Below, in pieces: positions 1-64,000 of a stretch of DNA of 64,000 bases. A program made the translations under genes and the position numbers. Location: the NCBI GenBank assembly GCA_030536575.1, contig JAUNPS010000007.1, positions 1 to 64,000 of the forward strand, written 5' to 3'. Source of the stretch: Eubacteriales bacterium (GTDB lineage: Bacteria; Bacillota; Clostridia; Lachnospirales; Lachnospiraceae). The notes below the pieces were generated by a model. That model was given only the letters and a program-made list of their open reading frames with translations. It did no database searches and was not told the DNA's origin. Within the stretch, counting starts at the first letter, position 1, and each line of letters opens with the position of its first letter.

Positions 1-36
1 TTTTCCCATAAAATGGGAGGTTTTTTTATAAAAATT
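1..36 (+). terminator. Hairpin plus T-tract at window edge
   Basis: A short inverted repeat (TCCCAT, loop AAA, ATGGGA) is followed by AGG and seven T. This looks like the tail of a rho-independent terminator on the plus strand. The hairpin may begin before the window, so its full stem cannot be judged. Positions 37-167 are AT-rich and show no gene. Confidence 0.4.
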
Positions 37-167
37 TTTTAAGCGTCAGAGCTGGATATTATTCATAAAATCGGATAAAAGATTTCCTTTTTCAAACTAT
101 TTTTACCTTTCCTTCTTTTTTCTCTTTGTGAAAACTGCACAATTTTCAGATTGTATTTTCTACAGTA

Positions 168-205
168 CAAAAAAACAAGGCCCTCATTTTCACAAAGGCC
201 TTGTT
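168..205 (-). terminator. Terminator of the GH43/ABC operon
   Basis: Read on the minus strand there is a nine-base stem AACAAGGCC / GGCCTTGTT with a 14-base loop, followed directly by a T-run. It lies 3 bases beyond the stop codon of the GH43 gene, so it should end the operon transcribed leftwards from about 4.7 kb. Confidence 0.85.
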
Positions 206-208
206 TTC

Positions 209-1117
209 TCAGGGCAATGCCGGATCCACCGGTTTCATCCGCCCATTTTCGTCAAATTCCACGCTGCCCAGGCAGGTTTCCCGGTGCCAGCCTTTCCCCT
301 CCGGATAGTCTTCCACCGGAGTTGCAAACCGATGATACGCGATCACATACCGTTCTTCGGCCGGAATCCATGCAATGCTGTGATGGCCCGTTCCGAAAAT
401 TCCCTTCTCCGGCCGTTTTTCCAGCACCGGATACAGATACTGTACCGGGCCGTACAGAGAATCCGCCACGCCGTAATTCACATGGTAATTCTCGCTTCCC
501 GTATCGTCGCACGACCAGGTAAAATGGTAAACGCCGTCCTTTTTAAACGCAATCACTGACTCCCGGAAGTCCTCCAACCCCCAGATATTCCGCAGGGTTC
601 CTTTTTCAATATGGAGCATGTCCTCTGTCAATTTCACGACAGCCGCCGCTCCGTTTCCGAACAGCAGGTACGCATCCTCCCCTTCCCGGTAAATGGACGG
701 GTCAATGGTCTGACACATGCCAATGCCGCATTCCGCCATCAGATCCATTGTGATCAGCGGCTCCGGCTGGGCCGTAAAGGGGCCTGTGGGGGAATCCGCC
801 GACGCTGCGCCGATGCAGGACACCCCATTTTTATCTTTCGCGCAGAAGTAAAAATAGTATTTTCCATTTCTCTTTGCAATGCAGGGCGCCCAGGCATAGC
901 CCGTCGCCCACGGAACTTCCTCCGAAGCCACGTCCAGCACCCGCGCCGCTTTCTCAAACCGCTTTCCGTCCCTGGACGTGAACACGAAAAACTCGTGGCC
1001 CGACCAGCCCGGAAAACCGTCCGTTGTCGGATAAAGATACCAGACGCCGTCTTCCCAGTAGAGATCCGGGTCTGCGAAGAGGCCCGGAAGCACCGGATTT
1101 TTTCTCATTTCTTCCAT
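209..1117 (-). CDS. GH43 family glycosidase (beta-xylosidase / arabinofuranosidase type)
   Basis: This is a 302-residue glycoside hydrolase of the five-bladed propeller family GH43, which cleaves xylo- or arabino-oligosaccharides by inversion. The three expected acidic positions are visible: Asp16 in FADPD (general base), Asp139 in QTIDPS (pKa modulator) and Glu186 in FRESV (general acid). There is no signal peptide, so it should act in the cytoplasm on imported oligosaccharides. The ATG start is supported by AAGGAG overlapping the end of the upstream permease gene. It is the last gene of an operon with two permeases and a solute-binding protein. Family assignment is firm; the exact substrate within GH43 is not decided by the sequence. 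Confidence 0.88.
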   Translation of the reverse strand: MEEMRKNPVLPGLFADPDLYWEDGVWYLYPTTDGFPGWSGHEFFVFTSRDGKRFEKAARVLDVASEEVPWATGYAWAPCIAKRNGKYYFYFCAKDKNGVSCIGAASADSPTGPFTAQPEPLITMDLMAECGIGMCQTIDPSIYREGEDAYLLFGNGAAAVVKLTEDMLHIEKGTLRNIWGLEDFRESVIAFKKDGVYHFTWSCDDTGSENYHVNYGVADSLYGPVQYLYPVLEKRPEKGIFGTGHHSIAWIPAEERYVIAYHRFATPVEDYPEGKGWHRETCLGSVEFDENGRMKPVDPALP

Positions 1118-1121
1118 ATTA

Positions 1122-2003
1122 TTACTCCTTCACGGAACCGAGGGTGATTCCGGTTACGAAATATTTCTGCATAAACGGATAGATGATCAGGATCGGAATC
1201 GTGGAAGCCACGATTTTGGCGGAGTTAAAGGTTCTCTGGGACATAACCTGCACCAGCTCGCTGGAAGAAAGATTGCTGGCATCGGAAAGTTTTACCACCA
1301 GAGACTGGATATAGGTCTGAAGCGGAACCTTATCCGGCGAGTTGATCAGAAGCAGGCCGTCGAAGAAATTGTTCCAATGGCCTACAATGCTGAACAGCAT
1401 AACGCTGGCCAGCGCCGGTTTCGCAAGGGGCACGCAGATTTTAATCAGCATCTGCCAGGCGTTTACGCCGTCAATTTTCGCCGATTCCTTGATGGCTTTC
1501 GGCTCATTGCGGAAAAAGTTCATCAGCAGGATCACATTGTACACCGGAACCGCGGACGGCACCACCAGCGCCCAGATCGTATCCATCAATCCGGTGGATT
1601 TAATGACGAAGTACCACGGAACGATACTTCCGCCAAAGAGCATACAGAAGATCACGAACCACATATACCGGTTTCTGGCCGGAAATTCTTCTTTTTCCAG
1701 GGACAGCGGATACGCCATTGTCACCATCATGATCAGGTTCAGGCCGCCGCCTAAGATCACCCGTTCCACCGATACGAAGAACGCCTTGAAGTAACGGCTG
1801 TCTTCCAGCAGATATTTATAGGAAGCCCAGGTAAATTCCACCGGCCAGAAGCTTACTTTTCCGGATACCGCCGCATTTTTGCTGCTGAAGGAAAGGGCTA
1901 CGATATGCATAAGCGGAAGCAGGCACGCCAGCGTAACCAGAATCAGCAGAAGCCACACAATGGTGTCAAAAATCCGGTTTTCCATTGTTTTATATTTTCG
2001 CAT
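1122..2003 (-). CDS. Carbohydrate ABC transporter permease, LplC/YtcP type
   Basis: This 293-residue inner-membrane protein of the MalG-like class has about six hydrophobic segments, the first near residues 13-35. It has the permease EAA-like loop (ESAKIDGVNAWQMLIKI, about residues 180-196) that docks on the ATPase. The C-terminal end MQKYFVTGITLGSVKE is typical of the LplC/YtcP subgroup, which takes up complex oligosaccharides. The gene is 12 bases downstream of its partner permease and 4 bases upstream of the GH43 gene. No ATPase is encoded nearby, as usual for these transporters, which share a housekeeping MsmK-type ATPase. Confidence 0.93.
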   Translation of the reverse strand: MRKYKTMENRIFDTIVWLLLILVTLACLLPLMHIVALSFSSKNAAVSGKVSFWPVEFTWASYKYLLEDSRYFKAFFVSVERVILGGGLNLIMMVTMAYPLSLEKEEFPARNRYMWFVIFCMLFGGSIVPWYFVIKSTGLMDTIWALVVPSAVPVYNVILLMNFFRNEPKAIKESAKIDGVNAWQMLIKICVPLAKPALASVMLFSIVGHWNNFFDGLLLINSPDKVPLQTYIQSLVVKLSDASNLSSSELVQVMSQRTFNSAKIVASTIPILIIYPFMQKYFVTGITLGSVKE

Positions 2004-2015
2004 CGTCCTTCCCCC

Positions 2016-2933
2016 TTAGAAAATACGGTAATTTGCAAATTTATTCGCGCAGAAATTCGAAACGACAATCAGGATAAAGCTCACAAGCGACTTCATAAGC
2101 CCTACGGCCGTTGCCAGGCTGTACTGTGCGTTCTGGAAGCTCATCCGGTAAACATAGGTATCAATGATGTCGCCGGTTTCATAAACGATGGGGCTGTACA
2201 GGTTATAGATCTGGTCGAAGCCCGCGTTTAAAACGTTCGCAATGTTCAGCGTCGCCACCAGGACCACCGTTACCGCGATACCCGGAAGGGTTACGTGCCA
2301 GATTCTCTGCAGACGGCTGGCTCCGTCGATGGCCGCTGCCTCGTACAGTTCCGTGTTAATTCCAGTCAGGGCCGCGATAAAAATAATCGCTCCATAGCCG
2401 AATTCTTTCCATACATCGGTTCCGATCATCAGGCCCTGGAACCAGGAATTGCTTCCCAGGAATACGATCGGCTCTTTGATAATGCCAAGGCTCATCAATG
2501 CGGAATTGATAATCCCGGAGCCGTCCAGAAGGTTCCGGAAAACCATTGCCAGCACGACCCAGGAAAGGAAATGCGGCAGGAAGCAGACCGTCTGAACCAG
2601 TTTTTTGGCATGCTTTTGCGTAACTTCATTTAGCAGGATGGCAAAAAAAACAGACATTACCAGGTTAAACACCATTTTTCCAACGGCGATGACCAGGGTA
2701 TTCCGGAAAATTTTAAAGGTATCCGGCAGTTTGAACATATAGATAAAATTTTCCAGCCCCACCCACTTGGATTTGGTAAAACCCATAATGGGTTTGAAAT
2801 CCTGGAACGCGATCACGTTTCCGAGGAACGGAATCACCGTATAGATGAGCAGGATCAGGACCCCTGGCAGCATCATCAGATGGAACGGCCAGGTATTTTT
2901 CAGCGTTACTTTCTTTTTGCTTTTCTTCTTCAT
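2016..2933 (-). CDS. Carbohydrate ABC transporter permease, LplB type
   Basis: This 305-residue MalF-like permease subunit pairs with the downstream LplC-type protein. A lysine-rich cytoplasmic start is followed by a first membrane segment at about residues 15-38. The EAA loop reads EAAAIDGASRLQRIWHVTLPGI near residues 200-220. The ending NKFANYRIF is typical of LplB proteins. The ATG start is preceded by GGAGGG. It is transcribed with the solute-binding protein gene, about 70 bases upstream. Confidence 0.93.
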   Translation of the reverse strand: MKKKSKKKVTLKNTWPFHLMMLPGVLILLIYTVIPFLGNVIAFQDFKPIMGFTKSKWVGLENFIYMFKLPDTFKIFRNTLVIAVGKMVFNLVMSVFFAILLNEVTQKHAKKLVQTVCFLPHFLSWVVLAMVFRNLLDGSGIINSALMSLGIIKEPIVFLGSNSWFQGLMIGTDVWKEFGYGAIIFIAALTGINTELYEAAAIDGASRLQRIWHVTLPGIAVTVVLVATLNIANVLNAGFDQIYNLYSPIVYETGDIIDTYVYRMSFQNAQYSLATAVGLMKSLVSFILIVVSNFCANKFANYRIF

Positions 2934-3005
2934 CGCGTACCCTCCGCCTTTTAAAATTCATGGCAGGCCAGTTTTCGCTCCGGCCTGCCATGGAACTTTT
3001 CTTAC

Positions 3006-4625
3006 TTATTCACCCATTAATTCTACCAGTTCAGCGGTAATGTCCGTGCCGCCCAGAGAATTCCACTGTTCTACATAGCTGTCAAAATCTTCGTCGGTCG
3101 CTTCCCCGTTCAGGTATTTCAGATAGAATTCATCTTCCAGTTTCTCCAGGGTTGCCCATTTGCTGTCCATGGAATCGGTCTTTGCATAGGTTGCGTCAAA
3201 GACTTTGTTCATGTTGTCCGCATTTTCTACCAGAGGCTGGCAGCCGCGTACATAAGCCCAGCCGCTCAGGTTGTTGGCGCTTGCTGCTGCTTCGACGTCT
3301 TCCGTAGCAGCTACATAAGACTCATACCACTGTGCTGCTTCTCCGCTCAGCTCTTCCGCTGCAATTTCTCCGGAAGCTGCCTTCAGGACGGCTTCTGCCT
3401 TGTCTTCTTTGTCGGTATAGGTCGAAAGAAGGATGGAAAGCGGCATTTCGGTCCAGCTATAGGGATCTTCCGGGCTTGCTTTCAGGCTTACGGCCTGATC
3501 CTGGTCGATATCAAACTGATAATTCATAACCTTGATAACAGCTTCAATGACTTCTTCGGAAGCGCCGGCTTTGATTACCAGGAAGCTGTTGCTGGGGTTC
3601 AGGGTTGCGGTATTGTAAATTCCGTCTTCGGTCAGGGGCGCCAGATAAGCGTTCCAGTAAATGGAGGAATCTTCTTCTACCATGTTGTTTAACGGCCAGC
3701 TCATGTTCCACCATGCGCCAAAGAAGATGCCGCTCTGGCCGCTGGTCACCAGTTCTGCGCACTGGTCGCTGTCACGTACTGTAAAGGAGCTGTCGATCAC
3801 GCCGGATTCCACCAGTTTGCGGATTTCCTGCAGAGCGGTTTTGGCTTCCGGGGTGTTGGAGCCGTATACAAGATTGCCGTCTGCATCGGTGATCCAGTGT
3901 TTCGGATAGGCGCCATAGGATGCGAACAGGGCGTCGATTCCGTAGGTGTTGTTTCCGCTTTCGCTTGTGATCGTCTGAGATACGACCAGAGAGCTGTTTT
4001 CGTTTTTGTTCTCTTTAAATGCATTGACGATCGCTACAATGTCGTCCACGCTTGTCGGGGCTTCCAGTCCCAGCTCATCCATCCAGTCGCCGCGGACGAA
4101 GAGCATCGGAATCGCGTCGGCGCCCGGGGAGATGCTCGGCATTGCCATCAGTCTGCCGTCAAAGGTGGCATTCGAGAAGCTCGCGCCCTCGGTGCTGTCG
4201 TAAGCGGCTTTCAGATTATCGGAAGCATAAGCTTCATAAGCATCTGTCAGGTCTTCCACCGCGCCTGCCATCTGCAGTTCCCGAAGCTGGGAAGCTGTAA
4301 CGATCATGACGTCCGGCATACTTCCGGATGCGATGGCCATGGAAACTTTTGTCTCGTAATCCGAAGCTACGGAGAAGTCATAGACGAATTCTACATTCAG
4401 GGATTCCCGGATATAGTCGTTCACGTAGTTGTTCAGGGAGTCCTGGCCGGAAAGGTAGGAAGCGTTTGCATCCTCGGATCTTCCGATGTGGATGGTTACG
4501 GTCTCCTCCATGGGTGCGTAGGCCGGATCGGTTTCTTCTTCTGCGAAGGCGAAGCCTGCGGCGGTGCTGGAAAGCATTCCGACGGTTAAGGTAACGGCGA
4601 GCAATCTTTTGGTCATTTTACTCAT
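3006..4625 (-). CDS. Extracellular solute-binding protein of the LplA family
   Basis: This 539-residue substrate receptor belongs to the LplBC-type transporter downstream. The start is placed at the ATG of MSKMTKRLL because it follows AAAGGA and opens a clear signal peptide (basic start, hydrophobic core, cleavage after AFA near residue 27). The longer reading frame would add about 110 residues of non-coding-like sequence. The mature part contains the family pattern of an early IGRSEDANASY-type strand and later the motif WNMSWPLNN. Unlike most Gram-positive receptors, no lipobox cysteine is present, so membrane anchoring is unclear. Its ligand is probably a xylose- or arabinose-containing oligosaccharide, inferred from the GH43 neighbour. 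Confidence 0.9.
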   Translation of the reverse strand: MSKMTKRLLAVTLTVGMLSSTAAGFAFAEEETDPAYAPMEETVTIHIGRSEDANASYLSGQDSLNNYVNDYIRESLNVEFVYDFSVASDYETKVSMAIASGSMPDVMIVTASQLRELQMAGAVEDLTDAYEAYASDNLKAAYDSTEGASFSNATFDGRLMAMPSISPGADAIPMLFVRGDWMDELGLEAPTSVDDIVAIVNAFKENKNENSSLVVSQTITSESGNNTYGIDALFASYGAYPKHWITDADGNLVYGSNTPEAKTALQEIRKLVESGVIDSSFTVRDSDQCAELVTSGQSGIFFGAWWNMSWPLNNMVEEDSSIYWNAYLAPLTEDGIYNTATLNPSNSFLVIKAGASEEVIEAVIKVMNYQFDIDQDQAVSLKASPEDPYSWTEMPLSILLSTYTDKEDKAEAVLKAASGEIAAEELSGEAAQWYESYVAATEDVEAAASANNLSGWAYVRGCQPLVENADNMNKVFDATYAKTDSMDSKWATLEKLEDEFYLKYLNGEATDEDFDSYVEQWNSLGGTDITAELVELMGE

Positions 4626-4682
4626 TACTGTTTCATTCCTTTCTTTTTTCTTGGTAATTATGTCCGTCTTCAGGTTGACATA

Positions 4683-4711
4683 AGCATAACATTTTCGGGA
4701 TTCTATGTAAA
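4683..4711 (-). promoter_or_regulatory. Candidate sigma-A promoter of the solute-binding protein operon
   Basis: On the minus strand TTTACA (4706-4711) and TATGCT (4683-4688) are separated by 17 bases. This lies about 60 bases upstream of the solute-binding protein start, inside the divergent region shared with the YesN gene. Confidence 0.5.
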
Positions 4712-4721
4712 TCACAATAAA

Positions 4722-4757
4722 TTGACCTTTGTTTTTGTTTTTTGACCACTTTGTCAA
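4722..4757. promoter_or_regulatory. Repeated TTGAC(C) boxes, candidate YesN operator
   Basis: TTGACC occurs at 4722-4727 and again at 4742-4747, exactly 20 bases apart. The second copy is part of an inverted repeat TTGAC-N6-GTCAA (4742-4757). A further TTGACA lies at 4675-4680. Direct repeats about two helical turns apart, upstream of a promoter, are what AraC-type regulators such as the adjacent YesN protein usually bind. The binding itself is inferred. Confidence 0.4.
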
Positions 4758-4873
4758 TATCACGGATTTTGCTGGATTCCGTGGCAGTTTTTTGTTATAT
4801 TGTAAATAGGTTAGTAAATTTTTTTGTACACTTATGTGGAAATAAGTGAAAACCGTACAGGAGGGAACGCGCC

Positions 4874-6205
4874 ATGTATGAATTATTGCTTGTAGACGAT
4901 TCGGAGCCGGAGCTGAACTGCATTGTTTATCTTCTTCGGAAATTTTCTTTTCCATTTCAGATCACAACCGCGCCGGACGGGGAAGAAGCCCTGGCAATTC
5001 TTTCCGGAAAGCGCTTTGACGTCCTGATGACGGATATCCAGATGCCGTTTCTGGACGGCCTCGGACTGACGCGGAAAGCCCTTGCGCTCCAGCCGGACCT
5101 GCGGGTGATCATCATCAGCGCGCACGAAGAATTTTCTTATGCCAAACAGGCGATTGCCCTTGGCGTGCAGGATTATTTGTTAAAGCCCATCGAACCGGCA
5201 GAGTTGAAGTCCGTGACCGAGCGGATTCTGTCGTCCATCGAGAGCGCCCAGGCACAGAAAAACTTCGAAGCCATTGCCTCCGATTATATCCGGAATCACC
5301 TGCTGCTTCAGCTTCTTGACAACGACCCCTCCATCGAAAGCCCCCAGTCCCAGCGGCTTTTGGCTCAATTTTTCCAAAACTATCAGACCCTTCTCTTATT
5401 GGAATTAAAGCAGGACAGCTTTGCGAAAAACGACGGCCTGCTGGAAGAACACCTGAAAGAGGAGCTTGGGACAGAACATTTTTATTATCTGAATATCACG
5501 CCCTCGTTAAGCCTGCTTTTGCTGGATGCCAAGCTGACGCCGCGGGCTTCCGCCCTGGCCTCCGATCTGATTGCGTGGGCGAAGGAGGTCTGCCGCAGTA
5601 CCGGTTTTGTCAGCTATGGTTCGTTTTCCTCCCTGGAGGAGCTGCGTGCGGTCTACGGACAGCTTGAAGAGCTTCTGGAAAATGCGTTTCTCTCCCCGAA
5701 ACGTCAGATTTTCCCGCTGTCTCTCTATCAGGAAATGGACGAACAGCAGGAAGACGCCCTTTCCGCTCTGTCCGGGAGCGCTTCCGGGAAAATTCGGGAG
5801 GTAAAGCAGTATATTTATCAGAATTATGGGACGGCTTTGAGCCTGAACCAACTGGCCGCGCTGGTTTTTGTGCATCCGGACTACCTCTCCCGGCTGTTCA
5901 AGAAGGAAACCGGAATGAATCTGAATCAGTTTATTAAGCGGTTTCGGATGGAGAAGGCCCGTGAATTGCTGACGCGGACGCAGATGAAGGTTTCTGCGGT
6001 GGGCGAGGCGGTCGGGTATGGGAACCGTTCGTATTTCTGCAAGACGTTTAATGATTTTTACGGGGTGAGCCCCGAAAAATTCCGTGAAGAGAGCAGTGCG
6101 CAGCGGACGCATAGAAAGGATCAGGCTGGGGCCACAGGCTGCGCAGGTGACGTCAAAGCGGGTAGTACGCCGCGGGCGCACAGAAAGGAGCTGGGGCGGA
6201 CATGA
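4874..6205 (+). CDS. Response regulator of the YesN/AraC type
   Basis: This is a 443-residue transcription factor. Residues 1-120 form a receiver domain with acidic pair DD (residues 8-9) and phosphoacceptor Asp in LMTDIQMP near residue 54. A long middle region links to a C-terminal AraC-type double helix-turn-helix (about 310-410, ending in YGVSPEKFRE). About 30 residues after the DNA-binding domain are rich in Arg, Gly and Ala and have no obvious role. The start follows CAGGAGGG. It overlaps its partner kinase gene by four bases (ATGA), so the two are translationally coupled. It probably activates the divergent GH43/ABC operon. Confidence 0.92.
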   Translation: MYELLLVDDSEPELNCIVYLLRKFSFPFQITTAPDGEEALAILSGKRFDVLMTDIQMPFLDGLGLTRKALALQPDLRVIIISAHEEFSYAKQAIALGVQDYLLKPIEPAELKSVTERILSSIESAQAQKNFEAIASDYIRNHLLLQLLDNDPSIESPQSQRLLAQFFQNYQTLLLLELKQDSFAKNDGLLEEHLKEELGTEHFYYLNITPSLSLLLLDAKLTPRASALASDLIAWAKEVCRSTGFVSYGSFSSLEELRAVYGQLEELLENAFLSPKRQIFPLSLYQEMDEQQEDALSALSGSASGKIREVKQYIYQNYGTALSLNQLAALVFVHPDYLSRLFKKETGMNLNQFIKRFRMEKARELLTRTQMKVSAVGEAVGYGNRSYFCKTFNDFYGVSPEKFREESSAQRTHRKDQAGATGCAGDVKAGSTPRAHRKELGRT

Positions 6206-7899
6206 AAGAGCGTTGGAAAATGTGGTATCGGAAGCAGTCGCTGCGGAAGAAGGCGCTGACGCTTTATCTGGTCTGGAGCCTTGCGCTCAGTCTCGCGGTT
6301 TCGGCCTGCATGAGCATTGCCCTGTATGATTACCTCAAAAAACGGGAAACGGAGACGATGGCCCATACCCTGGATCAGGCGGTTCAGCAGATGGAGTCGC
6401 AGATTACGCTTTACAGTTCGCTGTCGGACTATATTTTTAATAATACGGATCTGGCGGCAGTGCTGGGAGAGATTTATGAGGAGAATTATTATGAGATGTA
6501 TCAGGCGCTGGAGGATACGATCCTGCCGGCGGTGAAGAATTATCAGCTTTTGAACCCGAATATTTCTTCGATTGTGATTTATACGGACAGTGGGCTGCCT
6601 TCTTATAAGAAGTATGTGTATCCGCTGGCGGAGCTGACGGAGAAGGAGTGGTTTCCGTTGGTGGAGGATCAGTATGGGACGGTGTGGCTGACGGAGGAGA
6701 CGGATGGCGGGGCGAAGCTGCTGCTGGTGAGGAGGATGCTGCATAATTTGACGTATACGCTGACGAATTATCTTTGTATTACGGTGGATTATGAGGCGTT
6801 TTTTTTGCCGTTTCGGGCGATGTTGACGGAAGAGACGGGGATTGTGGTGGAGAGAGGTGAGGGGGAGAGGTTTTTTGTGGAAGAGATGGGGTTGGAGGAA
6901 GCGGCGGACGGCTCTGGCGCGGCGGATACGGATTCTGCGGGGACTCTCTGGCGCGGCGCGGATTATCTGACCTGCTCCAGTACGCTCAGTAATGGCTGGG
7001 AGGTTACGTTTTCCTACTCCATGTCTGCGTTTCGGCGGGAGACGTTCCCTGCGATTACGATGCTCTGGGGGATTGCGATTTTGCTGGCGCTGCTCCTGTT
7101 CCTGTGCACGTATTTTCTTTCCGGCACACTGATTCGCCCGGTGGAAGAACTTACTCAAAAGGTTAAGGCCGTCGCGGACGCTTCCTCCCACGACCCCATT
7201 TCCACCAACCGCACCGACGAAATCGGCATCCTGACTCAAAACTTCAACCACCTGATTCAGGACGTCTACATCAGCCAGATGCAGGCCCGCGAGTACCAGA
7301 TCAAGGCCCTCTACGCCCAGATCAATCCCCACTTCCTCTACAACGCCCTGGGGATCATCAACAACAAAGCCATCATGGCCGAGCAGGACGACATCAGTCA
7401 CATGACCCTCCTCCTCGCCCAGTTTTACCGCACCTGCTTAAACCACGGCAAAGACATTACCTCCATCCGCAACGAGATCACAAACATCCAAATGTATATC
7501 GAAATCCAGAAAATGATCTACACCGACCACTTCCAGGTCTGCTATGACCTGGACGAAACCCTCTTAGAAATCCGCATGCCGAACTTCATCCTCCAGCCCA
7601 TCGTCGAAAACGCCATTGAGCACGGCCTGCGAAATGTCAAAAAGCCCATGAAAAAACTCGAAATCTCCCTCGTCCGCACCGGGGACGACGCCGTCTTCCA
7701 TATCCGGGACAACGGCTGCGGCATGGCACCGGAAGAAATCGAGTATGTGAAGAGTAAGAGCAATGAGGGGATCGGTCTGAGTAATATTGATGCCAGGCTG
7801 AGGCTTTGTTTTGGAAATACGTATGGGTTGAGGATTGAGAGTGTGAAAGGAGAGTGGACGGAGGTTTCATTGGGGATTCCATTGGACTCGGCGCTGTAA
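6202..7899 (+). CDS. Sensor histidine kinase of the YesM type
   Basis: This is a 565-residue membrane kinase. A first membrane helix (about 18-40) and a second (about 285-308) enclose an extracellular sensor region. A HAMP segment follows, then the YesM-type His_kinase domain with phospho-His377 in INPHFLYN, and an ATPase domain with an N-box (PIVENAIEHGL) and a glycine box (DNGCGM). It should phosphorylate the upstream YesN regulator. Base composition switches sharply inside the gene: codons end mostly in G or T before about 7,080, in C or A between about 7,140 and 7,735, and return to G/T-ending afterwards. The reading frame is intact. Confidence 0.92.
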   Translation: MKERWKMWYRKQSLRKKALTLYLVWSLALSLAVSACMSIALYDYLKKRETETMAHTLDQAVQQMESQITLYSSLSDYIFNNTDLAAVLGEIYEENYYEMYQALEDTILPAVKNYQLLNPNISSIVIYTDSGLPSYKKYVYPLAELTEKEWFPLVEDQYGTVWLTEETDGGAKLLLVRRMLHNLTYTLTNYLCITVDYEAFFLPFRAMLTEETGIVVERGEGERFFVEEMGLEEAADGSGAADTDSAGTLWRGADYLTCSSTLSNGWEVTFSYSMSAFRRETFPAITMLWGIAILLALLLFLCTYFLSGTLIRPVEELTQKVKAVADASSHDPISTNRTDEIGILTQNFNHLIQDVYISQMQAREYQIKALYAQINPHFLYNALGIINNKAIMAEQDDISHMTLLLAQFYRTCLNHGKDITSIRNEITNIQMYIEIQKMIYTDHFQVCYDLDETLLEIRMPNFILQPIVENAIEHGLRNVKKPMKKLEISLVRTGDDAVFHIRDNGCGMAPEEIEYVKSKSNEGIGLSNIDARLRLCFGNTYGLRIESVKGEWTEVSLGIPLDSAL

Positions 7900-7924
7900 A
7901 AGGAGGGGTGGCCCCTCCTTTTTT
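7899..7924 (+). terminator. Terminator of the yesN-yesM operon
   Basis: A nine-pair stem AAGGAGGGG / CCCCTCCTT with a TGG loop is followed by a T-run and begins at the stop codon of the kinase gene. It is a textbook rho-independent terminator. Confidence 0.92.
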
Positions 7925-8134
7925 GTGCGTGTGGGGCGGACGCCTGCGCTGGCTGGCGGTTCTCCACTCCGCTACTCTGCTGCTCTCGCGTCCCCGCCGC
8001 CCTGCGGCTTTCCGGCTCTGGCTATCCCGTCAGCTTGCTCCTGCCCTGCGGCTCTGGCGACCTCTCCATTTAGCATTCTTGCTTTCTTTTTATTACTTTT
8101 CTTCCTAATCCATTTTCGTACAATACATGACTAT
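7925..8134. other. GC-rich intergenic stretch, no gene seen
   Basis: The first 140 bases are GC-rich, with CTGCGGCTTTCCGGCTCTGG-like wording repeated in degenerate form (CCTGCGGCT occurs twice), and then turn AT-rich. Short open frames exist on the plus strand, but none has a ribosome binding site or recognisable protein. It marks the left edge of the CRISPR island. Confidence 0.4.
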
Positions 8135-8181
8135 GAGAGCGGTTTCGGGATTCAATAATCCCTTATTTTCCGCTCTTTTTT
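8135..8181 (+). terminator. Long hairpin with T-run left of CRISPR array 1
   Basis: GAGAGCGG (8135-8142) pairs with CCGCTC (8170-8175), with an inner GGGATT/AATCCC stem, and six T follow on the plus strand. It would stop rightward transcription before the first CRISPR array. No plus-strand gene directly precedes it. Confidence 0.5.
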
Positions 8182-8258
8182 CATGTTCTTTTCGTTCCTG
8201 ATTAAAAGCTTCTAAAGTCCATCTCCGTCTGCCTTACCATCGTGCTCTGTCTGCTAAA

Positions 8259-8367
8259 ACCCAAATACCCTCAAACGGGTTCTCTTCATTTCCACGGTAA
8301 CGGAAAAAGCAGTTGCGGCGACGACATATTGTGACAATACCCTCAAACGGGTTCTCTTCATTTCCAC
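8259..8367 (-). CRISPR. CRISPR array 1: two repeats, one spacer
   Basis: An intact 37-bp repeat lies at 8331-8367 and a copy with a degenerate left end at 8259-8295, flanking one 35-bp spacer. In transcript sense (minus strand) the repeat starts GTGGAAATGAA and ends GGGTATTGTCAC, with core variant CCCGTTTGAGGG. The damaged repeat is at the leader-distal end, as expected. The leader lies on the right, so transcription runs leftwards. The array sits downstream of the reverse transcriptase gene. Confidence 0.93.
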
Positions 8368-8545
8368 GGTATCCCTCTGAACCCCCCCCCATAAATCCAG
8401 GCTTCCCAAGCCCATTTTTGCGCGTAATTATCAGAATATTCTGATTTTAAGCTTTTAGGACACATTTTTTGGTTTTTTCAAATTTTCCTGCTTTCAGTAT
8501 ACTTTTTTATTCTCAAACAGTCAATCCTTTTATCTAATATCATGC
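8368..8545 (-). promoter_or_regulatory. Leader and promoter of CRISPR array 1
   Basis: This AT-rich leader is clearly homologous to those of arrays 2 and 3. On the minus strand TTGACT (8519-8524) and TATACT (8496-8501) are 17 bases apart, about 128 bases before the first repeat. A perfect 16-bp palindrome ATCAGAATATTCTGAT lies at 8430-8445, and a small GGCTT/AAGCC hairpin lies nearer the repeat. Unlike the other leaders it has a run of nine C at 8382-8390. Confidence 0.85.
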
Positions 8546-8698
8546 ATAAAAAAATCCGCGAGGTACTGTTCGCCTAACGTTCAGCACCCCACTTTGCAAT
8601 GCATATATTATCCAATTTTCTGCTTCGTGAAACTCCCTTTTTGGCTAGTGCATACACCACCACACCCAAAAAGTCAGACGCCGTCCCTCCCGCCCTTT

Positions 8699-11512
8699 TC
8701 AAATTTCAATCAGCCACTCATACCCCTTTTCATTTTTTCTCCGTACCAAAATTCCCATCTCTATCTCCAGGCAGTCTGTTCCGGTGTCATCATAAATCTG
8801 CTCCAATTCCTTCTCTACATTGGATATAGAAATATCCAAACTTCTTTTCTCTTTTTTCAGTTTCAATATCCTCTGCGCCAATTCCTGTGCTTTTTTGTGA
8901 ATATTAATCTCATTGATTACTTCTTTTTGCTTTTCCCTTGGAATGCTGCGACTGGTTGGCAGCGTGATATCTCCCTGCATTTGATTCGAAAGCGATATTG
9001 CATGCATCACAGGTGACGGATAACAATTTTTTGAACGCTTGAAGCTGCAGTTACATCCAAACTCAGCAGTCACACTCTTATACTGATCACGCAATTTAAC
9101 ACAACTGATCGGCTTCTCAGGCATTTTACGGATAAACTTTTCTGTCGCATGGTATTGATAATTCAGAGTATACGCCATGACCTGATGTACAAACTGTTTC
9201 CCTTCTTCTCCCAAATGCCCGAACACATATAAAACAGACAAACGCTCAAAATGCGTCAGATAACCCGTTTTCTGAGCTTTCTGGCAAAGATATCTCATCA
9301 AATTGCAGTTTTTTAAAATCTCCATCACATTCGCAGATGCTCCTTCAAATGCATCCAGATTCTGATCAACCATTCTTTCCTCTATCTTTTCCTGCGCATG
9401 ACTGTTTGTCGCCAATATCTTTTTCATAGTATTCAAAGAAATTTCTGCTATACCATCCAAAAACAAATTCAATTCCGTCACTTTTCCACCGTCCCCGTCA
9501 AGAAAGAATGACTGAAAACCTGTGGCTGTATGTCGGCCACACGGAAGCTTTAATACCTGTCCAAACTTACCTGGCTTTATCCGCGTTTTATTTGGAAAAA
9601 ACTCTGTACTGATGCAGCTCTCCAGATTCTTTTCCACTCTTTCCTCCAGGATATCTGTGAACATCGTAATATATCTGACAGGAATCCATTCGGAGAAAAA
9701 AGTCCATACATGATATCCCCGACACCCGGAATATTCGATATATCCTTCCATACCAAATTCATGGAGTAATTTTACAAAATCACATGCTTTCGCATATGCC
9801 TTTTCCAGATAAGCCTGAAATTCACTTGTTTCTCTTTCATACTGCAACAGAATCTTCTTTGAAACATCAATATCGATAACCAAATATTTCGCAGTGCCAT
9901 TTGGTCTTTGAATATAAGTTCCAATCGTAACTCCTCCCTCCAGATGTTCCAACACTTTCTGCTCTGTCAAAGGCTCCGTCTGCAATTCCATCTGTCGATG
10001 TCCTTGGCTGTCTATGACTTCTGACACATATAGATCTTCCCGTCCCGCCAAAATTTTCAGCATTCTCCTGGCCGTATCTTTATTGTAGATCAAAGCCTGT
10101 CCCAAAGAGTCTGCCTGTATTATACACTTCCTGGAATTATTCGGTTTCAGCAGCAATTTTTCCTTTCTCTCCATCCAATATGCTGCCTTTTTATAATCAC
10201 CTGCATCGGTATACAACTGCATCAATTCTACTATACTGTCTTCCGTCTCCTGGATCACCAGCTTGCGATAATACATAAGGATTTGTTCCAATTGCTTCGG
10301 CTGAAAAGTCGTTTTTTCCTGCCTGCTCCAGATTCTATAATACTGCTCGTACTCCAACAACTCCAATTCCTCTTCGCCGCCTGCTTTCCATTGATCGGCA
10401 AGATATAGCATAATATCCAGGTAAATATTGTCCACAAATATTCGTCTGTCCTTCAGTGCTTCCAGTCTTTCGGGATCATTTTTCCCCATCTCAAGCAAAG
10501 TCACATATTCGAAAACGGATATTTCTCTTTGCTCTTCTTTAAAGTACTGCTCCCATCCGCCTATGATTTCCGTTGCTTTTTTTATTTTTTCTTTTAATGT
10601 CTGTCCTTGTGATGAGAGCCACATCCATTCTAGTCTGTCCTGCAATTTCTGTTCGGCTTTTACCGGAACGGTCTTTCCTTTCGCTGATATATGATATCCC
10701 AAAAAATCAATTCCTTTTTCTGTATCCGAAAATACTGTTTTCTCTTCGTTCAATTCCAGCCCCAGTTTCAAGAGCCGTGCCCGTATTTCAGACAATAAAT
10801 TGGCCAAATCATTCTTATTTTCTCCCATAACAAGCATATCATCCGAGTATCGCACAAAATAAAAATTCTTCCCTGCCAGCCATTGATCGAAATCCATCAG
10901 GTAGACATTCGATAAAATCGGCGAAATAGAGGAACCCTGATAAAGGCCGACTGTTTTCTCTGACAATTCTCCCGTATCCTGGATCATCTTCGCCCTTACA
11001 GCGTCCTCAATTAAATCCAATACATCCTCTTCCAAAATGGTTCTTTTTAGAATTTTCTTCAATATTGGCCATTGTATCCGGTCAAAAAAATGTTTTATAT
11101 CCAGCTTCAATACTGCCTGATGTGCGTCCCTTTTCATCCTCTCTTCGATTTCCTCAACTGCATGCAATGCTGATTTATGATTCCTATATGCATAAGTTTG
11201 GCTCGAAAACTGTCCCTCATATATTCTGTTCAATTCAAACGCTATTGACTGCTGCACCACCTTATCTCTCATAGAATAAAGCGCAATCTCCCTTGTCTTC
11301 TCTTCTTTGTAAAGAACTGTTTTTCTGACAGGCAGCGTTTTGTATGTATGGTCCTTCAATTCCATATGAAGCTGTTTCAATTCCTGTTTTCTATTCTCTT
11401 CAAACTGTTCGCATGTCACCTGATCAACTCCACACGAAGGTTTATTTTTCCTTACCTTCACCCATGCGGCTTCAAGCTTTTGTAAATCAATCATCTTATT
11501 ATATAAACTCAT
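8699..11512 (-). CDS. CRISPR-associated reverse transcriptase-primase fusion (RT + AEP + PriL-like)
   Basis: This is a 937-residue fusion. Residues about 35-290 are a reverse transcriptase: motif A Asp138 in KLDIKHFFD, motif B YQGSSISPILSN, catalytic pair in YSDD (222-225) and a following FLGYHIS. Residues about 470-690 match an archaeo-eukaryotic primase: a DxD in LVIDIDV (Asp547, Asp549), His601 in SGCRGYHVW, and KLPCGRHTATG (655-665). This wording resembles TOTE-type primases. Residues about 730-840 carry spaced cysteines (736, 804, 820/822, 830, the last in NCYPSPV), like the iron-sulfur domain of primase large subunit PriL. A helical tail follows. The ATG start is preceded by AGGAG; a TTG five codons earlier is less likely. 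Neither Cas1 nor Cas6 is fused. Its place next to cas1 and cas2 implies spacer acquisition, possibly from RNA with self-made primers, which is inference. Confidence 0.9.
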   Translation of the reverse strand: MSLYNKMIDLQKLEAAWVKVRKNKPSCGVDQVTCEQFEENRKQELKQLHMELKDHTYKTLPVRKTVLYKEEKTREIALYSMRDKVVQQSIAFELNRIYEGQFSSQTYAYRNHKSALHAVEEIEERMKRDAHQAVLKLDIKHFFDRIQWPILKKILKRTILEEDVLDLIEDAVRAKMIQDTGELSEKTVGLYQGSSISPILSNVYLMDFDQWLAGKNFYFVRYSDDMLVMGENKNDLANLLSEIRARLLKLGLELNEEKTVFSDTEKGIDFLGYHISAKGKTVPVKAEQKLQDRLEWMWLSSQGQTLKEKIKKATEIIGGWEQYFKEEQREISVFEYVTLLEMGKNDPERLEALKDRRIFVDNIYLDIMLYLADQWKAGGEEELELLEYEQYYRIWSRQEKTTFQPKQLEQILMYYRKLVIQETEDSIVELMQLYTDAGDYKKAAYWMERKEKLLLKPNNSRKCIIQADSLGQALIYNKDTARRMLKILAGREDLYVSEVIDSQGHRQMELQTEPLTEQKVLEHLEGGVTIGTYIQRPNGTAKYLVIDIDVSKKILLQYERETSEFQAYLEKAYAKACDFVKLLHEFGMEGYIEYSGCRGYHVWTFFSEWIPVRYITMFTDILEERVEKNLESCISTEFFPNKTRIKPGKFGQVLKLPCGRHTATGFQSFFLDGDGGKVTELNLFLDGIAEISLNTMKKILATNSHAQEKIEERMVDQNLDAFEGASANVMEILKNCNLMRYLCQKAQKTGYLTHFERLSVLYVFGHLGEEGKQFVHQVMAYTLNYQYHATEKFIRKMPEKPISCVKLRDQYKSVTAEFGCNCSFKRSKNCYPSPVMHAISLSNQMQGDITLPTSRSIPREKQKEVINEINIHKKAQELAQRILKLKKEKRSLDISISNVEKELEQIYDDTGTDCLEIEMGILVRRKNEKGYEWLIEI

Positions 11513-11523
11513 CCCGCTTCTCC

Positions 11524-11808
11524 TCAAACAACAAATAAATCTTCCTCTTCTGGATTCAGCACGTTTTCTGCGTTCCCAATTACTTTTATGCCCTTCTCAC
11601 ATTTCCCGCATAAATGATAAATGCGAATTCCATTCTCACCGGTATCCATACTTAAAAGTACCAGTTTCTCATACATTTGTTCGTATTGGCGCTGCGACAG
11701 ACGGCACTCAAATACACTATATTGTACCCGCACCCCATAACCTTCCAGTATTTTTGCTACTTTATTTCTTATCTTGTCGCTGTGAATATCATAACTAACC
11801 ACATACAT
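11524..11808 (-). CDS. cas2: Cas2 adaptation endonuclease subunit
   Basis: This 94-residue Cas2 has a ferredoxin-like fold. The start MYVVSYDIHSDKIRNKV carries the conserved early Asp (residue 7) of the family, and RVQYSVFECRLS forms the second strand region. The start is set at 11808, where GGGGA precedes the ATG, giving the usual family length; a longer frame exists. It overlaps the end of cas1 by 14 bases and ends 11 bases before the reverse transcriptase start. The three genes are therefore one translational unit. Cas2 bridges two Cas1 dimers in the integrase. Confidence 0.93.
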   Translation of the reverse strand: MYVVSYDIHSDKIRNKVAKILEGYGVRVQYSVFECRLSQRQYEQMYEKLVLLSMDTGENGIRIYHLCGKCEKGIKVIGNAENVLNPEEEDLFVV

Positions 11809-12796
11809 GATTCCCCATACAGTACGGCTCATACTGTTCTCCACGCATAATTGCTCTTTTCAATTTTGCAGTTTGACTATGAATGATTGTCCGGTAAGAA
11901 TTCCCATCTGTCGCTGCATTTTTCCCATTCATCCATTTTTCATATTCCGAACAAAATTTTCGAAAACCTTCTTCATTTAAAGTTACGCTCCCATCCTCCG
12001 GAAGTTCAAAATCATATTTTCCGAGAATTCTCTTATTCAGAAGAAAAATAACCATTCTGTCTGCCACTGGCTGTCTGAATTCCTCTACGATATCCAATGC
12101 TAAAGATTTCCGGCCATATCGGATGCCATGTAAAAATCCAAAATACACCTCGAAAGATTCCGCATCCAAAGCGTTGCTTACTTCCTTTGTCAAAAAGGTA
12201 TATGCAAGACTGATCAACGCATTCACTGGATCTTTGGGCGGCCTGCGATTTCTTCCCTGAAATGAAAAGTCACATTTCAGCATATTTCCAAATGCGCCAA
12301 AATAAATATTGCTGCATATCCCCTCTATTCCAAGCACCTCATTTGCTGTTTCTTTTGCATCCAGGGTACTAAGATATTTCTCCATCTGCTGTACATCTTT
12401 CTTCCAATTATAGTCTGAACCCTGCCATCTGTGCCTTTTCAGCATCGCAATCTGGTTGCAGATTTTATTTTTTACGATAACTTTTGCCATGGAAAGACGT
12501 TTTTCCTCATTTAAATAATACTCATATTGTTCCAGCCGAAGGAAAATATTTTTCGAGCTTTCTGCCGCCGTGTGCCCCAGATACTTTCCTGAGTGGGAAA
12601 AATAACTCACATCGATTCCTCGCTCCATCATTATATGAAGCGCCTGCGTTGTAACCTGTACATTTCCTACCACAGACACATTTTCTATATGTATAAGCGG
12701 CATTTCTAAAAGGCGAGCTCCGTTTTTTGTGACGATCAGTCTCTCACCGCTTTTCTGTATAGATGCCCCTTGTTCCCTCACATACAAAACAGCCAC
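11795..12796 (-). CDS. cas1: Cas1 integrase
   Basis: This 333-residue Cas1 is the metal-dependent integrase that inserts spacers at the leader-repeat junction. The N-terminal beta domain begins VLYVREQGASIQKSGERLIV. The catalytic helical domain shows Glu158 in GIEG, His223 in FLHG, and the acidic pair region around Asp235-Glu238 in ALDIVEEFRQPVADR. A GTG start is chosen because it is preceded by GGAGGAATAGGAA at the end of the upstream gene. It is a free-standing Cas1, not fused to a reverse transcriptase as in many RNA-acquiring systems. Confidence 0.96.
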   Translation of the reverse strand: MAVLYVREQGASIQKSGERLIVTKNGARLLEMPLIHIENVSVVGNVQVTTQALHIMMERGIDVSYFSHSGKYLGHTAAESSKNIFLRLEQYEYYLNEEKRLSMAKVIVKNKICNQIAMLKRHRWQGSDYNWKKDVQQMEKYLSTLDAKETANEVLGIEGICSNIYFGAFGNMLKCDFSFQGRNRRPPKDPVNALISLAYTFLTKEVSNALDAESFEVYFGFLHGIRYGRKSLALDIVEEFRQPVADRMVIFLLNKRILGKYDFELPEDGSVTLNEEGFRKFCSEYEKWMNGKNAATDGNSYRTIIHSQTAKLKRAIMRGEQYEPYCMGNHVCG

Positions 12797-12799
12797 TTC

Positions 12800-14356
12800 C
12801 TATTCCTCCATCCTTACGGCGTAATTTCGGGATTCAAGCGGATTCAGCCATCTCACATCCTGGCAATATTTTTCATACTCGATTCCTTCGATTTTGCAAA
12901 ATCGGTTCAAAAACTCATGAACAAACTGTTTGAACTTTCGGAAGTCTTCCTGTGACACTGGCCCCAGGCCATGGGCAAAAATGGAATTATTGCGCAGAAA
13001 AACCATAGAGCGAATTCTTTTTAATTCATTAATACCCTGATTTCCCTCATTGCAAACAACAGGATCTCCCAATGCATGAAGGATAATAAAACCTTCCAAC
13101 AGTGAAACTTGTTCCGGTAAATAGTCTCCTGTATCACTTTTAAACAATTTACCCTTTATTGCGTGAACTTTATTTTTCAGCAGCGCAAACTGTTCTTGTG
13201 TAGAAAGCCCTCCATATTCCGGACACTGTTTTGCATTGTATTTTAATGCCATATAATTCATTTTAGAAACATATAATCCATATAAAGCCAGCCTTCTTTG
13301 CTCTATCATTTCCAGAAGACGATAAAGCAGCAACGTCGCCATATCATATTTCTCCTGTTCCTCTCGTGTCAATGCGCTCTGGAACATTGTAAACATTAAT
13401 GCAGTCATTGCATCTAAATCTGTCAAAATATCTATATTTTTTCGTTCCTGGATAAGCCCCGGGATCTGCTGTAAATTCTGAAGGATTTTCTCCTGTTTCT
13501 GCAAAGTTTCATAAAAATCCATCAGCAGAAAAGTACCGTGCGTGATACGATCACGTTTTAACTGCCTATTTAATATCGAAATATAGTCATAGGCCGCTGT
13601 AAACTCCAAAGCATCCCACGCTTCATAAACCCTTGCCAGCAAATAGACAAAATTCAATTGCTGACGTATATTGGGATCAGGAATCTCTTCTTTTAATGTT
13701 TTCAACTTTTCCTGTGCCCCTGCATAGTTATGTTCGGAAAATAGTATCAGCGCTTTTTCAATTTCCAGATCTCCAAAAACAGCTAACGGATTTGAAATAT
13801 AAGAGAGTATTTCCGTTCCTGGATTCGGTTTTCTGAAATCTGTCAGATAATCATTCGTTCCAACGTATACAAGCTGTACATTGATCATTGCTCCTGCCAT
13901 CGCCGCCGCAACCGACATGGCTTTTGTTCCACCAGTAAAATCAATATACATTTTTTCCGGTTTATTCCATTCTAAATAGCTCCGTTTAATTTCCTTGTAT
14001 ATTCCCAACGGTTCCGTTTCACTGATTTTGCTTTTTTCGTAAGAATCAGGTGTCATCTCACAATATTTCACAATTTTATTCAATGTATGGATTGATTTCT
14101 CTGTATATAAGAAAAGGATTCTCCGAGGCTTAAATAATTTAATATTCAAAATAATCGGTTCATAAGATGTGCCAACCGACATTACCAGGTATTCCACTGG
14201 TTCATATACCTTTTTCTTGTTTCTTTTCACATAGTCTTCTTCGATCAATCCCATCAGATTTGTCTCATAGAATTCATCTGCCTGATGTCTCTGTTCCAGG
14301 GTTTTCCGTTCCAGCTGCATCCATTCCTGCGTCATCTTTTGCAATTTTTTATTCAT
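12800..14356 (-). CDS. CARF-HEPN ribonuclease of the Csm6/TIGR02710 group
   Basis: This 518-residue protein is of the Csm6/Csx1 superfamily. Residues about 53-190 form a CARF domain, with strand and ligand loop MSVGTS (59-64) and the second signature DFTGGTKAM (139-147). A long helical linker leads to a C-terminal HEPN domain with the nuclease motif R-x6-H (Arg455, His462 in RNNSIFAH). Such enzymes are switched on by cyclic oligoadenylate made by Cas10 and then cut RNA non-specifically. It lies in the adaptation operon, 4 bases before cas1, rather than with the effector genes. Start ATG follows AAAGGAG. Assignment to the exact family is from memory of its motifs. Confidence 0.82.
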   Translation of the reverse strand: MNKKLQKMTQEWMQLERKTLEQRHQADEFYETNLMGLIEEDYVKRNKKKVYEPVEYLVMSVGTSYEPIILNIKLFKPRRILFLYTEKSIHTLNKIVKYCEMTPDSYEKSKISETEPLGIYKEIKRSYLEWNKPEKMYIDFTGGTKAMSVAAAMAGAMINVQLVYVGTNDYLTDFRKPNPGTEILSYISNPLAVFGDLEIEKALILFSEHNYAGAQEKLKTLKEEIPDPNIRQQLNFVYLLARVYEAWDALEFTAAYDYISILNRQLKRDRITHGTFLLMDFYETLQKQEKILQNLQQIPGLIQERKNIDILTDLDAMTALMFTMFQSALTREEQEKYDMATLLLYRLLEMIEQRRLALYGLYVSKMNYMALKYNAKQCPEYGGLSTQEQFALLKNKVHAIKGKLFKSDTGDYLPEQVSLLEGFIILHALGDPVVCNEGNQGINELKRIRSMVFLRNNSIFAHGLGPVSQEDFRKFKQFVHEFLNRFCKIEGIEYEKYCQDVRWLNPLESRNYAVRMEE

Positions 14357-14465
14357 GCTTCACTGCTCCTTTTTAACCGGAATTTACGAGAGGGAAAATT
14401 TTTCTCTTCTTCCCTGTGCTTCGGTCTGTTAATGAGCAAATCTTACCAAAAAATGCAGGATCCGA

Positions 14466-14990
14466 CTATGCATAGCGGGTTTGCTCCCACTGATTTTCAT
14501 TTACCAAATGATAAATAAGAGTATTCAGCCATTTTTTATGTTGACGTTTTAGGGGATATAGCGGCAAAAGAATAATTGCCTTGCATTGAAATTGATTGAT
14601 TTGATTACGTATAAAATTTTCAAAATATTCACGGAGCAAAAAGAACCATAGCTTCCATCGAAAAACTGTGCTGTTCTCGCATGGACTGCAATCTTGTTCC
14701 GCACATTCTGCTTCTGTTAAAACGGCCGCGATAACTGACGTCTCGTAGCGTTTGTAGGGGATGATCCGATCTGGCAGCTCATGGCTGATTTTCAGGCAAC
14801 TTATGCACCTGAGTCGCCGAATTATCAGAAAAACAGATGTGCCATCCTGCTGATACAGCACACGTTTGCGGCTTCCAATCACTTTAAAAGCTCCCTTGCA
14901 GTATGGACAATGGGAGATTTCTCTGCTTCTGACATAGAAAAATTCAGAGCCTTCCTTTGGTTCCAGAAAATAATCTTTTATAATAACCAT
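14466..14990 (-). CDS. DUF6431-like zinc-ribbon protein
   Basis: This 174-residue protein has two CxxC pairs (Cys28/Cys31 in HCPYC, Cys62/Cys65 in RCISC) that should bind zinc. Between and after them come IIRRLRC and HELPDRIIPYKRY, the pattern I associate with DUF6431 proteins of Firmicutes. The C-terminal half is basic and aromatic and could bind nucleic acid. Its function is unknown. It is the first gene downstream of CRISPR array 2 on the same strand, about 80 bases from the last repeat. A link to adaptation is possible but unproven. The ribosome binding site is weak. Confidence 0.6.
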   Translation of the reverse strand: MVIIKDYFLEPKEGSEFFYVRSREISHCPYCKGAFKVIGSRKRVLYQQDGTSVFLIIRRLRCISCLKISHELPDRIIPYKRYETSVIAAVLTEAECAEQDCSPCENSTVFRWKLWFFLLREYFENFIRNQINQFQCKAIILLPLYPLKRQHKKWLNTLIYHLVNENQWEQTRYA

Positions 14991-15071
14991 CGCTTTTCAC
15001 ACTGCTCCGATGCAGATCATGCTGTGCCGATTTCGTTTACGTATGCTACTTACCTATTATATTTTACTTTA

Positions 15072-15918
15072 TAGCCAGTACCCTCTATCGGGTTTCCTTC
15101 ATTTCCACTCCTGATGGCAGAATGGAATTGTGTAGGAAGTATCTGTGACAATACCCTCTATCGGGTTTCCTTCATTTCCACCTCCTTAAAGCCAAAGAGT
15201 CGGAACGACTCGAAAAAAAGTGACAATACCCTCTATCGGGTTTCCTTCATTTCCACCGCTTAAAAGAAGTGCAGAAACAAAAAGATTTAATTGTGACAAT
15301 ACCCTCTATCGGGTTTCCTTCATTTCCACAAAGTGCTCGTTAATGAGCGCGGTAGAACTGTGACCTTGTGACAATACCCTCTATCGGGTTTCCTTCATTT
15401 CCACGCGATCTCGGTGGATGGGTTGAGAATGAAAGTAATCTTGTGACAATACCCTCTATCGGGTTTCCTTCATTTCCACACACCAGAAGTACGCACAATA
15501 ATCTTTGGATAATCTGTGACAATACCCTCTATCGGGTTTCCTTCATTTCCACAGTCCCTGTTTCAGCCCAAATCCAGATATCTGTATTGTGACAATACCC
15601 TCTATCGGGTTTCCTTCATTTCCACGTGGGTCGTAGACGGCGCATACGTAGCCGCTAATACGGTGACAATACCCTCTATCGGGTTTCCTTCATTTCCACA
15701 AGGAGGTGCCGGACATGGGCAAAAAATACGGATTTGTGACAATACCCTCTATCGGGTTTCCTTCATTTCCACCATGCGCCGGAAGACGGCGGGCTTGTAC
15801 CTTGAAAAGTGACAATACCCTCTATCGGGTTTCCTTCATTTCCACAATCTACAACGCATTAAAAAGGCGTCCACGGAAACTGTGACAATACCCTCTATCG
15901 GGTTTCCTTCATTTCCAC
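15072..15918 (-). CRISPR. CRISPR array 2: twelve repeats, eleven spacers
   Basis: Eleven identical 37-bp repeats start at 15145, 15220, 15293, 15368, 15443, 15516, 15589, 15663, 15736, 15809 and 15882. A twelfth at 15072-15108 has a degenerate outer end. Spacers are 36-38 bp and all different. In transcript sense each repeat starts GTGGAAATGAA and ends GGGTATTGTCAC, with core CCCGATAGAGGG able to form a small stem. The leader is on the right, so transcription runs leftwards into the adaptation genes. It is the largest and probably most active array here. Confidence 0.98.
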
Positions 15919-16085
15919 TGTACCCCTCTGGAACCCTCATAAATAAAGGCTTCCCAGGCCCATTTTCGCATGTAATTATCAGAATATTCTGATTTCAACC
16001 TTTTTAAGCACGTTTTTTGGTTTTTTCAATTTTTCCTGCTTTCAGTATACTCTTTTGTCACCGAACAGTCAATCTTTTCTCCTGT
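15919..16085 (-). promoter_or_regulatory. Leader and promoter of CRISPR array 2
   Basis: This leader is homologous to those of arrays 1 and 3. On the minus strand TTGACT (16067-16072) and TATACT (16044-16049) are 17 bases apart, 126 bases from the first repeat. The 16-bp palindrome ATCAGAATATTCTGAT is at 15978-15993. The 65 bases from here to the stop of the Cas7-insertion gene hold no recognisable terminator, so effector transcripts could also run into this array. Confidence 0.88.
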
Positions 16086-16150
16086 CTCATTCATATAAAA
16101 TGAATGACCGTCAGCAGCATTTTTCATCCTCCCGACGGCCATCCGCTCCA

Positions 16151-18484
16151 TTATACCAACCTATAAAATTTCATTTTCGTTCCATTTGGATACGTTTTCT
16201 CCCGCGTAAACCTAACCCTTACCGTCTCCCCTGCCGAAAGCGTCCTTTCTCCGAGCGAATCCCCGTAAATGGTTCCTTCTTCCCCATTCACCTTTATCAT
16301 GACATTCCCACTCTTCGCAATCCTGTTCACCACAGCCGTCTCCACCGTCGCAGCGCCCGTCTCTTTTCGGCTTTGCACACTTCTCCGAACCGCTGCAGCC
16401 TCTCCCGCTCTCTGCCTCTCCTGCCGCATCCCCTGGCCCGCACCGCCATAATCGATGACCATAAGTCCCGGCTTCATTGCTTCCATATATTCCGCATATG
16501 CCATTTCTCTACGCCCCATCGGCATACCATGAGACACTTCCTTTTGTCCGCTTCGTCCCTTCGCATACCTGACATGATTCTGCGTAAACCAATCATAAAT
16601 ATTTTCTTTTCCATGCACATACGGATATCGGACGTTTTCTCCTTCTACAGCATCAAAGGCGGTCATCTCCAGAAAATCCTTCTCAATTTCTCCATCAAAT
16701 TCAGGAGCCTGATACTCTTTATAGGGAACCACCTTTCTCTCCACCCGCCTATTCTCCTCATTTCTCTCATAGACGAGAAGCTCCACCTTGTCCACTGACA
16801 CCGCAATACTGCCAAAACCAAGAGGTTTCGCTCCTCCCAGCTTATAGCCATGCTTTTTCCGAGAAATGTCCTCCTCGTCTCCTGCACTCAGAAGATAGAT
16901 CAACTGGTTCAGCTCTGTCCGTGTCAGATTCTGGAAATAAAGCTCTCCTGTAAAGGAGACGTTTTCCCTCACAGGGCGAATGGTTACATTCATCTGATCA
17001 CGCTGACCGCTGACTCTTGTTCCCGGTATTTTGACTTCCGGATTCTTTTCCAGCGTTTCCATATCTTTTTCCAGCCTGCCACACGTCAGTTCCGGCTGAT
17101 GCCAGTAAAACTTCCTGCCGCTGATACTTCCATTGTAAGGGTGTATCGTTCCATTGGCATCTATATAGTAGTCATACGTCCAAAAAACTGCCCCTTCCGG
17201 GCGCTGAAGATAGAATTCCATATTATTCAGCTTGGGGCCGGAGAGCGGAAGCAGCGTAATCGGACTGCTGCTGTAATAGTCTTTGACCTCATTTCTATCG
17301 CAAACACAGTTCAAGTCAGACACACGGATGCGGGACGTATGTGCAAAGTTCTCACCAGACTCCGAAGCCCCTTTATCTACAACCGTTCCAAACAAAGAGC
17401 ATGCAGGACACAACCGCTTGGGATCCGTACATGTCCTGTGTTCCTCCCCAATCAGATTTTTCAGCTTCGTCTCATAAATTTCTCGTGTAATGCACGCCGG
17501 TGACAACATCAGATGTCCATGCACAGCTTCGCTGTAATAAACCGGGAAATATTCTTCCCCATTTCCTTTCTGAAAATCCTGAAATTTTTTTGTATACTCT
17601 ATATACAGATGTTTTTTATTTTTTGTATATTCATTAAGCGCCTTCTCCAGCGTATCCAGAGAAACACCCCTTCTGATCTCTTCCACTTGTTTATTCTTTT
17701 TTTGCTTTTTCTGTTCCTGGATCTGCTTTTCCATAACCGGCGTAAACACATGGCAGCAGTGCTTCTGCTGTTTCTGTGTACTCTCGATGCCATCCTCACC
17801 TTTGATAACATAGCCCTCCGCATTATGATACGACTTTTTCTCCAGTTTTACACATTTTGCAAGATTTTTTCCTCGCGAGCGCAGTTCTCGCTTGAAATAA
17901 ACCTTGTCCCCCTCTTTCATGTCTTCTTGAATATAGCACCGCCTGCTCCAGTGCTTCGGATCATCCTCCCAGTCATCCTCCAGACTGTTTGCTCCCATCG
18001 TCCGCATCAAATGATCCTCTGCAGGATACAGATCATAACCGCCTGTTTCCTTTCGCCGAAGCAGCCCAGGCAGATACCTCTCCTGCGAACGTTTACTCAG
18101 CGTCACATCGTCATCAATCGCTGACATACATGAATTTGTCAGAATCTCAAAATTGCTCCTGAGCATCCCCCGCATCTCACTCCCCGGAATTACTGGCAAA
18201 GCTGTCGGCTCTTCAGGAGCAGTTTGGCACTTCGAAAGGTCGGTATAGGAAAAAAAGTCATAGGACTTATGATCCTCCGTCCCCACAGCAAATGCACGGC
18301 CGCTGCTGGTATTCGGTATAAATAGCGGCGTTTTAGTCAAAACAGAATAATGAATGACCCCTGTATAGTTGGCCATTTCTTCTGCCATGTACTCTTTCTC
18401 TCCAGCAGAAGCTTCTCTTTTCCCTCTTCCATCCTTTGAAAGAGGAATAAAATTATATGGATTTACGAATTGGTATTTGCTCAT
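16151..18484 (-). CDS. Cas7-insertion type RAMP protein (TIGR03986 family)
   Basis: This 777-residue Cas7-like backbone subunit has a RAMP core split by a long charged insertion. IPGSEMRGMLRSNFE near residue 100 is the usual substrate-helix entry. A zinc-like cluster CPACSLFGTVVDKG sits about residue 365, followed by SRIRVSDL, and a glycine-rich loop KLGGAKPLGFGSI lies near residue 575. The C-terminal 60 residues resemble an OB/S1 fold (NRIAKSGNVMIKVNGEEGTI). The start follows AGGTGG. In type III-Dv complexes an equivalent protein with an inserted domain caps the crRNA filament. It is the last gene of the effector operon. Confidence 0.85.
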   Translation of the reverse strand: MSKYQFVNPYNFIPLSKDGRGKREASAGEKEYMAEEMANYTGVIHYSVLTKTPLFIPNTSSGRAFAVGTEDHKSYDFFSYTDLSKCQTAPEEPTALPVIPGSEMRGMLRSNFEILTNSCMSAIDDDVTLSKRSQERYLPGLLRRKETGGYDLYPAEDHLMRTMGANSLEDDWEDDPKHWSRRCYIQEDMKEGDKVYFKRELRSRGKNLAKCVKLEKKSYHNAEGYVIKGEDGIESTQKQQKHCCHVFTPVMEKQIQEQKKQKKNKQVEEIRRGVSLDTLEKALNEYTKNKKHLYIEYTKKFQDFQKGNGEEYFPVYYSEAVHGHLMLSPACITREIYETKLKNLIGEEHRTCTDPKRLCPACSLFGTVVDKGASESGENFAHTSRIRVSDLNCVCDRNEVKDYYSSSPITLLPLSGPKLNNMEFYLQRPEGAVFWTYDYYIDANGTIHPYNGSISGRKFYWHQPELTCGRLEKDMETLEKNPEVKIPGTRVSGQRDQMNVTIRPVRENVSFTGELYFQNLTRTELNQLIYLLSAGDEEDISRKKHGYKLGGAKPLGFGSIAVSVDKVELLVYERNEENRRVERKVVPYKEYQAPEFDGEIEKDFLEMTAFDAVEGENVRYPYVHGKENIYDWFTQNHVRYAKGRSGQKEVSHGMPMGRREMAYAEYMEAMKPGLMVIDYGGAGQGMRQERQRAGEAAAVRRSVQSRKETGAATVETAVVNRIAKSGNVMIKVNGEEGTIYGDSLGERTLSAGETVRVRFTREKTYPNGTKMKFYRLV

Positions 18485-18495
18485 CACAATCCACC

Positions 18496-18879
18496 TCACA
18501 TCCTCAGGCGGTAATTATCGATGACCGCCATACCTGTCGCGTCTTCATCTCCAGAAATTTCCACATCATATCTGATATGATTCAGAACCGTAATCGTACC
18601 GCCGTCCTCCAGCAGAACCGTTTCCGCGTAGACCCGTTCCCTATCATTTTCCGGAAAATCAGCCAGTGTTTCTATGATTCTCCTTCTGGCTGCCACCGCG
18701 CGATATTCTCTTTCCCGATCAAAAAGATGGATCTCGATCAGTTCCTTTCCCGCAATCTCCTCCTCAATCTGTCCGAGGCTTTCATAAGCATGGAAAATCG
18801 GCCGTTCCAGCCTGGTATAAGCCAGAATTTGTCCCCTCTCCGGAGCCTTTTCCGTTTCTTTCAGATCACTCCAATACAT
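18496..18879 (-). CDS. csx19: Csx19-like small protein of type III-D
   Basis: This 127-residue protein starts at MYWSD, chosen because GGAGGAGACGGA precedes it. It carries an ELIEIHLFDREREYRAV strand pattern and a C-terminal HIRYD...DNYRLRM segment, resembling the Csx19/TIGR03984 proteins found between RAMP genes of type III-D loci. In the characterised III-Dv complex Csx19 is a bound accessory subunit. Sequence alone gives moderate support; position between the double Cas7 and the Cas7-insertion genes strengthens it. It lies 11 bases upstream of the latter gene. Confidence 0.62.
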   Translation of the reverse strand: MYWSDLKETEKAPERGQILAYTRLERPIFHAYESLGQIEEEIAGKELIEIHLFDREREYRAVAARRRIIETLADFPENDRERVYAETVLLEDGGTITVLNHIRYDVEISGDEDATGMAVIDNYRLRM

Positions 18880-18893
18880 TCCGTCTCCTCCCG

Positions 18894-20180
18894 TCATAAT
18901 GAATACAACTCTTTCAGGCATGTCTCTATAGAAACTGCCTCGCTGTACTGAATATGTCTCTCCGGATCTGCTGAAAAGATTCCCCGCCCTACAGCAGTCT
19001 GGCCGCCAACCGCCACATATCCGTCCTGAATATCCGCAATCACAAGACTCAAAATACCAATCAGGGCATGATAAGCCTTCGATTCGTCCTTTTTCACCAT
19101 GATTTCCAGCTCCGTCCTGCCTCCAAAGTAAGCAATCTCCGAATAAAGCGCACCGTCCTTCGTGGAAGCGTCAAACCGGTTGATCCGGTTCCTGGTCATC
19201 GGCACCGCAGCGGCTTCCTCAATTCTGCTCTCACCGATCACCACCATGGACTGCTCCGATGCTTCGTTCTTCTTCAGGGGTACATATCCGAACCATTGCT
19301 TTATGAGTTCTGCCGTCTGTGCTTCTGTTTTTCCAATCGAATACAGAATCGTGCGTATATCCGCCCGGATTGCCCCGTTCCAGCTTGTCCCAGGAATCAC
19401 CGGCATGCTTGCGCAGGTGATATGCTCAAAATCTGCTTCCTGAGGTCTGGCGGAATATCTGCGAATGCTGATACCTCCCTTCAGCCTCAATGGAACAGTC
19501 ACCTTCACATATCGTTCCGGAACTTGCTCTTTCCCTTTTGCCCATTCCTCATAACTTTTCTTCTCATACAGCTTGGTATCCCTGAAATTCTTCTTAAAAT
19601 TCACCCATTCTTCGATATCAATCTTTCTGCCATCTTCCTGTGAAAAACTTTTCTGATAGACAGCTCCGAGCTTCAGCCTTCCAAATCCTCTGTTTTTATT
19701 GGCTCCAATGCGGATCGTTCCCTTCTGTATCGCCTGAAAAATACTGGCGATCTCTTCTTCATAATCCTCTTTCTTGTCCGTTCCCCGCATCGTATAATTC
19801 AGATACAGAGTGCCTCTGGCTCCAGTCTCTACAATCTCCATATCAAACTTATTCTGAACATTTTTCCATTCATTCAGTTGTACCCCGTCACGCACGGATA
19901 CAACTGACTTCCGGTCGAAATACAGATCGCAGACAGCAACCCGACTCATTTTCCCGTCCTCTCCGTCTGAAAATCCAAATATCCCGTCCGTCTTTTTATC
20001 CATTCCAAGGTATCCGCGCATAGCCCCTGCCAGGGACGTACCAGGCACAAACACCTCTCCGCTCCCGTTCACCAGTACATCGGAATCCGTATATTCATTC
20101 ATACCGCTGGAAACGCTCAGCGGTGAACATAGCGTAACCTCGGCTGCATAGTAGCATCTTTTTCTAATGGGGTTTTTCAT
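18894..20180 (-). CDS. Double Cas7 (Cas7-2x) RAMP protein
   Basis: This 428-residue protein consists of two Cas7/Csm3-like domains in tandem. Unit one (about 8-180) has SPLSVSSGMNEYTDSDVLVN, then VPGTSLAGAMRGYL, and ends in the glycine loop IGANKNRGFGRLK. Unit two (about 230-415) has IPGTSWNGAIRADI and the loop VGGQTAVGRGIF. Acidic residues after the first strand of unit one (EYTDSD) are where target-RNA cleavage residues sit in this family. The start at 20180 follows GGAGGG and overlaps the upstream gene by four bases. The architecture equals the Cas7-2x subunit of type III-Dv. Confidence 0.85.
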   Translation of the reverse strand: MKNPIRKRCYYAAEVTLCSPLSVSSGMNEYTDSDVLVNGSGEVFVPGTSLAGAMRGYLGMDKKTDGIFGFSDGEDGKMSRVAVCDLYFDRKSVVSVRDGVQLNEWKNVQNKFDMEIVETGARGTLYLNYTMRGTDKKEDYEEEIASIFQAIQKGTIRIGANKNRGFGRLKLGAVYQKSFSQEDGRKIDIEEWVNFKKNFRDTKLYEKKSYEEWAKGKEQVPERYVKVTVPLRLKGGISIRRYSARPQEADFEHITCASMPVIPGTSWNGAIRADIRTILYSIGKTEAQTAELIKQWFGYVPLKKNEASEQSMVVIGESRIEEAAAVPMTRNRINRFDASTKDGALYSEIAYFGGRTELEIMVKKDESKAYHALIGILSLVIADIQDGYVAVGGQTAVGRGIFSADPERHIQYSEAVSIETCLKELYSL

Positions 20181-22384
20181 GACTGCCCTCCCCCTTTGCC
20201 GTGCTTTTCCTTTTTTCGGATTACATACTTTAATTGCTGTAGATATGCTGTTAAATAGAGCCATTTGCATCGATCCGTATCATACGAGTATCTGCTGATT
20301 TTAAACGCTTCGCAAAAGCTGTCCGTTAGTCCGGTGCTCCTTTTTTCGACCTGCTCCAATATGGTATCCGCTATTTTCAATTTCTCCTTCTTTTTATCGG
20401 ACTTCTTTCCATAGCGTTCTTCCGTCATCCAGGAAATGTCTGCAAACGAACTGCTCTGCATACACATCAGAAGCATGTTGCTGATCGTCGGTCTCGCGTC
20501 TGGTGTTTTTAAAACGGCCAACTCTGCCTGCCCATTTGCAGCAGAACAATTCCTGCCGCCCTTATCGGGAAGTGCTTTCACATCCTCGATTGCCGCAGTC
20601 CGCACATAATCTTCAAATAATTCATCACAAATACTCTCAGCAAACTCAGAATCCCCGATCACTGCCACCGTACTGCTGGATTCTTCTCCGAAAGATACCA
20701 CGCTTCCAACTGCGTGGCTGCTATCCGAAGTGTCCACCACTCGAAGTGTAGCTTCTCCAAATCCCTCACTGACGCGCTCGCCGAGCAGCAGTATTTCCGG
20801 CAACTCCAACTCCACCGGGCAATTCAGATGATAGCAAAGCACGGTTCCCTTATCGAACGCTTCTACAATCGGCTTTCTTGCTCCCCATGTGACATTGTAT
20901 CCGCCGACCGACGTATAGCAGACAAATGGCTTCACCTCCGGCTGAATATCCCCCGGCAGCTTTAGAGCTGCCCTTATTTCTGCATCCAGGTCCCTGATAT
21001 CCGTACTGTAAAACGCTCTGTCGTTGTAGACAATTGTCGGCGCCTCCAGCTTCACGATCCATTCGTTGGCCATCACTTTCTTTTCTTCCTTCCGGCAGCT
21101 CGTATCCGTAATGCGTATTCTGGTTCTGCCATACTCGGCAGAACGGGAATAACCCATATAAAATGTTTCCCGGACGGTAAGGCAGTCATAGACCTGCCTA
21201 ATCTGGTCTTCGCTTCCGATCACATACCCCCGAAAGCTCTGTCCTGCCTCTATGCTGGACATCTGATAAAACTGGCTGCCTTCTGTTTCACCTCTGTCTG
21301 CCTCTTTTACAGATGAAACCTCTTTCGCCACTCTCCCGATTGATTTGTCCTCCGGCCGCCTGTGATGATACCGCTCTTCGATATTCACATTCCCTTTTTT
21401 CAGATTCCCCTGAGCATCCATCCGGATGTAACAATGTTTCATCCGGTTCATCTGCTTCTCCTTCAACTCTTTCGGAAGCGGGTATAGCTGATCCACATAA
21501 CTGTCCTCTTCGTTTTTAATGGAATACAGAGTGGCTGGTACTTCAACGCAGCGTTTTCCCTCCCATGCCGGATACGCATTGGAACAGAACAGTTCTCCTG
21601 CTGCCATAAATTCCATAAAATCTTTCCGTCTGCCTCTGAGTTCCTGCGCGATCAGTCCCAGAAGTTTACTGCCCTCAATATAATCCAGCGTTCTTGCCTC
21701 TCCGCCATTCACACTTTTGCAGATTACTGGTTCCTCCAGGTACAGCTCATAATCCAATCGTACAGCGCCCGGCACATAAGCTGCATGCCTGCACTCCTCT
21801 TTTTCCTTCGGCTGCTGAATCAGGCTGGTACTGATCTCACCCAGCCCTCGTGTCCTCGCAATTCCGATACTCGTGAATGCATTGCAGCATATTTCCATTT
21901 CTTTCTGATACTTCTCATCCATTTCGATCTGCGCTTCAAATACAAGCCCCTTTTTCGCCACACGCATGGAACGCAGGGAAGTCGGATCAGCCGAGCCCGT
22001 CTCTGAATCCAGGCTCGTCTGGAAACGGACATAAGAAAAATGGTTCAATACATTCTGCGGATGGAACACCGGGTTCCCGGATGCGTTTCTGACATATTCC
22101 AGATTTTTCTCATAATTCTGGAGCCTTGCATTTCCTATCCGGATAGCCGCTGTACTGCCATACCTGTCCGTTTTTCCAAACATTTCTTCAAGCGGCAGCT
22201 CCATCCCCCACTCTCTCAGCTCCTCGGCGCATTCCCGCAGGCAACCCTTGATTCTTTTTGCCGGAATATAAGGAAAACCGTACTCATCGTGACAGATATC
22301 CGTATCCAGAGAGCTGTTATATACGCCGCCGTCTGATACACACATATCGCTCTTCAGTTCTATTTTCAACAAATAACTGCTCAT
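20177..22384 (-). CDS. Cas7-Cas5(Csx10)-Cas11-like fusion protein
   Basis: This 735-residue multidomain RAMP protein starts with a Cas7 unit (1-195): an acidic loop SLDTD (Asp27, Asp29), then DEYGFPYIPAKRIKG, ending in the glycine loop IGIARTRGLGEI. Residues about 208-585 resemble Csx10, the Cas5-like protein of type III-D (YIEGSKLLGLIA, FCSNAYPAWEGKRCVEVP, LLLGERVSEGFGEA). Residues about 640-725 are helical and basic and are a plausible fused Cas11 small subunit. The order equals the Cas7-5-11 subunit of type III-Dv. It would hold the crRNA 5' handle. It overlaps the neighbouring genes by four bases on both sides. Confidence 0.85.
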   Translation of the reverse strand: MSSYLLKIELKSDMCVSDGGVYNSSLDTDICHDEYGFPYIPAKRIKGCLRECAEELREWGMELPLEEMFGKTDRYGSTAAIRIGNARLQNYEKNLEYVRNASGNPVFHPQNVLNHFSYVRFQTSLDSETGSADPTSLRSMRVAKKGLVFEAQIEMDEKYQKEMEICCNAFTSIGIARTRGLGEISTSLIQQPKEKEECRHAAYVPGAVRLDYELYLEEPVICKSVNGGEARTLDYIEGSKLLGLIAQELRGRRKDFMEFMAAGELFCSNAYPAWEGKRCVEVPATLYSIKNEEDSYVDQLYPLPKELKEKQMNRMKHCYIRMDAQGNLKKGNVNIEERYHHRRPEDKSIGRVAKEVSSVKEADRGETEGSQFYQMSSIEAGQSFRGYVIGSEDQIRQVYDCLTVRETFYMGYSRSAEYGRTRIRITDTSCRKEEKKVMANEWIVKLEAPTIVYNDRAFYSTDIRDLDAEIRAALKLPGDIQPEVKPFVCYTSVGGYNVTWGARKPIVEAFDKGTVLCYHLNCPVELELPEILLLGERVSEGFGEATLRVVDTSDSSHAVGSVVSFGEESSSTVAVIGDSEFAESICDELFEDYVRTAAIEDVKALPDKGGRNCSAANGQAELAVLKTPDARPTISNMLLMCMQSSSFADISWMTEERYGKKSDKKKEKLKIADTILEQVEKRSTGLTDSFCEAFKISRYSYDTDRCKWLYLTAYLQQLKYVIRKKEKHGKGGGQS

Positions 22385-24048
22385 GTTTCCCCGCCCTCTT
22401 CCATCTGATCCAGGTCAATATAATCATCCATCATCTCCAGCGCATCAAACCATTTGGCCGTCATCCTTCCCTCTTCATCCTTCAGGTACAGCTCATCGCT
22501 GCCATCTGGCATCGCCCAGCCTCTTGATTCCAGAAACACCTGAAACTGGTTGACACGCATCGCTCCCTGCGGATAGAGATCGCGCAGCTTCTTGGCAAAG
22601 GAACGGGGCAGTTGATTCCCTTCCTCAAGATCGTCCTGAAAATATAAAATTGCCTTTTTAAAATCATCCAGAAGCTGGCCGCCGCCCTCTTTGCATTGCT
22701 CCCTGATGATCCCGTCCGTCTCCGTGGAGATCAGATATGGACGCCGCAAAAGGTTTTCGCCGTGGCTGGTTACGTATTCCCGTCTGCGCATTTCTTTCAG
22801 GTCCCGCGCCTGAATATTTTTGCATATCTGAAAATCCACCCAATTGCCAATACGGTCTCCGTCTTTATATTTCGCCTGCTTCGCGCATTTTTTCGCCTGG
22901 CTGCAGCATTCCTCCGCCACATCATAGCCCACATGGAACGGAAAATGGCTGCCGATCAAAGCAATCCCCGCGCACACGCTGAAACCGTATTTCCGAATGC
23001 TTTCCGCATCTGTTTTTCCAGTCATTGTATGGCGGGAAATTTCCCTGCAGAAGTACTCCACCGTTGCAAGCGCAATCTTTCCATTGCACACATATGTGAT
23101 ATCATCCCCTGCCGTCAGAATTTTCAGGACAAAATTCTCGGTTTCCTTTTCCGCATACTCTTTCCGCTTTCCGGCCTCTCTGTTAAAATACGATTTCATT
23201 TTTTCAAATGTATTTTTATACGAAGAATTAATTGCAAAGGAAATACTCCGCATCCGGTTTACGGCAGTCTCATAATCTTCAAGTCCATTGATCTGCTCGC
23301 GAATACGCAGGCCCATATTGTTGCCGTCTATGTGCACCACTGCAATGGTGCTGTCCACACCTTTTTTCGTCACATAACTGTCCAGTATTTTGATCTGCTT
23401 CCCTATTCCCTCGCGCGCCTTATTGCCCTTTTTCTTTTTGAGCAGCGATTCTGTTCCAAGCGCTTGGACGTTGTTCTCTGTTATGTCGAAATCGCCTGTC
23501 TTTGCCGTGTTTTTCCCTTCGTTTCCATATGGATCGCCCCATCGGACAGCCGGATATCCTGTTTTCACTTCTATCCTCATTACCGGCAATGCGCCAAGCG
23601 GTTTTGACACGACCATGTTTTCCTTGACGCGGGCCATCTTGTCCAGCAGCTCCTGATAATCCTTCTGATAATTTCCATTCACATACACCCAGGCAGCCGC
23701 AAGCTGCAGGGAATAGGTCTGTTCCATCGTATATTTTGCCATCAGTTGATTCATCTGGAGGCATAATTCGCGACTTTCACAGATGATGTACGCATTTCCG
23801 CCGCCGATATAAAGCACCTGTACCTTTTTCTCACTGGTACGGTACTCCATTACTCCTGTCTCCGTACACCATTTCAGGTCTGCATCCTGTGAGATGCCAA
23901 GCTTATTAACCGCATTTTCTAGCGCTTCCTGAATAATATCCTCCACGATCGCGGATGCCCCGATTGCATCTTTTACCTTTGCAGTCCGAAAAATGTATTC
24001 CTGAATTCCCCGGACGTCGTACATGGCCAGAACTTTTCCTTTTCCCAT
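22381..24048 (-). CDS. cas10: Cas10 without HD domain, palm-type cyclase
   Basis: This 555-residue Cas10 opens directly with the first palm domain (YDVRGIQEYIFRTAK), so the N-terminal HD nuclease is absent, as typical for type III-D. The first palm has IGGGN (81-85). The second has a metal-binding Asp241 in HIDGNNMG and AGDD at 313-316 in place of the usual GGDD. Both catalytic aspartates remain, so cyclic oligoadenylate synthesis is plausible, and two CARF-HEPN proteins in the locus support it. Without HD, single-stranded DNA cleavage is not expected. ATG overlap links it to the downstream fusion gene. Confidence 0.93.
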   Translation of the reverse strand: MGKGKVLAMYDVRGIQEYIFRTAKVKDAIGASAIVEDIIQEALENAVNKLGISQDADLKWCTETGVMEYRTSEKKVQVLYIGGGNAYIICESRELCLQMNQLMAKYTMEQTYSLQLAAAWVYVNGNYQKDYQELLDKMARVKENMVVSKPLGALPVMRIEVKTGYPAVRWGDPYGNEGKNTAKTGDFDITENNVQALGTESLLKKKKGNKAREGIGKQIKILDSYVTKKGVDSTIAVVHIDGNNMGLRIREQINGLEDYETAVNRMRSISFAINSSYKNTFEKMKSYFNREAGKRKEYAEKETENFVLKILTAGDDITYVCNGKIALATVEYFCREISRHTMTGKTDAESIRKYGFSVCAGIALIGSHFPFHVGYDVAEECCSQAKKCAKQAKYKDGDRIGNWVDFQICKNIQARDLKEMRRREYVTSHGENLLRRPYLISTETDGIIREQCKEGGGQLLDDFKKAILYFQDDLEEGNQLPRSFAKKLRDLYPQGAMRVNQFQVFLESRGWAMPDGSDELYLKDEEGRMTAKWFDALEMMDDYIDLDQMEEGGET

Positions 24049-24073
24049 TGTAATTTCCGCTCCCTTTTCGCCT

Positions 24074-25612
24074 TTAACTCAGATCAACAACACGAAGCTC
24101 TGGATTTTTCTTTTTGATCTCGTCTGCAATCGCTGTGAACTCAGCCAGAAAGTTTTCTATTCTTTTCTTTAGATTGCCAGAACCATCTTCCGGGCTGTCC
24201 TTCCAGTTGCGATCCTTCGGATATTTGCTCTGCATATAATAAAAGAAACCATCCTTATTTCTGCTTGCAGAAGAGGCTGCATGATTTGTCATATTTCTTT
24301 TGCAACATAAACACCTATATTCGCTCAAACTGTTTTCGATCCTGTTCTCCAGGTCATCGCATCCGTATTCTGCAGATATGCTTATTCCTTCGAAATCTGT
24401 GTCATATACAAGATAATATCTGATGAAATAATGATTCAGATCCTTCATCTTATATGGAGCCGTGCACTTATACTTTTTATAGATTTTCGCAAAATCACCA
24501 AGTACATTCTTCCGGTCATCATTCTGGTCACAATAATAAATCAGTCCATTGTTTACATATTCATATGGCATCTTCGCCTCAAGAATCGTAAGCGCCTGCT
24601 GCAAAAATCCCTTTTTCAGGCACCACCGAATCTGCTCAATATATCGATATCTGGAATTTTCAATCAGCGGCCGATAATCCTCAAGGATATCCTCAAATAC
24701 AATATCAAGCTGCGTCTTTTCATCCGCTGGCTGGCTATGATCTCCGAACTCTTTTGACAGCTCCTGAATAATGGTAACCGCCTGGTCAAACCCACCCACA
24801 TCACTCATACGGATGGCATCCGAGGCCTTCTGGATCGCTTCCACCAGCTTTTTGTCCCTCTCACTCTCCTGCGTCCCAAAATAATTCACCAGTTCCTGAC
24901 CCCAGCCGTAGTTTTTGAACACCTGCATGGCGGTCATCAGTTCATACGTCCTGTAGCTCTCGCTTACTTCCGACATTGGCTGAACTGCATTTGCAGGATT
25001 AAACTCTGTAGCGTACCTTCCCCGAATCGTTACATTCTGATCTTTCAGCAGTTCAACAATCGCATTCATCTGTGCAATGGCGCTCCGGTCTCCGCCCTGC
25101 ATATCCATATATAAGTTGATCTTTTTCGTTCTATCAACGCCCCTGATTGCTTCTACTGCATGCCAGAAATAAATTGTATTTTTATTCGCGTCTGTTTTTA
25201 TGATCTGAAAAAGCTTTTCAGGATCTGGATAATATTCTGCTCTGGTAAACCGGAATTCCTCTACTTTATTTTCCAATCCAAGCGTATGGCCATCTGTGCC
25301 GGTAATAAAATCCTTAATCCGCTCCTTGTAAAAATCAACTGCTGTAAAATTATCATAATTTTCTTCTGGAATCTGTGTTTCATCAGACGCCAGAATAATA
25401 ATCCGGCTTACTTTCTGCCCTTTTGCGGCAAGTTTGGAAAGAACATATTTCGTCCCGGCTTCGAGCTGCGTAATTCCATTAAAATGGTATGTTCGTTCCT
25501 GATCCTGCATCCGATAATGATTCATCATCCTGTTTTTGGGCAGGATACTCATACTCAAAAGCAGCACGTTTTCTTCTGTCCTTAATCCTTTTTTCTCTAT
25601 GGATTTTCCCAT
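24074..25612 (-). CDS. CARF-HEPN ribonuclease of the Csx1/TM1812 group
   Basis: This 512-residue protein has an N-terminal CARF domain (about 12-210), with NVLLLSMSILPKN, then YHFNGITQLEAGTKYVLSKL and the signature DMQGGDRS near residue 172. The C-terminal region ends in a HEPN motif R-x4-H (Arg439, His444 in RNMTNHA), preceded by CLCC. This is the layout of Csx1-type RNases activated by cyclic oligoadenylate. The start at 25612 follows AGGAG. It lies between cas6 and cas10, 12 bases from the former, so it is expressed with the effector complex, unlike the second CARF-HEPN protein of the locus. Confidence 0.85.
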   Translation of the reverse strand: MGKSIEKKGLRTEENVLLLSMSILPKNRMMNHYRMQDQERTYHFNGITQLEAGTKYVLSKLAAKGQKVSRIIILASDETQIPEENYDNFTAVDFYKERIKDFITGTDGHTLGLENKVEEFRFTRAEYYPDPEKLFQIIKTDANKNTIYFWHAVEAIRGVDRTKKINLYMDMQGGDRSAIAQMNAIVELLKDQNVTIRGRYATEFNPANAVQPMSEVSESYRTYELMTAMQVFKNYGWGQELVNYFGTQESERDKKLVEAIQKASDAIRMSDVGGFDQAVTIIQELSKEFGDHSQPADEKTQLDIVFEDILEDYRPLIENSRYRYIEQIRWCLKKGFLQQALTILEAKMPYEYVNNGLIYYCDQNDDRKNVLGDFAKIYKKYKCTAPYKMKDLNHYFIRYYLVYDTDFEGISISAEYGCDDLENRIENSLSEYRCLCCKRNMTNHAASSASRNKDGFFYYMQSKYPKDRNWKDSPEDGSGNLKKRIENFLAEFTAIADEIKKKNPELRVVDLS

Positions 25613-25623
25613 TTTTTCTCCTT

Positions 25624-26565
25624 TCACTTTGTGATCCTGTATTTTCCAAATCCAAAGCTCGTATGCTTCCCGATGTGAACCAGCTCGCCTGCCAGCAACA
25701 ATGCGAACTCTTCCTCAAAGGCTTCCGTAAATGTCATCTGGCCTCGTATTCCCTTCAACACCATTTTCTTGTTTTTCCGGAAGGATACTCTCGGAACGCT
25801 ACATGAAAAAGCTCTCTGCTCCAGCCGTCTGGGAATGTTCAGTTCCTTCCGGTAATACGATTCGCCATCTATATTTTCAAAGCAGTCCAGCATATAGATT
25901 CTTCGCATGGCTGCCAGAAGTATCGGCTCTGTCTGAAACTCCTGTACAAATTCACCGTGGTATTTTACCGTCAAGGGAGTCATGAAATGCATTGTATACA
26001 CTGCTCCCTCTGACGTCCCCAGCTGCGCAAGCCGCTGTCTCACATAGTCGCGGACGCATTCTACCTGATACCGTTCCATGTATATATTGTTTTTCTCCAG
26101 AATTTGCTGATTCCTCGTATTCGCAATAGAAACTATCTTAAATCTCGCCCGGTCTTTTCCAATGCCGTATGCACCCAACTGATGCAGCGCCTGCAAGAAC
26201 TGGTTAAAATACACGATCGTCTTTCCGAACAGTACCAGTGAGAACTCCAGCAGCTCACCCGACTCAAAATATTCCCTTGTATCCTCACATTCCAGAACGT
26301 ATCCAATGCTTTCTCCGGAGGTCACAAAATCCGGTTTTCGGTCAAATTGGGAATACAATGTCCGCTGCACCAGACATTCCCTGCGAAAGTCGCATAACTC
26401 GCATTCTCTGTCCCGAATACAATTTGCGCGGAGCAACATCTCTCCGATGCCTCCGCGCAGCGCTGATGATTTGTGACGCGGCATCCTCACAGCCTCTGTA
26501 AATGCAAGTGTAAAATGCAGCTTCACATACCGTATATTTAATATCGTTTCCAGTTCTGAATTCAC
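25624..26565 (-). CDS. cas6: Cas6 crRNA-processing endonuclease
   Basis: This 313-residue RAMP endoribonuclease cuts the pre-crRNA within its repeats. Near the N-terminus it has a four-cysteine cluster (CIRDRECELCDFRREC), usual in this Cas6 branch and probably zinc binding. The C-terminal glycine-rich loop with nearby histidines reads LVHIGKHTSFGFGKYRI. A GTG start at 26565 follows GGGAGG with ten bases spacing; an upstream GTG at 26604 after GAGGAAAA is an alternative and would add 13 residues. One processing enzyme probably serves all three arrays, whose repeats differ only in a few central bases. Confidence 0.9.
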   Translation of the reverse strand: MNSELETILNIRYVKLHFTLAFTEAVRMPRHKSSALRGGIGEMLLRANCIRDRECELCDFRRECLVQRTLYSQFDRKPDFVTSGESIGYVLECEDTREYFESGELLEFSLVLFGKTIVYFNQFLQALHQLGAYGIGKDRARFKIVSIANTRNQQILEKNNIYMERYQVECVRDYVRQRLAQLGTSEGAVYTMHFMTPLTVKYHGEFVQEFQTEPILLAAMRRIYMLDCFENIDGESYYRKELNIPRRLEQRAFSCSVPRVSFRKNKKMVLKGIRGQMTFTEAFEEEFALLLAGELVHIGKHTSFGFGKYRITK

Positions 26566-26679
26566 AACTTTCAAACCTCCCGATATTCTTTTGTTTTCTT
26601 CCACTTTTCCTCAAGACGTTCTCCTGACTCTGTGCTGAATGACCTCTAAACTTTCGTTGTGCCCGCTCTTTCTACGATT

Positions 26680-27036
26680 TTAGTATTCTCTATACCGCAC
26701 AAACTGATAAAAAACTGTCTTCTCCGTGCAGTCTTCTCCTGCTCTTTCCTGCACTCTGCGCACACTGCACGCCGCACCTACCACTACGCCATGCTCTTTC
26801 AGAAGCCTTACCACATGATACGCCATACAGAATTCTCCCTGGCAGAGCACAAAATCCGGCTTCCGCTTCAGAATCAGTGCGGTATATTTCCGCGCTTCAC
26901 TAACAATCTCCTCTGTGGATGCCATAGGGTCAATTTGGGGAAATGGAATATCGATAATCGCCCCATATGGTGACGATGCCGCCAGCTGTTCCTGGCTCCA
27001 GTGGGTGCTCGGATGATTTGTAAAATTTACGAACAT
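26680..27036 (-). CDS. Csx20-like putative ring nuclease
   Basis: This 118-residue single-domain protein begins MFVNFTNHPSTHWSQEQL and carries IIDIPFPQIDP and FVLCQGEFCMAYHVVRLLKEHG, ending FYQFVRYREY. I associate this pattern with the small Rossmann-like Csx20 family of type III loci, regarded as ring nucleases that destroy cyclic oligoadenylate and so switch off CARF effectors. The family name is from memory and is moderately certain; the function here is inferred. It is the first protein gene after CRISPR array 3, and its GGAGG ribosome binding site (27046-27050) lies inside the degenerate terminal repeat of that array. Confidence 0.6.
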   Translation of the reverse strand: MFVNFTNHPSTHWSQEQLAASSPYGAIIDIPFPQIDPMASTEEIVSEARKYTALILKRKPDFVLCQGEFCMAYHVVRLLKEHGVVVGAACSVRRVQERAGEDCTEKTVFYQFVRYREY

Positions 27037-27040
27037 GCTT

Positions 27041-27295
27041 TTGAACCTCCAAGCTGTGCGGATTTCTTCATTTCCACAAAAGGAAGTGAAAAACAAATAA
27101 AATGGGCAAACACTGTGACAATACCCTCTAACGGGTTCTCTTCATTTCCACAAACCAAAAAATATGCCCTGGAAAGCGGGATATCTGTGACAATACCCTC
27201 TAACGGGTTCTCTTCATTTCCACTCAAACAGGGATACACGTCCCTTTTGCAATTTCAAGTGACAATACCCTCTAACGGGTTCTCTTCATTTCCAC
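27041..27295 (-). CRISPR. CRISPR array 3: three intact repeats plus one degenerate
   Basis: Intact 37-bp repeats lie at 27115-27151, 27187-27223 and 27259-27295, with spacers of 35-37 bp. A degenerate terminal copy at 27041-27077 keeps only the CTTCATTTCCAC side. The core variant in transcript sense is CCCGTTAGAGGG, intermediate between arrays 1 and 2. The leader is on the right, so transcription runs leftwards straight into the csx20-like gene and the effector operon. Confidence 0.95.
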
Positions 27296-27475
27296 GGTAT
27301 CCCTCTGAAACCCTTATAAATAAAGGCTTCCCAAGCCCATTTTTGCATGTAATTACCAGAATATTCTGACTTCTAGCTTTTTAACCCTACTTTTTGGTTT
27401 TTTCAATTTCTTTATTTTTAGTATATCTTTCTCTCCCTGCAAAGTCAATCTTTTTCTTGTATCATAACACGGTTA
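27296..27475 (-). promoter_or_regulatory. Leader and promoter of CRISPR array 3
   Basis: This is the third copy of the conserved leader. On the minus strand TTGACT (27443-27448) and TATACT (27420-27425) are 17 bases apart, 125 bases before the first repeat. The palindrome is shortened to CAGAATATTCTG (27357-27368). I see no other good promoter between here and the start of the csx20-like gene, so this one may also drive the effector operon. From 27476 to 27630 there is no recognisable gene. Confidence 0.85.
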
Positions 27476-27630
27476 TTGTATCCCAGAAGGCGCATAGGAA
27501 CCGTTAGTGCTATAGGAACTCAGAAAGAATCACTCCGTTTTACTTACCTTTTCATCCAAATCCCTCGCTCACCCCTAATCTCCCCCCTACGGTTCTAAGG
27601 GCCTTTTGTCTGGCAGACGTTTCGCCTTCT

Positions 27631-28038
27631 TTACTCCGCATCCAGCAGCTCATCCACCTTTCCACGGAACTCATAAAATTTATCAAGATACACATCCGTA
27701 ATCGCCCGGCAATACGCCTTCACAATCTCCCCATCATAATCATGCGCAAGCTGATTCCGCACCTTCAGCATCTCCATCCAAACATCCTCAGAAATCATTC
27801 CCATCCGAAAAGCCGCCCGCAGCACCTCTCTCGGCGACCCCGCCACAAAATCCGTAACCGCATAATACTGAACCATCAAATCCTTCATAACCTTCCAAGC
27901 CAAATCAAACGTAATACTAAACTTCGCACTGGTTCCACTCAAAACAAACGAATCCTCCAAGTCCCTCTCCCTGGCCTCCGCCAACGAATCCAACGACCTT
28001 TTAAACGACTCATACCGCCTTATAAATTTCTCGTCCAT
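27631..28038 (-). CDS. HepT-like HEPN toxin
   Basis: This 135-residue all-helical HEPN protein is of the HI0074/HepT type. The RNase motif R-x4-H-x-Y is complete (Arg94, His99, Tyr101 in RNQLAHDYD). The start at 28038 has GGAGG 12 bases upstream; the longer frame would read through the partner gene. It overlaps the end of the nucleotidyltransferase gene by 29 bases. In type VII toxin-antitoxin pairs this protein is the toxin. It is the last gene before the leader of CRISPR array 3. Confidence 0.85.
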   Translation of the reverse strand: MDEKFIRRYESFKRSLDSLAEARERDLEDSFVLSGTSAKFSITFDLAWKVMKDLMVQYYAVTDFVAGSPREVLRAAFRMGMISEDVWMEMLKVRNQLAHDYDGEIVKAYCRAITDVYLDKFYEFRGKVDELLDAE

Positions 28039-28291
28039 ACTGCGCAATATCCTCCAACAAAAGCTCATTCCTACATACATCCAAATCCACCAGATCCACC
28101 GTATACAACGTCGGAATCTCCTCAATCTCTTCCCTCAGCGCCTCAAAATCCGTTGCTCCCGAAACCGCCAGGTCAATATCGCTGCGCTCCAGCGCCGTCC
28201 CCTTCGCCCGCGACCCAAACAAAACCACCCTCCGAACCGCATACTTTCCACAAATTCGCACCGCTTCCTCAATCACTTCCTGAACCCGCAT
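28010..28291 (-). CDS. MntA-like minimal nucleotidyltransferase antitoxin
   Basis: This 93-residue MNT-fold protein has the full motif GSRAKG...SDIDLAV (Gly26-Ser27, Asp38, Asp40). In HepT/MntA pairs this enzyme transfers AMP groups to the tyrosine of the HEPN motif and so disarms the toxin. Gene order nucleotidyltransferase then HEPN, with overlap, is the usual arrangement. It lies 21 bases downstream of the Nudix gene and probably shares its transcript. Confidence 0.88.
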   Translation of the reverse strand: MRVQEVIEEAVRICGKYAVRRVVLFGSRAKGTALERSDIDLAVSGATDFEALREEIEEIPTLYTVDLVDLDVCRNELLLEDIAQYGREIYKAV

Positions 28292-28312
28292 CCAAACCGC
28301 TCCTTTCCAAAC

Positions 28313-28762
28313 TTACCGAACCGCAGCCTCCCACTCCCCATCCACAATCGTATACTGAAACTCCGTCAGCCCCGGTTCCTCAAACACCCGCAGCAGCTCA
28401 AAAAAATCCTCCACCAACTCCAGCTCCCTCAACCGGCTCCTCTTTACCCACTCCACCGTGCCCTCCTCCGACGACCGCAGGCTCCCCCGGAACTCCTCCG
28501 TCTTAAACAAAAAGACCAAATACCTTCCCCCTTCAATCGGAAACTGCTTCACCCCGCACAGCACCGGATTTCGAATCTCCAGCCCCGTCTCCTCCCGCAC
28601 TTCCCGCTTCACCGCCTCCACAAAAGACTCCCCCGGCTCCACATGCCCGCCCGGAAACGTATAGCCCTTCCAATCCTCTTTCACCCGGTTCTGCAGCAAA
28701 ACCCGATCCTCTTCGTATACCATGCACAATGTCGTCAGCTCTACGCGCTCCGTCCGTCTCAT
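28313..28762 (-). CDS. Nudix (MutT-like) hydrolase
   Basis: This 149-residue enzyme has a complete Nudix box: Gly39, Glu45, then REVREETG at 53-60. It hydrolyses nucleoside diphosphates linked to another group; the closest general description is an 8-oxo-dGTP diphosphatase-like MutT protein, but substrate cannot be read from the box. The ATG at 28762 starts MRRTERVELT. It leads an apparent operon with the MntA and HepT genes. That company suggests an accessory or defence role as an alternative to housekeeping. Confidence 0.88.
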   Translation of the reverse strand: MRRTERVELTTLCMVYEEDRVLLQNRVKEDWKGYTFPGGHVEPGESFVEAVKREVREETGLEIRNPVLCGVKQFPIEGGRYLVFLFKTEEFRGSLRSSEEGTVEWVKRSRLRELELVEDFFELLRVFEEPGLTEFQYTIVDGEWEAAVR

Positions 28763-28894
28763 ATCCCATTCCCCTCTTCGCTTTCGTATCCTGCCCGCCC
28801 GGCTATTCCCGCAGCCAGCTATTTTTCTTTATCTCATAGCTTAACATAATCCCAAACTTCCTACAATATATACCAGAGGAAATTCCATATTTTT

Positions 28895-28984
28895 TCACTC
28901 ATCGTCTACCTCAATCAGCTCATGGACGGCTCCTTTCCTGGTCTTTAACTCCTGTACAAATTTCTTTAAATAAACCGTGTCCAT
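28895..28984 (-). CDS. Possible 29-residue small protein
   Basis: A short frame starts MDTVYLKKFVQELKT and ends LIEVDDE. A GAGG lies about nine bases before the ATG. It sits just downstream of the AlbA_2-type regulator gene on the same strand. The peptide looks like one charged helix. It could be a real small protein, a remnant of a larger gene, or chance. Confidence 0.3.
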   Translation of the reverse strand: MDTVYLKKFVQELKTRKGAVHELIEVDDE

Positions 28985-29004
28985 AAATACGCCTCACATG
29001 CTAT

Positions 29005-30345
29005 TTACAATCGCTTCAACACTTCCCACACTGGCTTCTGTTTTGATCCGACCCGTCTGATATAGCCTTTATCTCTAAGTGAATCCAATGCCCTCTGTAC
29101 CGTTCTCACAGTCTTGGAAATCTTTTCAGCTATCTCATCTCTTGACGAATCTGGTTTCTGCTTTAATATTGCAAGAACCGCCATTTCTGTACCATTCAAA
29201 GTGACATCTAAAGTGACATTTTGGATGTCACTTTGGATCTCAGGCCTAAAAATAATAAATTTAAATCCATTTTCTCTGTTTTCGTAGGAATACTGAATCC
29301 CTACATCCTTGCACAAACTGTGGATTCTCTTAAATCCGCTTCCAAACTGCTCTATAGACTTATTCAGGTACAGGATTTTCGCTATCGTAACATTCCTGAT
29401 TTCTGATTCAACATTTTCTTTTATATACTCCTCCGGTTTATGCCTGCTTGCATATTCTCCGGGGCTATAAACCGTAATCATGCTGGGATGAATACATATC
29501 TCATGACTTGTCCTTCCATTATATATCGCATGAGCAAAGCTATTGGCCAATGTCTCCCTAATGACAGCTACGGGGATTTCAGGAATTTCTTTCCGTTCTG
29601 TTCCGGTAATTTCACTTCTCCATCGAATATTCTTTAATATGTATCCTTCCGCGATATTAAGCAAATTATAGATATTATCCTCAAATAATTTCATATCAAG
29701 AAATGTCAGTTTCTCATCTGTTGCAAATATTCCGGCTTTTAAAGAAACTGGGTGCGTACTTCCAAAAAGGACTTCGCCGGCATTCGTTAAATTGTTGTCA
29801 TAAATAAGGCCGAATCTTTTAAGCACAATCGGGCACGTATATCTTCCTTCCGGCAATCTTCCCGCAGAAACAGCTTTCTGCCAAAACGATTTTATTGCAG
29901 ATTTATCTATTTGTTTGACTGATGCATCCGATTTTCCTTTTTCCCATTTTTCTCTATATTTATTTGCAACAAAAAAAGCTTTTAGTTCTTCCGGCGTAAC
30001 CTCCCTATCTTCGTCTGCTGTTCTTAAATAATACCTTCCCGATGCTGAATATGGGGCATTCTCACCGCTGAATTCTATCTTAACCAAATGCTTTTCACCA
30101 AGGATTACCTCTTCAATAACAGGATATATTTGGGGTTTTATGTTCTCATAAACCGCTCTGGAAACATCTCTTAATGATGACTCTGAAACATCCTGTCCAA
30201 CAACTTCTCCGCTCGGCTTTACACCAAAATATAATGTTCCAATGCCATGTTTGTTTAAGATAGACGATATAGAAATCATCGCCTCTTTCATTTCCCCGGT
30301 AGTCTTTTTAAATTCAAGCGTCTCTGTTTCTTTCCCCAGATTCAT
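29005..30345 (-). CDS. AlbA_2/Schlafen-type ATP-binding transcriptional regulator (COG2865)
   Basis: This 446-residue protein has three parts. An N-terminal AlbA_2 domain (ETLEFKKTTGEMKEAM, then GIGTLYFGVKPSGEVVGQ) binds nucleic acid. A middle part has a GHKL-like ATPase segment (RETLANSFAHAIYNG near 265, then FGSGFKRI). A C-terminal winged helix follows (SSRDEIAEKISKTVRTVQRALDSLRDKGYI). A linker SDIQNVTLDVTLNG joins the last two. Such proteins occur as self-regulating transcription factors and in defence islands. Its promoter carries the same GTGACA motif that is repeated inside its own coding linker, which fits autoregulation. Confidence 0.85.
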   Translation of the reverse strand: MNLGKETETLEFKKTTGEMKEAMISISSILNKHGIGTLYFGVKPSGEVVGQDVSESSLRDVSRAVYENIKPQIYPVIEEVILGEKHLVKIEFSGENAPYSASGRYYLRTADEDREVTPEELKAFFVANKYREKWEKGKSDASVKQIDKSAIKSFWQKAVSAGRLPEGRYTCPIVLKRFGLIYDNNLTNAGEVLFGSTHPVSLKAGIFATDEKLTFLDMKLFEDNIYNLLNIAEGYILKNIRWRSEITGTERKEIPEIPVAVIRETLANSFAHAIYNGRTSHEICIHPSMITVYSPGEYASRHKPEEYIKENVESEIRNVTIAKILYLNKSIEQFGSGFKRIHSLCKDVGIQYSYENRENGFKFIIFRPEIQSDIQNVTLDVTLNGTEMAVLAILKQKPDSSRDEIAEKISKTVRTVQRALDSLRDKGYIRRVGSKQKPVWEVLKRL

Positions 30346-30360
30346 AAAGCTCGCCTCTTT

Positions 30361-30405
30361 TCACTAAAGTGACACCATTATACAATGAAATGACATTTTT
30401 GTCAC
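30361..30405 (-). promoter_or_regulatory. Promoter with GTGACA operators for the AlbA_2-type gene
   Basis: On the minus strand GTGACA (30400-30405) is followed after 17 bases by TATAAT (30378-30383). The sequence holds GTGACA/TGTCAC half-sites at 30369-30374 and 30400-30405, a partial ATGACAT at 30390-30396, and TCACTAAAGTGA at 30361-30372. Half-sites overlapping both promoter elements suggest repression by the downstream regulator. Confidence 0.6.
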
Positions 30406-30502
30406 TATATTTTTAACAAAAGCTCACCTTTCGCATACTTCCATACCATCCTGTACAATTACGGGCCATGATGATCCATACTATTTCACCAGGAAGGCCG
30501 CG

Positions 30503-33064
30503 CTACCCGCGGCCCACCACAAACCAATGTCTCCCCGCCCCAATCTCCACCTCCTCCCCCGAAAACGGCATCACCAAAATCCCCCTCCCATTCGCCGGAA
30601 TCACAACCTCAATCTCAACCTTCTCCCCTCTCTTCCTCCATTTCACCTCAACCTTTCCGCACGGATGCATCGTCCACGCTTCCACCCACTCACAGCTCTC
30701 CACAATTCCCGGCCGAATCACAATCTTCTCCGCCGGCCTCCCGTCCCTCACACCGCCAATCCCGGCCAATCCGCCGTAAAACCACTCCTCCGCCGCTCCC
30801 AGCATAAAATGATTCTGCGACCCATGGGGCCCGTTCGGATCCGGCCCATCCCACTCTTCCGTGAGCGTCGTGGCCCCATGCTTCACCTGATAGCCATAGC
30901 CCGGCCTGTCCGTAATATTCAGCATCCGATCCAGCACATCATTCCGCCCGGAAAGCATCAGCGCCGCCACCACAAAGGGGAATCCCACATCCCCCGCTGT
31001 CGTCTGATAGCCCCTGCGCTCCAGATCCTTCACCAGCTCCCCAAGCACCTTTTCTTTTTGGTCTTCCTCCACCAGTCCTACCGCCAGGCTCATTGCCTGC
31101 GCGGCCTGGCTTCCGCTCCCATAATGCCCCGTCTGCGCGTCATAGGCCTGCCTGTTATATTCCAGGAACACCTCTTCCCCCAGCTTGCGGTACGCCTGTT
31201 CGTCTTCTTCCTTCCCCAGAATCTGCGCAATTTGCCGCATGATCTGAATATCATAATAATAAATGCACGTCGCCACCACCATCACCGGCGTATTCTGCGA
31301 AAACGGCGTCATTGGCCCAATATCCAGCCAGTCCCCCAGGCCGTGGTGCAGGGTGGCGTGCCAGGTACGGCTGCGCAGGTATTGAATATACCTCTTCATG
31401 TTATCATAAGAATTTACCAATATCTCCCGATCCCCATACCACCGATACAAGTACCACGGGTTTATGATACACGCGCTCCCCCACTCCGGCGAATCATTAT
31501 ACCCCTCATGCGAATGAAACGTCACATACCGCGGGCACACATCCGGCACCAGCCCCTTCGCATCCTGCGCCTCCGCCATATCCCGCTCAATCTTCTCATA
31601 CAGCTTCCGCACATCATAATTATACAGAATTCCCGGCCCGATCAAATGCGTCTGCTCCATCCACCCCAGCTTCTCCCGGTGCGGACAATCCGTAAAAATG
31701 CTCTTCGTATTGCTCAAAATCGCCTGACAAATAATCTGATGAATCCGGTTAAACAATTCGTTCGAGCACCGGAATCCTCCTGCCGCAGGCCGATCCGGGT
31801 AAAGAAATTCTCCCTTTATCCCTTCAATCCAGGGCACCCCGGCCGTCCGCTCCTCCGCCGGAACCGCGCCCTCTACCAACACATACCGAAATCCCGTATA
31901 GGTAAACCGCGGATGATACTTCTGCCGCAACGCCCCATCCATCGTATACTTCCACTGATATCCCTTTCCCGTCACCCGCTGATCCGCCATACCCTGCGCA
32001 TCCACCAGCTCACCAGGCGTAAAACGGATCTCGCTCCCCGCCAGAGGTCGCTCGGCGCCGATCTCCACCGAAATCCATCCGGAAAAATTCGTTCCAAAAT
32101 CATACAGATATTTTCCGTCTCCGACCTCCGATACCTTCACAGGCTCATACGACTCCATAACCTTCAGCGCCGGTATCGTCTGCGCCGTCAGCCTTCCCTT
32201 AGGCGCTTCGACAATTTGACATGGTTCCCATGAATCGTCTTCCACATAAGCCTTTCCTGAAAATCCCGCCTTTCGCAGCCGCGCGTCAAAATCCTCACCG
32301 CCATAAATGCACGAAAACGTCAGCGCGCTCTTCGCCATGTTCCACGATTCATCGCTGACAATCTCCTGCCGCCCGCCGTCCTCATACGCTATATTCATCT
32401 GTACCAAAAACTTACATTTCCCATAGCTTCTCGGAAAATACACATAGCGCCCACCCGGCACATTGTACATCCCGTCTCCCAGAATCAGGCCGCATCCGTT
32501 CTCTCCCTCCTCCAACAGATCCGTCACATCATAACAAGAATACAGGCAGCTCTTATCATAATCCGTCCAGCCCGGCTCCAGCACCGCATCCCCCACGCGC
32601 TTCCCGTTCAGGTACATCTCATAATGTCCCAGTCCGCATACATACAGGCTCGCCCCCTTGATTCCGCCCCTGCACAGAAACGTCTTCCGAAAAATGTGAT
32701 AGGTAAAATCCTCCGTCTCCCCAATCCACTTCCCATGCCACTCCTCTGCGCCAAACAGCGCGGTCTGAAAAAACGAACTTCCGGCGGCTACCTCTTCTCC
32801 CCTCCAGACAAACACTTCCCAGTCATAAACCGTATCCGGCTCCAACGCTTCCCCCGCATACGTCACCTGGCACATCTCGTCAGAACATACCTTCCCGCTG
32901 TCCCAAACCAGATGGCCCTCCTCCCGTTTCGTCACAAAAATCCGGTACGCCTCCTGCTTCCATCCCGCTTCCTCCGTCTCCACATTCCATGAAAAAACTA
33001 CTTCTGATTTTTCAATGCAGCGAGGCGTCTCCATCGCATCCGTCTTTAATCTGACAACCCGCAT
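30503..33064 (-). CDS. GH78 alpha-L-rhamnosidase
   Basis: This 853-residue enzyme is of family GH78, which releases terminal alpha-L-rhamnose. The N-terminal beta domains include an Fn3-like part (VVFSWNVETEEAGWKQEAYRI) and a carbohydrate-binding module with LYVCGLGHYEMYLNGKRVGD. The (alpha/alpha)6 catalytic domain has the family hallmark TDCPHREKLGW followed by WGSACIINPW and GDWLDIGP. There is no signal peptide, so it acts on imported oligosaccharides. The start at 33064 follows GGAGGAG; a start four codons earlier is less likely. It overlaps the upstream aldolase gene by 19 bases and ends the operon. Confidence 0.93.
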   Translation of the reverse strand: MRVVRLKTDAMETPRCIEKSEVVFSWNVETEEAGWKQEAYRIFVTKREEGHLVWDSGKVCSDEMCQVTYAGEALEPDTVYDWEVFVWRGEEVAAGSSFFQTALFGAEEWHGKWIGETEDFTYHIFRKTFLCRGGIKGASLYVCGLGHYEMYLNGKRVGDAVLEPGWTDYDKSCLYSCYDVTDLLEEGENGCGLILGDGMYNVPGGRYVYFPRSYGKCKFLVQMNIAYEDGGRQEIVSDESWNMAKSALTFSCIYGGEDFDARLRKAGFSGKAYVEDDSWEPCQIVEAPKGRLTAQTIPALKVMESYEPVKVSEVGDGKYLYDFGTNFSGWISVEIGAERPLAGSEIRFTPGELVDAQGMADQRVTGKGYQWKYTMDGALRQKYHPRFTYTGFRYVLVEGAVPAEERTAGVPWIEGIKGEFLYPDRPAAGGFRCSNELFNRIHQIICQAILSNTKSIFTDCPHREKLGWMEQTHLIGPGILYNYDVRKLYEKIERDMAEAQDAKGLVPDVCPRYVTFHSHEGYNDSPEWGSACIINPWYLYRWYGDREILVNSYDNMKRYIQYLRSRTWHATLHHGLGDWLDIGPMTPFSQNTPVMVVATCIYYYDIQIMRQIAQILGKEEDEQAYRKLGEEVFLEYNRQAYDAQTGHYGSGSQAAQAMSLAVGLVEEDQKEKVLGELVKDLERRGYQTTAGDVGFPFVVAALMLSGRNDVLDRMLNITDRPGYGYQVKHGATTLTEEWDGPDPNGPHGSQNHFMLGAAEEWFYGGLAGIGGVRDGRPAEKIVIRPGIVESCEWVEAWTMHPCGKVEVKWRKRGEKVEIEVVIPANGRGILVMPFSGEEVEIGAGRHWFVVGRG

Positions 33065-33699
33065 AGTCTCCTCCATTCTGTCACTTTCTTCACATAACTC
33101 TGCACATAGGCCGCCCCCGCGTCCCAGTCTTCCTCCCGCACAATCTCCTTCGGCATCAGCCCGCCCGCAAGGCCCACCCCTGCGTAGCCCTCCTCAAAAA
33201 ACTCCTGGATATTCTCCGGGCTGACGCCACCGATTGCCACATATTCCGTCCCGTCAAAAGGCCCCTGCAATGCCTTCACGTAACCTTTCGCAGCACATTG
33301 CGCAGGAAAAAGCTTCATCGTCCGAAACCCATACGCCAGACTCATCGCCACATCCCCCGGCGTACAGACCCCCGGCAAAAGCGCCGCCTCCTGTTTTGCG
33401 CAAAATTCATACACCTCCCGCGTCGTCCCCGGCGTCAAAAGAAACTGCGCTCCCGCATCCAGCGCCGCCTCCGCCAGCTCCACGGTAATCGCCGTACCCG
33501 CGCCGATCAGACACCACTCTCCAAAATGTCCGCGCAGTTTCCGAATCTGCTCCAATCCGTCCTCACTATTTAACGCCACCTCAAAAAACCGGATTCCGCC
33601 TCTCACAACCGCCTCCGCATAATCCAGCAGAATCTCCGAAGGCACATTCCGGAAAATCGCCAGCACCGGATTCTCCCTCACAACCGCATGCATATCCAT
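33046..33699 (-). CDS. KDPG/KDPGal-type aldolase
   Basis: This 217-residue class I aldolase is of the Eda/DgoA family. It splits 2-dehydro-3-deoxy-6-phospho-galactonate (or gluconate) into pyruvate and glyceraldehyde 3-phosphate. Visible motifs are FFEVALNSEDG, the catalytic glutamate region FRNVPSE, GAGTAI, LLPGVCTPGD and the Schiff-base lysine in MKLFPAQ. The start at 33699 follows GGAGGG. Lying directly downstream of galactonate dehydratase, and with a deoxygalactonokinase in the divergent operon, its physiological substrate is most likely the galactonate derivative. Confidence 0.88.
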   Translation of the reverse strand: MDMHAVVRENPVLAIFRNVPSEILLDYAEAVVRGGIRFFEVALNSEDGLEQIRKLRGHFGEWCLIGAGTAITVELAEAALDAGAQFLLTPGTTREVYEFCAKQEAALLPGVCTPGDVAMSLAYGFRTMKLFPAQCAAKGYVKALQGPFDGTEYVAIGGVSPENIQEFFEEGYAGVGLAGGLMPKEIVREEDWDAGAAYVQSYVKKVTEWRRLCGLSD

Positions 33700-33714
33700 T
33701 TTACAGCCCTCCAT

Positions 33715-34863
33715 CTACCATTCTGCAATGGTGCCGTCCTCATTTCTCCAAACCGGATTTTTCCAGGTAGGCGCACCCTTCGCAGCCTCCCGAATCTTCT
33801 CCTCATTCATCTGCACTCCCAGCCCCGGCAGCGGAATCAGATCGATAAAGCTGTCCCGGTACTGATAAATTTCCGGATTTTCCAGATAATCCAGCAGTTC
33901 CCCGCCCTGATTATAGTGAATCCCAAGACTCTGTTCCTGGATAAACACATTCGGCGTACAACTGTCAAGCTGGATGCATGCCCCCAGCGCCACCGGCCCC
34001 AGCGGACAGTGCGGCGCCACCGCCACATCATAGGCCTCCGCCATCGCCGCAATCTTCTTACACTCGCTGATTCCGCCCGCATGCGACAGATCCGGCTGAA
34101 TAATATCCACATATCCGTCTTCCAGCAGATTCTTAAACTCCCACCTGGAAAACATCCGCTCCCCCGTGGCTATGGGCGTGGAGGTATTCCGGGCAATCTC
34201 CCGCAGCGCCTCATTATTCTGCGGAAGCACCGGCTCCTCGATGAACATCAAACGGTACTGCTCCAGCTCTTTCGCCAGCACCTTCGCCATCGTTTTATGC
34301 ACCCGCCCATGAAAATCCACCGCAATATCCATCTTCTGCCCCAGGGCATCCCGAATCGCTGCCACCCGCGCACTCACCGCGTCGATCTTCCGATAACTGT
34401 CAATGTAATGCATCTCCTCCGTCGCATTCATCTTAATGGCCGTATAGCCCTGCTCGCTGGCAAGCTTCGCCTCCTTCGCCACATCGTCCGGCCTGTCCCC
34501 GCCAATCCACCGGTAAACCCGGATTTTTGACCGGCACGCACCGCCCAGCAGCTCGTACACCGGCACGTTCAGCGCCTTCCCCTTAATGTCCCAAAGCGCC
34601 TGGTCGATCCCTGCAATCGCGCTCATCACCTCCGGGCCACCCCGGTAAAACCCACACCGATACATGTACTGCCAGTGATCCTCGATCCGGAACGGGTCTT
34701 TCCCAATCAGATACTCCCGAAATTCCAGAACCGCCGTCCGAACCGTATCCGCCCGGCCCTCGATCACCGGCTCGCCCCATCCGACAAGCCCCTCATCCGT
34801 ACTCATTTTCAAAAACAGCCATCTTGGCGGCACCTTAAATAATTCCAAATCCGTAATCTTCAT
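33715..34863 (-). CDS. dgoD: D-galactonate dehydratase
   Basis: This 382-residue enolase-superfamily enzyme removes water from D-galactonate to give 2-dehydro-3-deoxygalactonate. The metal and catalytic residues fall at the expected positions: Asp183 and His185 in VDFHGR, Glu209 in FIEEP, Glu235 in TGER, and His285 in APHCPLGP. The ATG at 34863 follows AGGAG; the codon before it is TTG and was not chosen. It is preceded by a hairpin separating it from the solute-binding protein gene. Other acid-sugar dehydratases share the fold, but the neighbours support galactonate. Confidence 0.9.
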   Translation of the reverse strand: MKITDLELFKVPPRWLFLKMSTDEGLVGWGEPVIEGRADTVRTAVLEFREYLIGKDPFRIEDHWQYMYRCGFYRGGPEVMSAIAGIDQALWDIKGKALNVPVYELLGGACRSKIRVYRWIGGDRPDDVAKEAKLASEQGYTAIKMNATEEMHYIDSYRKIDAVSARVAAIRDALGQKMDIAVDFHGRVHKTMAKVLAKELEQYRLMFIEEPVLPQNNEALREIARNTSTPIATGERMFSRWEFKNLLEDGYVDIIQPDLSHAGGISECKKIAAMAEAYDVAVAPHCPLGPVALGACIQLDSCTPNVFIQEQSLGIHYNQGGELLDYLENPEIYQYRDSFIDLIPLPGLGVQMNEEKIREAAKGAPTWKNPVWRNEDGTIAEW

Positions 34864-34883
34864 CAAAAAGCTCCTCTCCCGCT

Positions 34884-34912
34884 TATAAAATAGGGCTGTT
34901 TTGCAACAGCCC
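34884..34912 (-). terminator. Hairpin between solute-binding protein and dgoD
   Basis: An eight-pair stem GGGCTGTT / AACAGCCC with a four-base loop is followed on the minus strand by TATTTTAT. The weak T-tract suggests partial termination, which would give more solute-binding protein than enzymes from the same promoter. Confidence 0.6.
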
Positions 34913-34920
34913 CGAAATTT

Positions 34921-36558
34921 TTATTTGCTCTGATATGCCGTGTTGTAAATTTCCAGATACTTGGAAACCTGAAGCGTTTCAAGCTGGCTCAGATACGCAT
35001 CCCAATCCGTTTCAATATCCAGATCACCGGTAATGAAACGCACCGTGCTCTGGCTCACGTAGTCTTCCAGGTTCACCTTGAGCTGGTAAGCCTCGTCCAC
35101 TTCCTCCGGAGAAATGAACACGTTAATGCACTCCTGCTCCCCGCGCTTGCCTTCATATTTTGTCTCCGTTTCCTGGAAAAGCCTTGTCTCATAGCCGTCC
35201 AGCGTATTGACATCCTGGCTGTACGTCCATTTTCCCCGCAGCCCCGTCATTTCCGAACCCGTGAAATGGAAATTCTCATTGCCCCAGTTATCCGCATTCG
35301 CCGTTCCGCTGACATGGGTGTATTCAATGCGGGTGTAATCCGCCTGTTCGCCGAGGATGTTCAGCTCGCCTTCCTCCGCTTTCCGCCAGCCAACGCCTTC
35401 CAGGCCCGTCGTTGTCAGCAGGGTGCCTTCCGCGCTCGCCAGATAATCCGCCAGCCGGAATGCCGCTTCCGGATACTCACAGGTATCTGTGATCACGCAG
35501 CTCGCGCCCGTATATTCCACACCGTACATCGCATACTGTGCACCTTCCGGCCCGATCAACGGTTCCAGCGCCGTATACTCGGTGTGGCGCAGATCATCGT
35601 CACTGATCGTCACAAAATGTCCCGGATGGAGGCAGGTCACGGTTCCAAGCAGGGCCGCATCCGGATTCGTTCCCATGGTCTTAATCTGCTCACGGGACTG
35701 GGTAAACGCGCCGGAATCCAGCAAATCTTCATCATAAAGCTTCTTCATATAGCGAAGGCCTTCCCGCCATTCTTCCTGCATGGGCGCATAATCCAGCACG
35801 CCGTCCTCATTGATATAGAAATAATTCGAATCGCTCGTGTAAATAAACGCATTCATCAGGAAAACCGTGGGCGTATAGGTGCCCGTCAGCGGAATCTCAT
35901 CGCTGGGATCCCCGTTTCCATTGGCATCCTGCTCTTTAAACGCCTTCAATACCTCATAAAATTCGTCGGTCGTAGTCGGTGTTTCCAGCCCCAGATTGTC
36001 CAGCCAGGTCTGGTTAATCCACGCCTTTGCCGGATAACTGCAATGGTACGCCAGCTCCCAGGACGGAAGCCCGTAAATATTTCCATCCGGCGCAACAATG
36101 CTGGAAGCATACTCCTCATCGCTTTCAATCACAGTCTTAATGCTGTCGCCATATTCCTCGATCAGATCATTCAGCGGAATAAAAATCCCCTGTTCTGCCC
36201 CATAAAGCAGCAGTTCTTCATTCGTAAACTGGTGGCTCGGCCCCGTCGCCAAAAACATATCCGGATAATCGCCGCTGGCCAGAAGGACAGACATTTTTTC
36301 CTTCGCCGAATCATTCGTCGCACTGATAATTTCCAGATTAACGCCCGTCTTCTCCTCGATGTACTTCGTCACCTCATTGTCATCAAGACTGGAAATATTC
36401 GCCGGCTGAACCAGGAACACCTTCAGCGTTACCGGCTCCGTTACAATTGGGAACGTCCCCGCTTCCGTCACAATGGACTCTTCCGCCGTTACGGAAATCC
36501 CGGAACATGCACCCGCGGCCAACGCCGCCGCCATCAAAATACTCATTGCTTTTTTCAT
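34921..36558 (-). CDS. Extracellular solute-binding protein of the LplA family
   Basis: This 545-residue receptor belongs to the transporter encoded just upstream. It begins with a signal peptide of a basic start and an alanine-rich core, with a cysteine at residue 18 (AAGACSG). This could be a lipobox, although the position three before the cysteine is alanine instead of leucine. The mature protein has the LplA-like pattern VTLKVFLVQPANISSL, EKTGVNLEI and SGDYPDMFLA. The ATG follows a purine-rich AGGAGG about seven bases upstream. It most likely binds an oligosaccharide carrying rhamnose, galactose or fucose, inferred from the enzymes around it. Confidence 0.9.
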   Translation of the reverse strand: MKKAMSILMAAALAAGACSGISVTAEESIVTEAGTFPIVTEPVTLKVFLVQPANISSLDDNEVTKYIEEKTGVNLEIISATNDSAKEKMSVLLASGDYPDMFLATGPSHQFTNEELLLYGAEQGIFIPLNDLIEEYGDSIKTVIESDEEYASSIVAPDGNIYGLPSWELAYHCSYPAKAWINQTWLDNLGLETPTTTDEFYEVLKAFKEQDANGNGDPSDEIPLTGTYTPTVFLMNAFIYTSDSNYFYINEDGVLDYAPMQEEWREGLRYMKKLYDEDLLDSGAFTQSREQIKTMGTNPDAALLGTVTCLHPGHFVTISDDDLRHTEYTALEPLIGPEGAQYAMYGVEYTGASCVITDTCEYPEAAFRLADYLASAEGTLLTTTGLEGVGWRKAEEGELNILGEQADYTRIEYTHVSGTANADNWGNENFHFTGSEMTGLRGKWTYSQDVNTLDGYETRLFQETETKYEGKRGEQECINVFISPEEVDEAYQLKVNLEDYVSQSTVRFITGDLDIETDWDAYLSQLETLQVSKYLEIYNTAYQSK

Positions 36559-36638
36559 AGATAGAACCTCCTAAATATTATTTTTCGTTTTTGCTGCATT
36601 GCCTGAAACCTTTTCCTGCCCTTTTGTCCCTCCTTTTC

Positions 36639-37547
36639 TCATTCTTTAACAGCTCCCAGCATCATCCCCTGCGCGAAATACTTCTGCACAAACGGATAAA
36701 ACGCTAAAATCGGGATACTGGAAATCACGATCATCGAATACTTCAGCAAATCCCGCATACCCTCCAGTTCCATCATCGTCTTCATATCCGCCACCGAACT
36801 GATATCCACCGTATTCTGGATCAAAATCTGCCGCAGAACCAACGCCAGCGGAAACTTCTCCTGGGTATTGATATACATCAATGCATTGAAATAGCTGTTC
36901 CAATGGCCTACGCCATACATCAGCGCCAGCACCGCCAGAATCGGCTTCGCCAGCGGCAGTACAATATGCCGCAGAACCTTAAACTCCGAAGCCCCGTCCA
37001 GTTTCGCCGACTCATAAATTGCTTCCGGGATCGAACTTTCAAAAAACGTCCGCGTGATGATCACATAATAAGCGCTCAGCGCACTCGGAAGAATCAGCGC
37101 CAGATACGAATCAATCAGATTCAAATTCCGGATCACCATATACATCGGCACAATGCCCGGCGTAAAGATCATAAAGAACACAAACAGAAACATCAGCGGC
37201 TTCCGGAGCGCGAATTTCTTACGGGACAATGGATACGCGGCCAGAATCGTCATAACAATATTGCACAGTGTCCCGCAGACCAGCAGAAACAGCGAATTGC
37301 GCAGCCCCGATAAAAACGACTGATTCTGAAACACCCGAATGTACCCTTCCAGCGTCGGTTCCACCGGATACAGCCAAACCTGACCGGAAATCACCGCATG
37401 GGGCGAGGAAAACGACGCGCTGACCACATAAATCAGCGGATACAGAACCATCAGCAGCGACAGCAGCAGATACGCGTGCACCAGGATCAGGAAAATCCGA
37501 TCCCGCATTCCCACATGGATGTGATTCTTCTTTTTTCCAATCCGCAT
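36639..37547 (-). CDS. Carbohydrate ABC transporter permease, LplC/YtcP type
   Basis: This 302-residue MalG-like permease has about six membrane helices, the first near residues 14-37. The ATPase-docking loop reads YESAKLDGASEFKVLRHIVLPLAKP (about 185-208). The C-terminal end QKYFAQGMMLGAVKE is characteristic of the LplC group. It starts directly after the stop codon of its partner permease with no gap, and ends 80 bases before the solute-binding protein gene. No ATPase gene is nearby. Confidence 0.93.
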   Translation of the reverse strand: MRIGKKKNHIHVGMRDRIFLILVHAYLLLSLLMVLYPLIYVVSASFSSPHAVISGQVWLYPVEPTLEGYIRVFQNQSFLSGLRNSLFLLVCGTLCNIVMTILAAYPLSRKKFALRKPLMFLFVFFMIFTPGIVPMYMVIRNLNLIDSYLALILPSALSAYYVIITRTFFESSIPEAIYESAKLDGASEFKVLRHIVLPLAKPILAVLALMYGVGHWNSYFNALMYINTQEKFPLALVLRQILIQNTVDISSVADMKTMMELEGMRDLLKYSMIVISSIPILAFYPFVQKYFAQGMMLGAVKE

Positions 37548-38483
37548 TTACCACAGACCTCCCTCCCCGAACTTTTTGGCAACCCAGTTCACGAAAATCA
37601 CAAGAATTGCGTTCACAGCCGAATTAAACAGGCCCACGGCCGTCGAAAAACTGTACTGCGCTTTCACCAGCCCGATCTTATACACATACGTCGAAATAAT
37701 CTCCGAATTCACCAGGTTCATGTCATTTTGCAGAAGGTAAACCTTTTCAAACCCGATATTCATAATTTTCCCGGATTCCAGGATCAGCATGACTACGATC
37801 GTCGGGAGGATCCCCGGAATGTTCACGTGCAGAATCCGTTGGAACCGCGTTGCCCCGTCCACCGCAGCGGCCTCATACAGGTTCGGGTCAATGGACGATA
37901 ACGCGGCAATGTAAATGATCGCGCTGTATCCGGTGGTCTGCCAGATTCCCGACAGAATATAAATGGGCCGGAATGCGCTTGGCATCCCCAAAAGATTTCC
38001 CTCGATTCCAAATTTCGCCAGCACCTTTGTCAGAAGCCCCATATGCGGATCTAAAAGCTGCATAATCAGCGACACCAGCACCACCGTTGAGATAAAATAG
38101 GGGGCAAACGTCACCGTCTGTACCACCTTTTTAAATTTGGCGCTCATTGCTTCATTCAGGGCCAGGGCCAGAATGATCGGAAGCGGGAACCCTAAGAGAA
38201 GCTGTCCGATACTTAACAGTAAGGTATTCGAAAGCAGGTTCTCAAACTGCGGGGAACTGAAAAACTGTTTGAAATATTTCAGCCCCGCCCAGGGACTCCC
38301 GAAAATTCCCAGCTTGATTTTGTAATCTTTAAAAGCAAGTACATTTCCAAGTAGCGGAGCAAACTGGAAGACGATCAGATACAGGACGGGCAATGCAATG
38401 ATGACATATAACTGTCCGTTCCGTTTCAGCTCCTTTCGGATTCTGACGCCCACCGACTCTTTTTTTCTCTGGCTTTTCTCCAT
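37548..38483 (-). CDS. Carbohydrate ABC transporter permease, LplB type
   Basis: This 311-residue MalF-like permease starts at 38483 after GGGAGGTG, giving the basic N-terminus MEKSQRKKES; a longer frame adds 14 residues. The EAA loop YEAAAVDGATRFQRILHVNIPGI lies about residues 205-227, and the ending NWVAKKFGEGGLW fits the LplB group. It is the first gene of the minus operon that also encodes the LplC partner, receptor, galactonate dehydratase, aldolase and rhamnosidase. Confidence 0.93.
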   Translation of the reverse strand: MEKSQRKKESVGVRIRKELKRNGQLYVIIALPVLYLIVFQFAPLLGNVLAFKDYKIKLGIFGSPWAGLKYFKQFFSSPQFENLLSNTLLLSIGQLLLGFPLPIILALALNEAMSAKFKKVVQTVTFAPYFISTVVLVSLIMQLLDPHMGLLTKVLAKFGIEGNLLGMPSAFRPIYILSGIWQTTGYSAIIYIAALSSIDPNLYEAAAVDGATRFQRILHVNIPGILPTIVVMLILESGKIMNIGFEKVYLLQNDMNLVNSEIISTYVYKIGLVKAQYSFSTAVGLFNSAVNAILVIFVNWVAKKFGEGGLW

Positions 38484-38537
38484 TGATAGCACCTCCCTGC
38501 CGGCGTTCCAAAAACGGCCTGTCAAATTTCTGAGATC

Positions 38538-38566
38538 ATCATAGCGGGAATCCTTCCGGCCGACAA
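38538..38566 (-). promoter_or_regulatory. Candidate promoter of the lplB-lplC-dgoD-rhamnosidase operon
   Basis: On the minus strand TTGTCG (38561-38566) and TATGAT (38538-38543) are 17 bases apart, about 55 bases before the first gene. A plus-strand promoter for the beta-galactosidase lies 125 bases away, making this the shared control region of two divergent operons. Confidence 0.5.
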
Positions 38567-38690
38567 GAAGCGATTCTTCAGATAGCGCCGGATTTTCCGG
38601 AATTGCAGGGGATGTTTTTTTAAGATAGCGTTGAAATTTTAAGATGACAGGCGTGCAAAATTTTCGCAGGGATGGATTCTTTCTATTTTA

Positions 38691-38719
38691 TTGACTAATT
38701 TTCAAGAAAATTATATATT
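38691..38719 (+). promoter_or_regulatory. Promoter of the lacLM-fucosidase operon with palindromic spacer
   Basis: TTGACT (38691-38696) and TATATT (38714-38719) are 17 bases apart. Between them lies a perfect inverted repeat AATTTTC-AA-GAAAATT (38697-38712), placed where a repressor would block RNA polymerase. The leader RNA to the GTG start would be about 85-90 bases. Confidence 0.65.
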
Positions 38720-38810
38720 AAATTCAGCAATAATCACATACTTCTACGGGGTATCGCGGACGCGTTTGGAAATTATTACCAATTATCATATAGAAAAAGG
38801 AGGAATTATT

Positions 38811-40712
38811 GTGAATTCGAAAGAGTGTCAAAATCTGGCATGGCTTGACGATCCAGCGGTCTTCCGGGTCGGAAAACTCCCCCCGCACAGCGACCATGCC
38901 TGGTTCGCAGACGCGCGGGAGGCGTCCGGGGGACGCTCCTCCCTCGCCTTCTCTCTAAACGGCACGTGGCAGTTCTGTTACTCCGAAAATCCGCACGCGC
39001 GCCCCGCAGATTTTTATCGGGAGGATTTTGACGCAGGGCAGTTCGGGGCGCTTTCCGTTCCGGGCCACATCGAATTGGCGGGCTATGGCCATGTCCATTA
39101 CCTGAATAAGATGTACCCCTGGGAAAGCCGCCAATTCCGCCGCCCGGCCCATGTGCTTTCGGAGAAGCCGCATGGATGCGGCTCCTTTGCCGACACCCCC
39201 TATAACCCCGTCGGCTCCTACCGCCGCACCTTCGACCTTCCCCCCGCCATGGCCGGCCTCCGCGTCCGCCTCCGCTTCGACGGCGCAGAACAAGCCTTCT
39301 TCGTCTGGCTGAACGGCCATTTCATCGGCTATTCCGAAGACAGCTACACCCCCGCGGAATTCGACCTGACTCCCTTCCTTCGAAGCCGGGAAAATCTCCT
39401 CTGTGTGGAAATCTACAAATGGTCAACCGCCGCTTTCGCAGAGGATCAGGACTACTTCCGGTTCTTCGGAATCTTCCGGGACGTCACCCTGCTGGCCCTG
39501 CCCGCAGCCCACATCGAAGACCTGGATCTTCGCCCGGAACTCCATCCGGATTTGACCTCCGGTTCCCTGTCCGTCCGGCTAAAAAGCAGCGGTTCTCTCT
39601 CCGGATGTGCTGTAAAAGTCACTCTTTATGATGAGACTCGCCAACCCATTGCAGAAAAAACCTGCGCGCTGGCCTCGGAAACTCTGGTCGTTTTCCCGGA
39701 ACTCCACGGTCTGAAGCCCTGGAGCCATTTTTCCCCTTCCTTATATAAGCTTTCCGCCGAAATCATCGGCGGGGACGGGAACACCCTCGAATACGCCGTC
39801 AGCAGCCTTGGCTTCCGGCGCATCGAAATCTCCGGAAAAACCGTTCTGCTGAACGGAAAACGGCTCCGCATCTGCGGCGTCAACCGCCACGAATGGAACG
39901 GCCGCACCGGACGCTGCCTCACCTTTGAAGACCAGCTTCAGGACATTGCCATTTTTAAACGGAATCACATCAATGCAGTGCGTACCTCCCACTATCCAAA
40001 CCAGTCAGAATGGTATCGCCTGTGTGACCAAAACGGCATCTACGTGATGGCGGAAACGAACCTGGAAAGCCACGGGAGCTGGCAGAAACTTGGTGAAACC
40101 GAACCCTCCTGGAACATTCCCGGCAACAGCCCAATCTGGGAAACCGTCGTCCTGGACAGGGCGCAGAATCAGTATGAGCTTCTGAAAAATCACCCGTCCA
40201 TTTTATTCTGGTCGCTGGGAAACGAAGCCTACGCCGGAACCGCCCTGGCTGCCATGAACCGCTATTATAAGGAAAAGAACGACGGCCGCCTCACCCATTA
40301 CGAAGGCGTTACCCGAAACCGGAAGTACGAGAACGAAATCTCCGACCTGGAAAGCCGGATGTACGCCTCTCCGGCCGCGGCCGCGAAATACCTTTCCGAG
40401 GATCCGGCCAAACCTTTTATTCTGTGCGAATATTTACACAGCATGGGGAATTCCACCGGAGGCCTTAAAGAATACATGGAGCTGTTTGACCTTTCGGATG
40501 CATTTGTAGGCGGATTCATCTGGGACTACATCGACAAAGCACTGATCGTCCCTGACAACCTCACCGGCCAGGACTGTATCCGCTATGGCGGCGATTTCGA
40601 CGACCGCCCTTCCGATTACGCCTATTCCGCCGACGGCCTTGTCTTCGCCGACCGGACAGAAAAACCAGCCATGCAGGAGGTGCGCTATTTTTATGAACGC
40701 TATGAAACTTAA
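38811..40712 (+). CDS. lacL: Beta-galactosidase large subunit (GH2, LacL type)
   Basis: This 633-residue large chain of a two-gene GH2 beta-galactosidase has a jelly-roll sugar-binding domain (SLNGTWQFCYSENP, then NPVGSYRRTF), an immunoglobulin-like domain and the catalytic barrel with VNRHEWNG. The acid/base Glu472 is in SLGNEAY and the nucleophile Glu540 in LCEYLHSMGNS. The GTG start is chosen because AAGGAGG sits seven bases upstream; earlier codons are non-coding. The C-terminal small-chain domain of one-piece LacZ is missing and is encoded by the next gene. No signal peptide is present, so it is cytoplasmic. Confidence 0.9.
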   Translation: MNSKECQNLAWLDDPAVFRVGKLPPHSDHAWFADAREASGGRSSLAFSLNGTWQFCYSENPHARPADFYREDFDAGQFGALSVPGHIELAGYGHVHYLNKMYPWESRQFRRPAHVLSEKPHGCGSFADTPYNPVGSYRRTFDLPPAMAGLRVRLRFDGAEQAFFVWLNGHFIGYSEDSYTPAEFDLTPFLRSRENLLCVEIYKWSTAAFAEDQDYFRFFGIFRDVTLLALPAAHIEDLDLRPELHPDLTSGSLSVRLKSSGSLSGCAVKVTLYDETRQPIAEKTCALASETLVVFPELHGLKPWSHFSPSLYKLSAEIIGGDGNTLEYAVSSLGFRRIEISGKTVLLNGKRLRICGVNRHEWNGRTGRCLTFEDQLQDIAIFKRNHINAVRTSHYPNQSEWYRLCDQNGIYVMAETNLESHGSWQKLGETEPSWNIPGNSPIWETVVLDRAQNQYELLKNHPSILFWSLGNEAYAGTALAAMNRYYKEKNDGRLTHYEGVTRNRKYENEISDLESRMYASPAAAAKYLSEDPAKPFILCEYLHSMGNSTGGLKEYMELFDLSDAFVGGFIWDYIDKALIVPDNLTGQDCIRYGGDFDDRPSDYAYSADGLVFADRTEKPAMQEVRYFYERYET

Positions 40713-41661
40713 ACTGATTTTCGGGGACGTGACCCTTGGCGTTTCCGGAGAATCCTTCCACTACATTTTTTCCTATCAGGCGGGCGGTATGGAATCCTTA
40801 AATATCCTTGGGAAAGAATGGCTTTACCGTCCCCCGCGCCCGGCCTTCTGGCGCGCCATGACGGACAATGACCGGGGCGCTTCTTTTTATAAGACCTCCG
40901 GCATGTGGCTTCTCGCGGACAGCTATCCCTGCTGCCGCTCCATTGCTCTGTCCGTCGACGGCGAACAGATTCCGGACTTCCGCGCCCCGCAGAACAACCG
41001 TTTTTCCGGGAGCGAAGAGGCCGACACGGTATCCATTACTTACCTCTATGACACGCTGACATTTCCGCCCACCACCGCCGAAATCCGCTATACCGTCCAT
41101 GCCGACGGCAGGGTCCGGATCGAAGCGGCCTATCACGGAAAGGCCGGCCTTCCCCAGCTTCCGGTTTTCGGCGTCCGTTTCCTTTTCCCGACTCCCGCTG
41201 TCCGCTACCGTTACAGCGGCCTGTCCGGCGAAACGTATCCCGATCGCATGGCCGGCGGACAGAAAGGCATTTACGAAATCGAAGGCCTTCCCGTCACGCC
41301 CTACCTGGTTCCCCAGGAATGCGGCATGCACATGGAAACGGACTGGCTCGAAATCACCCGCAATGCCACCCGAAAATACCGCGACGCCGACCGCCGGGAA
41401 TTCTGCCTGCGCATCGTCTCCGACGGCAGCCCCTTCGCTTTTTCCTGCCTGCCCTACACGCCCCAGCAGATGGAATTTGCCGATCACCAGGAGGAACTTC
41501 CCCCGGTGACGCGCACGGTTCTGACAGTCTGCGGCGGCGTCCGGGGCGTCGGCGGCATTGACACCTGGGGTTCCGACGTGGAACCGCCTTATCGCCTCTA
41601 CGGCGACAAAAATATTCATTTTTCGTTTGTGATCAAACATTCAGAACAGGAGCAGCTATGA
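40693..41661 (+). CDS. lacM: Beta-galactosidase small subunit (LacM type)
   Basis: This 322-residue protein corresponds to the C-terminal Bgal_small domain of GH2 beta-galactosidases, starting MNAMKLKLIFGDVTLG and including FWRAMTDNDRG, a hallmark of this chain, and later PQECGMHMETDWLEI. It completes the active site of the large subunit. The ATG at 40693 follows AGGAGG and lies inside lacL, giving a 20-base overlap; lactobacillal lacL and lacM overlap in a similar way. Its end overlaps the fucosidase gene by four bases. Confidence 0.9.
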   Translation: MNAMKLKLIFGDVTLGVSGESFHYIFSYQAGGMESLNILGKEWLYRPPRPAFWRAMTDNDRGASFYKTSGMWLLADSYPCCRSIALSVDGEQIPDFRAPQNNRFSGSEEADTVSITYLYDTLTFPPTTAEIRYTVHADGRVRIEAAYHGKAGLPQLPVFGVRFLFPTPAVRYRYSGLSGETYPDRMAGGQKGIYEIEGLPVTPYLVPQECGMHMETDWLEITRNATRKYRDADRREFCLRIVSDGSPFAFSCLPYTPQQMEFADHQEELPPVTRTVLTVCGGVRGVGGIDTWGSDVEPPYRLYGDKNIHFSFVIKHSEQEQL

Positions 41662-42914
41662 AAGAAATGAACTGGTTTTCAGACGCACATTACGGATTAT
41701 TTATTCATTGGGGGCTTTACTCCCTGATGGGCGGCGTGCATGAAGGGAAGGAAATCCCTTACGGCGCGGAGTGGATTCAGAAAAACGCGGGCATTCCTCT
41801 GCACGAATACCGGAAGCTTGCCGCCCGCTTTAACCCTGTGAAATTCGACGCGGCGGAAGTTGTCCGCCGGGCGAAAAAATGGGGCATGAAATACATTGTC
41901 TTCACCGCAAAACACGTAGACGGATTCGCCATGTACGATTCCAAAGTTTCTTCCTATAATATCATGCATACGCCCTATCGGCAGGACCCCCTTCGCGCCC
42001 TGGCCGACGAATGCGAAAAGCAGGGGCTTATGCTTGGCATCTACTATTCCCAAAACCAGGACTGGGAAGATCCGAACGGCTGGGGAAATGAGCTGGACTT
42101 TCCGCCCAACTCCGAAAAGGATTTTGCAAAATATTTTCACGAAAAGGCCCTTCCCCAGGTGAAAGAGCTTCTGACCAATTATGGAAAGGTCGGCCTGATG
42201 TGGTTCGACACCCCGTATTCCATGCCGAAAGAGCTTTGTGAGGAGCTTCGTGCGGCAGTAAATGCCCTTCAGCCGAATTGCCTGATCAACGGCCGGATCG
42301 GCTATAACCTGGGCGATTACCGCGAAATGGCCGACAATGAAATCCCCGTTCTTCCCTACGAAAAGCCCTGGGAAACGCCCATGACCCTGAATCAGACCTG
42401 GGGCTATTCCAGCGTGGACGAGCATTGGAAATCCCCCGCCGAGGTAATCGAACGGCTGGTGGAGGTTGTCGAAAAAGGCGGAAATCTGCTGTTAAATGTG
42501 GGGCCGGACGGCCTTGGGAACATTCCGGAAGGGAGCTGTGCGGTTCTGGACGAAGTGGGCGCATGGCTGGAAAAAAACGGCGAAAGCATCTATGGAACCG
42601 CCGGTGTCCCGGCTTTTCCGTATCAGAACCGTTGGGGACACATTACCCGGAAGGGAACGCGGTTATACCTCCATGTATTCCGCTACCCCGATTTTCCATA
42701 TGAAATCCTGCTGTGCAATCTGCGTCAGAAAGTGCGCAAGGTGACGCTCCTGGAAACCGGAGAAGCCCTGACCTTCTACCAGAGCTATGAAATCGGCCGG
42801 AACGAATACCGTTTCCGCGTGATCCTGCCGGAGAAACCGGAACGGCCATCCTGGGATACGGTCGTCTGTGCAGAGTGCGAATCTGCGGAGCTTTCTTTTG
42901 AACCATTAGCCTAA
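41658..42914 (+). CDS. GH29 alpha-L-fucosidase
   Basis: This 418-residue retaining alpha-L-fucosidase of family GH29 has the N-terminal barrel start WFSDAHYGLFIHWGLYS, the family segments YIVFTAKHVDGFAMYDS and LGIYYSQNQDW, and the nucleophile Asp184 in GLMWFDTP. After KGGNLLLNVGPDGLGNIP a short C-terminal beta domain follows. No export signal is present. It shares ATGA with the end of lacM, so it belongs to the beta-galactosidase operon. It should remove fucose from imported oligosaccharides. Confidence 0.92.
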   Translation: MKEMNWFSDAHYGLFIHWGLYSLMGGVHEGKEIPYGAEWIQKNAGIPLHEYRKLAARFNPVKFDAAEVVRRAKKWGMKYIVFTAKHVDGFAMYDSKVSSYNIMHTPYRQDPLRALADECEKQGLMLGIYYSQNQDWEDPNGWGNELDFPPNSEKDFAKYFHEKALPQVKELLTNYGKVGLMWFDTPYSMPKELCEELRAAVNALQPNCLINGRIGYNLGDYREMADNEIPVLPYEKPWETPMTLNQTWGYSSVDEHWKSPAEVIERLVEVVEKGGNLLLNVGPDGLGNIPEGSCAVLDEVGAWLEKNGESIYGTAGVPAFPYQNRWGHITRKGTRLYLHVFRYPDFPYEILLCNLRQKVRKVTLLETGEALTFYQSYEIGRNEYRFRVILPEKPERPSWDTVVCAECESAELSFEPLA

Positions 42915-42938
42915 AGGAACCAGGAAGGGGGACTCCGA

Positions 42939-45203
42939 ATGAAAAGGCATAAGACCTCGAAATTATTTTTCTTTTCTTTTTTGGCAGTTGCGGTGATTCC
43001 CATTATCTTTTTCGTATATTCCTATTTTCTGATCGAAAATATTGTCTACGATGAGATTCAGGACAAGAATATTTCTTCGCTCCAGGCCACCAGCAAGATG
43101 GTGGATGCCTACCTTCAGGAATGCGACGCCTTTTTCAATACCCTCCAGCTCCAGACCGAGATTTCTTCCATGAGCCTGGTGGAGAACCCGAAAAACCAGA
43201 AAAGCAGCGTCACCGCCATCAACAGCTTTAAGAAATCCCTGTCCGCCTACAGCTTTCGGAGCCCCCTGTTTGACCAGCTCTATTTTTACTTTAACCGGAG
43301 CGATATCATCGTCTGCGCGGAGGACGTGTTCACGGATTCCTCGTTTTTCTATGAAAATTTCTTTCACATTGAAGGGATGGACTACGAAGAATGGAAAAGC
43401 ATGCTGAAAGAGGCCTCCTATGTGCGCTCCTACATGCCGATCATTGTCGGAACCGGCACCGCAAATGAAGACACATCCACCGAACGGAACGTCGTCTGCA
43501 TCCGGAACATTTTCCCCTATAAATCGGACACCAACGGCGCTTCCTCCATGATGCTGATCCGCGAGGAAACGCTTCTGGATCTCCTCATGCCAGCCGACGA
43601 AACCCCTGGCGTATACACGGCAATTTTGGACAGCGACGCTTCCCTGCTGGCGGCCTCGGACTGGACGTTCGACCTGCCGATCAGCCAGCTTTCCGAAACG
43701 TCCAACACGCTGACCAGCAACGGCCAGAACATGTTCGCCTTTACCGTAGAATCCTCCTACAATAGCTGGAAATATATCATCATGATTCCGCAATCCGATG
43801 TTTTGCGAAAAGTCAGCGACCTGCGGACGATCTACATTGCGGCCTCCATCCTGGCGCTGCTCATGGGAATCGGGTTTTCCATCTTCTTTTCCTTCCGCTA
43901 CAGCAGACCGATCAACGCTTCCCTGGATCAGATGAAAGAACACCTGGGCGAACCCGTGAACCTGTACAGCCTTCCCACCAACACCCAGCAGCTCATCATG
44001 GAAGAGCGAAACAAATATAACCAGCTCCAGAATCAGCTTCCGTACCTGCGCCGGGATTACATCAACACCCTGCTTCAGGGCATTGGCCAGATGGACGCCG
44101 CCCACGAAATCGGGAAGCAGCTCGGCATTGATTTTTCCTATCCCTGGTTCTGTGTGATGATTTTTAGCATTGAGGCCACGGAGGACGTGAACCTTTATCA
44201 GATTGAACAGGATAAATCGGCCATAGAATGCGCGATCCTGCGGGTTATGCCCGAAGCGCTCCTCTACGAAAGTTCCCTGAACCAATTGGAGCTCATCCAA
44301 AATCTTCCGGACAATGACCCGGCGCAGTATGACCGCCTGGATGCCCTGATCCGCGAAATTTTGCTGGAGATTACGGAAGAGACGGATGCCATTATCCAGG
44401 TTTCCTGCGGAAACATTGCAGAAGGTACGGAAGAGATCTGCCGTTCCCGCAAGCAGGCCCAGGAAGCCATGCGCTACGGGGCGCTGGACCCCAGCCAAAG
44501 CTATATCCGCTATCATGAGTTCAAAACCGGCCAGGGCGTTTCGCTCATTTCCCGTGAGAAGGGCAATGCGCTCATTGGGCTGCTCCTCCAGGGCGACACC
44601 GAAGAGGCCCTTCGCTGGATCAGCGAACTGTGGGAAAAGACCCTCGCCCAGCCCAACATTTCCCTGGACATTATCCGGCTGCTGCTGAACAATTTAAGCA
44701 ACCTGCTGTTCGAAGCTGCCAGGCGGATTCCCGCCGAGGCTGACCCGAACCACACCCTGTGCGACGAGATCATTACCATTGATAAACTTCCGACCACGTC
44801 CAGGCGGTATCAGGCGATTTTGAGTTATACGGAGAAAATCTGCGTCCAGCTCAATGAGCAGCGGCAGAAATCCGCCATCACGCTCTCGCAGAAAATTGCC
44901 GCTTATTTACAGGAAAATTATACGAACCCGTCCATGTCGCTGAAGATGACCGCGGATGCCTTTTCCCTCAGCGAGCCTTATCTTTCGCAATTTTTCAGCA
45001 AGCAGATGGGCATTCATTTTTCTGTTTACATTGAAGATCTGCGGCTGAACAGAGCGAAAGAATATTTGCAGGACACGGGAAAGACGATTAATGAAATCGC
45101 GGAGCTGGTGGGCTATAACAGTTCTTCTGTTTTCCGCAATGCGTTTAAGCGCCGTTTTGGCGTGAGTCCCGTCCAATACCGGAATGACCAGAGAAAGGAG
45201 TGA
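42939..45203 (+). CDS. Membrane-bound AraC-family transcriptional regulator
   Basis: This 754-residue one-component regulator has a membrane helix at about residues 10-32, an extracellular Cache-like sensor (about 33-285), a second helix (about 288-312) and a cytoplasmic part. The C-terminal 100 residues form an AraC-type DNA-binding domain (SLKMTADAFSLSEPYLSQFF, then INEIAELVGYNSSSVFRNAF and FGVSPVQYR). The plan joins the sensor of a YesM kinase to the output of a YesN regulator without phosphotransfer. It sits between the fucosidase and deoxygalactonokinase genes and probably controls both divergent operons. Confidence 0.88.
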   Translation: MKRHKTSKLFFFSFLAVAVIPIIFFVYSYFLIENIVYDEIQDKNISSLQATSKMVDAYLQECDAFFNTLQLQTEISSMSLVENPKNQKSSVTAINSFKKSLSAYSFRSPLFDQLYFYFNRSDIIVCAEDVFTDSSFFYENFFHIEGMDYEEWKSMLKEASYVRSYMPIIVGTGTANEDTSTERNVVCIRNIFPYKSDTNGASSMMLIREETLLDLLMPADETPGVYTAILDSDASLLAASDWTFDLPISQLSETSNTLTSNGQNMFAFTVESSYNSWKYIIMIPQSDVLRKVSDLRTIYIAASILALLMGIGFSIFFSFRYSRPINASLDQMKEHLGEPVNLYSLPTNTQQLIMEERNKYNQLQNQLPYLRRDYINTLLQGIGQMDAAHEIGKQLGIDFSYPWFCVMIFSIEATEDVNLYQIEQDKSAIECAILRVMPEALLYESSLNQLELIQNLPDNDPAQYDRLDALIREILLEITEETDAIIQVSCGNIAEGTEEICRSRKQAQEAMRYGALDPSQSYIRYHEFKTGQGVSLISREKGNALIGLLLQGDTEEALRWISELWEKTLAQPNISLDIIRLLLNNLSNLLFEAARRIPAEADPNHTLCDEIITIDKLPTTSRRYQAILSYTEKICVQLNEQRQKSAITLSQKIAAYLQENYTNPSMSLKMTADAFSLSEPYLSQFFSKQMGIHFSVYIEDLRLNRAKEYLQDTGKTINEIAELVGYNSSSVFRNAFKRRFGVSPVQYRNDQRKE

Positions 45204-45210
45204 GTGAACC

Positions 45211-46209
45211 TTGAACTGCTTTTTTACCATTGATACTGGTACTACAAATACGCGTATTTATCTTCTGGATGCGCGTGGAAACGTGTGCGATACGTTTCGG
45301 GCTGACGTTGGGGTGCGGGCGACGGCTGAGGATGGAAATCCGGACAGGCTGACGGCGGCGCTGCGGACAGGGATCCGGGTGCTGCGGGAACGCCATTCCA
45401 TCGGGCGGGCAGACATTTGCCGGATTCTGGCGTCCGGTATGATTACATCGGATATGGGGATTTTCGAGGTTCCGCATTTGACGGCTCCGGCGGGGATAGC
45501 GGATTTCCGTAAGGCGGCGAAAACGGTTTTGCTCCCGGAGATCTGTGAGGTTCCCATTACGTTTCTTCCCGGCCTGAAGAACCGTACCGCTGCGGTCGAT
45601 TGGAATCATTTTGAAGAAATGGATATGATGCGCGGTGAAGAAACCGAGGCGTTTGCGATTCTGGAAGACCTTCCTTTCCGTGGGGAATGCCTGCTGGTTC
45701 TGCCCGGTTCGCATACGAAATTTGTCAGCATTGGGGAAGGGAAGAAAATCCTGGGGTGTCTTACCACTTTAAGCGGTGAATTGCTCGACGTTGTCACGCA
45801 TCATACCCTGCTCGCGGACAGTGTGGAAAAGAAGTTCGTTTCCTCCTATGAGAAAGCTTTTGTCCTGGCCGGGTACCGCACCGCAAAGGCCGTCGGCCTG
45901 TCCAGAGCCCTCTTTTCCGCCCGGATTTTGGGGCAATTTGCCGAAAAGGACGCGAACCGGCTCGCGAATTATCTGCTTGGCGCGATCCTGCAAAGCGACG
46001 TGGAAGCGCTCCAAAAAACTTCCGCATTGCCCGTCCATGCACAGACGCCTATTTTCGTTGCCGGAAAGGAGCCGCTTAAACGGGCTATGATTGATGTTCT
46101 TCGCGAAAGCGGCGCGTTTCGGGAGGCTGCGGGCGTCTCCTCTCCTTATGAATCCTGCCTTTCCGCGCGCGGGGCTTATCTGATTTTGGGCGAAAAAAAT
46201 CCCGTCTGA
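45211..46209 (+). CDS. dgoK: 2-dehydro-3-deoxygalactonokinase
   Basis: This 332-residue ASKHA-fold sugar kinase has the phosphate loop IDTGTTNTR at residues 7-15. It phosphorylates 2-dehydro-3-deoxygalactonate at C6, the step between galactonate dehydratase and the aldolase. Family-typical segments are SGMITSDMGIFEVPHL, RGEETEAF and LPGSHTKFV. A TTG start is the best fit (AAAGGAG ten bases upstream, seven bases after the regulator stop). The gene is on the opposite operon from the dehydratase and aldolase, so the pathway depends on coordinated expression of both operons. Confidence 0.88.
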   Translation: MNCFFTIDTGTTNTRIYLLDARGNVCDTFRADVGVRATAEDGNPDRLTAALRTGIRVLRERHSIGRADICRILASGMITSDMGIFEVPHLTAPAGIADFRKAAKTVLLPEICEVPITFLPGLKNRTAAVDWNHFEEMDMMRGEETEAFAILEDLPFRGECLLVLPGSHTKFVSIGEGKKILGCLTTLSGELLDVVTHHTLLADSVEKKFVSSYEKAFVLAGYRTAKAVGLSRALFSARILGQFAEKDANRLANYLLGAILQSDVEALQKTSALPVHAQTPIFVAGKEPLKRAMIDVLRESGAFREAAGVSSPYESCLSARGAYLILGEKNPV

Positions 46210-46242
46210 GGCCATTTCCAGCCCCGGACGGGTCTTCTTTTT
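46201..46242 (+). terminator. Terminator after dgoK
   Basis: CCCGTC (46201-46206) pairs with GACGGG (46227-46232), with an inner GG/CC pairing, followed by TCTTCTTTTT. It overlaps the end of dgoK and separates it from the convergent response regulator gene. Confidence 0.7.
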
Positions 46243-46244
46243 CA

Positions 46245-46934
46245 TCAGATCTTAAAGCGGTATCCCACTCCCCAAATCGTCTCGATATACTGCGGCTTCG
46301 CCGTATTAACCTCGATCTTCTCCCGAATCTTTTTAATATGTACGGTAACAGTCGCAATGTCCCCGATGGATTCCATATCCCAAATCTCCCGGAACAGCTC
46401 CTCCTTCGTAAACACATGGTTCGGATTCTCAGCCAGGAACGTCAGCAGGTCAAATTCCTTCGTCGTAAAGTTTTTCTCCTCGCCGTTTACCCAGACACGC
46501 CGCGCAGTCTTATCGATCTTAATCCCCCGAATCTCGATCACATCGTTCTTCGCCGCAGAGAATCCCACCAGACGGTCATAGCGCGCCATATGCGCTTTCA
46601 CCCGCGCCACCAACTCGCTGGGGCTGAAGGGCTTCGTCATATAGTCGTCCGCGCCCAGGCCCAGGCCGCGAATCTTGTCGATATCGTCTTTCTTGGCGGA
46701 AACCATGATGACCGGCGTATTCTTGTGATTCCGAATCTCTTTACAGATTTCGAACCCGTCTATCTCCGGCAGCATCAGATCCAGGATAAACAGGTCAAAT
46801 TCTTCCGACAGGGCGCGCTTTAACCCCACGTCTCCCCGGTTTTCGATCTCCACATCGAACCCGCTCAGTTCCAGATAATCCTTCTCTAAGTCTGCAATGC
46901 TCTCTTCGTCTTCAATAATAAGAATCCTGCTCAT
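46245..46934 (-). CDS. Response regulator of the OmpR/PhoB type
   Basis: This 229-residue protein has a receiver domain (acidic pair near 8-10, phospho-Asp in FILDLMLP near residue 52, Lys in MTKPFSPSE near 103) and a C-terminal winged helix (FTTKEFDLLTFLAENPNHVF, ending in VGYRFKI). The gene overlaps its kinase by four bases. It is similar in layout to VanR-type regulators. Its target is unknown; an inverted repeat in front of the kinase gene suggests autoregulation. Confidence 0.93.
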   Translation of the reverse strand: MSRILIIEDEESIADLEKDYLELSGFDVEIENRGDVGLKRALSEEFDLFILDLMLPEIDGFEICKEIRNHKNTPVIMVSAKKDDIDKIRGLGLGADDYMTKPFSPSELVARVKAHMARYDRLVGFSAAKNDVIEIRGIKIDKTARRVWVNGEEKNFTTKEFDLLTFLAENPNHVFTKEELFREIWDMESIGDIATVTVHIKKIREKIEVNTAKPQYIETIWGVGYRFKI

Positions 46935-48421
46935 GAAATGGGCACCTCCTGGTATTTTCTTAATACGAAGTACATCACGGTTCCGGCTCCCAGCTTGCTG
47001 CTGGCCCAGATTTTCCCGCCGTGGTCTTCGATGATTTTTCGCACAATGGACAGGCCGATTCCGCTTCCGCCCTGGGCTGAATTCCGGGACGCGTCGGTAC
47101 GGTAGAAGCGGTCGAAGATGTTCGGAAGCTCTTTGGCGCCGATACCTTTGCCGTTGTCTTCGATTTCGACCTGGATGAAGTCGCCGACGTCTTTCACGCG
47201 GATGTTGATAAAGCCTTTGGATTTGTCCATGTATTTTACGGAATTGCCGATGATGTTGTTAATGACGCGCTTTAGCTGCTCCGCGTCGGCAATCACCACC
47301 GTGTCTTTGTCCGCATAGTTGATGTAGGAAAGCTCGATGCCTTTCGCTTCCAGATCCAGCCCGACTTCTTCGATGCAGTCGTCGAAATAGTCTGCTACAT
47401 TGATCTTATTAAACGTATAGGGAATCCGATTCGTATCGATCTTTGAATAGAAGGTCAGTTCATTGATCAGGCGGTCCATGTCGTTGGCTTTGTTATAGAT
47501 GGTGCGGATGTATTTATCCATCTTTTCCGGTGTGTCGGCCACGCCGTCCATAATCCCTTCCACGTAGCCTTTGATGGAGGTGATGGGGGTCTTCAGGTCA
47601 TGGGAAATGTTGCTGATCAGCTCCCTGCTTTCCTTGTCGTAGGCGGCTTTTTCCTCCTGGGACTCCACCAGGCGCTGGCGCATTTCCTCAAAATCCCGGC
47701 ACAGTTCGCTGAATTCGTCGTCCCCTTCGGCTTCCATCGTGAAGTCTAGGTTTCCTTCTTTGATGTTTTGGGTCGCAATTTTCAGGGACTGCAAAGGGGC
47801 ACTGATCCCCCGGTAAATCCACGCGCTCAGTAATCCGGCGGTGACAATCAGGATCAGGACAACGGCGATCAGAATGTTCCGCATCATTGTCTTCACCTGC
47901 GGGAGCATTTCGCTGACCCGCATAATAATAAAGGCGCTCCCGGTTTCTCCGTCGGAGAATTCCAGGTCAAGCTGTTTGACAAAGGCCTGGACGTCTTTGC
48001 CAATGTAGGTGCCGCGGTCAGCGCTTTCCTGGCTGGCTCCATATGCCGGCAGTTCCTGGAAAAGCTTCGTCACGTTCCGGTCGGAGCCACAGTAGACCAT
48101 CTGCTCGCCGTGGCGAACGATCAGGTAGGCGCTCTGGGCGCTTAACTTTTCGTTTAAAGCGTCCTGGTACACGCCGTCCAGGAACTGGTCGGGGTCGGCG
48201 GCGGCATCTTCCTGCATGGTTTCGAAGGTCGAAGAGGTCATGCTGTTGAGGAGCTGGATGGAATTGGAGAGGGTTTCGTAGGTTACGTTCGTAATGCCAA
48301 ATTTATTTTCAATCGTTCGGATCTGGAATTGGGAAAAGCCGTACAGGGCTAATCCGGTCATCAGGAGTGGGACGCAGATAATGATGAAAAAGGTGATGAT
48401 GAGTCTTGTTTTTAGTTTCAT
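46931..48421 (-). CDS. Sensor histidine kinase (HAMP-HisKA-HATPase)
   Basis: This 496-residue membrane kinase has a first helix at about 8-30, an extracellular sensor region to about 180, a second helix about 183-205 and a HAMP domain. HisKA has the phospho-acceptor in ISHDLKTPITSIKGYVEG, and the ATPase domain has the N box (VINNIIGNSVKY), DNGKGI and GGSGIGLSIV. It pairs with the downstream OmpR-type regulator. The signal cannot be read from sequence. It lies next to a decayed ABC exporter locus, but no functional link is shown. Confidence 0.93.
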   Translation of the reverse strand: MKLKTRLIITFFIIICVPLLMTGLALYGFSQFQIRTIENKFGITNVTYETLSNSIQLLNSMTSSTFETMQEDAAADPDQFLDGVYQDALNEKLSAQSAYLIVRHGEQMVYCGSDRNVTKLFQELPAYGASQESADRGTYIGKDVQAFVKQLDLEFSDGETGSAFIIMRVSEMLPQVKTMMRNILIAVVLILIVTAGLLSAWIYRGISAPLQSLKIATQNIKEGNLDFTMEAEGDDEFSELCRDFEEMRQRLVESQEEKAAYDKESRELISNISHDLKTPITSIKGYVEGIMDGVADTPEKMDKYIRTIYNKANDMDRLINELTFYSKIDTNRIPYTFNKINVADYFDDCIEEVGLDLEAKGIELSYINYADKDTVVIADAEQLKRVINNIIGNSVKYMDKSKGFINIRVKDVGDFIQVEIEDNGKGIGAKELPNIFDRFYRTDASRNSAQGGSGIGLSIVRKIIEDHGGKIWASSKLGAGTVMYFVLRKYQEVPIS

Positions 48422-48450
48422 CTGCTATCGTCTCCTTTTTTCGCTTGTGT

Positions 48451-48479
48451 GGGAACAGAGTTCCCGATGATTTATTATA
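48451..48479 (-). promoter_or_regulatory. Extended -10 element and inverted repeat before the kinase gene
   Basis: On the minus strand TGC-TATAAT (TATAAT at 48474-48479) forms an extended -10 element; no good -35 box is seen. A perfect inverted repeat GGGAAC-AGA-GTTCCC lies at 48451-48465, between this and the kinase start. It could be an operator. Confidence 0.45.
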
Positions 48480-48575
48480 GCACACACAACGTAAGTTTTG
48501 AAACAAAACAACAGCAAAGTTTTCTAAACTTTTCATAAACAAGAGAGATACAGGACTTTCTTCCACAACAAACGG

Positions 48576-48645
48576 GGCCGCCGCCCCGGCCTGGCCCCGC
48601 CCCTTTCCACAGCAAACGGGGCTCCCGCCACCGCGGCAAGCCCCG
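48576..48645. terminator. GC-rich hairpins beyond the ABC permease remnant
   Basis: A strong stem ACGGGGCT / AGCCCCGT (about 48617-48645) with five T on its plus-strand side, and a GC-rich fold before it, lie just downstream of the minus-strand permease remnant. The T-tract on the minus side is poor, so efficient leftward termination is uncertain. Confidence 0.4.
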
Positions 48646-48682
48646 TTTTTCATCACCTTCTAAAAACTCCTCTCCTTCTTTA

Positions 48683-50143
48683 TTATAATGGCAAATCCTT
48701 CTTCGTAAAGATCACGCACCCAGCCGCATACAGCACCGCCGCAAGCCCGGCCAGCACGCCCAGCCCCACGCCGAAATCTCCCAGCGCCAGGATCTCCTGC
48801 GTATCAAACAGCGTCGTCAGCGTAATATACTTCAGGTTTTCCAAATTCTCGCTCATCTCCACAATAATGCTGATCACGAAGAAAGCAAACGGCAGACCGC
48901 CTCCAACCGCCATCGCATTTTTCGTGCGGTTAAACAGACAGCTCGCAAAGAATCCAATCCCACTGAACGCCAGAATCAGCAGACAGCATCCAATATTCAG
49001 CCACGCATACGTCTCCATATCAAACTCAACGCTGTAATCTTCATTCAGAGCCGAAGTCGCCAACGATTCATTAATCATTCCATTCAGCACTTCTTCGCTT
49101 AATCCGCTTACTTTAACCGCGGCCTCCATCGCCTCCTGATCCTTCATCCAAAGCATGTTGTCCGCAAGCGTCACCGTATCCGTCCCCAATGCCTTCGCGG
49201 CAGCTTCCATCGCCGTTTTAAACGCCAGCTCCAGGTCAGCTTCCTCTTCTTCCTCAGCCGCAGCCTGACGTCCGGCCGTTCCCGTTGTCACGGTTTCCGT
49301 TTCCAGCTCCTCCGTTTCGGTTTCCGCAGCCTTTTCCCGGATAAACGCCTTATATTCCGTCGGCGTCATATCCATATAAGCCGCCCCTTCTTTTAAAGCG
49401 TCGTCACTGGTAAGGATCAGCGACGGATCTTCCTCCAGCTCCTGCCAGGTAATTTCAATCTCATCGTCGTCCATATCGTCATCGTCTTCATAAAGGTCTT
49501 CCCGTTCCTCCGTCAGCTCCTTCGCCGCGGCCTTATAGCTCTTTCTCAGCATTGCCTTGTCCAGATAAAGCGCATAGCTCTCCACGTCCATTTCCCGTGC
49601 ATCCGCGCCCGCTTTCAGCGCATTTTCATCTTCTTTAATCACATAAAGGTGATCTCTCACATAGCTTTCTTTCCGGTTCAATGCGTCCGCCGCATCCTTC
49701 ACATCATCGGTCACAACCGTATCGCTGACGCAATGCTGGAACAGCTCCGCCGCCCCAATCCCGACGCCTGCCTGGATCACAAACATCAAAATAACCGAAC
49801 CGATCATGTAGATCATTTTCGTGATCACCACGCTGCTGCGCTTAACCGGCGTGGAAAGCGTATACGCCATCGAACCGCTGTCCACCTCATCCGCAACCAG
49901 ATTCGTCGAAGTAATGATGACATACACCATCCCCAACAGCACGGCGATCATCTTATAATAGCTTTCCAGACTTCCCAAAAAGCTGGTGAAATTCTGCGCC
50001 ACATCCCCAAAAGACGTTCCCTGTACCGCATCGACCACAGCTCCAAAAGCATCCGGATCGAAGCTCCAGATACAAATTGAGAGAATCAGGCACATCACAA
50101 AGGTAAACAGCGCCCATGTTTTTCCGTGGCTCCGGACACATAT
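48683..50143 (-). pseudogene. ABC-2 type permease, 5'-truncated remnant
   Basis: This frame of about 485 residues encodes an ABC-2 exporter membrane subunit. RSHGKTWALFTFVMCLILSI holds the first helix, ADEVDSGSMAYTLSTPVKRSSVV is typical of ABC-2 permeases, then comes a very acidic extracellular stretch rich in Glu and Asp (about 180-330), and three or four C-terminal helices. The natural start is missing: upstream of about 50143 the frame runs through sequence that codes for an ATPase in another frame. The only start there is a TTG without a clear ribosome binding site. A deletion seems to have joined the two genes. Confidence 0.75.
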
Positions 50144-50465
50144 CCTTGCATCCCAGCATTTCCATCTGTCTTTGCAGGAAAATCTCCCCGGTTTCCGCAT
50201 CCGGAAACGCGATCTCCCCCGGTATATACCCCACAAGCCTTTTGATCTTCGCGGACTCCCGCCAGCAGTCCATGCCCCGGATGGTCGCCCGACCCGATTC
50301 CGGGTTCAGAAATCCCATCAAATGGCGGATCGTCGTGGTTTTTCCGGCTCCGTTGATTCCCACGAACCCGAACGTCTCTCCTTCTTCGACGGAAAATGTC
50401 AGCTCAAAAATGCCATGTCCCTGACCGTAATCTTTTGTCAGGCCATTCAGATCAATGCACGCCAT
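50142..50465 (-). pseudogene. ABC transporter ATPase, 3'-truncated remnant
   Basis: The first 108 codons encode an ABC ATPase N-terminal half: MACIDLNGLTKDYGQGHG, Walker A in GINGAGKTTT, Q-loop region VGYIPGEIAFPDAE and then LQRQMEMLGC. At about 50142 homology stops and the frame runs out in unrelated residues to a stop at 49953. The signature motif, Walker B and C-terminal half are missing. Compared with the neighbouring paralogue, about 200 codons have been lost together with the start of the permease gene. The product cannot be a working ATPase. Confidence 0.8.
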
Positions 50466-51390
50466 GCAGCATTCCCTCCCTTCCTTCTTCCACGGATTTT
50501 TTCCGGTCGTAAAAATTCATAAAGTAATCTTCCAGCGTGAATTTGATTTCCGAAATAAAATGCAGCTCATAACCGCTCATCTCTTCAAAAAACTGATGGA
50601 TGTTTTCGTCTCTGATCATGACCTTCACCTGGTTGTGTTTCGGCCGCTTCGCACTCAGTTCCAGTTTCGTATTCGCCAGGAACCGGAAATACTCCGTTTC
50701 ACTGTCAAATTCAACCTTAAAAACCTTCTCTTCATTGTGCCGCAGGCTGTCCGCCACAATCGTCGAAACCAGAACGCCGTCTTTTATAATCGCAATCCTG
50801 TCGCAGGTCGCGTCCACCTCGCTGAAAATATGGCTGGAAAGCAGGATGGTTCTCCCCCGTTCCTTCTCTTCCAGGATAAATTCAATGAACCGCTCCTGCA
50901 TGATCGGATCCAAACCGCTGGTGGGTTCGTCCAGCACCAGAATTTCCGGATCGTGCATAAATGCCGTCACAATCGCCAGCTTCCGCTTCATGCCAAGGCT
51001 CATCCGCTTCAAATCCCCGCTTGCGTCTAACTCAAACTTTTTCAATAAATAATCCGTCATCTTCCGGTCGGAGATTCCCCGCAGGCTTGCCATATGGTCA
51101 ATAAACTGGTTTCCGGTCATATTCGCGGGAAATGCGATTTCACCGGGCAGGTAGCCAAGCTGCCTTTGAATCGGCGCGGAATATTTCCAGCTTTCCTTTC
51201 CCTATACGGTAATCATCCCTTCCTGGGGTTTCGAAAACCCCATAATATGCCGGATCGTGGTGGTCTTACCTGCGCCGTTGGGCCCCAGGAAGCCGAAAAC
51301 CTCTCCTTCCTCCACCCCAAAAGACACGTCGAAGACGCCTCGTCCGAATCCGTAATCTTTCGTCAGATGATCGACTTGAATCATTTGCAT
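50452..51390 (-). pseudogene. ABC transporter ATPase interrupted by an in-frame TAG
   Basis: The full frame would encode about 312 residues, normal for ABC-2 exporter ATPases. Residues 1-62 include Walker A in GPNGAGKTTT and the GMITV segment, then TAG stands at 51202-51204. The same frame continues after it: GKESWKYSAPIQRQLGYLPGEIAFP, signature SLGMKRKLA, Walker B EILVLDEP and SSHIFSEV. A single base change would restore a sense codon. An internal ATG at 51120 could make a product lacking Walker A. The start follows AGGAGAGG. The promoter and operators upstream look intact, so the lesion may be recent, or the codon may be read through. Confidence 0.8.
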
Positions 51391-51417
51391 GAATCAACCT
51401 CTCCTTTCATTTCTTTC

Positions 51418-51506
51418 CAACAATGTTGTTTGCTGATTGATCGGATGTGCCCCATTATAAAATTACCGTTTCCCGGTTTCAACCAACAATTCCATCATAA
51501 TGTTGG
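51418..51506 (-). promoter_or_regulatory. Promoter and TetR-type operators of the ABC exporter locus
   Basis: On the minus strand TTGAAA (51477-51482) and TATAAT (51454-51459) are 17 bases apart. An inverted repeat CCAACA-N12-TGTTGG (51483-51506) touches the -35 box, and a second palindrome CAACA-A-TGTTG (51418-51428) lies after the start point. The divergent TetR gene next door is the obvious candidate binder. Confidence 0.65.
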
Positions 51507-51563
51507 ATTTTGATTCATTTTATTTTTTATTTAGAATCCTTATTTTTATTTCGCTTTTTACGG

Positions 51564-51592
51564 TTGAATCCGACACTATGTTGTGATATGAT
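51564..51592 (+). promoter_or_regulatory. Promoter of the TetR gene at 51.6 kb
   Basis: TTGAAT (51564-51569) and TATGAT (51587-51592) are 17 bases apart, 30 bases before the start codon. The spacer contains ATGTTG, a half-site like those in the ABC operators, consistent with autoregulation. Confidence 0.6.
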
Positions 51593-51622
51593 AAAAATAA
51601 TTTAGAAAAGTGGGGCGGTAAA

Positions 51623-52195
51623 ATGGCCAAATACGTGAACGCGGCGCAGAAAACGAAAACCCTGCTGCGGGAAACCTTCTGGCAGCTTTATCAGGAAAAA
51701 GCGATTGAAAAAATAACCGTTCGGGAAATTATTGCGGAAGCCCATCTGAACCGAAGCACGTTTTATGAATATTACTCCGATATCTATGCGGTACTGAATG
51801 AGATTGAAGAAGAATTGTTTAATGAATTGTTTGAGAACGGAAGCCAGCTGCTTTCCGATTACCAGAGTTCCCTGGACGAACTTCTTTACGATATTGCGCA
51901 GAAATACCGAAAGCACCAGAAATATTTGAAAGTCCTTCTGGGCCGTCACGGCGACCCGCTGTTTGTGGACAAACTAAAAGAGCGCATGAAACTGCTCCTG
52001 CGCCCCTTTATCGTATCGTCCGACATGCCGATTTCACAAAACCCGGACTATTTTCTGGAGTATGTTACGAACGGCCTGATTGGCATCCTGATGTACTGGC
52101 AGCAGAAAGACCGGAAACGGCCGATCGAAGATCTTTTGAAGATTTGTAAAGAAATTGTTCTGCCGGAGCAGTTTTTGATTCCGCAGGAGGCCTGA
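51623..52195 (+). CDS. TetR/AcrR family regulator
   Basis: This 190-residue protein has an N-terminal helix-turn-helix (KITVREIIAEAHLNRSTFYEYYSDIYAVLNEI, about residues 30-60). The C-terminal ligand domain, with the DPLFVDKLKERMK helix and FLEYVTNGLIGILMYWQQ, resembles TetR proteins that control exporters. It is divergent from the damaged ABC exporter genes, and CCAACA-type inverted repeats lie in between. GGGGCGG lies about five bases before the ATG. Confidence 0.9.
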   Translation: MAKYVNAAQKTKTLLRETFWQLYQEKAIEKITVREIIAEAHLNRSTFYEYYSDIYAVLNEIEEELFNELFENGSQLLSDYQSSLDELLYDIAQKYRKHQKYLKVLLGRHGDPLFVDKLKERMKLLLRPFIVSSDMPISQNPDYFLEYVTNGLIGILMYWQQKDRKRPIEDLLKICKEIVLPEQFLIPQEA

Positions 52196-52219
52196 TTTTC
52201 CTTTTCTTTGTCCGTTACA

Positions 52220-52243
52220 AACAGGCCTTCAGCCCCGGCTGTT
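52220..52243. terminator. Hairpin between convergent TetR and reductase genes
   Basis: AACAG and CTGTT flank CC/GG pairs around a small loop, placed two bases beyond the reductase stop. The T-tracts are short on both sides, so this is a modest terminator candidate. Confidence 0.4.
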
Positions 52244-52245
52244 CG

Positions 52246-53370
52246 CTATTCCATTCCAAATTCTTTTCGGATTTTCTGAAGCTCCTCCCGAATGTGAATA
52301 TGCTGGGGACACACCTGCTCGCATTTTCCGCACTGTACACAGGCGCTGGCCCGTTCCTTTCCATGGCCGCCGACCAGCCATCCCTCCTGATGAAGCGCCG
52401 CATTCCGGTCGCTGTACAGGGTCAGATAATTCATTGCCGTAAAAGAACCGGAAATGCCGATATTTTTCGGACAGACTTTTGCGCAGTAATTACAGGTCGT
52501 ACAGGGAATGATCGGATATTTGTTGATCACTTCTCTGGCGGCGTCCAGGGTTTTGCGCTGTTCTTCCGTCAGCCCGTGGAAATCCTTCATGTAAGAAAGA
52601 TTGTCTTCCATCTGCTCCACATTGCTCATACCGGACAGGACGGTGATCACGCCCTCCAGGTCCGCCGCGAAACGGATCGCCCAGGAAGCCACGGAAGATT
52701 CCGGCTCAGCCTTCTTCAGAAGCTCGGCAACTTCCTTCGGCGGGGTCGCCAGCATACCGCCTTTCACCGGCTCCATAATCGTAACCGGCTTTCCGTGCTT
52801 TCTCGCCACTTCGTAACAACGCCTGGACTGGATGGCCGGATTATCCCAGTCTGCATAGTTAATCTGAAGCTGGACGAACTCCATCTCCGGATGCGCGTTC
52901 AGAATTTCTTCCAGTTCTTCCGGGGTCGAATGGAAGGAAAAGCCCACATGCTTAATCAAGCCCTGCGCCTTCTTTTCCTGTACCCAGTCCCACATGCCAA
53001 AATTGTCAAAAAACTGGGTGCGGGACTCGCCCAGATTATGCAGCAGATAGAAATCAAAGTAGCCCGCGCCGGTCTGCTTCAGGGACGTGTCAAACTGGGC
53101 TTTCGCCTCTTCTGCCGTTTTCGCGCCGATCCAGGCCGCATTCTTCGTCGCAAGCTGGAAACGCTCGCGGGGATACCGCTCCACGAGAGCCTGGCGGATC
53201 GCATCCTCCGAACCGGCATAGGCCCATGCCGTATCAAAATATGTAAATCCGGCTTCCATAAATTTGTCTACCATGACTTTTACCTGTTCGACGTCGATGA
53301 CGCCGTCTTTCTGGGGCAGACGCATCAGGCCGAAGCCCAGTTTTTTAATCTCTTTTTCAAAATTACTCAT
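52246..53370 (-). CDS. Aldo/keto reductase with C-terminal ferredoxin domain
   Basis: This 374-residue protein has an N-terminal TIM-barrel aldo/keto reductase (GFGLMRLPQKDGVID, then YFDTAWAYAGSEDAIR with the catalytic Asp-Tyr region, and DFYLLHNLGE). The C-terminal 90 residues bind two iron-sulfur clusters: CTTCNYCAKVCPKN and CVQCGKCEQVCPQH. Such proteins are common in anaerobes; the substrate is unknown. Its start shares ATGA with the end of the upstream TetR gene, so both form an autoregulated unit. Confidence 0.92.
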   Translation of the reverse strand: MSNFEKEIKKLGFGLMRLPQKDGVIDVEQVKVMVDKFMEAGFTYFDTAWAYAGSEDAIRQALVERYPRERFQLATKNAAWIGAKTAEEAKAQFDTSLKQTGAGYFDFYLLHNLGESRTQFFDNFGMWDWVQEKKAQGLIKHVGFSFHSTPEELEEILNAHPEMEFVQLQINYADWDNPAIQSRRCYEVARKHGKPVTIMEPVKGGMLATPPKEVAELLKKAEPESSVASWAIRFAADLEGVITVLSGMSNVEQMEDNLSYMKDFHGLTEEQRKTLDAAREVINKYPIIPCTTCNYCAKVCPKNIGISGSFTAMNYLTLYSDRNAALHQEGWLVGGHGKERASACVQCGKCEQVCPQHIHIREELQKIRKEFGME

Positions 53371-53975
53371 TTCTGATCCTCCTCATAAGGTTTTAACAGT
53401 TCGTCTAAATATTTGCTGCAAAATTCTTCGGTTCGCTCCCGCAGGCTGTAGGCCCCGTCGTTTATGCACCAGCAGAGGAGCTGGCCATAAAGAAGCTCGA
53501 CGATGATCGGGGTAAGGGTTTCGATCGGAAGTTCCTTTTTTAGCTGGCCTTCGCAGATGCCGGTGCGGAGCAGGTCTTCCACGCATGACGTGTCCAGGCG
53601 CCATTTGCTCAGGCCGTTTCCGTTTTCAGTGATGGGGGGATTCACCACATTGCGAATCCATTCCTGGGCCAGGCGGACGCTGCCTTTTTCAATGTAGTCG
53701 GAAAATTCGACCATGTACTGCCGGAGGCGTTCGCGGAAGGGGCCTTCGTGGCTTTTCGCGCGGTTCAGGATTTCGTCGAACATGAAGCTGCTCAGTTCGA
53801 AGACGATTTCTTCTTTTTGGCGGAAGTAGGTGTAGAAGGTGCCTTTGGAGACGCCGGCGGCGGCGGTTATTTCTTCGACGGAGGTGTTGGCGAGGCCTTT
53901 TTCGCAGATGATTTGTTTGGCGGATGCGAGGAGCTTGCGTTTGGTTTCCTGGGCGGCGAGTTGACGGTTGGTCAT
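53367..53975 (-). CDS. TetR/AcrR family regulator
   Basis: This 202-residue protein starts at MTNRQLAAQETKRKLL, set by AAGGAGGAACCCACT before the ATG; a longer frame adds 11 residues. The helix-turn-helix reads TSVEEITAAAGVSKGTFYTYFRQKEEIV. It is co-transcribed with the aldo/keto reductase gene and has a palindromic operator over its own promoter, so it most likely represses this two-gene operon. Confidence 0.93.
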   Translation of the reverse strand: MTNRQLAAQETKRKLLASAKQIICEKGLANTSVEEITAAAGVSKGTFYTYFRQKEEIVFELSSFMFDEILNRAKSHEGPFRERLRQYMVEFSDYIEKGSVRLAQEWIRNVVNPPITENGNGLSKWRLDTSCVEDLLRTGICEGQLKKELPIETLTPIIVELLYGQLLCWCINDGAYSLRERTEEFCSKYLDELLKPYEEDQK

Positions 53976-53998
53976 AGTGGGTTCCTCCTTATGGGGTG

Positions 53999-54028
53999 AT
54001 TGTAGCATATTATTGACTTATAGTCAAT
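53999..54028 (-). promoter_or_regulatory. Promoter and palindromic operator of the tetR-reductase operon
   Basis: On the minus strand TTGACT (54022-54027) and TACAAT (53999-54004) are 17 bases apart. A perfect inverted repeat ATTGACT-TAT-AGTCAAT (54012-54028) covers the -35 box. It has the form usual for TetR-family operators that block polymerase binding. Confidence 0.8.
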
Positions 54029-54061
54029 GACTTTCAGTCGGCTTATTTGCAAAAAGGCATA

Positions 54062-54101
54062 GAAAAACCACCCGCGAAAATTTTGACCAAAACCGGGTGG
54101 T
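54062..54101 (-). terminator. Terminator of metK
   Basis: On the minus strand ACCACCCG and CGGGTGGT form a stem followed by TTTTTCT, about 90 bases beyond the metK stop codon. Confidence 0.8.
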
Positions 54102-54192
54102 ATTTTCTACTTCTTAAGGTCAAACCGCTTCGTGGCGATTGCTTCCTTTCTGTTTACATCAGATCAGATTTCCAAACGATATGCAAGCTCTT

Positions 54193-55380
54193 TTACAAAT
54201 ATTTCTTCAGCTCTTCCACCTTATCCAGCTTCTCCCACGGCAAATCCAAATCCGTCCGTCCAAAATGCCCATACGCCGCCGTCTGCTTATAAATCGGCCT
54301 CCGCAAATCCAGCATCTTAATAATCCCCGCCGGTCTCAGATCGAAGTTCTCCCGCACAATCTCCGTCAGTCTCTCATCCGACAGCTTCCCGGTTCCAAAC
54401 GTATCGATCATAATCGAAGTCGGCCGCGCCACTCCAATCGCATAAGAAAGCTGAATCTCGCACTTCTCCGCCAGTCCCGCCGCAACGATATTCTTCGCCA
54501 CATAACGCGCCGCATACGCCGCCGACCGATCCACCTTCGTGCAGTCCTTCCCGGAAAAAGCTCCGCCGCCATGACGCGCATAGCCGCCGTAAGTATCCAC
54601 AATAATCTTCCGTCCGGTCAATCCGCTGTCCCCGTGCGGCCCTCCGATCACGAAACGCCCCGTCGGATTGATAAAGAATTTCGTATTCTCATCCACCATC
54701 TCAGCCGGAAGCACCACGTCAAAGACGTGTTTCTTAATATCCTCATGAATCTGCTCCTGGGATACCTCCGGATCGTGCTGCGTGGAAAGCACCACCGCAT
54801 CCAGTCTGGCCGGTTTCCCGTTTTCATCGTACTCTACGGAAACCTGGGTCTTTCCGTCCGGACGCAGGTAGGTCAACGTGCCGTCTTTGCGGATCTGGGT
54901 CAGGCGCAGCGCCAGCTTGTGGGCCAGGGAGATCGGATACGGCATCAGTTCCGGCGTCTCATTCGTTGCATAGCCGAACATCATGCCCTGATCGCCCGCG
55001 CCGATGGCTTCGATCTCGTCGTCCGTCATCTGATTTTCCTTCGCCTCCAGCGCCTTGTCCACGCCCATGGCGATATCGCCGGACTGCTCGTCGATGGCGG
55101 TGATCACGCCGCAGGTATCGGCGTCAAAGCCGTATTTTCCTCTGGTATAGCCGATCTCGCGAACGGTGTCGCGCACGATTTTCTGAATGTCCACATACGC
55201 TTTTGTGGTAATTTCGCCCATAACCAGCACCATGCCTGTGGTGGTGGCCGTCTCGCATGCAACGCGGCTCATGGGGTCCTGTTCCAGCAATGCGTCCAGA
55301 ATCGCATCGGAAATCTGGTCGCACATTTTATCCGGATGTCCTTCGGTTACGGATTCGGAAGTAAATAATAATCGTTCCAT
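54193..55380 (-). CDS. metK: S-adenosylmethionine synthetase
   Basis: This 395-residue methionine adenosyltransferase makes S-adenosylmethionine from ATP and methionine. The signature hexapeptides are present: [12 protein letters not shown] near residue 115 and GGGAFSGKD near residue 260. The N-terminus [29 protein letters not shown] is complete. The ATG follows AAGGAGG. The gene stands alone behind a SAM-I riboswitch, so its transcription falls when its product is abundant. Confidence 0.98.
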
Positions 55381-55539
55381 TTGTTTCCTCCTTGTTTGGA
55401 ATGGGTTGCCAAAAGGCAGTCTATGAGTATTCTGGCCGGTACTGCATCCGGCGCTCCGGTTTTCACTTTCAGCGATTCCGGGAATGCGGCGTTCCCGGAG
55501 GATTTGCGCGGTAGGGCGTTTTTTTGCCTTTGCTGCGCT

Positions 55540-55690
55540 AAAAAAGGCCCGCGTAAGCGGACCTCCTATCTCTTGATAAGCTCATCCTCTTATTGTTCGA
55601 CTTTCATCGCTCAGGCTGGCACCTTCCTGCTGCAGGGGTTGCCGTGGTTTCACAGATCCTTTGTATCTCCACCACTCTGAATAATCCGGA
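55540..55690 (-). ncRNA. SAM-I (S-box) riboswitch upstream of metK
   Basis: On the minus strand the conserved core GTGAAACCACGGCAACC and AAGGTGCCAGCC of the S-box aptamer is present. An outer helix is formed by TTATT (about 55680-55685) and AATAA (about 55589-55594). Downstream, a seven-pair stem GGTCCGC / GCGGGCC followed by six T (55540-55563) is the terminator. CTTAT just before it can pair with the AATAAG strand as antiterminator. SAM binding should favour termination. Between 55381 and 55539 no gene is seen. Confidence 0.92.
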
Positions 55691-55731
55691 TTTTTCTATA
55701 TGAGCCTTGTCAGGCTGTTTGCAGTAGAATT

Positions 55732-55760
55732 AGAATAGCACACCATAGGCCAGAAAGCAA
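55732..55760 (-). promoter_or_regulatory. Promoter of the metK riboswitch transcript
   Basis: On the minus strand TTGCTT (55755-55760) and TATTCT (55732-55737) are 17 bases apart, with a TGC extended -10, about 45 bases before the aptamer. Confidence 0.55.
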
Positions 55761-55774
55761 GCCCTTTTTCATGC

Positions 55775-57532
55775 TTATTTCTTTTTTACACGGCAGCGTT
55801 TTTTAAAAAAGGAAATCCCATAGCAAAGGATGTGATCAAAGTCATCCTCATACTCTTTCGCATACATCCGTTCATCCATTTGCCGCAGCGCTTCCTCACA
55901 GCCGGCCTCCATTCCATCCAGGGTTTTCGAATATTTCGCTTCGAAAATAGCAACCCGGCCTTCAACGGAGTCATAAACAACCACATCACTCCGGCCCTCG
56001 CCATGCTCCCGGTTGGATTCCACCATGTATCCGGCTCCAGCAAAAATCCCTGCCAGAAACGCATGGTAAAAATCTTCCCTGTAGTCATGATAACTGATCG
56101 TTTTGCGCAGCAATTTGTTCATTTCCTGAGTAAGCGTTTCGCTGTCTGCATTCCAGACGGCGTCAAACAGGGCTTTTCGATTCCAGGCTTTGGCGCTGTC
56201 ATCAAACCATTTCATGATGGTAGTCTCGAAAATCTCTTTGATTTCCGCATTCGGAATCATAAGTGCAGATGTGCCGTCCGGCAATGGACTGGTTAAATCG
56301 GCGTCGCGTACTTGGGTTAGATAGCCTGTCAGATAGAGAATACTCCAAAGATTATCCTCGGAGGAATGCAGGTAATCATAAGTGAGATTTTCGTCTATGC
56401 GCTGAATAATGTAGCCGCCCGAAAGGAGCGTCTCTAATTTTTTCGTAATGCTGCTGCCTGCATAGTCAATGAAAGAGCGGATGATTGCGTTATCGCTGGT
56501 GTTTTTCCAGTAACTTGCCGGTTTTGCATTCGGGTTATGCTGAAGAGCAAGCAGATAATTAAGGACATCCCACGGGCAATAAACATCAAAATCTCCAAAA
56601 TGATAGCCGTCATACCAGGCTTTTATTTTCTCCGCATATTCCGTAAGCTCTGCATCTTTTAGAATTTGGTCGACTTCGCTCTGGGTAAAGCCGAAATATT
56701 CATTGAATCTGGAATCGGCGATGGTATCGGCGACGAAATTGTTGGTTCCGGTAAAAATGCTCTGGCATTGACTACTTAGCGAGGTATTTTCGAGCTTAGT
56801 AGGAAAGCCCACCTCGTTCACTTGGCGAGGTGTTTTCGAGCCTAGTGACGATGGTGCTACATACAGACAACCGGTGATTACGGCAAGACGCAGAGCCGTA
56901 TTATCCTTTAAGGCCTGCATAACCCCTTTCATAATGTCCAGCATTTCATTATAATAGCCATGGCTGCTGGCTTTAGCCAAAGGAACGTCGTATTCATCTA
57001 TAAGAAGTATAACGGGCTTTCCATAATGCTTCTGCATAGCATTGGTAAGTAATCCCAAACTTCCTTTGAATTCCTTTTCAGAAGCATTTCCTTCTATGAT
57101 TTGAATAATGCTCTTTTTATCGTAATCACTGAGCCGCTCACTGTCCAACAAATATAAATGTTCTTTATACAGATCGGAAATTACTGCTGTAAACATATCA
57201 TATGCCCCAGCAAAATTCAGGCCATCAACACGCTTGAAGGACAGAAAAACGGTCGGCCACTGGTTCATCCATTCGCTGCAAAGAGCCGTATTCTTTGAAA
57301 TCTCCAAGCCTTCAAATAATTTTTTCCGATCTTCACGAATATCAAAAAAACTTGCCAGCATCCTCATAGCAAGCGTCTTCCCGAATCGCCTCGGCCTGGT
57401 AATCTGCGTAACTTTAACCGAGCTTGTCTTCAATAGCTCGCTAATCAAAGCTGTTTTATCCACATAATAATATCCATATTCTCGGATTTTTTCAAAATCC
57501 GAAACCCCGACAGGCAGAGCCAAATTTTTCAT
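55775..57532 (-). CDS. AAA-ATPase-like protein with PD-(D/E)XK nuclease domain
   Basis: This 585-residue protein starts at MKNLALPVGVSDFEKIREYG, supported by AAGGAGAG. The N-terminal AAA-ATPase_like domain has YYVDKT, then TRPRRFGKTLAMRML as nucleotide loop and VILLIDEYDVP as Walker B. The C-terminal DUF1703/PD-(D/E)XK region has GRSDVVVYD and AIFEAKYSK. Such proteins are numerous in gut Clostridia and Bacteroidetes and of unknown role. Between ITGCLYVA and SIFTGTNNF there is an extra segment of about 28 residues encoded by a repeated DNA element (56774-56846). It keeps the frame but interrupts a conserved stretch. Confidence 0.88.
   Translation of the reverse strand: MKNLALPVGVSDFEKIREYGYYYVDKTALISELLKTSSVKVTQITRPRRFGKTLAMRMLASFFDIREDRKKLFEGLEISKNTALCSEWMNQWPTVFLSFKRVDGLNFAGAYDMFTAVISDLYKEHLYLLDSERLSDYDKKSIIQIIEGNASEKEFKGSLGLLTNAMQKHYGKPVILLIDEYDVPLAKASSHGYYNEMLDIMKGVMQALKDNTALRLAVITGCLYVAPSSLGSKTPRQVNEVGFPTKLENTSLSSQCQSIFTGTNNFVADTIADSRFNEYFGFTQSEVDQILKDAELTEYAEKIKAWYDGYHFGDFDVYCPWDVLNYLLALQHNPNAKPASYWKNTSDNAIIRSFIDYAGSSITKKLETLLSGGYIIQRIDENLTYDYLHSSEDNLWSILYLTGYLTQVRDADLTSPLPDGTSALMIPNAEIKEIFETTIMKWFDDSAKAWNRKALFDAVWNADSETLTQEMNKLLRKTISYHDYREDFYHAFLAGIFAGAGYMVESNREHGEGRSDVVVYDSVEGRVAIFEAKYSKTLDGMEAGCEEALRQMDERMYAKEYEDDFDHILCYGISFFKKRCRVKKK
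56774..56846. repeat. Paired 27-bp repeat element inserted in frame in a gene
   Basis: Two 27-base units, 56774-56800 and 56820-56846, differ at only three positions. Both begin ACTT and end TAGT, and each is itself nearly palindromic at its ends. A further inverted repeat CACCTCG / CGAGGTG lies between and within them. The unit pair lies exactly where the host protein family normally has no residues, and it is read as an open peptide. It resembles protein-coding small palindromic repeats known in other bacteria. Confidence 0.7.
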
Positions 57533-57622
57533 TCCGAGCTCTCCTTCCCACGTTTGGTATATAGTTGCTTTTTCCAAAAAAATCCCTTATACTAACCCTA
57601 TAAATTCCAAAGGAGAATCCCC

Positions 57623-58336
57623 ATGGACGTCCACACCATCAGCCCCACCTGCACAAGACCCGAATTCGTCGGCACCGCCGTCCTAGACACCATCGGCCTC
57701 ATCATCCCCGGCATCGACGACACCCTCTTAGCCCGCATGAACCTCAGCACATGCTATCATTCCCTGGGCCTTTTCAGCTCCCGCACCGGAGCCGCCGGCC
57801 AGCTCACCGCCATCGACGACGCCGTAAAAGCCACAAACACCGAAGTCCTCTCCATCGAGCTTCCCCGCGACACCAAAGGCTGGGGCGGCCACGGAAACTA
57901 CGTGGTACTGGGCGGGGACAATGTATCCGACGTCCGCAAGGCCATCGAACTTTCCCTGGAACTCACGAATAAATACGCCGGGGAACTCTACATCAGCCAG
58001 GCAGGCCACCTGGAATTCGCCTATTCCGCCAGCGCCGGAAGCGTCCTTGCACAGGCCTTCGGCGCCATTCCAGGCAAGGCATTCGGTTTTATGGCCGGGT
58101 CGCCGGCCGCCATCGGCCTGGTCATGGCAGATACGGCCATGAAAGCCGCGGCTGTGGACTTGATCCAGTATATGACCCCCAATCAGGGCACCAGCCATTC
58201 GAATGAAGTGATCGCGGCCTTTTCCGGCGACGCCAGCGGCGTAAAAGAAGCCGTCTTGCAGGGCCGCCAAATCGGCCTGGAACTCCTAATCGCAATGGGA
58301 AGTTACCCCGAAATTCCGGGAACGCCCTATCTCTAA
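57623..58336 (+). CDS. PduB-like bacterial microcompartment shell protein
   Basis: This 237-residue shell protein consists of two BMC domains and forms trimers in propanediol- or choline-type compartments. PduB hallmarks are EFVGTAVLDTIGLIIPG, YHSLGLFSSRTGA, AVKATNTEVLSIELPRDTKG and VMADTAMKAAAVDLI. The start follows AAAGGAGA. It stands alone here: no other shell protein or compartment enzyme lies within the window. Codons end mostly in C, unlike the gene to its left. A cluster could lie elsewhere in the genome, or the gene could be a remnant or a transferred orphan. Confidence 0.9.
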   Translation: MDVHTISPTCTRPEFVGTAVLDTIGLIIPGIDDTLLARMNLSTCYHSLGLFSSRTGAAGQLTAIDDAVKATNTEVLSIELPRDTKGWGGHGNYVVLGGDNVSDVRKAIELSLELTNKYAGELYISQAGHLEFAYSASAGSVLAQAFGAIPGKAFGFMAGSPAAIGLVMADTAMKAAAVDLIQYMTPNQGTSHSNEVIAAFSGDASGVKEAVLQGRQIGLELLIAMGSYPEIPGTPYL

Positions 58337-58516
58337 ACGTTCGCCGCCTCCGGCGCCTCCAGGCGGCCGAGCCTCTGGTATCAGCCGTTGGCGCAGGTGG
58401 CTGTCCGCACTAGGTCTCTGGCACCCGCGCGCGGCCGGGCCTCTGGTATCTTACCGTACTCCCGGCCCACAGGGTATCCGCATCCGCGCCATGCGCTCGC
58501 ATCCCGGCCCCGCCTT
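58337..58516. other. GC-rich intergenic stretch
   Basis: This 180-base GC-rich region contains the phrase GCCTCTGGTATC twice and other imperfect repeats, without a recognised gene or clear terminator. It resembles in composition the stretch at 7.9-8.1 kb. Confidence 0.35.
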
Positions 58517-59116
58517 CTACTCGATTCCTATCCCTTTTAAAACCTCCTCATCCAAATCCCCAAACCTCACAAACGCCTCCGGCACCTCCGGATGCTTCCC
58601 CAGCAGCTTCTCCATCCAAACCATATTATACCACCGCCCAAACTTATACCCACACTTATAAAACTCGCCAACCATCCGATACCCCAAATGCCCATGAAAC
58701 TCCACACTATTCCGCGTCAGGTACTCATCCTCAACCTCCGGATACCCAATACACGCATTCAAATTCAAAACATTCTGCGCCCTGGAAATCTCCTCCACCG
58801 CCCGGTAAAGCCTCTTCCCCAGGCCCATCTTTCTCCGATCCTCCCTCAAATAAATACTCACTTCCACCGCCCAGTCATAGGCCGCCCGTCCCACGAACGC
58901 CCCCGTATACGCATATCCCAAAATCTCTCCGTCCATCTCCGCCACCAGATACGGATACCGCTCCAGCGTCTTCCGGATTCTCCCCCGGAACTCCTCAACC
59001 TCCGGCACCTCATACTCAAACGTAATCGCCGTCTTCTCCACATAAGGCGCATAAACCGCCAGAATCTTCTCCGCATCCGCGGGCGTCGCCACCCGGATCT
59101 TCACCTGCTTTTCCAT
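58517..59116 (-). CDS. GNAT family N-acetyltransferase
   Basis: This 199-residue acetyltransferase resembles the phosphinothricin acetyltransferase branch (IRVATPADAEKILAVYAPYVEKTAITFEYEVP). The acetyl-CoA loop reads RRKMGLGKRLYRAVEE near residues 100-115. The start at 59116 follows AAGGAGG. The substrate is unknown. It is 66 bases downstream of the symporter gene on the same strand. Confidence 0.9.
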   Translation of the reverse strand: MEKQVKIRVATPADAEKILAVYAPYVEKTAITFEYEVPEVEEFRGRIRKTLERYPYLVAEMDGEILGYAYTGAFVGRAAYDWAVEVSIYLREDRRKMGLGKRLYRAVEEISRAQNVLNLNACIGYPEVEDEYLTRNSVEFHGHLGYRMVGEFYKCGYKFGRWYNMVWMEKLLGKHPEVPEAFVRFGDLDEEVLKGIGIE

Positions 59117-59182
59117 CGTTCTCCTCCTTATTGCGTAATCTTTCTTTCCTGCCATTTTACTACAAATCAGAGGAAATGGGAA

Positions 59183-60643
59183 TCACCCTTTTCGCTTCGC
59201 AATCGCTTCCTGCTCCTTCGGCAGATCCTTCTCAATCGTAAAGAAGAAAATCAGCCCCGCACAGATCAGATAGGCAATCGTTTCCGCCCACAGATAACTT
59301 CCGGAAATCACCGCCTTTACCGTCTCCGTCTGCGCCGCCGTCCCAAGCGCCACATCCGCCGCCTGGTCATACCCGCTCCAGTTCAGCAGCCCGCTGAAAA
59401 CCGCATTGCAGATCGGCGTCCCCGCAACCATAATCGAACTGTAAATCGACATCGTAAGCCCATCCGTCCGAATTCCATTCTTATACTCAATATGATCGAT
59501 CACATCCGCCAAAATCGCCAGAATCATATAGCAGGCCGGAGCCGACCCCAGGCATTTCAGGGCAACCCCGATCGCCACCGGAACAATCTGTCCATTCCCA
59601 AGGATCGCAATCGCGCCCCCAAGCGCTCCCAGCAGCATCCCCGCCATCGTCACAATCCGCTTACTGAACCGATTGCAGAGCGGCACAATCGCCACCGCCG
59701 CGACAGCCATCGGCACCGCCCCCATAATACTCAGCAAAGACTGCGAAGCGCCCCAGGCATCCGCATTCCCAAAAAACGAATTGTCCAGCACCCATTTGCA
59801 GAAATACGTCATCGAGCCGTTCTTCATCGCTCCTGTCCACTGAAATCCCAGATAAAACGCCATGACAAGCCACCACATCTTTTCACTGACAACCGCTTGA
59901 AACTGAGCCGAAACCGACACTGCAGGCCCTTTCGCTTCCTCGCCCGCATTGCCAAAAGTCTCTTCCGTTACCCGCTCTCTGGTGAAACAAAACTGCAGAT
60001 AAATCGTCAGCGCAGAGAAAATCGCAATGGCGAGCATTGTCAGGAACCATAAATTCTGATTCTCCTTCAGCGCAAACGAAACCAGAATCGGGAACACCAT
60101 CGAACCCGCTCCCATAACCCCAAGTCCCGCAATATTCGTCAAAGACGCCAGCGTCCCCCGCTTCTTGCTGTCACGGGTGGACACCGGAACCAGCGTCGCA
60201 TTCGCAGTATTATAAATCGGATAAGCAACCGCATAAAACAGATTGTATGCAAGCGCAATCCAGACCATTTTCGCCGTCCCCTCGAAGGGCACCAGAAACA
60301 TCAGCACGCTGGCAACCGAAAGCGTCAGCGCTGAAAGCAGAATCCACGGCCTGGCCTTCCCCGCCAATGTCCGCGTCCGCTCAATCAATTGCCCCACGAT
60401 CAGATTCGCCGCCACAATCAGCACCGTCGAAACAAGCTGCAGCGTCGTCAGAAACGCCAGATCCAGCTTCAGCACATCCGTAAAATAATTTTGCAGAATC
60501 GCCGTATAAATCCCGGAGGACAGCAGGGCCCCAAAGGGGCCGAGCAGATAGCCGAGCAGCATTTCCGGAAGCCGGACTTCCTCCTTTTGAATCCTTGTTT
60601 TTGTCAGCGGCGTATTCCAGAAATTCTGTTTTGTTTTCTCCAT
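59183..60643 (-). CDS. GPH-type sugar:cation symporter (MFS, MelB-like)
   Basis: This 486-residue protein has about twelve membrane helices. The N-terminal part LLGYLLGPFGALLSSGIYTAILQNYFTDVL and the loop RTRTLAGKARPWILLSA match glycoside-pentoside-hexuronide cation symporters. Cytoplasmic ends are basic. It lies 13 bases downstream of the GH3 gene and should import glycosides or sugars released by that enzyme. The ATG follows GGAGGG. Confidence 0.92.
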   Translation of the reverse strand: MEKTKQNFWNTPLTKTRIQKEEVRLPEMLLGYLLGPFGALLSSGIYTAILQNYFTDVLKLDLAFLTTLQLVSTVLIVAANLIVGQLIERTRTLAGKARPWILLSALTLSVASVLMFLVPFEGTAKMVWIALAYNLFYAVAYPIYNTANATLVPVSTRDSKKRGTLASLTNIAGLGVMGAGSMVFPILVSFALKENQNLWFLTMLAIAIFSALTIYLQFCFTRERVTEETFGNAGEEAKGPAVSVSAQFQAVVSEKMWWLVMAFYLGFQWTGAMKNGSMTYFCKWVLDNSFFGNADAWGASQSLLSIMGAVPMAVAAVAIVPLCNRFSKRIVTMAGMLLGALGGAIAILGNGQIVPVAIGVALKCLGSAPACYMILAILADVIDHIEYKNGIRTDGLTMSIYSSIMVAGTPICNAVFSGLLNWSGYDQAADVALGTAAQTETVKAVISGSYLWAETIAYLICAGLIFFFTIEKDLPKEQEAIAKRKG

Positions 60644-60656
60644 ATATGTTTCCCTC

Positions 60657-63600
60657 CTATGCCGCTTTTTTCTTTGTACTCAAAAGCGCAAGCACGAGCG
60701 CCGCCGCAAACAGTACCGCCGCCAAAGCGTCCAGCCCGAAGACCGCCGCCTGCCACCAGGGCGTCACGTTTACGATCCGTGCATCCACATCCACGCCATT
60801 CATGATGTTGTTATAATTGACTGTTGTATACAAAATACGTTTTGTTGCTTGACGCATGGCGCTCACTACTGTCGGATTGTCCCGGTAAGCCTCAAAACTC
60901 ATCTCTCCATTCAGCAGCCAGCAGTCCGTTCCGGCCATAATTCCGTCCAGCGGCGTCATATACTGCAGGCCGCCTCCGGCATAGTCTGTAATTACATAAC
61001 CGTCAAATCCCCATTCATTCCGCAGGATCTCCGTAATCAGTCCATAATGCGCGCTGCACCAGGTCGTCCCCACCCGGATAAAGGCGGACATAACTGCATG
61101 GGCGTTCCCCTTCGAAGGGCTCACCGCGTATTCGAAAGGCCGCAGCAGAATCTCGCGGGCCGCCTGTTCATTGAACCAGACTCCGGCGCCGTCCCGGTTT
61201 GTATCCTGTTCATTGAATGCAAAATGCTTCACATACGCAATCACGCCCTTGCTCTGCAAGCCCTGCACCTCATACATCGCGGCGATTCCGGAAAGTACCG
61301 GATCCTCGGAAAAATACTCGCTGTTCCGGCCGCCGAACGCGGTACGCTGGATATTCATTCCAGGCGCATACACGCCATTGACCCCGGATACCTGCGCATC
61401 GATACCAAAGGCCTCGCCCACGCGCTCAATCAGTTCCACATTAAACGTTGCCGCCAGCACGCCTTCACTTGGCAGACGCACGCCGGTATCCTCGCCATTC
61501 TGCGCCGTGTTCGTCTCTTTGATATAGGCCGGGCCGTCCGAATCCTTCGTCTCCGGCTTTCCGACGCTGCTGATGCCCGCCGTCGCACAGATCGCCGTCG
61601 TCAGCATATTGTTCATTTCGTCAAAGCTCACCTGATCCAGAAGCGCTTCCCACCGTTCATCCTCGATGGAGATCGTCTCCTCCTCGCTGGAACGAAGCTG
61701 CGCAATGGTCAGAAGCCCGTCCGCTTCCAATGTCGGCATTTCCCGAACCGTCCGATAGCTCTTCTTCGCAAAATCGTCGGTCGTAATGTTCTGCAAATCC
61801 TCTTTGATGTACTCATTTACCTCAAAGCTCACCGCTTTCGTGGGGAACGTGCCCTCCCAATTGCTGCGGCTTACATAGGTCACGCGGTTGTCGCCCGCGC
61901 CGTCGTACAGATTCATATCGCAGGAGTCTAACTGGTTCACAATCTCATTCCCCGTCTCAGCGGAAACCGCATAGGTCGTGGTGTCCAGAGTTTCCTGCTC
62001 CAGCGCCACCGCCGCCAGCGTTTCATCCCCGGCAGCAGCCTCCCCTTGTAAATCCGTCATTCCAGTAATGCCTTTTGCCGCCAGAATGTTATTCAGCGCG
62101 TCATGCGCGTCGAAGCCCACCGCCAGATAATAGGTTCCGGCATCCAGAATCCAGGTCGCCGCCTCATTGCGGTCATACGATGCAAACAGCTGCTTTTCTA
62201 CCGAAACGGTCACGGTTTCCGATTCGCCCGGCTCCAGCATCCCCGTTTTTGAGAACCCGACCAGCTCCACAGACGCTTTCTCCACTTCGTACTCCACATC
62301 GTAGTCCGTGTAAGGTTTCTGGAGGTAGATTTCTACCGCATGTTTTCCAGCCACATCGCCCGTATTCGTCACCGTAACGGTCACATCATAGTTTCCGTCC
62401 GCATTTTCTTCCACCTGAAAATCATTGTATACAAAAGACGTATAGCTCAAGCCATAGCCAAACGGGTACGCCACCGCATTCTGATAGGTATAATCCCCCG
62501 CTCCGGCCGTCCCCAGCAGCACATCTTCATAACGCGTCTCATAGTAACGATAGCCAATGTAAATCCCTTCCACATAGGCGTAATAGTTAAACTGCGAAGA
62601 AGCCAAATCCGAAATGTCTCCGCTAAACTGCTGCGTAATCTTCTGCCCGAAATTCTGCACCCAGGAAGCCATTGCCGGAGAAGACAGGTTGTCCTTCACA
62701 AACGTTTCCGGCAGCCGCCCCGACGGGTTCACGATTCCCACTAAAGCATCCGCCACCGCATAGATTCCGGAAGATCCCACATTGCCAATCCACATACAGG
62801 TATCTACGTCCACTTCCGGATTTTCCAGGAAATCCACCTGCATCGTCAGCGCAGAGTTCAGCAGTACAATGATTTTTTCATACTTTCCTTCCGCTTTCAG
62901 CCGGGTCAGGTTCTCAAGCAGTTCCAGCTCTTCCGTAGAAATCGAAAGGTAACTTCCGTCCGCCGTATTGGAAAGGCCGCCTGCGAGCTGGTCTTCCCCT
63001 TCGCCATTTTCCCGCGTCAGCACCACCACCGCCGCTTTTCCCTGGAAACTCTCCTGTAAATCCGCCGGGAAACGGCTCCACGGAACTTCATTGATTTCGG
63101 TACGCGTCACGCCAAAGGTTTTGCCCGCGCCATTTACATAAAAATCCCACAGTTCTTCATTTACGGAAACGCCGTCCGCTTCCAGCGCCTCTTTCAGCGT
63201 CGGATAAGCCGTTTTGTCGCTGACTTCACGGGTTCCCTGGGTCGAACAGTTGATATACGCCGAAGCGGTTCCGAACAGGCTGACCTGATCCCCGGCGGAG
63301 AGCGGCGCTGTGCCGCCCTCATTTTTCAGAAGGACAATGCCCTCCGCTTCCGCCTCGCGGTAAACGTTGTTTATATATTCCGCCGCGCTCTGCGCATCCG
63401 TATATTCGAATGGGAAGAAATCTGTCCCTTCCCCGGAACTTACAATTTTACTGGATGCAGTATTCAATGTGGAATTGATAATCGGCGCATAAGCGGAAGT
63501 CACTTCCGTGATTACCAGTGTAAGTAATAAAGCCGTCGCCATCACGCCGCTTACTTTCGTAAACCGGTTTTTTGAAAACCATTTGACTGCCGTCTGTTCC

Positions 63601-64000
63601 GTCCAGGCCGCCTGATCCCGTTTATGTGCCGCCCTTCTCAGCAAGATTGCAGAGACCAGCGCCAGACACCAGCCCAGCAGCCCGACCAGAACCGTCAGGA
63701 TCATCGGTAGGGTAAACGAATTTCCATCGACCCCATAAATAACATTTGCAATGTAATTCGCCTGGGAAACCAAATACTCCACAAAGCCCCACAGCCCGGC
63801 CAGATATTGGCCATAGGCCAGCACAACGGAAAACCGTCCGCGCACACAGCCCACTGCCAGCGCCAAAAGCCCCAGCGCCGCCGCCGTCCCAAATCCCGCG
63901 ATACACGTCGCGGAAAGCTCCGGACTCAGCTTATTGGTTCCGTTTGTCAGGTACAGGCTCAGGCCCGCTATGCTGCAAAGCAATGCCGTCACGGCCAGCA
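60657..64000 (-). CDS. Membrane-tethered GH3 glycosidase with permuted domains (5' end outside window)
   Basis: At least 1,111 residues are encoded here. The frame is still open at the window edge and the first visible residues lie in a hydrophobic helix, so the start is beyond 64,000. Four membrane helices in the first 170 residues are followed by the GH3 C-terminal domain (about 200-530), an Fn3-like domain (about 545-650), and only then the catalytic barrel (about 720-1060). The barrel has KHFAFNEQDTNRDG and the nucleophile Asp in GYVITDYAGG. A last helix and KKK anchor the C-terminus. Domain order is reversed relative to standard GH3 enzymes. Beta-glucosidase or xylosidase activity outside the cell is likely. 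Confidence 0.9.
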   Translation of the reverse strand, partial: LAVTALLCSIAGLSLYLTNGTNKLSPELSATCIAGFGTAAALGLLALAVGCVRGRFSVVLAYGQYLAGLWGFVEYLVSQANYIANVIYGVDGNSFTLPMILTVLVGLLGWCLALVSAILLRRAAHKRDQAAWTEQTAVKWFSKNRFTKVSGVMATALLLTLVITEVTSAYAPIINSTLNTASSKIVSSGEGTDFFPFEYTDAQSAAEYINNVYREAEAEGIVLLKNEGGTAPLSAGDQVSLFGTASAYINCSTQGTREVSDKTAYPTLKEALEADGVSVNEELWDFYVNGAGKTFGVTRTEINEVPWSRFPADLQESFQGKAAVVVLTRENGEGEDQLAGGLSNTADGSYLSISTEELELLENLTRLKAEGKYEKIIVLLNSALTMQVDFLENPEVDVDTCMWIGNVGSSGIYAVADALVGIVNPSGRLPETFVKDNLSSPAMASWVQNFGQKITQQFSGDISDLASSQFNYYAYVEGIYIGYRYYETRYEDVLLGTAGAGDYTYQNAVAYPFGYGLSYTSFVYNDFQVEENADGNYDVTVTVTNTGDVAGKHAVEIYLQKPYTDYDVEYEVEKASVELVGFSKTGMLEPGESETVTVSVEKQLFASYDRNEAATWILDAGTYYLAVGFDAHDALNNILAAKGITGMTDLQGEAAAGDETLAAVALEQETLDTTTYAVSAETGNEIVNQLDSCDMNLYDGAGDNRVTYVSRSNWEGTFPTKAVSFEVNEYIKEDLQNITTDDFAKKSYRTVREMPTLEADGLLTIAQLRSSEEETISIEDERWEALLDQVSFDEMNNMLTTAICATAGISSVGKPETKDSDGPAYIKETNTAQNGEDTGVRLPSEGVLAATFNVELIERVGEAFGIDAQVSGVNGVYAPGMNIQRTAFGGRNSEYFSEDPVLSGIAAMYEVQGLQSKGVIAYVKHFAFNEQDTNRDGAGVWFNEQAAREILLRPFEYAVSPSKGNAHAVMSAFIRVGTTWCSAHYGLITEILRNEWGFDGYVITDYAGGGLQYMTPLDGIMAGTDCWLLNGEMSFEAYRDNPTVVSAMRQATKRILYTTVNYNNIMNGVDVDARIVNVTPWWQAAVFGLDALAAVLFAAALVLALLSTKKKAA

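Follow-up and report, generated by a model that had tools for sequence, protein, structure and literature searches.

The window, a 64,000-nucleotide (64-kb) stretch of a 4.81-Mb genome assembly in 100 contigs (90.7% complete), carries a type III-D effector gene set besides CRISPR adaptation genes. The CRISPR region comprises the following features.

8259..8377, minus strand: mini-array downstream of the RT-CAPP gene, 2 repeats and 1 spacer, with a leader copy at 8386-8530
8699..11512, minus strand: RT-CAPP (CART-CAPP) gene, 937 aa from ATG
11524..11844, minus strand: cas2 (Pfam PF09827, E 5.2e-21)
11795..12796, minus strand: cas1, a separate, unfused gene (Pfam PF01867, E 5.1e-92)
12800..14356, minus strand: csm6/csx1 (CARF-HEPN)
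14466..14990, minus strand: DUF6431 protein (Pfam PF20020), between the main array and csm6
15072..15918, minus strand: main CRISPR array, 12 repeats of 37 nt and 11 spacers
15934..16078, minus strand: leader side of the main array, with 85% identity to 8386-8530
16151..18499, minus strand: Cas7 (TIGR03986, III-D)
18496..18921, minus strand: Csx19
18894..20270, minus strand: Cas7 (III-D)
20177..22384, minus strand: Cas7/Cas5 (Csx10-like, III-D)
22381..24048, minus strand: Cas10 (III-D)
24074..25627, minus strand: second CARF-HEPN protein
25624..26604, minus strand: Cas6, a separate gene
26680..27096, minus strand: Csx20
27115..27295, minus strand: third CRISPR array, 2 spacers

RT-CAPP is the last gene of the run csm6-cas1-cas2-RT-CAPP, and the mini-array comes after it. 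An alternative TTG start at 11527 would extend the product to 942 aa. The encoded chain is composed of five parts.

10505..11512, minus strand: RT domain and thumb, residues 1-336, catalytic D138, D224 and D225
10103..10504, minus strand: helical linker, residues 337-470, from the secondary structure of the model
9395..10087, minus strand: AEP/Prim-Pol domain, residues 476-706, with D547, D549, H601 and E637
8978..9349, minus strand: PriL/Pri2-CTD-like domain, residues 722-845, with C736, C804, C820 and C822
8702..8887, minus strand: Mu Gam/Gp157-like tail, residues 876-937 (Pfam PF22709, E 1e-20)

The first-pass annotation had described RT, primase and PriL-like domains in a single chain next to cas1 and cas2, and this observation is confirmed. 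Pfam and profile matches agree with structural models on the RT and AEP assignments, and the catalytic residues are intact. In the structural model, the RT aligns to the GsI-IIC RT from residue 2, and the AEP domain, whose fold the same annotation had proposed to check on a predicted structure, models on the active MsCAPP across its full length. The linker occupies the position of the CAPP TPR part, and a TPR identity would follow from CAPP architecture. The adaptation context likewise holds, as separate cas1 and cas2 genes adjoin the chain and the gene order recurs in related loci. The chain is almost certainly a CART-CAPP in an adaptation operon, that is, a member of CAPP_A type 2, which the available text of Zabrady 2021 and 2023 defines as an RT-Prim-Pol fusion (PMC8211822). 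All defining features of CART-CAPPs that are testable here are present, namely an N-terminal group II-like RT with intact catalytic Asp residues, a CAPP_A Prim-Pol domain, a C-terminal domain with conserved cysteines, and a cas1 and cas2 operon in a type III system. The kind itself is already known; what the window protein adds is evidence against simple Prim-Pol decay in its own clade.

Other identities were considered and rejected. A group II intron RT is excluded by the lack of flanking intron RNA, none scoring over the Rfam gathering scores in the whole window, and by a TIGR04416 (group_II_RT_mat) score of 254.5 bits against a cut-off of 300. A tree of 31 RT rows separates 28 RT-CAPP-family RTs from three group II RTs (97/95). 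The sole Rfam match over gathering scores in the window is a SAM riboswitch (55587-55687, minus strand). An RT-Cas1 fusion is ruled out, since Pfam detects no Cas1 domain in the 942-aa chain up to E 1. An RT-Cas1 fusion was observed elsewhere, in a III-D locus (L138:1786-3744), and carries YADN instead of YADD. A TOTE conflict system was rejected as well: TOTE proteins have helicases, and the chain's only matches to TOTE-named Pfam parts are AEP-TOTE and the Gam-like tail.

At class level the CAPP half has matches in 5 of 391 genomes, and at family level in 5 of 397; both counts include the source genome. Two of the five in the class draw (G182 and G229) match the AEP part only, at 26% identity, and relatives are therefore rare. 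At phylum level the PriL-like profile matches 3 of 398 genomes, the source genome among them, adding the RT-CAPPs of L060 and L061, and 1 of 58 genomes in the order of Acetivibrio. A scan of named genomes found no relative with a single sequence and 32 loci with an alignment, five of which lie on contigs that the class or family draws had also yielded. The order csm6-cas1-cas2-RT-CAPP is found in 21 of the 32 loci and cas1-cas2-RT-CAPP in 24 (counted by eye), and the remaining loci show contig ends, deletions or different orders. A homologue of the DUF6431 protein, which we guess to be a regulator, lies near csm6 in four of the 32 (L039, L040, L042 and L043). Deletions that join part of cas1 to the middle of RT-CAPP were seen at L023:8999-9070, L026:127-306 and L053:2923-3723. 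Among plasmid records, 44 match part of the CAPP half and none reaches 80% coverage, and the IMG/VR viral contigs contain one partial match, at a contig end (L054).

Two CART-CAPPs have been assayed, CaCART-CAPP and GlCART-CAPP; as the available text reports, the RT primes and extends on both RNA and DNA, and the Prim-Pol domain is inactive (PMC10415136). Purification and assay of CaCART-CAPP, which comprises RT, Prim-Pol and C-terminal domain, overturn the earlier statement that no functional study of a chain with a PriL-like domain was known. The study's authors presume that the Prim-Pol domain has become redundant and decayed, and call its retention unclear. A corresponding reading of the window protein, following the hypothesis of Zabrady 2023, is that the RT does all synthesis and the AEP domain survives as an inactive relic with a scaffold role. 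We regard this as unlikely, albeit the strongest of the rival readings. Besides the inactivity of both assayed homologues, it is favoured by six relatives broken or cut inside the AEP domain and by RT-PriL-like proteins without AEP in two genomes, in one of which (G084, 91% complete) the CAPP query has no AEP-bearing match.

However, almost all AEP-bearing relatives retain the catalytic residues. Residue counts were made on 41 rows (28 plus 13 added), with split genes entered as pieces and second contig copies left out, and each count covers only the rows that are not gapped at that position. D547 is conserved in 36 of 36 rows, D549 in 34 of 35 (the exception being L049), H601 in 35 of 35 and E637 as 33 E and one D of 34; L019, which has no AEP domain, is probably misaligned at D547. 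The RT residues are invariant in the rows covering them (D138 30/30, D224 31/31 and D225 31/31). The four AEP residues align with D177, D179, H226 and E260 of MsCAPP (phmmer, offset by hand); in the available accounts, D177/D179 form the catalytic pair of MpCAPP and E260 helps to hold the initiating nucleotide (PMC10345425, PMC8211822). Selection on the AEP domain is also similar to that on the RT. In seven pairs more than 60% identical, which come from two small clades, are non-independent and do not include the window protein, dN/dS is 0.05-0.21 for the AEP domain and 0.05-0.145 for the RT (six of seven pairs with estimable dS), and 0.012-0.044 for the PriL-like part (five of seven estimable). 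Mean pairwise identity among 17 intact genes is 0.506 for the RT, 0.372 for the linker, 0.454 for the AEP domain, 0.669 for the PriL-like part and 0.574 for the tail.

The breaks are no more specific to the AEP domain. Leaving out L044 (runs of N), and with many loci being draft assemblies, the AEP domain is damaged in six of the 32 loci, by a stop (L028, L045), a frameshift (L041, L050) or loss of parts (L049, L053). The RT is also damaged in six (L023, L026, L032, L035, L049 and L053), indicating that damage is not confined to AEP, and the PriL-like part in one (L045). The split in L050 falls at a run of eight A immediately following AEP motif I (L050:10140-10240) and could be a sequencing error, slippage or a true break. 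Together with the modelling on active MsCAPP, the conserved residues and the RT-like purifying selection in relatives suggest a domain that fits badly with simple decay. Because the clade of the window protein has an intact AEP active site, the domain may still have a role.

The four spaced cysteines noted in the first-pass annotation are invariant in the covering rows (C736 37/37; C804, C820 and C822 each 36/36), and structural comparison of residues 722-845 places C-terminal domains of Pri2 and PriL-PriX at or near the top of the ranking. The PriL-like part is, by these alignments, the most conserved part of the chain and a candidate Fe-S domain. It also occurs with the RT in chains that have no AEP domain. 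L018 (9727-11616, 637 aa, Acetivibrio alkalicellulosi) and L019 (13217-14812, 544 aa, G084) each encode an RT with intact YxDD, the four-cysteine part and the tail, the Pfam match to the tail being over the cut-off in L018 and under it in L019. L018 neighbours cas2, cas1, cas6 and Cmr-type III-B genes, and L019 neighbours a cas1 gene. Acetivibrio additionally carries a split RT-CAPP; in G084 (assembly 91% complete, 8% contamination), the CAPP query matched the L019 chain only. Trees with one loss of AEP and with two are both compatible with the data (AU p 0.39 and 0.41, with long branches), and AEP may instead have been gained later. No description of an RT plus PriL-like form without AEP was found in the mainly open literature, including the available parts of PMC5513706, PMC6753606 and PMC12669027. 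These chains point to the PriL-like part being a partner of the RT.

The origin of spacers was approached through strand bias. From 327 spacers, 302 distinct ones in 23 loci were set to crRNA direction by the repeat 3' end, leaving out those with repeats not of 33-38 nt, those with lengths outside 28-45 nt, duplicates and three without orientation. The crRNA strand shows a purine skew of -0.168 (302 spacers, p 1e-37), and 22 of the 23 loci are negative. The motif AGGAGG is present on no crRNA strand versus 11 antisense strands, AAGGAG on 1 versus 18, and a Shine-Dalgarno-like site followed by ATG on 0 versus 14. The skew and these counts thus suggest that the crRNAs are almost all antisense to mRNA, a reading to which open frames add no support (548 on the crRNA strand versus 518 on the other, p 0.09). 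The skew is similar in leader-side and old spacers (-0.191 versus -0.151; rank correlation p 0.22).

Control III-A arrays of the same family are also skewed, at -0.113 (127 spacers, 11 of 20 loci fetched), with locus L110 positive (0.06); they have no RT-CAPP match within the fetched stretch, and the genome of L107 (G631) carries an RT-CAPP elsewhere. The RT-CAPP and III-A arrays differ by spacer (p 0.011) but not by locus (p 0.17). The skew is -0.066 in I-C-like arrays beside III-D effectors (83 spacers), -0.197 at one locus with an RT-CAPP-like repeat and no cas1 or RT seen (14 spacers), and -0.267 at one RT-Cas1 locus (10 spacers). In an RT-Cas1 system, the available text describes a marginal antisense preference at acquisition that is gone without the RT, and strong interference effects (PMC5576922). 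Taken with the control skew, this work means that selection could suffice for the antisense bias. The bias was therefore rejected as proof of RNA capture, and the earlier proposal that spacers could be taken from RNA remains conjectural. The opposite reading, in which spacers come from DNA and the RT works as a polymerase on DNA templates, is consistent with the bias of RT-less III-A arrays, with the locus-level comparison and with the reported equal use of DNA and RNA by the CaCART-CAPP RT (PMC10415136). However, the conserved group II-like RT fold and residues, and a spacer-level bias somewhat above the control, argue against it, and we consider it improbable.

No phage match was found for the main array of the window or for the arrays of L022 (searched at near identity only) and L039, and for four of the window's 14 spacers the 22-base core has no identical copy among viral contigs. 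A GG start as a signature of de novo priming is not seen (2 of 302 spacers, against 7.6 expected from the inner frequency), although CC templates are favoured by CARTs in vitro, according to the available text of PMC10415136. On the crRNA strand, A is the opening base of 175 of 300 RT-CAPP spacers versus 34 of 127 in the III-A control (137 of 262 without three all-A loci), with p 0.0007 by locus (20 versus 10 loci; range 0.17-1.0 versus 0-0.43). The arrays concerned are those of the window at 15072-15918 and 27115-27295 and of 21 related loci, the proportion being low in L030, L038 and L041. Possible sources of this 5'-A are a loosely kept 38th base of the repeat, an end preference of the integrase and a trace of the polymerase.

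Collectively, our best explanation, to which we give even chances, is that CART-CAPP is the dedicated polymerase of the type III-D adaptation module, with tasks divided among its RT, PriL-like and AEP parts. The particular division of labour that follows is more tentative. With Cas1 and Cas2, the RT would start a strand without a primer and extend it on invader RNA or single-stranded DNA, as has been shown for two homologues and, in the likeliest mechanism, would apply to the window protein too. The PriL-like domain and the Gam-like tail may grip the nascent strand at its 5' end and dock the polymerase, and the PriL-like domain would work for the RT no less than for the AEP domain. The AEP domain would make or prime the second strand on cDNA, or displace and fill DNA at the integration site, and Cas1-Cas2 would insert the finished duplex. 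The second strand is preferred to priming on RNA because CAPP chemistry is DNA-dependent. A bolder version, which we hold doubtful and slightly less probable than the relic reading, is a two-polymerase machine in which the RT handles RNA, the AEP domain handles DNA and a shared PriL-like clamp serves both, building a duplex without a cellular primer or polymerase; L018 and L019 would then be a stripped form in which the PriL-like subunit serves the RT. The earlier model, in which the RT extends a primer that the AEP domain has made on RNA, draws on two intact-looking active sites in one chain and is very improbable, since the RTs of the two assayed CART-CAPPs prime unaided (PMC10415136) and CAPPs are characterised, in the available text, as DNA-dependent primases and polymerases (PMC8211822).

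Why CART-CAPPs keep a seemingly dead Prim-Pol domain is a question left by the 2023 study, as far as its available text goes (PMC10415136), and the window clade bears on it through an intact active site, selection in close relatives and natural relatives without AEP. If the AEP domain works, one protein could convert RNA into an integrable DNA duplex, an ability of use in RNA recording. A PriL-like clamp that serves the RT would be an instance of a reverse transcriptase adopting a primase subunit. New here are the conservation of and selection on AEP residues, the persistence of the PriL-like domain without the primase, the 5'-A at spacer starts, and a strong antisense spacer bias that is seen in RT-less type III arrays too.

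Compared with known systems, CaCART-CAPP (Caloramator australicus CCJ33120, PDB 8BGJ) has 713 aa versus 937 in the window protein and, in the available description (PMC10415136), an RT without the N-terminal extension, whereas the window RT is alignable to GsI-IIC almost from its first residue. The Prim-Pol sequences of CaCART-CAPP and GlCART-CAPP are absent among the matches of the genome, plasmid and viral searches. The TPR-CAPPs MpCAPP and MsCAPP resemble the window protein in having a full AEP domain and a C-terminal domain with conserved cysteines, but they have no RT and their Prim-Pol activity is demonstrated; CAPPs also show strand displacement and bind Cas1, again from the available text (PMC8211822). 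A Pri2/PriX-like role has been proposed for the CAPP C-terminal domain (PMC10345425, available text). The RT-Cas1 and Cas6-RT-Cas1 proteins (Marinomonas mediterranea) likewise pair a CRISPR-associated RT with Cas1 and Cas2, but they are fused, whereas Cas1 and Cas6 are separate genes in the window. Finally, the C-terminal domains of eukaryotic Pri2 and archaeal PriL-PriX share with residues 722-845 both structural neighbourhood and four conserved cysteines, although the spacing of 68/16/2 in the window protein differs from that of Pri2, which is about 80/17/40.
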